In this document: piece after piece, positions 1-32,950 of the stretch
How positions within the stretch are numbered: the first letter of the stretch is position 1
Layout: each line of letters opens with the position of its first letter
Assembly (NCBI GenBank): GCA_903845055.1
Contig: CAIMWF010000003.1
Location: 1 to 32,950, forward strand
Source of the DNA: an uncultured Bacteroidales bacterium
GTDB lineage: Bacteria > Bacteroidota > Bacteroidia > Bacteroidales > FEN-979
DNA length: 32,950 bases
Reading direction: 5' to 3'
Position numbers and translations under genes: made by a program
The notes under the pieces: model-generated
The model's database searches: none
Told to the model about the DNA's origin: nothing
What the model saw: the letters and a program-made list of their open reading frames with translations, nothing else

Positions 1-1
1 G

Positions 2-865
2 CTAAAAAAGCAATCAAGAAAGACAAGAACGCTCGATATTGCTGGAGCAAGTCGTAAGGAGGAGTTAACCAAACCAAAAAACATTGTTCTTGTTGAAATG
101 ATCAAACGTGCCTGGAGAAAAGGACTTAGGGCGGAATATTTGCTGGTTGACAGTTGGTTCATCGATGAAGCGTTGATCAGTTTCGTTTTGAAAAGCAGGA
201 TGTTTTTATTGGGCATGTGCAAAATGGATAAACGGCTATATGACTACAAGGGCAAAGAGTATAATGCACATAGCCTTCTTACTCGTCTCAAACGCACTAA
301 AGCCAGCAGATCCAGAAAACTGAATGCACACTTTTATGAAGTTATTGTGGTTTATAAAGGCATTCAGGTAAAGTTGTTTTTCTCCAGATTTAACAACCAG
401 CATGGATGGAGTTTGCTCCTGACTGACAACTATCGGCTCCCTTTTGACAAAGCAGTTGAAATATACCAGATCAGATGGGGAATCGAAGTATTTTTCAAGG
501 AAGCCAAGCAATACCTTCATCTTGGCAAATGTCAATCGGAGGATTTTGATGCCCAGGTAGCAGGTATATCTATGGTGATGTGTGCCTATCTTATGCTGAA
601 CCTGCGAAAACGGTTCCAGTCCTATGAGGGTCTTGGGAAGATATTTATTGACGTTCAGCATGAAATCATAGAATTTACGCTATGGGAACGCATCTGGGGT
701 TTGTTTATAGAATTGCAGACCTGTATACTGAAAGCGTGGGGTATCGATCTGGAAAAGCTCATCAATGATGTCATTCTTGACGAATCGCAATTGAAAATTC
801 TCACCTTCATTCTGGAACAACAATCGAAAATGGTATCATCAGAGTCAATTACTAAAGCGGCTTGA
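2..865 (+). CDS. IS4-type transposase, 5' end outside the window (partial)
   Basis: DDE-family transposase that would catalyse cut-and-paste movement of an insertion sequence. The frame is open from base 2, so the ATG at 98 is internal and the N-terminal part lies outside the window. Visible marks are the strand with LLVDSWF (Asp codon near 149, likely second catalytic Asp) and the diagnostic IS4 YREK motif Y-x2-R-x3-E-x6-K (YQIRWGIEVFFKEAK, from about 464), whose Glu is the third catalytic residue. The C-terminus ends in a hydrophobic helix followed by a basic NLRKR stretch, as in the family. No frameshift is seen in the visible part, so the copy may be intact. The right terminal inverted repeat should lie between 866 and about 930, but the left end is needed to define it. 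Confidence 0.9.
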   Translation, partial: LKKQSRKTRTLDIAGASRKEELTKPKNIVLVEMIKRAWRKGLRAEYLLVDSWFIDEALISFVLKSRMFLLGMCKMDKRLYDYKGKEYNAHSLLTRLKRTKASRSRKLNAHFYEVIVVYKGIQVKLFFSRFNNQHGWSLLLTDNYRLPFDKAVEIYQIRWGIEVFFKEAKQYLHLGKCQSEDFDAQVAGISMVMCAYLMLNLRKRFQSYEGLGKIFIDVQHEIIEFTLWERIWGLFIELQTCILKAWGIDLEKLINDVILDESQLKILTFILEQQSKMVSSESITKAA

Positions 866-1034
866 AACCCGCATCAATTATAGGATTAAAGAAGTGCGAA
901 ACTTGAGTTAATTAACCCGCGGGAACAGCTTTTGTTTTGACAGGTTATTCATGTTATGTTAATGCTTCCTTATTGATTTGTTAACCTGTCGGGCTTGGTT
1001 TTACTTTTACTTTGCTTCCTTAAAAACATACAGA

Positions 1035-1286
1035 ATGAAAAACAGCAGGACAGTCACAAAAGGGGATTTACTCGATGTAAGGGTTGCGTTGTCAAATTAT
1101 AAATATTCCGTACCCGATTCAAAACTTTCATCCGGTTCACTGGTTAATAAATTTCCCGTCGTCCTCGATGGCGGGAAAACAATCATATTTATAGCAGATC
1201 AAAGTAAAGAGAGGGAGATCAGGGAAAAGTACGAAGTAAGGAAAGAAAACAATACCCAATCGTTTCTGGCTAAACCGAAGAAATAA
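1035..1286 (+). CDS. small hypothetical protein, 83 aa
   Basis: I do not recognise this protein. The frame is open from 978, but I start at the ATG at 1035 because the upstream extension (MLTCRAWFYFYF...) looks like translated AT-rich intergenic DNA. The predicted product is soluble, with a VTKGDLLDVRVALSNYKY segment, a short VVLDGGKTIIFIAD beta-rich stretch and a charged C-terminal helix (KEREIREKYEVRKEN). It has no signal peptide or membrane segment. It stands alone between the IS element and the next plus-strand gene. It could be spurious, but the amphipathic pattern and charged tail favour a real small gene. Confidence 0.45.
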   Translation: MKNSRTVTKGDLLDVRVALSNYKYSVPDSKLSSGSLVNKFPVVLDGGKTIIFIADQSKEREIREKYEVRKENNTQSFLAKPKK

Positions 1287-1540
1287 TACCCGGATGGCTG
1301 CCTCCTGGAAATGGCTCCCGGGAAACTGGTGCCGGAGTATGTTATTCTCTTTGCTTCTCTTTTTTTTTCCTCTCCCTGGCGGGTTTATTTTCTTTTTTGG
1401 ATTGAAAGGTGTTTGATGTTTCGGTGGAAAAACCAAAACAACATCACACTCAATGTTAATTCGGTATTAATTACGGAATAATCTGTAAATTTGAGTGTTT
1501 CTTTTCCAAGAGGGTGCAGGAAAAGTAAAATACCTTTTAC
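1287..1540. other. intergenic region with poly-pyrimidine tract and a promoter
   Basis: About 250 bases without a convincing gene. It holds a weak GC-rich inverted repeat just after the stop codon (CCCGG near 1290 against CCGGG near 1318), a long T/C tract around 1350-1380, and then the promoter of the following gene. Confidence 0.4.
1486..1493 (+). promoter_or_regulatory. Bacteroidota -7 box for the gene at 1541
   Basis: TAAATTTG matches the TAnnTTTG -7 consensus, about 48 bases before the ATG. No clean -33 TTTG is visible at the usual distance. Confidence 0.45.
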
Positions 1541-2020
1541 ATGAAAACCGGCAAGAATCAAGCAAAAAAGGGTAAAATAAAAGGGTTCCCTTCCGTGGTT
1601 GACGCAGGCCTGGCATTCAAACACGGATTTTACCTGGAAACGGGATGGATTCTCTCCCTTCTTTTTGAAAAGAAAGCAAAAAATTTATTGAGGCGAATTG
1701 AAAACGAACCCAGGTCGGCCGGCTACTCTTTTGAACAAAGCATCAGAAGGATGAAGTATCTTTACCGCGCCGGGTGCGTTCCCCAGTTGAATGAATTTCT
1801 CGACAAAGGGTTGATCGATGAGATGTGGCACTGGAAGAAAACCAGGAACAGCATGCTGAAAGACATGATGACGAGCCGTGTTTCGCAGCCAAGAATGGAG
1901 CGGGTGGCCTCCGAAGCCATCTCCCTTTATAAAAAATGGAACAGGGGGTTGAAAATTGTGAGGGATGCACTGAAAAATACCGCCAACCCAACCCTTCAGC
2001 AGATGGCTGAAGCAAAGTGA
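1541..2020 (+). CDS. helical hypothetical protein, 159 aa, paralogue of the gene at 24181 (HEPN-like?)
   Basis: Function unknown. The protein is basic and almost all helical. It aligns along its length with the product of 24181-24639. Shared features are an F-x-L-E-x-x-W-I-L-S segment near residue 32, EKK-x-K, GYS-x-EQ, a R-x-KY segment, L-I-D-x-x-x-x-W-K-x-x-RN near residues 91-103, LKDM, and VS-x-x-R-x-ER. The RN-x-x-x-K stretch sits where HEPN-domain proteins carry R-x4-6-H, and a helix follows, so a HEPN-like fold without the catalytic His is possible but unproven. It is preceded by a TAAATTTG box and ends before a repeat-bearing gap, so it is probably monocistronic. Confidence is high that it is a gene and low on function. 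Confidence 0.75.
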   Translation: MKTGKNQAKKGKIKGFPSVVDAGLAFKHGFYLETGWILSLLFEKKAKNLLRRIENEPRSAGYSFEQSIRRMKYLYRAGCVPQLNEFLDKGLIDEMWHWKKTRNSMLKDMMTSRVSQPRMERVASEAISLYKKWNRGLKIVRDALKNTANPTLQQMAEAK

Positions 2021-2054
2021 GGTGTTCCTTTGGTGAACCGGCCCCTGCCCATTT

Positions 2055-2122
2055 ACTATTGCCTGTTGCCTCTGCTCATTGTCCCCGGCAAAAACTTCAA
2101 ACTTCAAATTTCGTTGATCAAT
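2055..2122 (-). repeat. intergenic repeat family, copy 1 (minus orientation)
   Basis: This segment is, in reverse complement, similar over about 70 bases to 5792-5875. It contains ATTGCC-type 7-mers (from 2057) and a CTTCAAA tandem (from about 2094), and ends in TCGTTGATCAAT, against TCGTTGTTCAAT in the other copy. With copy 2 it brackets the two-gene unit 2361-5796 as an inverted pair. Confidence 0.75.
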
Positions 2123-2220
2123 ATTCGATTTTCATCCGGGCTGCCAGTCCTTGAACAGATGATCTTATGGCTGCCGTCATCAATTTTCAGCCCTGTCGGT
2201 CCTTCGGAGGAAAATTGGAT

Positions 2221-2228
2221 TATTTTTG
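2221..2228 (+). promoter_or_regulatory. candidate -7 box for the 2361-5796 operon
   Basis: TATTTTTG fits TAnnTTTG and is followed by GC. It would give a leader of about 125 nt before the ATG at 2361. I see no good -33 element, so this is weak. The rest of 2123-2360 holds nothing else I can name. Confidence 0.35.
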
Positions 2229-2360
2229 CATAACAAAAAGAAAGTCAGCCTGCAGGTTCCCCCGGCCGGGAAAATCTCATGGATTCCCCCGGCGAACGGG
2301 TCTCTTTTCGAGTTTTCACGGCAGAACTACAGCGCGGATAATAAATCATAAAACCACGAA

Positions 2361-3947
2361 ATGACCAAAACCGCCATCATCATTGGTGCAGGGCCGGCAG
2401 GGCTTACTGCCGCCTACGAACTTGTCACCCGGACCGACATCAAACCCGTGATCATCGAAAAATCGAATGACATCGGCGGTATTTCAAAAACGGTCGTTCA
2501 CCACGGCAACCGCATCGACATCGGCGGCCACCGCTTCTTTTCGAAGTCGGACACGGTGATGAAATGGTGGCAGGAGATCCTGCCCATCCAGGGGGCGGAA
2601 TCAAAAGACGAATTGCTGAAAGAGATTTTCTACCACCAGAAACGGACCCCGGTGAAACTCACCCCCGACGGACCCGATCCGGAGACGACCGACCGGGTGA
2701 TGCTGATCAGGAACCGGCTGTCGCGGATCTTTTTCATCCGGAAGTTCTTCGACTACCCGATCACCCTCAACGGGAAGACGATGGCCAACCTGGGCATCGT
2801 CAGGATCATCAAAATAGGGGTGAGCTACCTCCGGATCAAGATCTTCCCGGTGAAAAAGGTGACCTCGCTGGAGGAATTTTTCATCAGCCGCTTCGGAACA
2901 GAGCTGTACAAGACATTTTTCAAAGAGTATACCGAAAAGGTGTGGGGCGTTCCCTGCACCGACATCGCGGCCGACTGGGGCGCCCAGCGCATAAAGGAAC
3001 TGTCGGTTTCACGCGCCCTGATGCACGCCGTGAAATCGGTGTTCAGGAAGGAGACCTCGGTCGAACAGAAAAACACCGACACCAGCCTCATCGAGCAGTT
3101 CATGTACCCGAAACTGGGGCCGGGGCAGATGTGGGAGACGGTGGCCGCCATCGTGAAGGAAAAGGGTGGCGTGATCATCATGAATTCGGATGTGATTGAG
3201 ATGAAGCTCGATGAAAGCCTGGTGACGGAGCTGACTTGCCGCAACAATGCGACCCATGAGAAAACAGTGATCAGGGGCGACTATTTCCTCTCCACCATGC
3301 CGGTGAAGGAGCTTATCGCAGCGATGGGCGACAGGGTGCCCGCTGCCGTGAAAACAGTGAGCGACGGGCTTCAGTACCGCGACTTCATCACCGTGGGTCT
3401 GTTGCTGAACAAGCTTAAGATCAAAAACGAAACGAAGATCAAAACCCTGTACGGCCTCGTTCCCGACAACTGGATCTACATCCAGGAGCCCGACGTGAAG
3501 GTAGGCAGGCTGCAGATCTTCAACAACTGGTCGCCTTACATGGTTGCCGACATTGAGAAGGTCTGGATCGGCCTCGAATATTTCTGCAACGAAGGCGATG
3601 CCCTGTGGGAAATGAAGGACGATGATTTCATCAGCTTTGCGATCGGCGAAGTCGACAGTATCGACGTCATCGAAAAGAGCGAGGTGATCGACAGCACCAT
3701 TATCCGCATGCCCAAGACCTATCCCGCCTACTTCGGCACCTATGGCCGGTTCGACCTCATCACCGGTTTTACCGATCAAATCGCGAACCTTTTCCTGATC
3801 GGGCGCAACGGCATGCACAAATACAACAACCAGGATCATTCGATGCTTACCGCCATCACCGCGGTCAACAACATCATCTCGGGCGAAACCTCGAAGGATA
3901 ACATCTGGAACATCAACACCGAGGAAGAATACCATGAAGAGAAATGA
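2361..3947 (+). CDS. FAD/NAD(P)-dependent oxidoreductase, UDP-galactopyranose mutase / protoporphyrinogen oxidase-like
   Basis: Flavoprotein of the amine-oxidase/UGM superfamily, the type often found in polysaccharide loci. The N-terminal Rossmann motif is [16 protein letters not shown] (residues 6-21) with the following acidic ribose-binding residue in [11 protein letters not shown]. After it comes the family segment [13 protein letters not shown] (about 54-66). [12 protein letters not shown] near residue 190 is typical of PPOX-like members in glycan clusters. The C-terminal [17 protein letters not shown] segment closes the FAD site. The length (528 aa) is usual. The stop overlaps the next gene by 14 bases, so the two are translationally coupled, and the redox or mutase activity probably serves glycan or glycolipid assembly with the membrane protein downstream. 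The substrate cannot be told from the sequence. Confidence 0.85.
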
Positions 3948-5796
3948 AAACAGGTTTTCCCTCTGTATCCTGTTCCTGCTGGTTTTCGTGATCCTGGCCG
4001 TAAGGCTGCTGCATCCCGTTTGGTTTGAGCAGAACTGCCTGGCGATCCTCAGTTGGGATGTGTTCGGGTACTATTTCTATATCCCGGCCTGGTTCATCCA
4101 CCACGACGTTGGGATCAAAGACTTCGGATGGGTGAAGCAGATCCTCGACACCTACCACCCGACCATCGGCTTTTACCAGGCCTATACCGGCCCGGCGGGC
4201 GACTGGGTGATGAAATATCCCATGGGGATGTCGATCCTATATTTCCCGTTTTTTGCCATCGGGCACGTTGCCGCCCATATATTCCACTATCCGGCCAACG
4301 GGTTCACGCTTCCCTACCAGGTGTCGGTCGCCCTGGGAGGCGTGGTATACACCGTGATCGGACTGTGGTTCCTGCGGAAGATCCTGCTGCGGTACTTTAC
4401 GGGTAAGGTGGTTGCCCTCACCATGGCGATTCTCGTCCTCGGGACCAATTTCCTGGAACTCACCGCCATCGACGGCGCCATGCCTCACAACTACCTGTTC
4501 ACCCTGTTTTCACTCATCACCTGGCTGACCATCCGCTGGCATGAGGATCCGCGCTGGAAATTTGCGGTGCCGCTGGGACTGCTGTGCGGGCTGGTCGTCC
4601 TGGTGCGGCCCACCTCCGGGGTCATTGCACTCGTGCCGCTGACATGGGGCCTGTGGAACGGACCGTCACTAAGGGAAAAGTTCTCCCTGATCCTGAAAAA
4701 CTACCTGCAGGTGATCTCCATGGCTGTGATCATGTTCGGCATGGTCTTCCTGCAGATGATCTACTGGAAGATCCATGCGGGAAGTTTTTTTTATTTCAGT
4801 TACGGAAAAGATGATTCCCTCAAATGGATTGCTCCCTACCTGAAGGAGGTGCTCTTTTCGTACCGGAAGGGCTGGCTTCTTTACACCCCTGTGATGTTCT
4901 TCGCGCTGGCGGGATTTGTTCCTCTTTTCCGGCGATACCGCTCCCTTTTTCCGACAGTATTTCTCTTTTTCCTGGTGAACCTGGTGGTCGTTTCCAGCTG
5001 GCCCGCCTGGTGGTATGCCGGCAGTTTCAGCCAGCGTGCGCTCATGGAGTCGTACCTGCTGCTTGCCTTCCCGCTCGCGGCCCTGTGCGCCTGCATCCTT
5101 CCTGTGAAGGGCTTTCCCCGGTGGGCGATCCTGGCTGCCGTCTCCATCCTGGTCGCTTTAAACCTGTTCCAGACCTGGCAGTATGTGCACAACATCATCG
5201 ATCCCTCCCGGATGACGAAGGCCTATTACTGGAGGGTATTCGGCAAGACCTACGCTACGACGCAGGACCATCTCTACCTTATGCCGACCGACCGGGTGGA
5301 GGAACACGATACCATGCCTGCTTCTGTCTCCTATGCGGGAAAACTCCTGGCGGGCTATGATTTTGAGCACCCGGATCAAAAAAACCTGGCGCTTTACTGC
5401 CGCGACACCGCCAATACCGGCCACTACTCGATGCGACTGAACAAAGCCAATGAATTTTCGCCGGGGATCAACATCCCTTACAACCAGCTTTCAAAACATG
5501 ATTTTGCATGGATCAGGGCCTGCGGGTACCTCTATTTCACCTGCAAACCCGAAGAGTTGCAGTGCGCTTTGGTCATCACCTGTTCACAGCAGGGCGAAGC
5601 CTATAAATACAGGATGACCCCGCTCGACCGCGAAAACCTCAAACCGTACATATGGAACCGCGTTTGCATGGATTACATGATCCCTTCGCTCGACCACAGG
5701 TCGGAACCTGTCAAGGCCTACTTCTGGTACCATGGCGACCGCCAGGTGCTGGTCGACGATATCGAGGTCAGGCTGTTTGAGGGGGAACGCGATTGA
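3934..5796 (+). CDS. polytopic membrane glycosyltransferase-like protein (GT-C type) with C-terminal soluble domain
   Basis: Integral inner-membrane protein of about 10 or more hydrophobic segments over residues 1-400, followed by a soluble beta-rich domain (about 440-620). The first lumenal loop after TM1 has an aromatic, acidic segment ([15 protein letters not shown], about 40-54) and a following [13 protein letters not shown]. That layout resembles ArnT/PMT-type GT-C glycosyltransferases, which use polyprenyl-phosphate sugars on the periplasmic face. The C-terminal part (LLAGYDFEH... to [10 protein letters not shown]) looks like a jelly-roll of the kind that binds carbohydrate. It overlaps the flavoprotein gene by 14 bases. 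Its stop codon lies inside an intergenic repeat. GT-C assignment is by topology only; an O-antigen ligase/polymerase or unrelated DUF is possible. Confidence 0.65.
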
Positions 5797-5875
5797 ACAA
5801 CGAAGTTTGAAGTTTGAAGTTTTTGTCTGCGGCAATGGAAAAAGGCATTAGGCAATAGGCAGCGGGCAATAATAG
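5792..5875 (+). repeat. intergenic repeat family, copy 2 (includes a stop codon)
   Basis: The copy contains ATTGAACAACGA, a GAAGTTT tandem (5802-5822), GGCAATGG, and then GGCATTAGGCAATAGGC 7-mer units. The TGA of the upstream gene (5794-5796) is part of the repeat. It is inverted relative to 2055-2122 and in the same orientation as 6541-6592. Confidence 0.75.
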
Positions 5876-5916
5876 AGGTAACCGGCAGGTTTTCCATAAA
5901 ATCGTCATTCGTAAAT

Positions 5917-5949
5917 AAAAAAAGAGCCCCGGTTACGGGGCTCTTTTTT
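5917..5949. terminator. bidirectional intrinsic terminator
   Basis: Perfect hairpin: an A-run, GAGCCCC (5924-5930), loop GGTTAC, GGGGCTC (5937-5943), then TTTTTT. The U-tract works in both directions, serving the plus-strand operon ending at 5796 and the minus-strand lipoprotein gene ending at 5971. Confidence 0.92.
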
Positions 5950-5970
5950 CAAACAGTTTCTGAACCAAAA

Positions 5971-6270
5971 TTACTTTTTGTGAGCTTTTTTGGGTTCGGC
6001 CTTAGCAGGCTTTGCAGCTTTTGCAGGCTTGATAAGGTGTTTTGCTACTGAGTCAGCATGTGCAATCGAATCAGCAACATGTTTCTGAGCTGCCTGAACC
6101 TTTGCAATTGAATCAGCTACTTTCTGCTGCTGGGCATGAACCATGGCCATTGAATCAGCTAATTTTACAGAGTCAGCAATTCTTTTTGCTTCGATTTCTT
6201 TTGCGCTTGGGCCACATGATGTCATGAAAGCTACAGCTGCGATCACTAAGATACTTGCAAGTTTTTTCAT
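5971..6270 (-). CDS. small ADS-repeat lipoprotein
   Basis: Predicted outer-membrane or periplasmic lipoprotein of 99 aa. It has a signal peptide MKKLASILVIAAVAF and a lipobox ending in TSC (acylated Cys near residue 19). The mature part is an Ala/Lys/Asp-rich helix with a repeated (I/V)ADS(I/V/M) unit, seen about seven times around residues 31-75. The tail KPAKAAKPAKAEPKKAHKK is strongly basic. The composition recalls Lpp/Pal-like helical cell-wall-contacting lipoproteins, but there is no sequence motif for a specific family. The gene has its own TACCTTTG promoter and a strong terminator, so it is monocistronic and probably well expressed. A structural role in the envelope is inference. Confidence 0.8.
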   Translation of the reverse strand: MKKLASILVIAAVAFMTSCGPSAKEIEAKRIADSVKLADSMAMVHAQQQKVADSIAKVQAAQKHVADSIAHADSVAKHLIKPAKAAKPAKAEPKKAHKK

Positions 6271-6297
6271 TGTCTATTGATTTTTAAAATACGACTG

Positions 6298-6305
6298 CAA
6301 AGGTA
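6298..6305 (-). promoter_or_regulatory. -7 box of the lipoprotein gene
   Basis: On the minus strand this reads TACCTTTG followed by GC, 28 bases before the start codon, the best-known form of the Bacteroidota -7 element. Confidence 0.65.
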
Positions 6306-6651
6306 ATAACCTTTTATAGAATATTAACATTTTTTAACGTTTTTTTTTCTCATATCCCTGAATTTATATTTTATCTATTTTAAAATAATACCGTAAAATA
6401 TTGGAATACATTTGTTTATGAAATTTTGGAGGGCAATATTAAATTTTTTCTTTTTTCCTTCATTTTAAGGGGATCGGGGTAAAGGATGGTAAAAGGGTGT
6501 TCGAAAAGTGAATCTGAGGGCGTGGCTATGTTGAAAAAGTTGCCATGGAAAAAAAGGCAGCAGGCAATAGGCAATAGTATATAGGTAGCAGGCTTGCTCC
6601 CGATCAAAAAGTAATTTTTAATTTATTGTGGTGAGGTTCCGTTTCACCCTA
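6306..6651. other. AT-rich intergenic region
   Basis: No gene is supported. The left part is AT-rich promoter DNA for the lipoprotein gene, and the right part holds copy 3 of the intergenic repeat. A 63-codon minus frame here is made of the repeat and is not considered coding. Confidence 0.5.
6541..6592 (+). repeat. intergenic repeat family, copy 3 (partial)
   Basis: Segment with GCCATGGAAAAAAAGGC, then GGCAATAGGCAATAG and TATAGGTAGCAGGC. It matches the right half of copy 2 (5832-5887) in the same orientation and lacks the GAAGTTT tandem. Confidence 0.65.
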
Positions 6652-9126
6652 TCAGTCATCATCTTTCTCCGTGATCTTCACGAATGCCGAATGAACCGGC
6701 GGTGGGCTTGGTACAACTGCACCGCGGCATGCGAACCAGAGTACCTCGTTCAGTTCCTGGTCCGGGGCAAGGTCCTCACGGTCGAAATTGAAGTGCTCGC
6801 TTTTCCGCTGCCATTCGTTGAAGGCGGTATTCTTTTCGAAAAGATTGGTTTGTGACGGCCGGGCCTGAAACGGTGCATGCACCGCCGATGCATCGAAACA
6901 CCGCCACAAAGGTTCGGCAGCGGCATCGTACTGGCTCATGGGCGGCAGCCCGGCGATCAACTCGATGGTGCGCAGGAATGAGGAGGTGGAATAGGGTGTG
7001 TGGTCGACAAAGGAGCTTTTTACAAATCCCCCTGCCACATATCCTGTGCTTCGGTGTGCATCCACATGGTCGGGGCCGTTCTGTGCGTCATCCTCCACGA
7101 TGAAAATGGCACACTCTTTCCAGATGGTGCTCCTGCTCAGGTATTCCACGAACAGTCCCACTGCCAGGTCGTTGTCGGCAACTTCGGCATAGGGGGTCGG
7201 GCGCCCTGCCCGCAGCCCTTCGGTGTGATCATTGATGAAACGCAGCGTGTTCACCGCCGGCAGTTGGCCGATGGCCAGCAGGGAGTCGAAATCGCGCTTC
7301 CATTGCCTGAACCGGGTAGTGTCCATCACATGCTGGTCCCAGCTGGTATAGTACTTGCAGAAATGGCCCTCAAGTACAGGGATGTTGGCCTTGTAATCGT
7401 CGGCAAATTCACCATAGGTGCGGTAGGTCACGCCATACCGTTTGCAGAAGTCCCAGAGGAACCCGTTCTTGTTGTTGGCCACGTCGCGGGTCCCCTCGGC
7501 ATCGTAACTTCCCCCCCGGCCGCCGTAGCTGGTTGGCCAGTTTTTCTCGAGGTAGTCGGTTGCATAGGCGCCGAGGCTCCAGTTATGCCCGTCGGCGCTC
7601 ACCTCGCCATCCACGTAGAAATTATCGAGCAGCACGAACTCCGAGGCAAGGGCATGCTGGTTGGGGGTGTATCTTGAACCGAAAAGTACCAGCGACGTAT
7701 CCCCGTTTCCCGCAGGCAGATCGCCTAACACCTGGTCGTAGGTGCGGTTTTCCTTGATGATGTAAAACACGTATTTGATCGGTGAGGGAACGCCCACCTG
7801 CGACGGCACGGGGTTTCCCGGTGCGCCATGCGCGAGGAATTCGTTTTGACCCGTGTAGGGCGTATTTTCATACACCTGCCGCGTGAGGGCCGCAAGGGTT
7901 TTATTTTCGGGGGCTGTTATGATCCCCAGGGTTCCTTTCAGGAGGCTGCCGATATACTGGACCTCCTTCGCTTTGTCGGGATCGCCCTGCCGGGGGCTGA
8001 CTTTGTTCGATTTGTTCACGGGTACCGGGCCTCCCGGGTTGGCGAGCGATGAAAGTCCCTTGCCGTTGGTTACAAGGATCTCCTGGCCTGCCACCCTGAC
8101 GCACGACGGGTACCACCCGGTGGGGATAAAGCCTAGCCCCCTGGAGTTGCCCGGATCCGAAACGTCGAAGAGCGCCAGGCAGTTGTTGTCGGCATTGGCC
8201 ACATAAAGCGTATGACCGTCGCCGCTGAGGGCGACGCTGTTGGTGGTTGACCCGGCGGGGGTGGAGGGAAAAAGTGCCGCGTTGAGGGTTTCGACCACCT
8301 TTTTGCGGTCAAGATCGATCACCGAAACGGAATTGTCGTTGGCGTTGGCCACGTACAGGAATTTTCCCTTGCGGTCGGTAACCATGTCGTTTGGGTGGTC
8401 GCCCACCGTGATGCTGCCTTCTATCTCCAGTTTAACGGTGTTCAGGATAACGATCCTGCGGCAGGCCCAGCAACTGCAATAAAGATGTTTCTTATCCGGG
8501 GAGAGCAGGCAGGTGTATCCTTCGCCCCCCAGGGCAAACTGCCTGAGGATCTTTTTGCCGGCCATGTCGTAAATGTAAAGCGAATTGTTCTCCTTGGTCA
8601 CCGCGTAAATACGGTGTTTTGACTCGTCCACAGCCAGGCCTGCAACAGATATTTTTTCGGGCCATGGTTTGCCCAGTTTGAAGGTGTCGCGAATGGAAAG
8701 CCTTTCTCCTTTGACCGAAAACCGGAGGAACCAGTTGTCGTTGCCGCCCGAAGCGTACAAGCTTTCCCCGTCGTCGCTGAACGCCAGTCCCAGCCATGAT
8801 TTCCCGACCCAATAGGTGTCAAGGAGCTTCCGTTCGCGGATGCTTATAAGTTGGACCGATTGTTTTCCCTGCCCGTTGTTGGTGACCGCGGCGTATTGCT
8901 GGTCGGGCGAAACGGCGATATTGAGCGGCAGGTCGCCCACCGGTATCTGTATTCCGGCAGGGGTCAGGCTCCACCCGTTGGGTAGCGTGATCCTTTGGTT
9001 CCCGGCGGTTTTTTCCTGCGCATTCATGAATATCGGGATAAGGACGAGGGTGCAGAACGGCATGAGCAGGAGCCGGTGCGCACTGAAATACTTTTCAAAG
9101 AAGGAGGCACTGCATGTTGTTTTCAT
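6652..9126 (-). CDS. bifunctional YncE-like beta-propeller / alkaline-phosphatase-superfamily phosphoesterase
   Basis: Secreted or periplasmic fusion of 824 aa. A hydrophobic signal segment lies around residues 18-36 (LLLMPFCTLVLIPIFMNAQ). Residues about 45-370 form a YVTN/YncE seven-bladed propeller, with repeats such as LAVSPDQQYAAV, KFLYVANANDNSVSVIDL and HTLYVANADNNCLALFDV. Residues about 445-760 are a phosphoesterase domain of the phospholipase C/acid phosphatase kind (PF04185), with IIKENRTYDQVLGD, a SADGHNWS segment and IFIVEDDAQNGPDHVDAHRS. The architecture is a known one in Bacteroidota. The substrate is unknown; a phosphodiester or phosphomonoester outside the cell is likely. No Pho-box-like array precedes it; only a weak TATCTTTC -7 box lies at 9144-9151 (minus). 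Confidence 0.88.
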   Translation of the reverse strand: MKTTCSASFFEKYFSAHRLLLMPFCTLVLIPIFMNAQEKTAGNQRITLPNGWSLTPAGIQIPVGDLPLNIAVSPDQQYAAVTNNGQGKQSVQLISIRERKLLDTYWVGKSWLGLAFSDDGESLYASGGNDNWFLRFSVKGERLSIRDTFKLGKPWPEKISVAGLAVDESKHRIYAVTKENNSLYIYDMAGKKILRQFALGGEGYTCLLSPDKKHLYCSCWACRRIVILNTVKLEIEGSITVGDHPNDMVTDRKGKFLYVANANDNSVSVIDLDRKKVVETLNAALFPSTPAGSTTNSVALSGDGHTLYVANADNNCLALFDVSDPGNSRGLGFIPTGWYPSCVRVAGQEILVTNGKGLSSLANPGGPVPVNKSNKVSPRQGDPDKAKEVQYIGSLLKGTLGIITAPENKTLAALTRQVYENTPYTGQNEFLAHGAPGNPVPSQVGVPSPIKYVFYIIKENRTYDQVLGDLPAGNGDTSLVLFGSRYTPNQHALASEFVLLDNFYVDGEVSADGHNWSLGAYATDYLEKNWPTSYGGRGGSYDAEGTRDVANNKNGFLWDFCKRYGVTYRTYGEFADDYKANIPVLEGHFCKYYTSWDQHVMDTTRFRQWKRDFDSLLAIGQLPAVNTLRFINDHTEGLRAGRPTPYAEVADNDLAVGLFVEYLSRSTIWKECAIFIVEDDAQNGPDHVDAHRSTGYVAGGFVKSSFVDHTPYSTSSFLRTIELIAGLPPMSQYDAAAEPLWRCFDASAVHAPFQARPSQTNLFEKNTAFNEWQRKSEHFNFDREDLAPDQELNEVLWFACRGAVVPSPPPVHSAFVKITEKDDD

Positions 9127-9175
9127 GGCATGTAAATTTCAGCGAAAGATAGAAGATTTTAAGGAAACCCCGTAC

Positions 9176-9919
9176 TCAGGCAACGGTGGTTTTATCAACT
9201 TTGTCCAGGACCTTTGATGCGGCGATCCAGACCAGGAAAACCCCTGCCGCAATGATGAATTTAGATCTCATGTCGGTCCCGAGGTCAAAGAAAATATTGA
9301 AAATACAATGAATTGCAGCGGCGACCATCAGCGATTTGTATTTATCGGCCATGTAACCGATGATCCAGCTGCCCAGGATACAGGAGGGAAGATGGATGAG
9401 CAGACCGAATTTAATAGAATGCAGTTCAGGGGATAAAAAATTGAGATGCCAGCAATACCATAATGTCCCGATGATGATGAAGCGCAGCGGGTTGGGCACT
9501 CCCCGCATGGCATCCTGCAGGTAGCCCCGCCAGCCGGTTTCTTCGAAAATGCAATAGAGCATGAGGGTGAGTCCCGACAGTAGGCCGTAATAATGAACGT
9601 TGTCACCATTCCCACTGTCGATTCCCATGAGGGTGATCATGACAACGGGTGCAAAAAAATAGAGCAGGCTTATCAGCACCGAGGTTCCCAGGAAAGTGAT
9701 GGTGCGTTCGTATTTCTTCCTGAAGAACCAGATACAGATGATTCCCCCGGTGAGGGGCCCCGATGCCCGCAACAGAGAGACCAGAATCCAGCCGAACCTG
9801 TATTCCCGCAGACTGTCGTACCAGGAGGGATTGAACTGCGGAACCCTGAAGAACATGGAAAGTCCCACAGCGATGACGAAAAAAATGATGATCAGGTCGA
9901 TGCGTACAGTCTTATTCAT
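9176..9919 (-). CDS. CPBP-family (Abi/CAAX-like) intramembrane metalloprotease
   Basis: Polytopic membrane protein of 247 aa. It carries the CPBP motif 1 EE-x3-R (FEETGWRGYLQD, about residues 124-135), followed by a His-containing segment (WYCWHLNF) and the H-x3-N motif in AAIHCIFNIFF. These residues coordinate the metal in glutamic-type CAAX proteases. About seven to eight hydrophobic segments are visible. It starts 9 bases after the epimerase gene stops, so the two are one minus-strand operon. Members process prenylated or small peptide substrates or act in immunity and maturation; nothing here identifies the target. Confidence 0.88.
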   Translation of the reverse strand: MNKTVRIDLIIIFFVIAVGLSMFFRVPQFNPSWYDSLREYRFGWILVSLLRASGPLTGGIICIWFFRKKYERTITFLGTSVLISLLYFFAPVVMITLMGIDSGNGDNVHYYGLLSGLTLMLYCIFEETGWRGYLQDAMRGVPNPLRFIIIGTLWYCWHLNFLSPELHSIKFGLLIHLPSCILGSWIIGYMADKYKSLMVAAAIHCIFNIFFDLGTDMRSKFIIAAGVFLVWIAASKVLDKVDKTTVA

Positions 9920-9928
9920 AGGCTTGAT

Positions 9929-10864
9929 TTATGAGCCGGGTTTGAGGAAACTGAGGGTTTCAGCGATCCCGAGGGAATAGGAGGTAGGTTCGAAATGAAA
10001 AAAGGTATCGAATTTGCTTGAAGAAAAAACATAATCCGATTCATACTGGTAAAGCATTTCACGGGTTTCCCTGGTGGATGTGTCCCAGGTCCCCGCAAGG
10101 TGGATCATCCATTTTTGCAGGATCATGGGATTGGAATTTACACTTAGCTCCTTTGCCGCCATATCGATGAATTCCCTTGCGGAAACGGCAGGGCTGGCGC
10201 AGGGAAGATGCCACACCTGGTTGAAGGAGGCGTCGTTGTTGGCCATTAGGATCATGGCCTTCGCACAGTCGTTGGTATAGCAGAACGAATGAAGGGTATC
10301 GCCGCTGAGCAGCCATTGGGCACGTTTGCCCTTGAGCAGGTTTTTGAATATAAGGAGATAGGGGAGGCTGGTCGTTGTTGAAAATGGTCCGTACAGGTCG
10401 GCTGCCCTTGCAATGGAAGCACGGATGTTCCCGCTTTTCATCTCCTGCTGGAGCATCCGTGCCACCTCGGCCCGTACTTCGCCTTTTTTGCTGACAGGGT
10501 AATAGGGGGTTTTTTCAGTCATGGGGCCCTTTACCTCCCCGTACATGTAAAGGTTGTCGAAGAAGATCAGCCTGGCCCGCGCCCGCTTGCAGGCTTCGAT
10601 CGTATGGGTCATGATGCGTGGCCAGAGTCTCTCCCAGACTTCATGTTTATATGGAAGGCCTGCACACAGGAATACCACCGCCGATCCCTTGACGGCTTCG
10701 ATGGTTTCCCCGAGGTTTGCCAGGTCGCATTTTACAGTGCCGGACCCGGGCATGGAAAAGCCCGAACGGGAAACCAGCCGTACCTGCCTGCCTTGTGCGA
10801 TCAGGTTGATGGCCAGGGTGGTTCCAACAGATCCGCCGGCGCCAAGAATGGTATATAAGCTCAT
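9929..10864 (-). CDS. NAD-dependent epimerase/dehydratase (extended SDR family)
   Basis: Nucleotide-sugar or related SDR enzyme of 311 aa. I start it at the ATG at 10864 (MSLYTILGAGGSVG) because the Rossmann GxGGxxG motif then sits at the N-terminus as usual; the frame stays open to an ATG at 10942 but the added residues look non-coding. LVSRSG marks the end of beta-2 and VFLCAG the NN(A)AG position. DNLYMYG with a tyrosine and a following SKKGEVRAEV lysine-containing helix resemble the YxxxK region, although spacing is atypical. SFCYTNDCAKAMI is the substrate-side signature of extended SDRs. First gene of an operon with the CPBP protease. Substrate unknown. Confidence 0.82.
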   Translation of the reverse strand: MSLYTILGAGGSVGTTLAINLIAQGRQVRLVSRSGFSMPGSGTVKCDLANLGETIEAVKGSAVVFLCAGLPYKHEVWERLWPRIMTHTIEACKRARARLIFFDNLYMYGEVKGPMTEKTPYYPVSKKGEVRAEVARMLQQEMKSGNIRASIARAADLYGPFSTTTSLPYLLIFKNLLKGKRAQWLLSGDTLHSFCYTNDCAKAMILMANNDASFNQVWHLPCASPAVSAREFIDMAAKELSVNSNPMILQKWMIHLAGTWDTSTRETREMLYQYESDYVFSSSKFDTFFHFEPTSYSLGIAETLSFLKPGS

Positions 10865-10963
10865 AACAGTTTGTGGACTTTGATTGCATTTATCAGGAGA
10901 GAGGAATTGCCGAACATGGCAGTGAAAGTAATAACATTTCATAAGGGTCTCACCCTTCGTGGG

Positions 10964-10980
10964 TTAACAAATTGTTAATT
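10964..10980. promoter_or_regulatory. TTAACA-type pair in the divergent epimerase/EEP region
   Basis: TTAACA (10964) and TTAATT (10975) stand 11 bases apart. They read as TTAACC and TTAACA on the minus strand because TTAA is palindromic. They are not in phase with the main array at 11015-11053. No -7 box at N20 is found for the epimerase gene, so the role is uncertain. Confidence 0.3.
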
Positions 10981-11014
10981 ATTAAACCCGTTGTTTCCCC
11001 AACTGAAGGTTTCG

Positions 11015-11081
11015 TTAAACATTAATTAACAGTTACTTGTTGATCCGTTAACATGCCCGACGCCCATCCGGGTGAACTTTG
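11015..11081 (+). promoter_or_regulatory. Pho-box-like array and -7 box of the sphingomyelinase-like gene
   Basis: Four hexamers start exactly 11 bases apart: TTAAAC (11015), TTAACA (11026), TTGTTG (11037), TTAACA (11048). Then come exactly 20 bases and GAACTTTG (11074-11081), a TAnnTTTG-like -7 box. This is the same layout as the array before the porin-pst operon, including a degenerate third unit. Confidence 0.65.
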
Positions 11082-11106
11082 TCCCTGTAATCAACGAACC
11101 CCCTCT

Positions 11107-12066
11107 ATGTCGAAAAATACTGTCCATATAATCCTTTTTATTTTCCTCGTATCACTGGTCTGCCCTGATGCAAAAGGAAGCCTGCAGTGTCTTCCCGGAA
11201 GAAATCTTCCCGATTCACTGGCTGATCCCGGGATCCAGCTTAAAATCCTGTCATGGAACATCGGTATGCTGCCGCTGGCAGATCTCTTCAAGGAAAAAGA
11301 CGGGCGGCCGGAAGCCATTGCCAGCGCCCTGTACCATTGCCATGAATATGACATCATCGTATTTGAGGAGGCCTTTACCCAGGGGGCCCGGGCGGTTATC
11401 GCAAAAAAACTGCGGGGCCTTTATCCTTTTGCCTATGGTCCGGTGAACGGACATCGTTTGTCGATGAGGGTCAGCAGCGGTATATGGATATTAAGCAAAA
11501 TTCCCCTGGAGATCCGGAAGGAGATCGAATTTACCGAATCGGCCGGTTTTGATGCTTTTGCCCGCAAAGGAGCCGTTTTGCTGGAGGGGCAGTTCAGGAA
11601 TTCGGTTTTTCAACTCATCGCGACCCACCTGCAGGATGACGAATACCCCCAAAGCATCCGGGAATGCCAGCTCAGGCAGATTTACAATGAGTTGCTGCTT
11701 CCCTATTCCGACCCCCTTACTCCCCAGATCATCTGCGGCGATTTCAACACCGATGAAAAGGTTGCCGTGAATTACCTGGGGATGCTGAGCATCTTGAATG
11801 CAGAGGATGGTGAAATTTCGGGGCAGCTTAAAGTATCCTTTGATGATGAATCGAATGATGCTTTCCGTTCCCCCCATCCGGATCCCCGGAGGATTGACTA
11901 TATGCTGACCCGCAACGGGAACCTCATCCGGCATATCAGCCGCGACATCACCGTACTGAGATCGGGGTGGGGTGACGGGAAACAGTACCTCTCCGATCAT
12001 AACGCCATTGAGGCGGAAGTCCTTTTCAGCAACCGTGATTACCTTACCAGGGCCGGCGGAAAATAG
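11107..12066 (+). CDS. secreted endonuclease/exonuclease/phosphatase-fold hydrolase, neutral sphingomyelinase-like
   Basis: Phosphodiesterase of the EEP superfamily, 319 aa, probably cleaving the headgroup of sphingolipids or phospholipids outside the cytoplasm. The signal peptide is residues 1 to about 24. I chose the ATG at 11107 over 11053 because the upstream ATG lies inside the promoter array. Catalytic EEP marks in order: SWNIG (Asn51), FEEAF (Glu87/88), ATHLQDD (His174), CGDFNTD (Asp212, Asn214), RRIDYML and the C-terminal SDHNAIEAEV (Asp297, His298). These match bacterial sphingomyelinase C / nSMase spacing better than DNA repair exonucleases. It is convergent with the olsF operon. 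The Pho-box-like promoter suggests phosphate-starvation control, which fits a role in releasing phosphate-containing headgroups. The exact substrate is inference. Confidence 0.87.
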   Translation: MSKNTVHIILFIFLVSLVCPDAKGSLQCLPGRNLPDSLADPGIQLKILSWNIGMLPLADLFKEKDGRPEAIASALYHCHEYDIIVFEEAFTQGARAVIAKKLRGLYPFAYGPVNGHRLSMRVSSGIWILSKIPLEIRKEIEFTESAGFDAFARKGAVLLEGQFRNSVFQLIATHLQDDEYPQSIRECQLRQIYNELLLPYSDPLTPQIICGDFNTDEKVAVNYLGMLSILNAEDGEISGQLKVSFDDESNDAFRSPHPDPRRIDYMLTRNGNLIRHISRDITVLRSGWGDGKQYLSDHNAIEAEVLFSNRDYLTRAGGK

Positions 12067-12092
12067 TACCTTTGATATTACCGGGGGGAGGT

Positions 12093-13889
12093 TCACCGGG
12101 ATTTGTTATCCTGGAAAAACCGGTCGCTTACCGAATTGTCGGTGACCTCCTTTGAAAGGGATCGTATGGTCTCTGCGGGGATATCGAGCACGTCGGTGAT
12201 GATCAGCACATCCAGGCAATTGTTGAAGTTGGGATCCACATTGAACCCGATCACCTCGGCATTGACGCTCAGGTATTTTTTCAGCAATACCGGGGCCTGG
12301 AATCCGGGGTCAAATGCCTGGATAAAGTTGTCGAGTCTGCTCAGGCTGTTTCCGGTCACCTTGTGAAAAACCTTTTTTTTGATCACCGGGTTGATCTTCC
12401 CGATAAACCGCTTCCTGGGTTTCAGCAATGCACCGTATTCCCTGTTGTAAAAATTTTTCCTAAGGAAAGCAACCGTAAGTGTTTTTGAAAGGTCGCGGAA
12501 CTCATTGCTGATGCTTACCGGGCCGATCAGGTAACGCAGTTCGGGATGGCTGCACAGCAAATTCAGAATCCCTTTCCAAAGAAGGAAAAGTGACAGCGGT
12601 TTTTTCTGGTACGACCTGATGATGAAGGATCTTCCGAGCTCCATGGACAGTTCTAAAACCGGCGCAAATTTATCGCTGATGTGAAAAAGGGTGCTGATAT
12701 AAAATCCCCGGATGCCCGATTCCTTCATGATCCTGTTCCCGAACCCGATCCTGTAACCCCCGATGATCATGTTTTCCCGGTCGTTCCATATGAAAAGCTG
12801 ATCGTAATACCGGTCGAATTCATCGATATCGAAGGGCTTTCCGGTCCCTTCGCCAACCTCCCTGTAGGTGATCTCCCGCAACCTGCCCAGTTCCTGCATG
12901 ATCGCAGGGATTTGCTCTGCCCGGGCTGAAAACACCATGTGATCGCCTAACGAAAAGAGAATGCTGTCGTTTTTCAACTGTTCAATTTCTTTTTCAATAG
13001 CGTACCGGGGACCAACTTCCGCAACCTCCTGTGCATTTCCATGAGAAAAAGACCAGATTTTAAGATGTTTTTCCGATGGAATGCCCAGGGAAAATGTCCG
13101 CATGCGAAGGTATCGCCCGAATTCTGCGATATCTCCCAGCTTGTCCTGTTCTCTTACCGAAACCGGCCTCCCGATCCTGACGCCGATTGTTTTACCCGAT
13201 TTATTGAAAAGTTCCGAAGGAAGGGAGGCGGTGCGCATCATGGGGTGCAGCATGCCGAGCAGCTGGAATTGCAGGCTGTTATGCCCGTCAAAGTGGACCG
13301 GGACCACCGGCACCCTTGCCTTCCGGATGAGTTTCAGGATGGAATGCGGCCACTGCTTATCTGTCACGGTTCCCGTTTTCAACTTGAAAGAGGCAACCTC
13401 TCCCGCGGGGAACAGACCCATTGCATGCCCCTCCCCCAGCCAGGCAATCGCCTCTTTCAGCCCGCCGTAGCTTGATTGCATACCGGGCATTTTTTCGAAG
13501 GGGTTGACCCGGAGGGAATAATTTTCGATCGGCTTGACCCTGGCGAGCAGGAAATTCATCAGGACTTTAAAATCGGGGCGCACCGCAGGCAGGATCTTCA
13601 GCAGGATGATCCCGTCCAGCCCGCCGTATGGGTGATTCGATACCGTAATGAAGGGACCTTTTTGAGGAATGTTTTGGATTTCGCCGGGGGCAATTTCATA
13701 CCGGATACGGAGGGTGCTGATGATCTCATCGATGAATGCCATGGCCGGCAAGCCTTTCGTCTGGTCATAGAACCTGTTGATCCTGTCCAGCTTCATCATT
13801 TTAAGGATGAGGGACGCGAGATGCTCCCCGCCGGGATGATCAAGGATGGGAAACGCCTTAACGATATCATTCGGGGATACAAGTTCCAT
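12093..13889 (-). CDS. olsF: OlsF-like bifunctional acyltransferase (PlsC-type O-acyltransferase fused to OlsB-type N-acyltransferase)
   Basis: Fusion of 598 aa that should build phosphorus-free acyl-oxyacyl amino-acid lipids (ornithine or glycine lipids). The N-terminal domain (about 50-290) is PlsC-like, with SNHPYGGLDG (residues 84-93, the H-x4-D equivalent) and the FPAGE motif near 162-166. The second domain (about 310-440, continuing to the end) matches the hemolysin/OlsB N-acyltransferase family, with YREVGEGTGKPFDIDEFDRYYD and MIIGGYRIG. This order and length are those of the characterised OlsF of Serratia and Flavobacterium (established knowledge). The start follows a Lys-rich ORF by 14 bases, and the operon promoter carries two TTAACA-type units and an N20-spaced -7 box. 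Such lipids commonly replace phospholipids under phosphate limitation. Amino-acid specificity cannot be read. Confidence 0.85.
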   Translation of the reverse strand: MELVSPNDIVKAFPILDHPGGEHLASLILKMMKLDRINRFYDQTKGLPAMAFIDEIISTLRIRYEIAPGEIQNIPQKGPFITVSNHPYGGLDGIILLKILPAVRPDFKVLMNFLLARVKPIENYSLRVNPFEKMPGMQSSYGGLKEAIAWLGEGHAMGLFPAGEVASFKLKTGTVTDKQWPHSILKLIRKARVPVVPVHFDGHNSLQFQLLGMLHPMMRTASLPSELFNKSGKTIGVRIGRPVSVREQDKLGDIAEFGRYLRMRTFSLGIPSEKHLKIWSFSHGNAQEVAEVGPRYAIEKEIEQLKNDSILFSLGDHMVFSARAEQIPAIMQELGRLREITYREVGEGTGKPFDIDEFDRYYDQLFIWNDRENMIIGGYRIGFGNRIMKESGIRGFYISTLFHISDKFAPVLELSMELGRSFIIRSYQKKPLSLFLLWKGILNLLCSHPELRYLIGPVSISNEFRDLSKTLTVAFLRKNFYNREYGALLKPRKRFIGKINPVIKKKVFHKVTGNSLSRLDNFIQAFDPGFQAPVLLKKYLSVNAEVIGFNVDPNFNNCLDVLIITDVLDIPAETIRSLSKEVTDNSVSDRFFQDNKSR

Positions 13890-13903
13890 CAGGTCAGGTC
13901 AGG

Positions 13904-14305
13904 TTATTTGGCTTTTTCTTTCTTTTTCTTCTCCTTTTTTGCAGGAGGGTCCTTCTCCTCCTTTTTTTCAGCCTTTTTCTTTTTTTCTTTTTTTTCAGGA
14001 ACCTCCTCGTCCGGTTTATCCCCGGTTACCTCCTCCGTTTTTTTCCGTCCCGGGAAAAAGGTAAAGGCAATCAGCCGGTAATCCTTTTCCAGCCGGGATA
14101 TATCCTCCTGCAGGATCTGCCTGATCTTTCCTTCAATTTCAAGATAGAAATCATCCTGCTCGCCATCGTGGAACAACACGATGGTTTTTTTCTTGTTCAC
14201 TGCCTCAACAAGGTTCCTGACGTCATGCAGGTCGCCGAGGATGTGTACCTCCGGAATAACCTTTTTCTTGTTTTTTTTCATACCTGATTTTTTAACAATG
14301 ACCAT
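13904..14305 (-). CDS. hypothetical protein with Lys/Glu-rich tail, first gene of the olsF operon
   Basis: I do not recognise a family. The start at 14305 (MVIVKKSGMKKN) follows a -7 box at 14330-14337; an ATG at 14350 lies upstream of that box, and one at 14281 is possible. Residues about 15-90 look globular (VIPEVHILGDLHDVRNLVEAV, TIVLFHDGEQDDFYLEIEGKIRQILQEDI, YRLIAFTFFPG), an alpha/beta pattern. The last 50 residues are low-complexity K/E/P (EKKEKKKKAEKKEEK...), likely disordered or a coiled coil. The gene ends 14 bases before olsF and so is probably cotranscribed with it. The basic tail might contact anionic membranes, polyphosphate or nucleic acid; that is speculation. Confidence 0.65.
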   Translation of the reverse strand: MVIVKKSGMKKNKKKVIPEVHILGDLHDVRNLVEAVNKKKTIVLFHDGEQDDFYLEIEGKIRQILQEDISRLEKDYRLIAFTFFPGRKKTEEVTGDKPDEEVPEKKEKKKKAEKKEEKDPPAKKEKKKKEKAK

Positions 14306-14329
14306 GGCTGTGAAATTGTAAATAGTTTG

Positions 14330-14374
14330 TAAACTTACAATTACATCCACTTGCCAATGTTAAATAAGTATTAA
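14330..14374 (-). promoter_or_regulatory. Pho-box-like half array and -7 box of the olsF operon
   Basis: Read on the minus strand: TTAATA (14374-14369), five bases, TTAACA (14363-14358), exactly 20 bases, then TAAGTTTA (14337-14330), one mismatch from TAnnTTTG. The period (11) and the N20 spacer equal those of the pst and EEP promoters. There are only two units and no recognisable unit further upstream. Confidence 0.5.
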
Positions 14375-14411
14375 ATTTTCGGAAGGATCAACCTCACTGT
14401 CTGGTTCTGCC

Positions 14412-14419
14412 TAATTTTG
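14412..14419 (+). promoter_or_regulatory. -7 box of the CHAD-phoB operon
   Basis: TAATTTTG matches TAnnTTTG, 28 bases before the ATG at 14448. The TTAA hexamers upstream (14360, 14371) are at the wrong distance to act on this box as in the Pho arrays. Confidence 0.45.
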
Positions 14420-14447
14420 TTACGAATTTATTTGCAGATGTTTTCTT

Positions 14448-15323
14448 ATGAAAAATAATCCTGATTTTGAGATTGGTGATTTTATCTTCCGTTTTTTCAG
14501 GAAACATGCCGCCTCCTTCCAGGCAAACATCTGCAAAGCCTCGATAACAGGAAACCCGAAGGACATACACCGGGCAAGGCTTGACGTAAAAAAAATCTTC
14601 GCGATTTTTGATTTATTGCGGATCCTGCGGCCAAAAACCGAAAAAGACCCCGAATACGAAAAGCTTTTTAAAAAATTATACAAAGCTTCCGGCAGGCTCA
14701 GGGAGGTTCAGATCAATCTCCTGCTGCTCACCGGGGATGAATTCACCGGATACGACCTGGAACCCTTTACCGCTTATCTTCGGGAACAGGAAAGGGAAAG
14801 CACGGCCGATTTTCTTGACCTGGTCAGGAAATTTGACGAGGATGAACTGACCTGGGTGGAAAAACGCATCAAAAAGGAGATCGGGCGCATTACCCCGGCC
14901 ATCCTGCATAAAAAAACCAACCGTTACATCCACGATAAGACCGCCTGGATCATGTACCTCATCGATAACGGTGACGATGAAAAGAAGCTACACCGCATCA
15001 GGCAGCAGATGAAGGAGCTGGGAACGGTATTGTCCATCGTGACCAGCGTCAGGCCTGCAGGCCAGGTTGAAAAGGTAATTTCCGGGCTGAACAAAACCGA
15101 AATGTTGATCGGCGACTGGCACGACAGGGTCATCCTGGCCGGATCGATGGAGACCTTTATCGACCAGGCAAAGACACCTGAACCTTCGTCACTTGCCCCT
15201 GTCAGGGATTGTTACCTGTGGCTTTCCGGGACGAACGGGCAACTCTTTGAGAAAATGACCCGGGATGCCAGGGCGTTCATCAGCCCGGGACCTTCGTCGG
15301 TGTTACATTCTACGGAACGATGA
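14448..15323 (+). CDS. CHAD domain protein
   Basis: All-helical protein of 291 aa with the conserved-histidine CHAD fold, which binds inorganic polyphosphate through basic and His residues. The two tandem half-repeats each begin with a His-x2-R-x3-K helix: IHRARLDVKKIFAIFDLLR (near residues 40-58) and LHRIRQQMKELGTVL (near 181-195). The family G-x-x-H-D motif appears as IGDWHDRVILA near residues 222-232. There is no fused CYTH domain, so it is a stand-alone CHAD. It ends 22 bases before the phoB-type gene in the same direction, so they are likely cotranscribed. This links polyphosphate binding with phosphate signalling. The family call is solid; the physiological role is inference. Confidence 0.85.
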   Translation: MKNNPDFEIGDFIFRFFRKHAASFQANICKASITGNPKDIHRARLDVKKIFAIFDLLRILRPKTEKDPEYEKLFKKLYKASGRLREVQINLLLLTGDEFTGYDLEPFTAYLREQERESTADFLDLVRKFDEDELTWVEKRIKKEIGRITPAILHKKTNRYIHDKTAWIMYLIDNGDDEKKLHRIRQQMKELGTVLSIVTSVRPAGQVEKVISGLNKTEMLIGDWHDRVILAGSMETFIDQAKTPEPSSLAPVRDCYLWLSGTNGQLFEKMTRDARAFISPGPSSVLHSTER

Positions 15324-15345
15324 TCAAATAAACAATACACCCCTC

Positions 15346-16032
15346 ATGGAAAACTCAGAGATCACCATCCTTCTTGTAGACGACGAAGCCGATATCCTGG
15401 AATTCCTGGGGTATAACCTCGAGCGGGAGGGATACCGGGTTCTGAAAGCGAAAAACGGTGCGAAAGGGGTAAAACTTGCCATGGAACAGAAACCGCAGCT
15501 GATCATTCTCGATGTGATGATGCCGGTGATGGACGGGGTGCAGGCATGCGCCGAGATCAGGAAAATCCCAGAACTCTCGGGTACGCTGATCGCCTTCCTG
15601 ACGGCAAGGGGCGAGGAATTTTCCCAGATCGCGGGGTTTGACGCGGGGGCCGACGATTACATCACAAAGCCGATCAAGCCCAAACTCTTCCTTCACAGGG
15701 TCCAGGCGCTGCTCCGGCGTTACCGTACAGAAATGGTCCCGGAGAATATCATCCAGCTGAAGGAATTCACCATTGATAAGGACCGCTACCTGGTGATGCT
15801 TGGCACAACCGAAGTCACACTGGTGCGCAAAGAGTTCGAACTCCTGCAGTTTCTCGTTTCACGGCCCGGGAAGGTGATTCTGCGGGAGGAGATTTTCACA
15901 AATGTCTGGGGCCCTGACGTGGTGGTCGGCGAACGTACCATCGACGTTCATATCCGCCGGATCCGCGAAAAACTGGGGATCAACAGCATTAAAACCGTCA
16001 AAGGGGTTGGTTATAAATTCGAAGAAGAATAA
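15346..16032 (+). CDS. PhoB/OmpR-family response regulator
   Basis: Two-domain transcription factor of 228 aa. The receiver has the acidic pair Asp12-Asp13, phosphoacceptor Asp56 (LIILDVMMP), Thr86 and Lys108 (ITKPIK), so it should be phosphorylatable. The C-terminal winged helix (about 135-228) shows VTLVRKEFELLQFL, the transactivation-loop region RPGKVILREEIFTNVWG, and the recognition helix ERTIDVHIRRIREKLG ending in KTVKGVGYKF, which is the PhoB/OmpR pattern. I start at the ATG at 15346; the frame extends to 15265 but that overlaps the CHAD gene. No histidine kinase of the PhoR type is adjacent. CHAD upstream and the pst operon 11 kb away make a PhoB role likely, and it is the natural candidate to bind the TTAACA arrays. 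Confidence 0.88.
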   Translation: MENSEITILLVDDEADILEFLGYNLEREGYRVLKAKNGAKGVKLAMEQKPQLIILDVMMPVMDGVQACAEIRKIPELSGTLIAFLTARGEEFSQIAGFDAGADDYITKPIKPKLFLHRVQALLRRYRTEMVPENIIQLKEFTIDKDRYLVMLGTTEVTLVRKEFELLQFLVSRPGKVILREEIFTNVWGPDVVVGERTIDVHIRRIREKLGINSIKTVKGVGYKFEEE

Positions 16033-16038
16033 CCCTCC

Positions 16039-16296
16039 ATGAAAAAAAAACATACCCGGATCATTGGCATCGCATTGATCCTGTTGTCATGGATTTTCTG
16101 GGGACTGGTCTTCGCGGTCCCGTTTTTCAGACTCGGGGTGAAAAACTCCGCCATCGCCATCTCCATTCTGCTTGCCGCAACAAATATTTTCTGGGTCGGG
16201 ACCTTTCTTGCCGGGAAAGAAATGATCAGGACTTCCCGGATCTGGCAGAAGATTAAAAAATGGACTGGCAGGTCAACCGGCAGGATGGACGGATAA
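16039..16296 (+). CDS. small two-TM membrane protein (transporter-suffix-domain-like)
   Basis: Inner-membrane protein of 85 aa with two hydrophobic segments (about 8-31 and 38-57): GIALILLSWIFWGLVFAVPFF and AIAISILLAATNIFWVGTF. These are followed by a GKE motif and a basic cytosolic tail. The pattern (L-S-x2-F-W-G...VPF..., FW-x-GT-x2-x-GKE) resembles proteins annotated as transporter suffix domain proteins. It starts 6 bases after the phoB stop codon and belongs to the CHAD-phoB operon. Function unknown; possibly an accessory or sensor-associated membrane subunit. Confidence 0.7.
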   Translation: MKKKHTRIIGIALILLSWIFWGLVFAVPFFRLGVKNSAIAISILLAATNIFWVGTFLAGKEMIRTSRIWQKIKKWTGRSTGRMDG

Positions 16297-16310
16297 CCTG
16301 GTGAAATATG

Positions 16311-16327
16311 TTAATGTTTATTTAACA
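16311..16327 (+). promoter_or_regulatory. candidate TTAACA pair upstream of the ATP-grasp gene
   Basis: TTAATG (16311) and TTAACA (16322) stand 11 bases apart, as in the Pho-like arrays, but no TAnnTTTG-like box lies 20 bases downstream. Possible half site only. Confidence 0.3.
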
Positions 16328-16388
16328 GGCAGGAAATATAGCATTTATCTATTATGTGTTTATTTACACCTTGTAATAACATGGCATC

Positions 16389-17306
16389 ATGCTCGGTTGG
16401 ATTCTTCATAAACATTCTGATTTCTTGTTAAAGCCCGAAACCTATGAGATTCATAAACTCATGGAGGAGGGAAAATCAGCAGGGATTGAAATTCAGGTTC
16501 TCAAACCTGAACAGATCGAAATCATTGTTAACCGCGACGACCGTAAAAGCATCTTTGTCAATGATGTCTCAACATCCCTGCCCGATTTCATCATCCCGAG
16601 GATGGGGGCAGGAACCACCTATTTTGCCCTTGCCTTGATCCGGCACCTTGAAAAGCTCGGCGTTTATTCGTTCAACTCGGCCGCTTCGATCGATATTGTC
16701 AAAGACAAATTGTTCCAGTTGCAGATCCTTGCCGAGTCGGGACTGCCGATACCAAAAACCATGCTGGCCAGGTTCCCCATCGACCCTGAAATTGTCGGAA
16801 AGCACATCGGATACCCGGTGGTGGTTAAAACCCTTTCGGGATCGCAGGGAAGCGGGGTCTTTCTGTGTGAAACCAAGCAATCATTCGATGAGCTGATGCA
16901 CATGGTTGAAAATACAAACTCCAATGTGAACCTGATCTTCCAGGAATTTGTGAAGACCAGCCACGGCCGTGACCTGCGTGTGATGACCGTGGGAGGAAGG
17001 GTGGTCGGCGCCATGGCAAGGACCTCTTCCGACGGGAACTTCAAGGCCAATTATTCAAGGGGAGGTACCATCAATAAGTTTGAGATTACGGCCGAGATAG
17101 AATGGCTTGTGATGGAAATCGCCAGGATCCTCGACCTTGATATTGCGGGCATCGACCTGCTGTTCGACGGCGACCGGTTTAAAATATGCGAGGTCAATTC
17201 ATCCCCGGGTTTCGAGGGACTTGAACAGGCCTGCGGGAAGAACATTGCCAGTGAGATCATCCAGTTTGTAAGACTCAGGCTGGAAATGAAAGGCAAGGGA
17301 CGATAA
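16389..17306 (+). CDS. RimK-like ATP-grasp ligase
   Basis: Carboxylate-amine/thiol ligase of 305 aa, RimK (alpha-L-glutamate ligase) type. ATP-grasp marks: DKLFQLQILAESGLPIPKT (about 105-123), the Gly-rich loop GYPVVVKTLSGSQGSGVFL (about 140-158), the adenine-contact segment IFQEFVKTSHGRDLRVM, RGGTINKFEI, and the metal-binding DIAGIDLLFDG...FKICEVNSSPGFEGLE with the terminal Glu and Asn. A substrate cannot be chosen: ribosomal S6 glutamylation, coenzyme or peptide tailing are all possible. It stands alone and is followed by two hairpins. A TTAACA pair upstream hints at weak phosphate-type control. Confidence 0.87.
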   Translation: MLGWILHKHSDFLLKPETYEIHKLMEEGKSAGIEIQVLKPEQIEIIVNRDDRKSIFVNDVSTSLPDFIIPRMGAGTTYFALALIRHLEKLGVYSFNSAASIDIVKDKLFQLQILAESGLPIPKTMLARFPIDPEIVGKHIGYPVVVKTLSGSQGSGVFLCETKQSFDELMHMVENTNSNVNLIFQEFVKTSHGRDLRVMTVGGRVVGAMARTSSDGNFKANYSRGGTINKFEITAEIEWLVMEIARILDLDIAGIDLLFDGDRFKICEVNSSPGFEGLEQACGKNIASEIIQFVRLRLEMKGKGR

Positions 17307-17442
17307 CCAGCCGGTGGAGGATGCCGTCGCACTATTATTCGTTTGTAATGAGAGTGAATGACAGCGTGTCGGCTCTTTAAAACCAGATAGCCTTCCGGAA
17401 GGGACCGCGGAGCGGTTCTTCCGGCGTTTTACTTGCCAAGTG

Positions 17443-17477
17443 AAAACCCTGATTTCATTTGATTTCAGGGTTTTTTT
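17443..17477 (+). terminator. intrinsic terminator after the ATP-grasp gene
   Basis: Perfect 10-bp stem AAAACCCTGA (17443-17452) / TCAGGGTTTT (17465-17474) with a 12-base loop and a T-run to 17477. Confidence 0.88.
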
Positions 17478-17506
17478 GGGGTGTACGGAAATTTCCCGTT
17501 ACTTTG
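17475..17506 (+). promoter_or_regulatory. promoter of the START-domain gene
   Basis: TTTG (17475-17478), exactly 20 bases, TTACTTTG (17499-17506). This is close to the -33 TTTG / -7 TAnnTTTG consensus, with an ATG 20 bases further on. The -33 box is formed by the T-run of the preceding terminator. Confidence 0.7.
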
Positions 17507-17526
17507 CCGAAAATTGAGATTCCCAG

Positions 17527-18144
17527 ATGAAAAATCACCTTTCCAGGCTTTTTTTAACGTTTGCGGCATTGATGGCATTTTCAACTTCGGTGCAGGCTCA
17601 AAACTGGGATTTCATCAAGGAGAGGGAAGGAATCAGGATCTTCACGAGAAGAGACGCCGGCAGTTCCCTTAAGTCGTTCCGCGGCGAGACCGATATCCGC
17701 ACCTCCATGGAGAAAGTGTGTAACCTCATCGGCAATGTGAAGAATGTCGACTGGTGGGATAAAAACCTGCGCGAGATCAACGTCCTGACCTATGAAAAGG
17801 ACAAACATGTGCAGTATTACCTGGTTTATGGGGCGCCCTGGCCTGTAACCGACCGCGACCTGTGCGTCGATGCGACCATCACCACTGACCCGGTGAAGGG
17901 ACTCCGTACCATCAGTTCCGTTCCCCTTTTCAACGTGGTCCCGGAGAACCCGAAATATGTCAGGATCAAAAAATACTGGCAGAAATGGGTCATGCAGGAT
18001 ATGCGGAACGGGACCATTCATGTCACCCTCGAAGGATTTGTCGATCCCGCCGGGAGCGTCCCGAACTGGATCTACAACATGGTGATCACCGAGACCCCCC
18101 TGAAGATCATCCGCGGGATCAAGGAGCGGCTCGAAAAGCACTGA
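17527..18144 (+). CDS. secreted START-domain lipid-binding protein
   Basis: Protein of 205 aa with a signal peptide (residues 1-25, ending SVQAQ), so it should act in the periplasm. The mature part matches the START/StAR-related fold: NWDFIKEREGIRIFTRR at the N-terminus, SFRGETDI, the WWDKNLREINVL segment, YYLVYGAPWPVTDRDLCVDATI (the hallmark P-x-x-x-R-D-x-C region near 100-118), and the C-terminal PNWIYNMVITETPLKIIRGIKERL helix that lids the hydrophobic cavity. START proteins carry lipids such as sterols, phospholipids or ceramides. Its neighbours are a lipid-type GT4 and a PlcP-like hydrolase, so transport of a membrane lipid or lipid product between membranes is plausible (inference). Confidence 0.87.
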   Translation: MKNHLSRLFLTFAALMAFSTSVQAQNWDFIKEREGIRIFTRRDAGSSLKSFRGETDIRTSMEKVCNLIGNVKNVDWWDKNLREINVLTYEKDKHVQYYLVYGAPWPVTDRDLCVDATITTDPVKGLRTISSVPLFNVVPENPKYVRIKKYWQKWVMQDMRNGTIHVTLEGFVDPAGSVPNWIYNMVITETPLKIIRGIKERLEKH

Positions 18145-18184
18145 TCCACGCCGAAACCCTTGCCGATTATACCTTTTCCGAATA

Positions 18185-18212
18185 TTAAATATTCGTGAAC
18201 AAATCGTTAATT
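18185..18212 (+). promoter_or_regulatory. candidate Pho-like array before the first GT4
   Basis: TTAAAT (18185), TGAACA (18196) and TTAATT (18207) start 11 bases apart. The nearest -7-like box, GATATTTG (18238-18245), is 25 rather than 20 bases away, so this is a partial match. Confidence 0.35.
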
Positions 18213-18256
18213 ACCGGTTTTTTTCGCATGTGGCCGCGATATTTGCAAAAAAAATC

Positions 18257-19432
18257 ATGCAGATGACCACCTGCCAGTTCAACGATTCCTATTTCCCGAT
18301 CATGGACGGGGTCGGGATGACGGCTCACAGTTACGCTTACTGGCTCAATGAAAAGTATGGAAAAGGGATGCTCATCGCCCCGAAGGTGAAGGATTATAAA
18401 GACAATGTTCCTTACAAGGTATATCGTTTCAAATCGGTGTTGTTCCCGGGCATGCATCCCTACCGCGTGGGTCTGCCGCTCATCGACGTCACTTTTAAGA
18501 AGAAAATCAAAAAGATCAGTTTCGACCTGCTGCATGCCCATTGTCCCTTCATCAGCGGCCAGCTTGCCGTAAAACTGGCCACCCGGCTCGACATCCCGCT
18601 GGTGGCCACTTTTCATACCAAGTACCGCGACGACTTCAAAAAGGTACTCGACAATGACCTTTTCGTCGAATTCCTGCTGAACATCACCCTCGATTTTTAC
18701 AAGGCCGCCGACCTGGTATGGGTTCCCAACAGGGCCACCGGGCAGACCCTCGTGGATTACGGCTACAAGGGAACCTATGAAGTGATGCCAAACGGCACCG
18801 ATATGGAGGTTCCCGACAAGGCAAAATTGCTGAAGTACCGGAAAAAGGGGCTGAATCTCATTGGCTCGGGTCCCGACGAATTCGTGATGCTTTTCGTCGG
18901 GCAGCACCGCTGGGAAAAAAATATCAGGCTCATCATTGATGCGCTGAAGGTGCTGAAATCGGCAGGTGAACAGTTTAAAATGGTATTCGCGGGCGAGGGT
19001 TATGCTTCGAAAGAGATGCATAAAATCGTTGAACAATTCGGACTTGGCGACCAGGTTGTCTTCCTGGGGGTCATTACCGACCGTAAGGTCCTTCAGCACG
19101 TGTATGCTGCCTCCGATCTGCTCGTTTTCCCATCCATTTACGACAATTCACCCCTGGTGATCCAGGAGGCCGCCGCCTTTGATGTGCCGACCGTAATCGT
19201 AAGAGACAGTTCAACGTCGGAGGGAATCCTCGACGGGGTCAACGGGTTCCTTATTGAAAACGAAGTGGCCGCCCTTGCCGGCCGGATCGGGGAACTGATG
19301 CGTCATCCCGGGGCCATCAGAAAGGCCGGGGAGGGGGCGCGTAAAACCATCTACCACCCCTGGGAAGGAATCGTGGATGATGTTCACATGCGGTATGCCG
19401 AACTGATCAGGGATCACCGGAAAACTGCATAA
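18257..19432 (+). CDS. GT4-family glycosyltransferase, lipid-glycosyltransferase-like
   Basis: GT-B fold retaining glycosyltransferase of about 391 aa. The first ATG after the GATATTTG box is 18257; 18263 is equally good and would align MTTCQFNDSYFPIMDGV with the usual MKI start. The frame upstream to the GTG at 18230 overlaps the likely promoter. The N-terminal domain has the DSYFP...DGVGMTAHSYA acceptor loop and the LLHAHCPFISGQLA...PLVATFHTKYRDDF pattern seen in diacylglycerol glucosyl- and galactosyltransferases. The C-terminal domain has FVGQHRWEKN, FAGEG, and the donor site PSIYDNSPLVIQEAAAFDVPTV. It probably makes glycolipids at the inner membrane. The sugar and acceptor are not determined. 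It is adjacent to the plcP-like gene, convergent with it. Confidence 0.85.
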   Translation: MQMTTCQFNDSYFPIMDGVGMTAHSYAYWLNEKYGKGMLIAPKVKDYKDNVPYKVYRFKSVLFPGMHPYRVGLPLIDVTFKKKIKKISFDLLHAHCPFISGQLAVKLATRLDIPLVATFHTKYRDDFKKVLDNDLFVEFLLNITLDFYKAADLVWVPNRATGQTLVDYGYKGTYEVMPNGTDMEVPDKAKLLKYRKKGLNLIGSGPDEFVMLFVGQHRWEKNIRLIIDALKVLKSAGEQFKMVFAGEGYASKEMHKIVEQFGLGDQVVFLGVITDRKVLQHVYAASDLLVFPSIYDNSPLVIQEAAAFDVPTVIVRDSSTSEGILDGVNGFLIENEVAALAGRIGELMRHPGAIRKAGEGARKTIYHPWEGIVDDVHMRYAELIRDHRKTA

Positions 19433-19477
19433 GGAGGTCGGTCGGGAAGGAGCATTGGTGCAAAGGACGTTGCAACC

Positions 19478-20332
19478 CTAGTGAATTTCGAATTCCCTCA
19501 GCAATTCTTCAAAGGTTTGCTTGTGGCTCGGCGATTCGGCCTGTTTCGACATCAGCGCATAGGCCGGGGCAAAAAGATCTTCGCGGAAGTTGTATATGCT
19601 CCATTCACCTTTATGGAACTCAAGGGCCGAAAGGCTCTCCACCCAGTCGCCCGAATTGAGGTAGGTTACCGACCCCTGGGTGTTAGCGATGGTGCGTATC
19701 TCGGGCTGGTGAATGTGACCGCACACCACGTAATCATAACCCTTCGTGATGGCAATCCCTGCCGCGGTGTTTTCGAACTTGTTGACATAGGAAACGGCGG
19801 TTTTGACCCGGTGCTTGATGCGCTGTGAGAATGAAATCTTCTCACGGCCCAGGCTTGACAGGATAAAATTGGAGGCTCCGTTGAGGAGGATCAGCAGGTC
19901 GTAACCGACCGACCCCAGCTTTGCAAGCCATTTACTGTACTGCATCGTGATGTCGAACACATCCCCGTGGAAAATCCATGCTTTCTTACCGTCAAGGTCG
20001 AGCAGCAGTTTGTTGACCAGTTTGAACGACCCGATGTTGAACTTGACGAACTTCCGCATCAGTTCGTCGTGGTTGCCGGTGATATAAACGACTTTCGTGT
20101 TCTTCGCTATCATACCGGTCAGATGCCTGATGACCATCAGGTGCGATTTCGGGAAATAGCGTTTGCGGAACTGCCAGATATCGATGATGTCGCCGTTTAA
20201 AATGAGCATTTTGGGCTGGATGCTCCTGAGGTACTGCAGCAATTCCCTTGCATGGCAGCCAAATGAACCAAGATGCACATCGGAAATGATTACCAGGTCG
20301 ACCTGTCGCTTGGGGAGGGGATGCTGTTTCAT
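19478..20332 (-). CDS. PlcP-like calcineurin-type metallophosphoesterase (COG2908; LpxH-like alternative)
   Basis: Dimetal phosphoesterase of 284 aa. I start at the second ATG (20332) because the first, at 20341, lies too close to the -7 box to be on the transcript. Metal ligands: SDVHLG (Asp18, His20), GDIID (Asp48), GNHDE (Asn87, His88), HGDVFD and GHIHQPE. The extra segments KWLAKLGSVGYDL, HRVKTAVSYVNKFE and YLNSGDWVES match the COG2908 branch holding PlcP, the phosphate-starvation phospholipase C of Sinorhizobium and marine bacteria. That branch is often misannotated as UDP-2,3-diacylglucosamine diphosphatase. Flanking GT4 genes recall plcP-agt loci, where diacylglycerol released from phospholipids is glycosylated. 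The promoter has a Pho-like array. PlcP versus LpxH is inference from motifs and context. Confidence 0.8.
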   Translation of the reverse strand: MKQHPLPKRQVDLVIISDVHLGSFGCHARELLQYLRSIQPKMLILNGDIIDIWQFRKRYFPKSHLMVIRHLTGMIAKNTKVVYITGNHDELMRKFVKFNIGSFKLVNKLLLDLDGKKAWIFHGDVFDITMQYSKWLAKLGSVGYDLLILLNGASNFILSSLGREKISFSQRIKHRVKTAVSYVNKFENTAAGIAITKGYDYVVCGHIHQPEIRTIANTQGSVTYLNSGDWVESLSALEFHKGEWSIYNFREDLFAPAYALMSKQAESPSHKQTFEELLREFEIH

Positions 20333-20342
20333 GGGATTCATG

Positions 20343-20420
20343 CAAAGTTACGCCGGTCAGCCGACAAGAATGTCAACAGGATATTATGAAATCATTAAAT
20401 TACCGTTAAGAAATTATTAA
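20343..20420 (-). promoter_or_regulatory. Pho-box-like array and -7 box of plcP, shared with the divergent GT4
   Basis: On the minus strand: TTAATA (20420), TTAACG (20409), TTAATG (20398), ATAATA (20387), TTGACA (20376), each 11 bases apart; then exactly 20 bases and TAACTTTG (20350-20343), a perfect TAnnTTTG. On the plus strand the palindromic TTAA cores form TTAAAT, TTAAGA, TTAACT, TTGTTG at 20395, 20406, 20417, 20428, facing the GT4 gene. Confidence 0.65.
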
Positions 20421-20457
20421 CTTTCTCTTGTTGCGAAAAACGAGGTGCCTTTCTATG

Positions 20458-20465
20458 GACCTTTG
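20458..20465 (+). promoter_or_regulatory. -7-like box of the second GT4 gene
   Basis: GACCTTTG followed by C, 24 bases after the last plus-strand repeat unit (TTGTTG, 20428-20433). Near-consensus; it would yield a transcript beginning around 20472. Confidence 0.4.
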
Positions 20466-20485
20466 CTTTAAAAATATTCCTAACC

Positions 20486-20674
20486 ATGAATGTAAATATG
20501 CAAAGATCCGGGAGTAAAAACAAGCTGTCGCGCCGTGAAACACTCCCGCTCCTTCGCGGGATGTTCATCTGCCCCGAACCGGTCAGACGCCTTAAAAACG
20601 CAGCCGGTCACGAGCTGTTACGGGGCCTTCTCACGCAACGGGACCCATCTCCCTATGAGTTTGCCTGTGAATGA
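20486..20674 (+). CDS. possible 62-aa leader ORF before the second GT4
   Basis: First ATG after the -7 box. It encodes 62 residues (MNVNMQRSGSKNKLSRRETL...), basic, with no recognised motif, and ends 20 bases inside the GT4 start. It could be a regulatory leader ORF, translationally linked to the GT4 by overlap, or not translated at all. A short hairpin CCCGC/GCGGG lies within it (about 20547-20562). Confidence 0.25.
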   Translation: MNVNMQRSGSKNKLSRRETLPLLRGMFICPEPVRRLKNAAGHELLRGLLTQRDPSPYEFACE

Positions 20675-21818
20675 GCCCGCGCAGCAGGGCCGCCTGCTGT
20701 GGATGACCGATACTTTCGGCGACCAGAACGGTGTTTCCTCGGTTCTGAAAGCGGTGCATGAGGAGATCAAATCGCGCAACCTCCCGGTCGACCTCCTGGT
20801 ATGCAGCCACACCATCAGGCCCGATGATCACCTCATCGTTGTAAAACCCGTTTCCGAATTTGTCTTTCCCCTCTACCGGCAGCAGCCGGTCAGAATCCCG
20901 AATTACCTGTCGGTTCAGCGTATTTTCCGCAGGGGGAAATACGACCGGATCATCTGTTCCACCGAGGGACCCATGGGACTTGCCGCACTGTGGCTGAAAA
21001 AGGTTTTCTCGGTCGAATCGTACTTTTTCATGCATACCGACTGGATGATGTTTGCCAGGGAGGTGCTTTCGCTTGAAAAGTCCGGCCTTGGCCGCCTGCA
21101 GAAAGCGCTGAGGATTTACTATAAAAGTTTCGGAAACATTTTTGTACTGAATACCGAACACCGGCAATGGCTCACCGGAGATGCAATGGGTTTTGATCCT
21201 TCGCGGGTTTTTATGACAGCCCACTGGGCAGACCCTGCCTTTTCGGCACTGTCATCCGGCATCACGGTGGTTCATCCCTTCAACCGTCAGAAACCGGTTA
21301 TCCTTTATACCGGCAGGATCAGCAGGGAAAAGGGAATTATGGAACTGCCAGCCATCATGGGGATGGTCAGGAGCTCCATACCGGGTGCCCGGCTGGTGGT
21401 TGCAGGAACCGGGCCGGCGGAAGAGGAACTTAAAACAGCCCTGCCCGATGCCGCTTACCTGGGCTGGGTGGAACAGGAGAGCCTTGCAGACCTTTTTGAA
21501 GCGGCCGACATCCTGCTGCTGCCCTCCCGTTTCGACACCTTCAGCTGTGTCGTGCTGGAGGCCCTCACCTGCGGGCTGCCGGTGGTTGCCTACAATACCA
21601 AAGGTCCCCGGGATATCCTTGAAGACTCGGTGAGCGGGTACCTGGTGGAGACCCCTGAAGAGATGGCCGGCAGGGTGGTTGAATTCTTCCTCGACCCGGG
21701 CCAGCAGATGCGGATGAAACAGGCTGCCTTCAAAAGGGCTGAAACATACCGGGCCGACAAGATCATGGACCGTTTGCTGAGCGATACAGGCCTGATCAGG
21801 ATATCTGCAGACGTATGA
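20655..21818 (+). CDS. GT4-family glycosyltransferase, Agt/SQDG-synthase-like
   Basis: Retaining GT-B glycosyltransferase of 387 aa. The frame opens at 20535, but conserved sequence begins at LLWMTDTFGDQNGVSS, so I use the ATG at 20655 (MSLPVNEPAQQGRLLW). The N-domain shows the DTF-x-DQNGVS acceptor loop, IICSTEGPMGLAAL and SYFFMHTDWMMFA, the arrangement of lipid GT4 enzymes such as Agt, MgtA and SqdX. The C-domain shows ILYTGRISREKG, VVAGTGPAEEEL, and the donor motif PSRFDTFSCVVLEALTCGLPVVA (E-x7-E form). It is divergent from plcP and shares the array between them. The ATG of the GH13 gene overlaps its stop. The likely product is a phosphorus-free glycolipid or an alpha-glucosyl compound; this is not certain. 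Confidence 0.82.
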   Translation: MSLPVNEPAQQGRLLWMTDTFGDQNGVSSVLKAVHEEIKSRNLPVDLLVCSHTIRPDDHLIVVKPVSEFVFPLYRQQPVRIPNYLSVQRIFRRGKYDRIICSTEGPMGLAALWLKKVFSVESYFFMHTDWMMFAREVLSLEKSGLGRLQKALRIYYKSFGNIFVLNTEHRQWLTGDAMGFDPSRVFMTAHWADPAFSALSSGITVVHPFNRQKPVILYTGRISREKGIMELPAIMGMVRSSIPGARLVVAGTGPAEEELKTALPDAAYLGWVEQESLADLFEAADILLLPSRFDTFSCVVLEALTCGLPVVAYNTKGPRDILEDSVSGYLVETPEEMAGRVVEFFLDPGQQMRMKQAAFKRAETYRADKIMDRLLSDTGLIRISADV

Positions 21819-23431
21819 ACAAGATAAAGGATGAAACCTGGATATGGTGGAAACACGGCGTGATCTACCATATATATCCCAGAAGCTTCCAGGATTCCGA
21901 CGGTGACGGCATCGGCGATATCCGTGGAATCATTCGCAGGCTCGCCTACCTGAAAGAACTTGGCATCGACGGGATATGGATCTCCCCGATGTACAGGTCG
22001 CCCATGGTTGATTTCGGTTATGACGTTTCGGACTACCGTGAAATCGACCCCGTTTTCGGAACGATGGGGGATTTCAGGGAACTGCTTGCCACTGCCCACG
22101 GCATGGGCATCCGGGTCATCCTCGACATGATCCTGAACCATACCTCCAGCCTTCATCCGTGGTTCATCGAATCCGCCTCGTCAGCCGAAAATCCCAAAAG
22201 AAACTGGTATATCTGGAAAGATGGCGCCGCCGGCCGGCCGCCAAACAACTGGAATTCGGCCTACGGCGGAAATGCCTGGAAACTGGATGAAAAGACAGGC
22301 CAGTATTACCTCCATTCCTTTTTTGAACAGCAGCCCGATCTCAACTGGCGTGATCCTGAACTGCCCGGTGTCTTTTTCGAAGAGATGAAGTTCTGGCTCG
22401 ACATGGGGGTCGACGGGTTCAGGCTCGACGTGATCAACCTGATCGCAAAAGATAAAAAGTTCAGGAGCAACCCGCTGGTTTTCGGCATCCCCGCATTGCA
22501 GCGGCATGTTTACACGCGAAACCGGAAATGGTCGGTGACCCTGGTGACCCGGATCCGCGAACTGCTCGACCTTTACGATGAGCGGGTATCCATCGCCGAA
22601 ATCTACGCGCCGCCCCCCGGCGATGTGAAAACGGTGGCGCGGTACCTGGCAAAAGGAACCAACGGCGTACACCTGGCTTTTGATTTTTCGCTGATCTTCA
22701 GTTCATGGAATGCCCACTCCTATTTCAGGAACATTACGAAATGGTACGAAAGCCTGCCCGGCGGGGGCTGGCCGTGCAATGTCCTTTCAAACCATGACCT
22801 GCTGCGCAGCATCGACCGTTTTCCATGGCACAGGGACCGCGAGGCGAAGGCAAAAGTAGCCGCCACCCTGCTGTTGACCATGAAGGGAACCCCGTTTATT
22901 TATTACGGCGAAGAGATCGGCATGCACAATGGCTCGATCCGCCGGAAAAACATCCGCGATCCGCTCGGGAAGCGCTACTGGCCTTTGTTCAGCGGGCGGG
23001 ACAAGGCGCGCACACCCATGCAATGGAATCCGGGGTTGAATGGAGGATTCACCGGGGGTAAACCATGGCTGCCGCTGAACCGTGATACCGTGCATCGCAA
23101 TGTGCGACAGCAGGAGGGGGAGGCCAGTTCATTGCTCAACCACTACAGGAATGTCATCAGGGTGCGCAGAATTCATTCCTCCCTGCAATCGGGAGCATGG
23201 ATACCCGCACTGAACGGTAAGAACGGCATACTGGCCTATTACCGGGTCAATGAGCGGGAACGGCTGCTGGTAATCCTTAACTTCACAGGCAGGCAAAAAA
23301 TCCTGACGCTGCCGGAACACACGGGTGGCAAAGTGCTTTCGTCGACCCACCGGGGCTATGAAGAGTTTAACTATTTTCAGAATGTGAAAATAGAGGCTTT
23401 TGAAGCCTCTGTCTGGCTGGTGATCGAGTGA
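21815..23431 (+). CDS. GH13 alpha-glucosidase (oligo-1,6-glucosidase type)
   Basis: Cytoplasmic glycoside hydrolase of 538 aa; no signal peptide. TIM-barrel GH13 signatures: the DSDGDGIGD calcium-type loop (27-35), DMILNHTS (region I), GVDGFRLDVINL with nucleophile Asp205, AEIY with acid/base Glu262, and VLSNHD with Asp328. Val after the nucleophile (DVINL) is typical of alpha-1,6-acting oligo-1,6-glucosidases rather than alpha-1,4 maltases. A C-terminal beta domain (about 460-538) is present. The start overlaps the GT4 stop as ATGA, so synthesis of the two is coupled. A CBM48 protein is convergent 26 bases beyond. It may hydrolyse or transfer alpha-glucosides related to the GT4 product or to glycogen breakdown. 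Confidence 0.88.
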   Translation: MNKIKDETWIWWKHGVIYHIYPRSFQDSDGDGIGDIRGIIRRLAYLKELGIDGIWISPMYRSPMVDFGYDVSDYREIDPVFGTMGDFRELLATAHGMGIRVILDMILNHTSSLHPWFIESASSAENPKRNWYIWKDGAAGRPPNNWNSAYGGNAWKLDEKTGQYYLHSFFEQQPDLNWRDPELPGVFFEEMKFWLDMGVDGFRLDVINLIAKDKKFRSNPLVFGIPALQRHVYTRNRKWSVTLVTRIRELLDLYDERVSIAEIYAPPPGDVKTVARYLAKGTNGVHLAFDFSLIFSSWNAHSYFRNITKWYESLPGGGWPCNVLSNHDLLRSIDRFPWHRDREAKAKVAATLLLTMKGTPFIYYGEEIGMHNGSIRRKNIRDPLGKRYWPLFSGRDKARTPMQWNPGLNGGFTGGKPWLPLNRDTVHRNVRQQEGEASSLLNHYRNVIRVRRIHSSLQSGAWIPALNGKNGILAYYRVNERERLLVILNFTGRQKILTLPEHTGGKVLSSTHRGYEEFNYFQNVKIEAFEASVWLVIE

Positions 23432-23457
23432 TCAGGGAGAGGCCGGCAATGAGTTGA

Positions 23458-23763
23458 TCAGACAGCCAGCACCGAATTCTCCGATCCCAGTCCGCTGGCT
23501 ATGAAACCATCGGCTTCGGGATCGTTTTCCCACCTGGTGCCATCAACAAGGTAACGGAACTGGTATTCCCTTCCCGATTCGAGGTCGAGGGAAACCGACC
23601 ATACACCGGTCTTTGATTTTTTAAAAGGGGATTCTCCCATCTGCCAGTTGTTGAAATCGCCCAGGAGGAGGATCGATGAGGTTGATTTATACTGATCTCC
23701 CGAAAGAGAAAATTTTACCTTGCAAACGGGTTTGGCTTTCAATAATTTCTTTTCAATACTCAT
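23458..23763 (-). CDS. CBM48 / isoamylase early-set domain protein (glycogen-binding)
   Basis: Small protein of 101 aa made of one beta-sandwich of the AMPK-beta/isoamylase-N type, which binds glycogen or starch. Family residues: LLGDFNNWQMGESPFKK (DFNNW start of the fold), GVWSVSLDLESGREYQFRYLVDG, W-x-NDPEADGF, and a terminal SENSVLAV strand. No catalytic domain is attached. It has its own -7 box and runs towards the GH13 gene. A glycogen-targeting or regulatory subunit is likely; the partner is not known. Confidence 0.88.
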   Translation of the reverse strand: MSIEKKLLKAKPVCKVKFSLSGDQYKSTSSILLLGDFNNWQMGESPFKKSKTGVWSVSLDLESGREYQFRYLVDGTRWENDPEADGFIASGLGSENSVLAV

Positions 23764-23795
23764 TTTTGATATGTTTATTTAAACTAAAATTGGTG

Positions 23796-23803
23796 CAAAA
23801 ATA
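23796..23803 (-). promoter_or_regulatory. -7 box of the CBM48 gene
   Basis: TATTTTTG on the minus strand, 33 bases before the start codon. There is no Pho-like unit at N20. Confidence 0.5.
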
Positions 23804-24119
23804 CGAATATATCTTTTCCGGAGGATGAATTCCATGTAAATTATTTGTTAAATATCCCGGTATTTGTTTTCAAATAGCTGACATTCAAATAAATAATTAT
23901 GCAGGCATGAATTTGACCACTTTTTCTGGTATAAGGATTCAGGGGTTTCTGGCGGGTTGTTTTCCGGTTTATTTGATCAGATTGAAGAAGGCGTTGCCAC
24001 CGCTACCATAACCGGTACAATACATGGTCCTTGTAATGACGGTTCTGAGTTCATCCGGAAATTTCATGATCGGTCCGGATGGAAGCAGGTTGGCCGGGGA
24101 GTGCTCGCGAAGAAAAGTT
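23804..24119. other. intergenic region, possible gene remnant on the minus strand
   Basis: The left half is AT-rich. The right half (23969 to about 24105, minus) reads as a coding-like stretch, HSPANLLPSGPIMKF...GGNAFFNLIK, ending in a stop at 23969. It has GC-rich third positions but no start or domain. It may be a 3' remnant of a lost gene. Confidence 0.3.
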
Positions 24120-24153
24120 TTAACAGAACTTTGTGATAAATTCACTATATTTG
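24120..24153 (+). promoter_or_regulatory. promoter of the 24181 gene
   Basis: TATATTTG (24146-24153) is a perfect TAnnTTTG. A single TTAACA (24120-24125) lies exactly 20 bases upstream. No further 11-bp-phased units exist here, so I treat it as an ordinary promoter. Confidence 0.5.
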
Positions 24154-24180
24154 TTCGATAACCAGATAAATAAATTACCG

Positions 24181-24639
24181 ATGAAAAAGCAAAAGAAGGA
24201 TAACAAAAAGATTGAAAAAGGGGGCAAAATCCAGGCACAGAAACTAACCCTTGCAATTGAGAATGAATTCTTCCTGGAAGCCTTATGGATACTGTCGTCC
24301 ATGATAGAGAAAAAAATTAAAAAGGTGCTTGAAAAAACCGAAAATATCGACTACGGAGCGGGCTATTCGCTCGAACAGGCGGTAAAACGGATCAAATACG
24401 TTCATTTATCAGGCAAACATCCCATTTTTTCCGGCCATTTTGACATCGCCCTGATCGACGACATCCGCAGGTGGAAAAATCAACGGAACATCGTGTTGAA
24501 AGACATGCAGGGGGTGCATGTCTCCATGGTCAGGCTCGAGCGTCTTGCCGGGGAAGGCGAGCGGCTTTTACGGGAATGGTCGGGCGCGGCGAAAAAATAC
24601 AAGGCCGATTTTACAATTTCGGCTCCGGAGAATAGTTAA
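24181..24639 (+). CDS. helical hypothetical protein, 152 aa, paralogue of the gene at 1541 (HEPN-like?)
   Basis: Function unknown. I start at 24181 (MKKQKKDNKK) because the ATG at 24133 lies upstream of the -7 box. After a Lys-rich N-terminus comes the helical core shared with the 1541 product: LAIENEFFLEALWILSSMIEKK, GYSLEQAVKRIKYVH, LIDDIRRWKNQRN, VLKDMQGVHVSMVRLER. The RN-x-x-x-K segment sits where active HEPN RNases have R-x4-6-H. It precedes the sensor kinase by 96 bases and both have their own -7 box. Two paralogues 22 kb apart suggest a lineage-specific family. Confidence 0.75.
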   Translation: MKKQKKDNKKIEKGGKIQAQKLTLAIENEFFLEALWILSSMIEKKIKKVLEKTENIDYGAGYSLEQAVKRIKYVHLSGKHPIFSGHFDIALIDDIRRWKNQRNIVLKDMQGVHVSMVRLERLAGEGERLLREWSGAAKKYKADFTISAPENS

Positions 24640-24711
24640 ATTGAATTCCACGGATGTTTCCGGGTTCTCCTGATCCGGCCGGATATCCTGCTGCGGAATT
24701 TAATCTATTGC

Positions 24712-24719
24712 TATCTTTG
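24712..24719 (+). promoter_or_regulatory. -7 box of the sensor kinase gene
   Basis: TATCTTTG followed by A, 16 bases before the ATG at 24736, so the leader is very short. Confidence 0.55.
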
Positions 24720-24735
24720 AGGTCCAATACCCAGT

Positions 24736-27108
24736 ATGAAAAGTCGTGTTTTAGCCGTTTTCCTTTTGCTGATTCTAGGCACAGCAAGGGTTTCTGCCCA
24801 GTTTACGCCCCTCGACCGGTGTGTGCGCGACAGTCTTTACAGGGTCATGCCGCAATCGGGGCTGATCCAGAAAGGCATCATACATCTTGAAATTGCCGAA
24901 CTGATCTATGATACCCTTCCGCAACAGGCATTCAGGAACATTCAAATGGCGCTGAGCATCGCGGTGAACACAGGCAACATCTCCCTTAAAGGCAAAGCGC
25001 GGATTGCAATGGGCGATTATTTCAACCGCCGGAGGAATTTCATGCTGGCCCAGGAACATTTCATGGCCGCCGGAAAAATATTTAAGCTGGGCAGGGACAC
25101 CGTTGGAGAGTTGATTTCCCTGGGTAAAATTGGCTGCCTTAACCGTGCCATGACCAACTATGACAAAGCCCTCGACTATTTTGAGCGCGGGTTGCAACTG
25201 GCCAGGACGACAAAAAACCATAGCCAGACCGGAATTTTTCTCAACGCGATGGGCGTCACCCGTCAGTACCTTCGGCAATACAGCGAAACGGACAGGTTGT
25301 ACCATGAGGCACTCGCCGAATTTCAAAAGGCCGGTGATATAAGGAACCAGGTTGCCGTACAAAATGATATAGGAGGAATGTACCTCGGCCAGGGAAAATA
25401 TGACCAGGCACTGACCTGCTATGAGGATTTGCTGACCAAAACCGATCCTTCGCAACATGACCTGCTTGCGGGTATCTACACCAGAATCGGGCATGCCTGG
25501 TATATGAAAAATAATTACCGGAAATCATTGTATTTCAACAAAAAGGCTTTATGGGCCCGGCAGCAGATCGGGTCCTCCATTGAGATCAACAGTTCGCTGA
25601 TCAATGTCGGCGGTGATTTTTACCTGCTGAACATGGCCGATTCGGGCAGGTTTTACCTTGAAAGGGGATTGCGGCTGGCCATCCTCTACAACCGCAAAAA
25701 CCTTTCGGAAAATGCTTACAGGCACCTTTACCGGTTCTACCTGCGGCATGGTGATTTCAAGCAGGCGCTCACCTATTACAAAAGATACACTTCCGACAGC
25801 ACGGTCATCGAAAAGGAGAAATCCAGCAGCAACATCGCCATCCTTGAAACGAACCAGAAAATCCTGGAGATCAAGGAATCCAGGAAACTCCTGAATACCA
25901 CGCACGAGATTTACACGCTGAGCCTTACTAACCAGGAATACCAGCTGCAGATCGTTGAGGCTTTTACCATCCTTGCCTCGCTGCTTCTGCTGGTTTTCAC
26001 CTGGCAGATATTCTATACACGCAGGGTGCGCTGGGATATGCAGAAGCTTAACGTGCTTTTATCGGATGAAATAAAGGAGCGGGAGGCAACCGAGCTGCAA
26101 ACCAGTGAACGGGAGAAACAGTTTCGTTTCCTTTCTGAAAATTCGGTCGATTTCATCCTGTATCTCGACAGCCAGATGCAGTGTACCTACTCCTCCCCAG
26201 CCTCGATGAAGGTATTTGGTTACAACGAGGAGGAGATCCTCCAGTTGTCGCCCAAACTGATGGTGCACGCCGACTCTGTGGATTATGTGAAGGAAAGGTA
26301 TACAGAGATGATGAAAACCAGGAATTCGCAGCAGCTCACCTACCAGGCTTTGAAGAAAAACGGGAGCAGCTTCTGGGTGGAATCGATCCTGAACCCGCTT
26401 TTTGACCCGATAACGGGAGATTTTAAAGGATTGGTCGGCGTTACCCGCGACATACAGGAACGTAAAACAAAAGAACTTGAAATTATGGAAGGGACAAAGC
26501 AAAAGGAGAACCTGCTGAAGGAGATCCATCACCGGGTGAAAAATAATTTTGCCATCCTGGTAAGCCTGATCAACATGCAGATGGCGCAGACGAAGAACCA
26601 GGAACTGTACCAGTCGCTTACGAATCTCCAGCTGCGCATCCGTACCATGGCCCTCGTTCATGAAATGCTCTACAGGTCGAAAGATTTTGAGAACATATCC
26701 TTTTCCGATTACCTCAGGTCGCTGGCATCGGTCATCGCCGGCACCTACAACCGGAGGGACATAAACCTGGTGTTTGAAGCCGACGAATCAGTGATGGACA
26801 TCGAGGCATCCATACCGCTCGGGCTCATTGTGAATGAAATATTGAGCAATTCCTACAAGCATGCCTTCCCCGGCGGTCGGGCGGGTAACATCTGGCTTAC
26901 CTTCAGGGTCGATCATGACAACGATACCTGCTGCCTGATTCTCCAGGACGATGGCATCGGAATGCCGTCTGACCTCCCCCTGGAGCAGTATAAAAGCATG
27001 GGATTGCAGGTGATCCAGATCCTTTGCCAGCAGATCGAAGGCGACCTTGAACTGACCAGCGACCATGGCACCACCTTTACCCTTACCTATAAGGTGCCCG
27101 GTAAATAG
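24736..27108 (+). CDS. TPR-PAS sensor histidine kinase, HisKA_2 type
   Basis: Membrane sensor kinase of 790 aa. A signal peptide (1-21) is followed by a periplasmic TPR array (about 50-380; units such as NYDKALDYFERGLQLA, KYDQALTCYEDLL, NYRKSLYFNKKAL). A helix-coil (about 385-410) leads to one TM segment (AFTILASLLLLVFTWQIFY, about 413-431). A PAS domain lies around 455-575 (ENSVDFILYLDSQ, RDIQERK). Then comes HisKA_2 with EIHHRVKNNFAILVSLINMQ (His598/599), and a HATPase_c domain with NEILSNSYKHAFP, DDGIGMP and SMGLQVIQILCQQI. HisKA_2 kinases often signal to stand-alone or receiver-only regulators. No response regulator is adjacent, so it is an orphan. The ligand or stress sensed is unknown. 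Confidence 0.9.
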   Translation: MKSRVLAVFLLLILGTARVSAQFTPLDRCVRDSLYRVMPQSGLIQKGIIHLEIAELIYDTLPQQAFRNIQMALSIAVNTGNISLKGKARIAMGDYFNRRRNFMLAQEHFMAAGKIFKLGRDTVGELISLGKIGCLNRAMTNYDKALDYFERGLQLARTTKNHSQTGIFLNAMGVTRQYLRQYSETDRLYHEALAEFQKAGDIRNQVAVQNDIGGMYLGQGKYDQALTCYEDLLTKTDPSQHDLLAGIYTRIGHAWYMKNNYRKSLYFNKKALWARQQIGSSIEINSSLINVGGDFYLLNMADSGRFYLERGLRLAILYNRKNLSENAYRHLYRFYLRHGDFKQALTYYKRYTSDSTVIEKEKSSSNIAILETNQKILEIKESRKLLNTTHEIYTLSLTNQEYQLQIVEAFTILASLLLLVFTWQIFYTRRVRWDMQKLNVLLSDEIKEREATELQTSEREKQFRFLSENSVDFILYLDSQMQCTYSSPASMKVFGYNEEEILQLSPKLMVHADSVDYVKERYTEMMKTRNSQQLTYQALKKNGSSFWVESILNPLFDPITGDFKGLVGVTRDIQERKTKELEIMEGTKQKENLLKEIHHRVKNNFAILVSLINMQMAQTKNQELYQSLTNLQLRIRTMALVHEMLYRSKDFENISFSDYLRSLASVIAGTYNRRDINLVFEADESVMDIEASIPLGLIVNEILSNSYKHAFPGGRAGNIWLTFRVDHDNDTCCLILQDDGIGMPSDLPLEQYKSMGLQVIQILCQQIEGDLELTSDHGTTFTLTYKVPGK

Positions 27109-27220
27109 CCGGTTTTCCCGCTTTTTTATTCCTGGTGACGGCCCGGTCGGCGACCGGCCAGCCCCTGGAAGTCGTAACACCCTGAATTCCATTGATCCGG
27201 AATTTGAAAAACCTTTCCCG

Positions 27221-27287
27221 TTAACAATTATTTAACACAAACGTAACCTTGGGTTAACATAGCCAAGAGGCCATGGCAATACCTTTG
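27221..27287 (+). promoter_or_regulatory. Pho-box-like array and -7 box of the porin-pst operon
   Basis: TTAACA (27221), TTAACA (27232), GTAACC (27243) and TTAACA (27254) start exactly 11 bases apart. The last unit is followed by exactly 20 bases and TACCTTTG (27280-27287), 23 bases before the porin ATG. The unit and period equal the PhoP box of Bacillus (TTAACA-like, 11-bp period), and the period equals that of the E. coli Pho box. It replaces any -33 TTTG. Confidence 0.8.
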
Positions 27288-27309
27288 CGGCAAATATAAA
27301 CCCAAGCAC

Positions 27310-28833
27310 ATGAAAAAAATTACACGCTCCCTTTTAACCCTCGGACTCATTCTTCCGATGTTGGTTTTTTCACCATTCACAAAAGCACAGAACCAGGTTG
27401 CTGCCCTTGAAAAATCACAGGACACCCTGAAAGAACGTGTCAGCACCCTCGGCGACAAGATCAGCGGTGTTGAAGATCGCGTGGCGACAGCCGAAGCCGA
27501 TCTCGCCAAACTTACCAAAATCAAATTGTCTGGCTACGTACAGGCACAGTGGCAGCATTTCGAGGCTTCAAATGCTTATCCCAGCAACTACCTGACCATC
27601 CGCAGGGCACGTTTTAAACTGCAGTATGAGCCTGCCAACGGAGTAGCCTTTGTGTTACAGCCCGACTTCCAGCCGAGCAACTTCGTGATCAAAGAAGCCT
27701 ATGCCAAACTGAATGATCCCTGGCTCAAAACCTTTTCATTATGGGTTGGTAAATTCAACAGGCCCAATTATGAGGTTGAATATTCCTCTTCCGACCTGGA
27801 GGCCCTCGAACGCTCCCGCGTGATCACCACCCTCTATCCCGGCGAATATGCCATCGGTGCGAAACTGGAAGTCACCCCTCCCTCCATTCCTTTGAAATTC
27901 CAGCTCGCTGTGTTCAACGGCAATGATGGTCTTACCATTCCCGATGCAACAGGTGCAAACATCAACCCCGACAACAAGGATTTCGACAACTTCAAGGATG
28001 TCATGGCCCGCCTTACCTATACCTTTAAATTTGGTAAATTCGGTGGTTTGACCATCGGTGCCCACGGCTATTACGGTTTTCTTAAATCCACGGCCGATAC
28101 CCTCCTCAAATCTGATTACACCGTTAACAAAGCGGTTAAGGTTGGGAACTCCATCAACCGCAACTGGTTCGGTGTTGAAGCACAACTTTATGCCGACGTT
28201 TTGGGCGGCCTTATCATCAAGGGCGAATACCTGATGGGGATGAATGCATTCCCCGGTTACAAAGGAACTTCCTCCGCTACATCGGTGGCCAATGCCTTTG
28301 CAAAAGACACCCTCACTATCACCACCACCACCACGAATACGACGACCATCAGGCCGAACATCAACCGGAACTTCTCCGGGTACTACGTATACCTGATCAA
28401 GAATATCGGGAAACGCAACCAGATCACCGTCCGCTACGACGCGTTTGATCCCAACACCAAACTTTCTGGCTCCGACCTCGGCGTCAAGGGATACAGTGCA
28501 AGCCCTGCAACTAAAACCGTTACCACTTCCACCACAACAGGCAACCTGGTCAACAAAACGATTACCAAGACCGTTGTAAACAATTCATACATGAGCAGTC
28601 TTTCAGACCTTGCCTACAGCCAGATTTCAATTTGCTGGTCCTATTATTTCGACGACAATATCAAAATCTCCCTCAACTATGATATTCCCCTCAACGAAAA
28701 GGTTGGCGTAAATGCAAAGGGTGTCGGCAACGTTACCTCAGGGTATACGGTCAACAACATACCAGGTACCTGGGATTACAGCCAGGCCATCAAGCAGAAC
28801 ATGCTCACCCTGCGTATCCAGGCCAAATTCTAA
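27310..28833 (+). CDS. phosphate-selective-type outer-membrane porin (OprO/OprP family)
   Basis: Outer-membrane beta-barrel of 507 aa. Signal peptide residues 1 to about 26 (ending TKAQ). A short coiled coil follows (about 28-70: VAALEKSQDTLKERV...SGVEDRVATAEADLAKL), probably trimerising and reaching the cell wall. Then come amphipathic strands beginning IKLSGYVQAQWQHF, with RRARFKLQYEP, FSLWVGKFNRP, and ending LTLRIQAKF, whose terminal Phe is the barrel-assembly signal. Two extracellular loops are very rich in Thr (TITTTTTNTTT near 338-348 and VTTSTTTGNLVNKTITKT near 402-420). It is followed by pstS after 51 bases and is preceded by the strongest Pho-like array. It should carry phosphate across the outer membrane. 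Confidence 0.85.
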   Translation: MKKITRSLLTLGLILPMLVFSPFTKAQNQVAALEKSQDTLKERVSTLGDKISGVEDRVATAEADLAKLTKIKLSGYVQAQWQHFEASNAYPSNYLTIRRARFKLQYEPANGVAFVLQPDFQPSNFVIKEAYAKLNDPWLKTFSLWVGKFNRPNYEVEYSSSDLEALERSRVITTLYPGEYAIGAKLEVTPPSIPLKFQLAVFNGNDGLTIPDATGANINPDNKDFDNFKDVMARLTYTFKFGKFGGLTIGAHGYYGFLKSTADTLLKSDYTVNKAVKVGNSINRNWFGVEAQLYADVLGGLIIKGEYLMGMNAFPGYKGTSSATSVANAFAKDTLTITTTTTNTTTIRPNINRNFSGYYVYLIKNIGKRNQITVRYDAFDPNTKLSGSDLGVKGYSASPATKTVTTSTTTGNLVNKTITKTVVNNSYMSSLSDLAYSQISICWSYYFDDNIKISLNYDIPLNEKVGVNAKGVGNVTSGYTVNNIPGTWDYSQAIKQNMLTLRIQAKF

Positions 28834-28884
28834 GGATAAAAAATTATAAGAATTAATTACCATATTACACGAAATTATACAGTT

Positions 28885-29724
28885 ATGAAAAAAACAAATA
28901 AATTTTACAGTATCCTGGCCATCCTCGCGATCGCCCTTGCGGGATTAGCCTTTATGCCGGCCCCGAAAAAAATAACAGTAAAGGGTTCCGACACCATGGT
29001 GATCCTTGCCCAGAAATGGGCCGAGGTTTACATGAAATCGCACCAGGATGCCGTTATCCAGGTAACCGGTGGCGGTTCGGGAACAGGGATCTCCGCCCTC
29101 ATCAACGGGGCAACCGATATCTGCAATTCCAGCCGCCCGATGAAGCAGTCGGAAATGGACAAACTTAAAGAACGCTATGCCTCATTCGGCATTGAGATCC
29201 CCTGCGCAAAGGACGGGATCACGGTGTACCTGAATGAAACCAATCCTGTTAAAGAATTATCCCTGAAACAGCTCAGCAACATCTTTTCCGGTAAAACAAA
29301 AAACTGGAAAGAAGTTGGCGGACCCGACCAGGAGATCAAGTTGTACGGCCGTGAAAACAGTTCGGGTACCTACGTGTTCTTCAAGGACAACGTCGTAAAG
29401 ACCGATTATGCCGCCAGTTGCCAGACCCTCCCCGGTACCGCTGCAGTAGTCAATGCAGTTGCAAAGGATAAATACGGGATCGGTTACGGCGGAGCCGCCT
29501 ACGCCACCGGCGTAAAACAATGCCCTGTAAAAAAGGACGATAAGAGTACCGCCTATGTTGCTACTGCTGAAACCGTGAAGAGCGGTCAGTACCCCATCAC
29601 CCGTTATCTCTATATGTACCTGCGTAACAGGCCCACAGGTGAGATGAAGGCATACATCGACTGGATCCTTGGCCCCGATGGACAGAAACTGGTGACCGAG
29701 ATTGGTTATTTCCCTGTAAAGTAG
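28885..29724 (+). CDS. pstS: phosphate-binding protein PstS
   Basis: Periplasmic phosphate receptor of 279 aa. Signal segment KFYSILAILAIALAGLAFMPAP without a lipobox Cys, so it is soluble or held by an uncleaved anchor. Phosphate-loop residues are in KGSDTMV (about 33-39), GGGSGTGISALINGATDI (Ser/Thr ligands), SSRPM and GRENSSGTYVFF. The C-terminus AYIDWILGPDGQKLV is typical. Length is normal for the short Bacteroidota form. It lies between the porin and pstC and is part of the same transcript. A strong hairpin after the stop separates it from pstC, consistent with its higher expected abundance. Confidence 0.95.
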   Translation: MKKTNKFYSILAILAIALAGLAFMPAPKKITVKGSDTMVILAQKWAEVYMKSHQDAVIQVTGGGSGTGISALINGATDICNSSRPMKQSEMDKLKERYASFGIEIPCAKDGITVYLNETNPVKELSLKQLSNIFSGKTKNWKEVGGPDQEIKLYGRENSSGTYVFFKDNVVKTDYAASCQTLPGTAAVVNAVAKDKYGIGYGGAAYATGVKQCPVKKDDKSTAYVATAETVKSGQYPITRYLYMYLRNRPTGEMKAYIDWILGPDGQKLVTEIGYFPVK

Positions 29725-29753
29725 TTTTGGTTAATATCAGTGTGCAAATCGAT

Positions 29754-29781
29754 GAGGGCAACACGGTCAAGTGTTGCCCTC
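29754..29781 (+). other. intercistronic hairpin between pstS and pstC
   Basis: Perfect 11-bp stem GAGGGCAACAC / GTGTTGCCCTC with loop GGTCAA. There is no U-tract (TATCGTTA follows), so it is more likely an mRNA 3'-end stabiliser or attenuator than a full terminator. Confidence 0.75.
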
Positions 29782-29799
29782 TATCGTTAAAATTTCAAA

Positions 29800-30921
29800 A
29801 TGGATAATAACGCCGGTCACAACAGATTTGTATTTACCCGCGATTCGCTGAAGAAAAAATTCCGTTTGTCGGAGTTTCTTTCCGAAAAGATCATCACCGG
29901 GGTGGCATTTCTCTCGATCGCCATCATCGTGCTGATCTTTTTCTTTGTCTTCCGGGAAACGCTGCCGATCTTTCACCAGAAAAAGGAGGCCGCAAAGGTT
30001 GAAAATGTCGTTAAGCCGGAAAAGTATGGCAGCGATGCGAATGCAGGCAAGACCAATTCATCGGGACAGGAGCAGTATGGGGTTACCACGAAGGACACCA
30101 TGATGATCGAGAACAAAACCCCGGTGGAGGACACCGTTGTGCACGGATCGGATGAAGCCACGCTGAAAAGCCTGGCGGGGACCCAGTGGCTCCCTGTGTC
30201 GGACCGGCCGCGGTACGGGTTGATCCCGCTGTTCGTAGGAACACTCAAAATTACCCTGATCGCCATGCTTTTCGCAGCGCCAATTGCCATTCTTGCGGCA
30301 TTGTTCTCAGCAGCGTTTGCCCCCTACTGGTTGCGAGAGCTCCTCAAGCCGGCAATTGAACTGCTGGCGGGTTTCCCGTCGGTGGTCATCGGCTTTTTCG
30401 CCCTGATGGTTATGGCGACCTTTTTCCAGAATATTTTCGGTTACGACGGAAGGTTGAATGCCTTTGTCGGCGGCGTGGCAATGGCCCTGGCGGCCATCCC
30501 GATCATCTTCACCATAACCGAGGATGCACTTACCGCCATCCCGCACACCTACACCGAAGCAAGCCTCGCCCTCGGGGCCACACGCTGGCAAACTGCTTTA
30601 TTTGTGACGTTGCCGGCGGCCACTCCAGGGATTTTCGCAGCGATCCTACTTGGGATCGGGCGTGTTTTCGGTGAAACCATGATCGCATTGATGGCGACCG
30701 GCAATGCAGCACTCTCTTCCATCAACCCATTTGAATCGGTGAGGACCCTTGCTGCAACAATCGGTGCTGAAATGGCAGAGGTTGTTTTCGGTGATACCCA
30801 TTACAGCGTGCTGTTCCTCATCGGATCGATGTTGTTCGTCTTTACCTTCAGCCTCAATGCGCTGGCCGAGTTTTACGTGAAGGGAAAATTAGTCAAACGT
30901 TTTCAGGGTAAGCAGTCATGA
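29800..30921 (+). CDS. pstC: phosphate ABC transporter permease PstC, with an enlarged first periplasmic loop
   Basis: Inner-membrane permease of 373 aa. TM1 is about 31-51; then a long hydrophilic loop (about 58-125, K/E/T/N/S rich) precedes the normal GTQWLPVSDRPRYGLIPLFVGTLKIT segment. The BPD_transp_1 core runs from about 145 to the end, with the EAA-like ASLALGATRWQTALFVTLP motif (near 255-275) that docks on PstB, and IGRVFGETMIALMATGN. The loop is about 60 residues longer than in E. coli PstC. The ATG of pstA overlaps the stop (ATGA). Works with PstS, PstA and PstB in high-affinity phosphate uptake. Confidence 0.94.
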   Translation: MDNNAGHNRFVFTRDSLKKKFRLSEFLSEKIITGVAFLSIAIIVLIFFFVFRETLPIFHQKKEAAKVENVVKPEKYGSDANAGKTNSSGQEQYGVTTKDTMMIENKTPVEDTVVHGSDEATLKSLAGTQWLPVSDRPRYGLIPLFVGTLKITLIAMLFAAPIAILAALFSAAFAPYWLRELLKPAIELLAGFPSVVIGFFALMVMATFFQNIFGYDGRLNAFVGGVAMALAAIPIIFTITEDALTAIPHTYTEASLALGATRWQTALFVTLPAATPGIFAAILLGIGRVFGETMIALMATGNAALSSINPFESVRTLAATIGAEMAEVVFGDTHYSVLFLIGSMLFVFTFSLNALAEFYVKGKLVKRFQGKQS

Positions 30922-31817
30922 GCAGGAAAAGAGACATAACAGGCGGATTGTTCATCGGTGTAACCGCATTTTCAGCCCTCCTCATCATCGCGGTGATCGT
31001 CATTCTGCTGGTGGTTATCATCATCGGGGGAAAAGGAACCTTTTCATGGGAATTTCTCACCTCTTTCCCTCAGGACGGTATGATGAAGGGCGGCATCTTC
31101 CCTGCCATCTACGGCACCGTATTCCTGGTGCTGATCATGTCGATCGCAGCAGTCCCCTTCGGGACCATCACGGCCATCTACCTCACCGAGTATGCCAGCG
31201 AAAAATCGATCCTTGCGCAGAGTATCCGTTTTGCCGTCAGGACCCTGGCAACCGTTCCTTCCATCATCTTCGGGCTGTTCGGCCTGGGATTCTTCATCAA
31301 ATTCGTTGGGGGAGGAATGGATAACCTCTTCCTTGGCGGCCAGCTGAAATGGGGTCAACCCAGCATCCTGTGGGCGAGCCTTACCATGGCGTTATTAACG
31401 CTGCCCGTGGTGATCGTTTCAGTGGAAGAGGCCATCCGCACAGTACCGCGTGAAATGCGCGAAGCAAGTCTCGCCCTGGGTGCCACCAAATGGGAAACCA
31501 TTTTACGGATTGTTCTTCCCGGGTCGCGGTCGGGGATCATGACCGGGACCATCCTTGCCGTAAGCCGCGGTGCCGGCGAGGTGGCGCCGATCCTCTTTAC
31601 CGGGGCGGCCTATTACCTGGCCACCCTTCCCACCTCGCTGAGCGACCAGTTCATGAACCTCGGGTACCACATCTACATCATGGCCACCCAGTCGGCCAAT
31701 GTCGACAAAACACTGCCCATCCAGTTCGCCACCACCATGGTGCTTTTATTGCTTACTTTCACTTTGAATTTAACCGCCGTCATCATCCGCGCCAGGCTGC
31801 GCCGGAAAACAAAATGA
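30918..31817 (+). CDS. pstA: phosphate ABC transporter permease PstA
   Basis: Inner-membrane permease of 299 aa with six TM segments. GKGTFSWEFLTSFPQDGMMKGGIFPAI is the PstA-typical first periplasmic loop. The coupling motif is REASLALGATKWETILRIVLPGSRSGIM (about 178-205), followed by VSRGAGEVAPILFTGAA, the PstA hallmark. Overlaps pstC by 4 bases and precedes pstB by 19 bases. Confidence 0.95.
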   Translation: MSRKRDITGGLFIGVTAFSALLIIAVIVILLVVIIIGGKGTFSWEFLTSFPQDGMMKGGIFPAIYGTVFLVLIMSIAAVPFGTITAIYLTEYASEKSILAQSIRFAVRTLATVPSIIFGLFGLGFFIKFVGGGMDNLFLGGQLKWGQPSILWASLTMALLTLPVVIVSVEEAIRTVPREMREASLALGATKWETILRIVLPGSRSGIMTGTILAVSRGAGEVAPILFTGAAYYLATLPTSLSDQFMNLGYHIYIMATQSANVDKTLPIQFATTMVLLLLTFTLNLTAVIIRARLRRKTK

Positions 31818-31836
31818 CAACGAAGAAACCTGAATA

Positions 31837-32595
31837 ATGAAAGAGACGAAAATAAAAACCAGGGACCTTACACTGTATTACGGTGCCAAGATGGCGCTGA
31901 ACTCCATATCCCTGGATATTCCCGAGAACGAGGTCACTGCCTTTATCGGGCCGTCGGGTTGCGGAAAATCGACCTTTCTCCGCACCCTGAACCGCATGAA
32001 CGACCTGATCCCAACCGTGCGCATCACCGGCGAGGTGCTGGTCGATACGCTCAACATCTACGACAAGCAGATAGATGTTGTCAATCTCCGGAAGAAGGTC
32101 GGAATGGTGTTCCAGAAATCAAACCCGTTCACAAAATCTATCTTCGAGAATGTGGCTTACGGACCCAGGATCAACGGGATCAACCACAAGGGACAACTTG
32201 GGGAGATCGTCGAAAACTCCCTGAAAAAGGCATTTATATGGGATGAGGTAAAGGACCGGCTCCACGATTCGGCCATGGGACTTTCAGGCGGTCAGCAGCA
32301 GCGCATGTGCATTGCACGTACCCTGGCAGTAGAACCCGAGATCATCCTGATGGACGAACCGGCCAGTGCTCTCGACCCCATTTCGACAGCAAAGATCGAA
32401 GAGCTGATCTTCGAACTGAAAAAGAACTACACCATCGTCATCGTTACCCACAATATGCAGCAGGCTGCACGTGTAAGCGACCTCACGGCCTTCTTTTACC
32501 TCGGGGAACTGATCGAGTATGGAAAAACCAAGAAAATATTTACCACACCCGATAAAAAACATACCGAAGAATACATCACCGGTCGTTTCGGTTGA
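31837..32595 (+). CDS. pstB: phosphate ABC transporter ATPase PstB
   Basis: ATPase of 252 aa powering phosphate import. Walker [10 protein letters not shown] (38-46), Q-loop Gln93 in [11 protein letters not shown] signature LSGGQQQR (149-156), Walker B IILMDE (169-174), D-loop SALD and switch His in VTHNMQQA. The long insertion before the signature ([30 protein letters not shown]) is typical of PstB. Also required in many bacteria for Pho signalling with PhoU. Confidence 0.96.
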
Positions 32596-32596
32596 T

Positions 32597-32604
32597 TATT
32601 TTTG
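32597..32604 (+). promoter_or_regulatory. possible internal promoter for phoU
   Basis: TATTTTTG right after the pstB stop codon matches TAnnTTTG and lies 51 bases before the phoU ATG. No -33 element is clear. Confidence 0.3.
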
Positions 32605-32619
32605 TGGAAATGTTTTCAA

Positions 32620-32649
32620 TCGTAAATTGTAATTCGTAATTCGTAAATC
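32620..32649 (+). repeat. TTCGTAA tandem in the pstB-phoU gap
   Basis: Degenerate units of AATTCGTAA type: CGTAAATTGTAATTCGTAA and then TTCGTAAATC. A single similar unit (CATTCGTAAATAAA) lies at 5906-5919. Confidence 0.6.
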
Positions 32650-32654
32650 AACAT

Positions 32655-32950
32655 ATGGAACGTCATTTTGAACAGGAACTGGATAAGCTGAACAAGCGGA
32701 TCCTCAAGATGGGGAACCTGGTGTACGACCAGGTTCATAATGCACTGGAGGCTATTCTGACTTGCAACCCGGAACTGGCACAGCAGGTTGTCGATAATGA
32801 TTACCAGGTTGATAAACTGGATGTGAAGATTGACAAGTTATGCCAGCGCATCTTTGCCCTTACTCAACCGGTCGCAACCGACCTGAGACTGATCATGTCG
32901 GCGCTCAAGATGAACAATGACCTGGAGCGTCTGGGCGACCTTGCGGTCAA
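32655..32950 (+). CDS. phoU: phosphate signalling protein PhoU, 3' end outside the window (partial)
   Basis: The first 98 codons of PhoU, a cytosolic three-helix-bundle repeat protein that links Pst activity to control of the PhoR/PhoB system. Visible marks: MERHFEQELDKLNKRILKMG, the acidic E/D-x3-D motifs in VVDNDYQVDKLDVKIDKLCQRIFAL (metal cluster), and QPVATDLRLIMSALKMNNDLERLGDLAV, the conserved A-x-DLR...LERIGD segment. It follows pstB by 59 bases as in standard pstSCAB-phoU operons. Confidence 0.95.
   Translation, partial: MERHFEQELDKLNKRILKMGNLVYDQVHNALEAILTCNPELAQQVVDNDYQVDKLDVKIDKLCQRIFALTQPVATDLRLIMSALKMNNDLERLGDLAV

Follow-up and report, generated by a model that had tools for sequence, protein, structure and literature searches.

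The stretch of DNA analyzed here, a window of 32,950 nucleotides from the genome of an uncultured member of the Bacteroidota, carries pst phosphate-uptake genes adjoining predicted lipid-swap genes, and it raises the question whether uptake and lipid exchange are here parts of one response to phosphate starvation. Phosphate-sparing lipid exchange has been studied best in proteobacteria. The original prediction was a membrane-remodelling island of 11 kb with an EEP sphingomyelinase-like enzyme, OlsF, CHAD, PhoB, a START protein, two lipid-type GT4 glycosyltransferases and a PlcP-like phosphoesterase. All of these domains were recovered at or near the positions assigned to them, and the island proved wider than first stated, reaching the pst operon at 27.3–32.9 kb. 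From sequence comparisons we consider it likely that PhoB controls this stretch as a phosphate-starvation island, in which uptake and scavenging would be combined with a predicted PlcP/GT4a lipid swap.

Promoters matching that of pst had been foreseen within the island, and this was borne out. The layout consists of TTAAC repeats with an 11-bp period, the last repeat lying 19 bp before a -7 element, TAnnTTTG. The pair TTAACN6TTAAC, with at most one mismatch, occurred at 18 sites in the window against 1.16 expected (near-palindromic sites score on both strands), and none of 100 shuffles reached 18. The composite TTAACAT-N19-TAnnTTTG, also with at most one mismatch, was found at five sites against 0.06 expected. 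Four of them differ from the pattern by one mismatch and precede the EEP gene (11048..11081, plus strand; TTAACAT-N19-GAACTTTG), orf148-olsF (14330..14363, minus strand), the gene of the PlcP-like metallophosphoesterase (MPE; 20343..20376, minus strand) and orf168 with the kinase gene (24120..24153, plus strand). The fifth, an exact copy, belongs to the porin-pst promoter (27221..27287, plus strand), where four TTAAC-like repeats at 11 bp are followed after 19 bp by TACCTTTG. Because the pattern was derived from the aligned MPE upstream regions of relatives and from pst, its copies at pst and MPE are no independent evidence; those of EEP, orf148 and orf168 are less circular. The threshold of one mismatch was adopted after a three-mismatch version had come out at chance level in the window (11 sites against 8.6 expected). 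An alternative pattern with 12 matches against 2.4 expected failed to single out promoters and was set aside, and a triple-repeat search of the genome (five sites, two of them in the window) was not counted as evidence, having been built from those two sites.

Further repeats were seen around these promoters. Upstream of the EEP gene lie additional TTAAC pairs at 10963–10979 and 11014–11030, and the element before orf148 recurs in two relative loci (L032 and L033). A repeat pair 5′ of GT4a (18195..18210, minus strand) recurs across the genus in triple form, and it stands about 24 bp, not 19, from a -7-like element. Between the divergent MPE and GT4b genes we observed tandem TTAA(C/T) repeats with an 11-bp period (20394..20421, minus strand). 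The window's own phoB has no composite promoter with up to one mismatch.

The same signals were then sought in other genomes. In 80 MPE upstream regions the spacing of TTAAC peaked at 11 bp (52 pairs), other spacings giving 3–16 pairs each except for 22 pairs at 22 bp; the pair was present in 45% of these regions vs. 6.0% and 8.4% in two control sets of 786 and 479 ORFs called mechanically. The composite occurred 52 times with the 19-bp gap in 40 loci from the family and near it (50 distinct sites, as L033 and L059 overlap), and 1–16 times with each of 20 other gaps. In the whole loci of 80 named Bacteroidota genomes it gave no peak at 19 bp (18 sites; 4–21 at other gaps), and the full layout is therefore established for this lineage only. 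The TTAAC repeat itself is broader than this lineage. The composite fronts MPE in 18 of the 22 family genomes having the gene, porin-pst in 7 of the 8 relatives whose locus includes its start, and phoB in 4 of 10 relatives' loci carrying a 59–75% PhoB match. As it also fronts PafA-like genes (three cases) and TonB receptor genes in relatives, the island very probably belongs to a Pho regulon; the predicted phosphate-starvation control thus gains support from a promoter type common to pst, phoB and PafA-like genes. The repeat pair was likewise found upstream of MPE in 18 of 19 relatives, of GT4a in 7 of 8 and of porin-pst in 4 of 4; it was absent upstream of EEP (0/3; in L041 and L044 this gene begins directly behind another one), PstS (0/2) and orf148/OlsF (0/2, a third row being skipped).

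Exact TTAACN6TTAAC pairs also lie close to genes unrelated to phosphate in the window's genome, one of them encoding a MoxR-like ATPase, and therefore another regulator of the OmpR type could share the repeat. Such a regulator, global and similar to Riemerella PhoP, would serve a response to broader stress; the Riemerella protein has the motif TTTAACA and binds at a moxR promoter (PMC9603813). Against this, 32 of the 49 genes behind the composite in relatives encode MPE, porin-pst, PstS, PhoB or PafA-like proteins, and 15 of 32 still do so (as the latter four types) when MPE is left out. The list of 49 enters one gene twice (L033, L059) and leaves out three of the 52 sites, which had no ORF of at least 50 amino acids within 260 bases; some genes were scanned by Pfam and the rest named by likeness of their first residues. 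In addition, the Riemerella system is itself reported to be upregulated in phosphate starvation (PMC9603813). We regard control by such a regulator as unlikely, and our results suggest that many island genes switch on together at phosphate shortage, from common promoter signals.

The phosphate-uptake side of the island can be read from its gene content. A CHAD protein (14448..15323, plus strand; Pfam) overlaps the start, as listed, of a PhoB-like response regulator (15265..16032, plus strand; Pfam), whose true start is probably near 15346. The best models for the latter were TIGR02154 (203 bits, cut-off 296) and NF053854 (197 bits, cut-off 270), both below their cut-offs. CHAD and PhoB were found near the core in six relatives (L031, L032, L033, L035, L037, L038). 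Behind its Pho-type promoter, orf168 (24181..24639, plus strand) matched no Pfam family and is followed by a TPR-PAS-HisKA_2 histidine kinase (24736..27108, plus strand; Pfam), which also precedes the porin in L029, L060 and L186. The porin-like outer-membrane protein (27310..28833, plus strand) had no Pfam match and was named by eye and by its position before pstS; pstS, pstC, pstA, pstB and the start of phoU (the last named by position and by eye) occupy 28885..32950 of the same strand.

On the lipid side, MPE (19478..20341, minus strand; Pfam and homology) is 34% identical over 259 amino acids (E=3e-36) to a Sinorhizobium meliloti gene product encoded beside AHL synthase and LuxR genes, which, judging by gene order and position, we take to be SMc00171 (PlcP). 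SMc00171 is described as a phospholipase C among Pho-regulon genes (PMC3596328). Residues D21, H23, D51, GNHD 89–92, H125 and GHIH 208–211 were invariant in 13 sequences including the rhizobial one, and this complete set of metal-binding motifs, together with the homology, supports the predicted assignment of MPE to the PlcP family. In both profile and fold comparisons the best solved matches are LpxH proteins (the AlphaFold model being only fair, with mean pLDDT 73, and the matches having query TM of about 0.45–0.51 and large rmsd), and in database records proteins of this kind carry the name UDP-2,3-diacylglucosamine diphosphatase. MPE could accordingly be an LpxH variant acting in lipid A synthesis, with the cluster serving outer-membrane sugar lipids and its phosphate control incidental. 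However, MPE scored 50 bits on the LpxH model, below the curated cut-off of 134, and a separate LpxH-type gene of the same genome scored better (95.6 bits, itself under the cut-off), so that MPE was rejected as the genome's LpxH. MPE turned up in no more than 22 of the 43 genomes of the family (some of them incomplete), a distribution unlike that of an essential lipid A enzyme, and its promoter matches that of pst. We therefore hold the lipid A role to be quite improbable.

Next to MPE, GT4a (18257..19432, plus strand; ORF listed from 18230) is a candidate glucolipid synthase and the best match of the genome to the alpha-monoglucosyldiacylglycerol synthase model (Mgs, NF049988). It aligned over the full length with 90.7 bits and did not reach the cut-off of 400, so it is Mgs-like and was not filed as Mgs; the genome's other three matches gave 34, 31 and 26 bits. 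On the other side of MPE, the second GT4 glycosyltransferase, GT4b (20535..21818, plus strand; Pfam), is overlapped at its end by a GH13 alpha-glucosidase/transglucosidase-like gene (21815..23431, plus strand; Pfam).

The core of GT4a, PlcP-like gene, GT4b and GH13 recurs beyond the window's genome, so that for it the condition set for refuting the original prediction, an absence of co-occurrence elsewhere, did not arise: GT4a, GT4b and GH13 lie beside a PlcP-like gene in the window's family and in one or more further families of the order. Neighbor counts in relatives are lower bounds, because several regions stop at contig ends (L031, L035, L069 and L070, for example). A chance gathering of common envelope genes near pst would fit RimK, the CAAX protease, the epimerase and START, which have little or no conserved linkage or composite promoter. 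For the core this explanation is contradicted, as 21 of the 22 family genomes that carry MPE (window included) have GT4b next to it and promoter sites are enriched; chance may thus account for RimK and perhaps START, and is very improbable for the island. The outer edge of the island is possibly as far back as 6.65 kb, at a secreted (by eye) beta-propeller protein with a PF04185 phosphoesterase domain (6652..9126, minus strand; Pfam). This gene lacks a composite promoter of its own; a 72% relative adjoins GT4a in L046, and 26–28% relatives adjoin the cluster in L035, L036 and L038. Among named Bacteroidota (the best 80 of at least 594 stretches, in which genomes near the window's may be missing) MPE was mostly an orphan. 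No GT4a lay near it in any of the 80 loci and OlsF in one, within flanks of up to 10 kb, some of them shorter; a cluster conserved across the phylum was therefore rejected.

The claim of two lipid-type GT4 enzymes held for GT4a, by the Mgs model, and less clearly for GT4b, which may serve alpha-glucan. BshA and others were the top-scoring models of GT4b, and a model of glycogen synthase ranked ahead of those for lipid enzymes. The nearest relatives of GH13 are alpha-glucosidases and an alpha-glucosyltransferase, and a small CBM48/AMPK-type glycogen-binding protein (23458..23763, minus strand; Pfam) is encoded alongside, its counterpart in L035 having a Pho-type promoter. The cluster could then be a true Pho cluster in which GT4b, GH13, CBM48 and perhaps GT4a handle storage alpha-glucan and PlcP alone acts on lipids. 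A GT4a relative in Butyrivibrio points the same way, being followed by an alpha-glucosidase gene and having no PlcP among the 12 features around it. On the other hand, GT4a aligns with the lipid model from end to end and scores far above the genome's other matches, and it tracks MPE in the family: of 43 family genomes 20 had both, 2 MPE only, 5 GT4a only and 16 neither (Fisher p=9e-6, kinship ignored; presence limits E 1e-10 for MPE and 1e-60 for GT4a). In the order sample, by contrast, no more than 4 of 295 genomes carried both genes (p=0.014), which counts against the lipid-swap reading. A PlcP homologue adjoins a GT4a homologue in another phylum, in a gammaproteobacterium. A storage role for these genes is a possibility to which we give a minor share of our confidence.

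The remaining members fared less well. EEP (11107..12066, plus strand; signal peptide by eye; start moved from 11053 to lie downstream of the promoter) matched only the sphingomyelinase model TIGR03395 in NCBIfam (52.8 bits, cut-off 248 not reached), and all seven solved relatives listed were of sphingomyelinase type (best 42 bits). It lies 6–8 kb from MPE in three genus-g8 genomes and just 11 of 81 genomes contain it. In L041 it is the last of a series of TonB receptor and purple-acid-phosphatase-like genes, on which ground EEP was rejected as a remodelling enzyme proper; it is better read as a putative secreted phosphate scavenger. The OlsF-like bifunctional aminolipid synthase (12093..13889, minus strand) is a fusion of Acyltransf_2 and GNAT domains, as expected of OlsF, with 389 bits on NF052615 (cut-off 620 not reached). 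Of the 21 family relatives with MPE, only two had it in the locus retrieved, and in one member of the Bacteroidota aminolipids were reported not to change between two phosphate levels. The conserved orf148 (13904..14305), which lies upstream of olsF and on its strand, has a lysine-rich tail and matched no Pfam family. The START-domain protein (17527..18144, plus strand; Pfam; signal peptide by eye) appears loosely linked, being in the locus of 5 of 21 such relatives and having no Pho-type promoter in the window. OlsF and START thus join the core in few relatives. RimK occurred in the locus of 0 of 21, with a single 27% match in a named locus (L119), and was rejected as part of the system. What stands of the original remodelling island is PlcP, GT4a, Pho control and the co-occurring core; for EEP, OlsF, START, RimK and a lipid role of GT4b, support is slight or lacking.

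The most likely mechanism is that the PlcP-like enzyme would yield diacylglycerol and GT4a would glucosylate it. At low phosphate, phosphorylated PhoB would bind the TTAAC repeats in place of a -33 element, turning on porin-Pst uptake and scavenging by EEP and phosphatases. The cytoplasmic PlcP-like enzyme would cut phosphorylated head groups off phospholipids, giving phosphate esters and diacylglycerol, and the latter would become a phosphorus-free glucolipid through GT4a. GT4b and GH13 may extend, trim or supply sugar, or make storage glucan, and OlsF may supply aminolipids in genomes where it is linked. The fuller proposal is a Pho layout of the lineage's own (as many as five TTAAC repeats spaced at 11 bp in place of the -33 element, with TAnnTTTG 19 bp away and the repeat part used at plcP across Bacteroidota). 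It would drive a module in which two GT4 enzymes and GH13 make a phosphorus-free glucolipid undescribed in the phylum, plus an OlsF aminolipid. We advance it tentatively and with more doubt than conviction.

Comparable systems are known. In the PlcP-Agt remodelling known from alphaproteobacteria and SAR11 (Sebastian et al., PMC4796936) a PlcP-family phospholipase likewise lies beside a glycosyltransferase with putative Pho boxes upstream, whereas in the Bacteroidota cluster a second GT4 and GH13 are added, and in many cases phoB or pst. In Caulobacter, GT4 enzymes are needed in phosphate starvation for phosphorus-free glycolipids with ceramide as acceptor, and PlcP is absent from the main text of that report (PMC6445935). 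The Bacteroidota literature includes a starvation transcriptome and a lipid profile. For the PHO regulon of Flavobacterium johnsoniae, the phosphate-depletion genes listed include those of PlcP (Fjoh_4577), a glycosyltransferase of the phoBR operon, TonB receptors and phosphatases; there, plcP is given as an orphan and the glycosyltransferase is PF04101, not GT4, and none of the terms Pho box, binding motif and TTAAC appears in the main text (PMC8115612). For Dokdonia sp. MED134, plcP, aminolipids and remodelling under phosphate starvation are reported, and, unlike here, no cluster was found described in the available part of the paper (PMC4796936). The DAP-seq motif of Riemerella PhoP, a Pho-type regulator of Bacteroidota, has the TTAAC core seen here; the 11-bp periodicity and the 19-bp gap to a -7 element were not found in the accessible part of that report (PMC9603813).

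The claim that such a system is undescribed in Bacteroidota consequently fails for the concept, already known from F. johnsoniae and Dokdonia; the novelty looks to lie in the promoter layout and in the way these genes cluster with pst/phoB. In the open-licence part of PubMed Central we found no Bacteroidota description of a phosphate-specific promoter element or of a plcP-glycosyltransferase cluster tied to pst/phoB. The cluster names GT4a, GT4b and GH13 as specific candidate enzymes, and the promoter layout would let the regulon of these relatives be predicted from sequence.

Domain and profile scans of the window, a complete 32,950-base contig of a 3.95-Mb draft genome, found the genes listed in the original prediction of a phosphate-starvation membrane-remodelling island (11015-21818). 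To the left of these limits lies a beta-propeller/PF04185 phosphoesterase (6.65-9.1 kb). On the right follow the genes of a GH13 alpha-glucosidase-like enzyme (21815-23431, plus strand), a small CBM48 protein and a TPR-PAS-HisKA_2 kinase (24.7-27.1 kb), and then a porin-like gene with pstSCAB-phoU (27.3-32.9 kb). OlsF (12093-13889, minus strand), the secreted sphingomyelinase-like phosphodiesterase EEP (11107-12066, plus strand), PhoB and the glycosyltransferase GT4a (18257-19432, plus strand) each scored below the curated cut-off of their best NCBIfam model and are therefore best regarded as like their families rather than proven members. The window opens with part of a DDE transposase (98-865), the edge of an IS element.

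The metallophosphoesterase (MPE; 19478-20341, minus strand) shares 34% identity (E=3e-36) with a Sinorhizobium meliloti gene that we take to be SMc00171 and that has AHL synthase and LuxR regulator genes beside it. When the MPE is aligned with a set of sequences including this homologue, its metal-binding motifs are unchanged throughout. SMc00171 is named phospholipase C among Pho-regulon genes (PMC3596328). The predicted MPE model, only fair, matches the LpxH fold at 15-18% identity, as expected for the superfamily; the MPE was rejected as the genome's LpxH, since another gene, C62, is LpxH-type (95.6 bits vs. 50 for the MPE). Along its whole length GT4a fitted the model for alpha-monoglucosyldiacylglycerol synthase, scoring 90.7 bits (cut-off 400); the genome's three remaining matches to this model reached at most 34 bits. 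The second glycosyltransferase, GT4b (20535-21818, plus strand), is similar to several GT4 groups. The closest solved relative of GH13 is the alpha-glucosidase 3wy1, followed by the alpha-glucosyltransferase 6aav, presumably from Halomonas and Xanthomonas, respectively. Among solved structures, EEP is related to bacterial enzymes of the sphingomyelinase type, with 42 bits for the best match. In one genus (L041, L044, L045) EEP lies 6-8 kb from the MPE; it is last in the L041 row of TonB receptor, unknown and purple-acid-phosphatase-like genes, and the TonB receptor gene of L045 has a Pho-type promoter. We read EEP as a scavenging enzyme.

TTAAC repeats with an 11-bp period are abundant in the window: with up to one mismatch allowed, TTAACN6TTAAC is present 18 times vs. 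1.16 expected (palindromic sites counted twice), and its intergenic gaps hold 16 TTAAC pairs at 11 bp and 7 at 22 bp, with 0-5 at other spacings. The same spacings recur within the 250 bp upstream of the MPE in the best 80 of at least 594 stretches from named genomes, all Bacteroidota judging by titles (52 pairs at 11 bp, 22 at 22 bp, 3-16 elsewhere). A pair was present in 45% of these 80 upstreams vs. 6.0% of 786 other ORFs, or 8.4% of the 479 with an upstream gap, these controls being called mechanically from the same MPE loci. Exact pairs preceded the MPE in 7 of the 80 (0.15 in shuffles) and pairs with one mismatch in 36 (4.75 in shuffles). Alignment of MPE upstreams from 18 family genomes, the window included, showed in consensus five elements of TTAA type, each 11 bp from the next, with TAnnTTTGC, presumably the Bacteroidota -7 element, at constant distance after the last. 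A TTAAT/TTAAC pair (16311-16326) also lies upstream of RimK, which is without linkage to the core in relatives and occurs in no MPE locus of family relatives.

The composite TTAACAT-N19-TAnnTTTG, with up to one mismatch, was found five times in the window vs. 0.06 expected. It fronts EEP, orf148-olsF and the MPE just as it fronts porin-pst, where the copy is exact, which bears out the predicted likeness of the island promoters to that of pst; the fifth site precedes orf168 (24181-24639, plus strand) and the kinase. A further 40 loci, from family genomes or genomes close to the family, held 52 composites with the 19-bp gap (50 distinct, as L033 and L059 overlap) vs. 1-16 for any of the 20 other gaps examined, the 16 falling at 30 bp, one repeat further. 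For 49 of the 52 sites an ORF of at least 50 aa lay close by: MPE 17, porin-pst 7, TonB-receptor-like 5 (one gene twice), a 118-aa CarboxypepD_reg-like protein 5, PhoB 4, PafA-like 3 (L031, L035, L038), orf148 and orf168 2 each, and PstS, CBM48, a kinase relative (38%) and GT4a 1 each. Counting the window, 22 family genomes have the MPE, and in 18 of them it is composite-fronted (misses L039, L042, L046, L047). The composite also precedes porin-pst in 7 of 8 relatives whose locus holds that start (miss L040). For phoB the count is 4 of 10 relatives' loci with a 59-75% PhoB match, two of these loci being incomplete. Of the three PafA-like genes, the two that were scanned both score above the cut-off for alkaline phosphatase PafA (664.8 and 658.4 vs. 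650). That a motif first seen at plcP and pst goes on to single out phoB and pafA is strong evidence for a Pho regulon. Against this, across whole loci of the best 80 named genomes the 19-bp composite gave no peak (18 vs. 4-21 at other gaps). The 118-aa protein, with a signal-like start, stands behind the promoter in five relatives (L031 5656-6012, L032 4405-4761, L033 16466-16822, L035 9569-9925, L038 14880-15236); the L031 copy, the sole one scanned, is CarboxypepD_reg-like.

The genome holds 19 exact TTAACN6TTAAC sites, two of them inside the window, vs. 5 of the reversed pattern; among the genes near those outside are a MoxR-like ATPase, CstA and another enzyme of the EEP family (L160, L161, L169). 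Riemerella PhoP is reported to have the motif TTTAACA and to bind the moxR promoter (PMC9603813), and given both observations the core repeat may serve more than one regulator. Within the window no PhoR-type kinase stands beside phoB, and the TPR-PAS-HisKA_2 kinase is possibly a phosphate-starvation kinase of unusual type. Its gene (24736-27108) has the Pho-type promoter upstream via orf168 and keeps its position before the porin gene in L029, L060 and L186. The lysine-rich orf148 (13904-14305, minus strand) and the CHAD protein (14448-15323), which may both resemble polyphosphate-binding proteins, share a divergent promoter region.

Co-occurrence beyond this genome holds for the core. At E up to 1e-10 the MPE is present in 33 of 81 genomes, the window's own among them, and in 22 of 43 in the family. 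It adjoins GT4b in 21 of those 22 (exception L047), has GH13 beside it in 18 (contig ends account for two of the four misses) and full-length GT4a within its locus in 16. This linkage does not extend equally to OlsF, found in the MPE locus of two family relatives (L030, L031) and outside the family in G059 and, as a partial match, G071, or to EEP, present in 11 of 81 genomes. START shares the locus in five relatives (L029, L030, L036, L038, L047), CHAD and PhoB together in six, and pst or porin lies within ~35 kb in at least six (G008, G013, G026, G027, G032, G034), only part of the genomes having been fetched that far. In G001, an OlsF-end plus PhoB stretch occurs twice on one contig (L031 8350-10835, full; L071 5952-6853, partial OlsF), by duplication or assembly fault. 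Within the family 20 genomes have both MPE and GT4a, 2 and 5 have one, and 16 neither (Fisher p=9e-6, uncorrected for kinship); among 295 genomes of the order (E up to 1e-60) the counts are 17 MPE, 18 GT4a and 4 both (p=0.014). One of these four, G237, from another family, carries CAAX, partial MPE, GT4b, GH13 and GT4a inside ~7 kb. In G195, likewise one of the four, a short GT4a-like fragment lies beside the MPE together with orf168, CHAD and kinase, the counted GT4a match being on a different contig. The MPE is mostly an orphan in the best 80 named Bacteroidota loci, with GT4a in none, OlsF in 1 and a PhoB-type response regulator in 10. A PlcP homologue adjoins a GT4a homologue on a plasmid of the gammaproteobacterium Candidatus Thiodictyon syntrophicum (L191 4000-6173). 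On a Butyrivibrio plasmid (L192 8016-11504) an alpha-glucosidase gene comes after the best GT4a relative, and the portion displayed contains no PlcP; judging from this pair, the association of GT4 with GH13 may predate the phosphate system.

Related findings exist for the phylum: in Flavobacterium johnsoniae, PlcP and a glycosyltransferase of the phoBR operon are listed with the phosphate-depletion genes (PMC8115612), and starved Dokdonia has plcP together with a set of aminolipids (PMC4796936). A one-protein route to ornithine lipid through OlsF is described, notably in Bacteroidetes and Flavobacteria (PMC11631085). In Bacteroides fragilis pst is controlled by PhoB, and the text of that paper matched by our search terms gave no site sequence (PMC3547664). 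Labilibaculum euxinus maintained its aminolipids at 1.4 and 0.35 mM phosphate, levels that its authors consider to be without phosphate limitation (PMC12927429); this constancy in a member of the phylum calls for caution over the aminolipid part of the mechanism proposed below. The clustered version had been predicted to be undescribed, and this stands for the gene cluster and promoter layout, of which we found no description in the matching portions of the open-licence literature, but not for the plcP response.

Shared promoters, homology and synteny underlie the mechanism that we propose. Low phosphate would activate PhoB, which would bind the TTAAC repeats and replace the -33 contact, so that uptake, scavenging and the PlcP step would be switched on together. 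We infer PhoB as the binder, as well as the substrates and products and any role of GT4b or GH13. The PlcP step would free head-group phosphate from the cell's own phospholipids, GT4a would convert diacylglycerol to a glucolipid, and OlsF, where linked, would add aminolipid. The reading as a Pho island is well supported, and, judged from sequence, a lipid-swap system is plausible.
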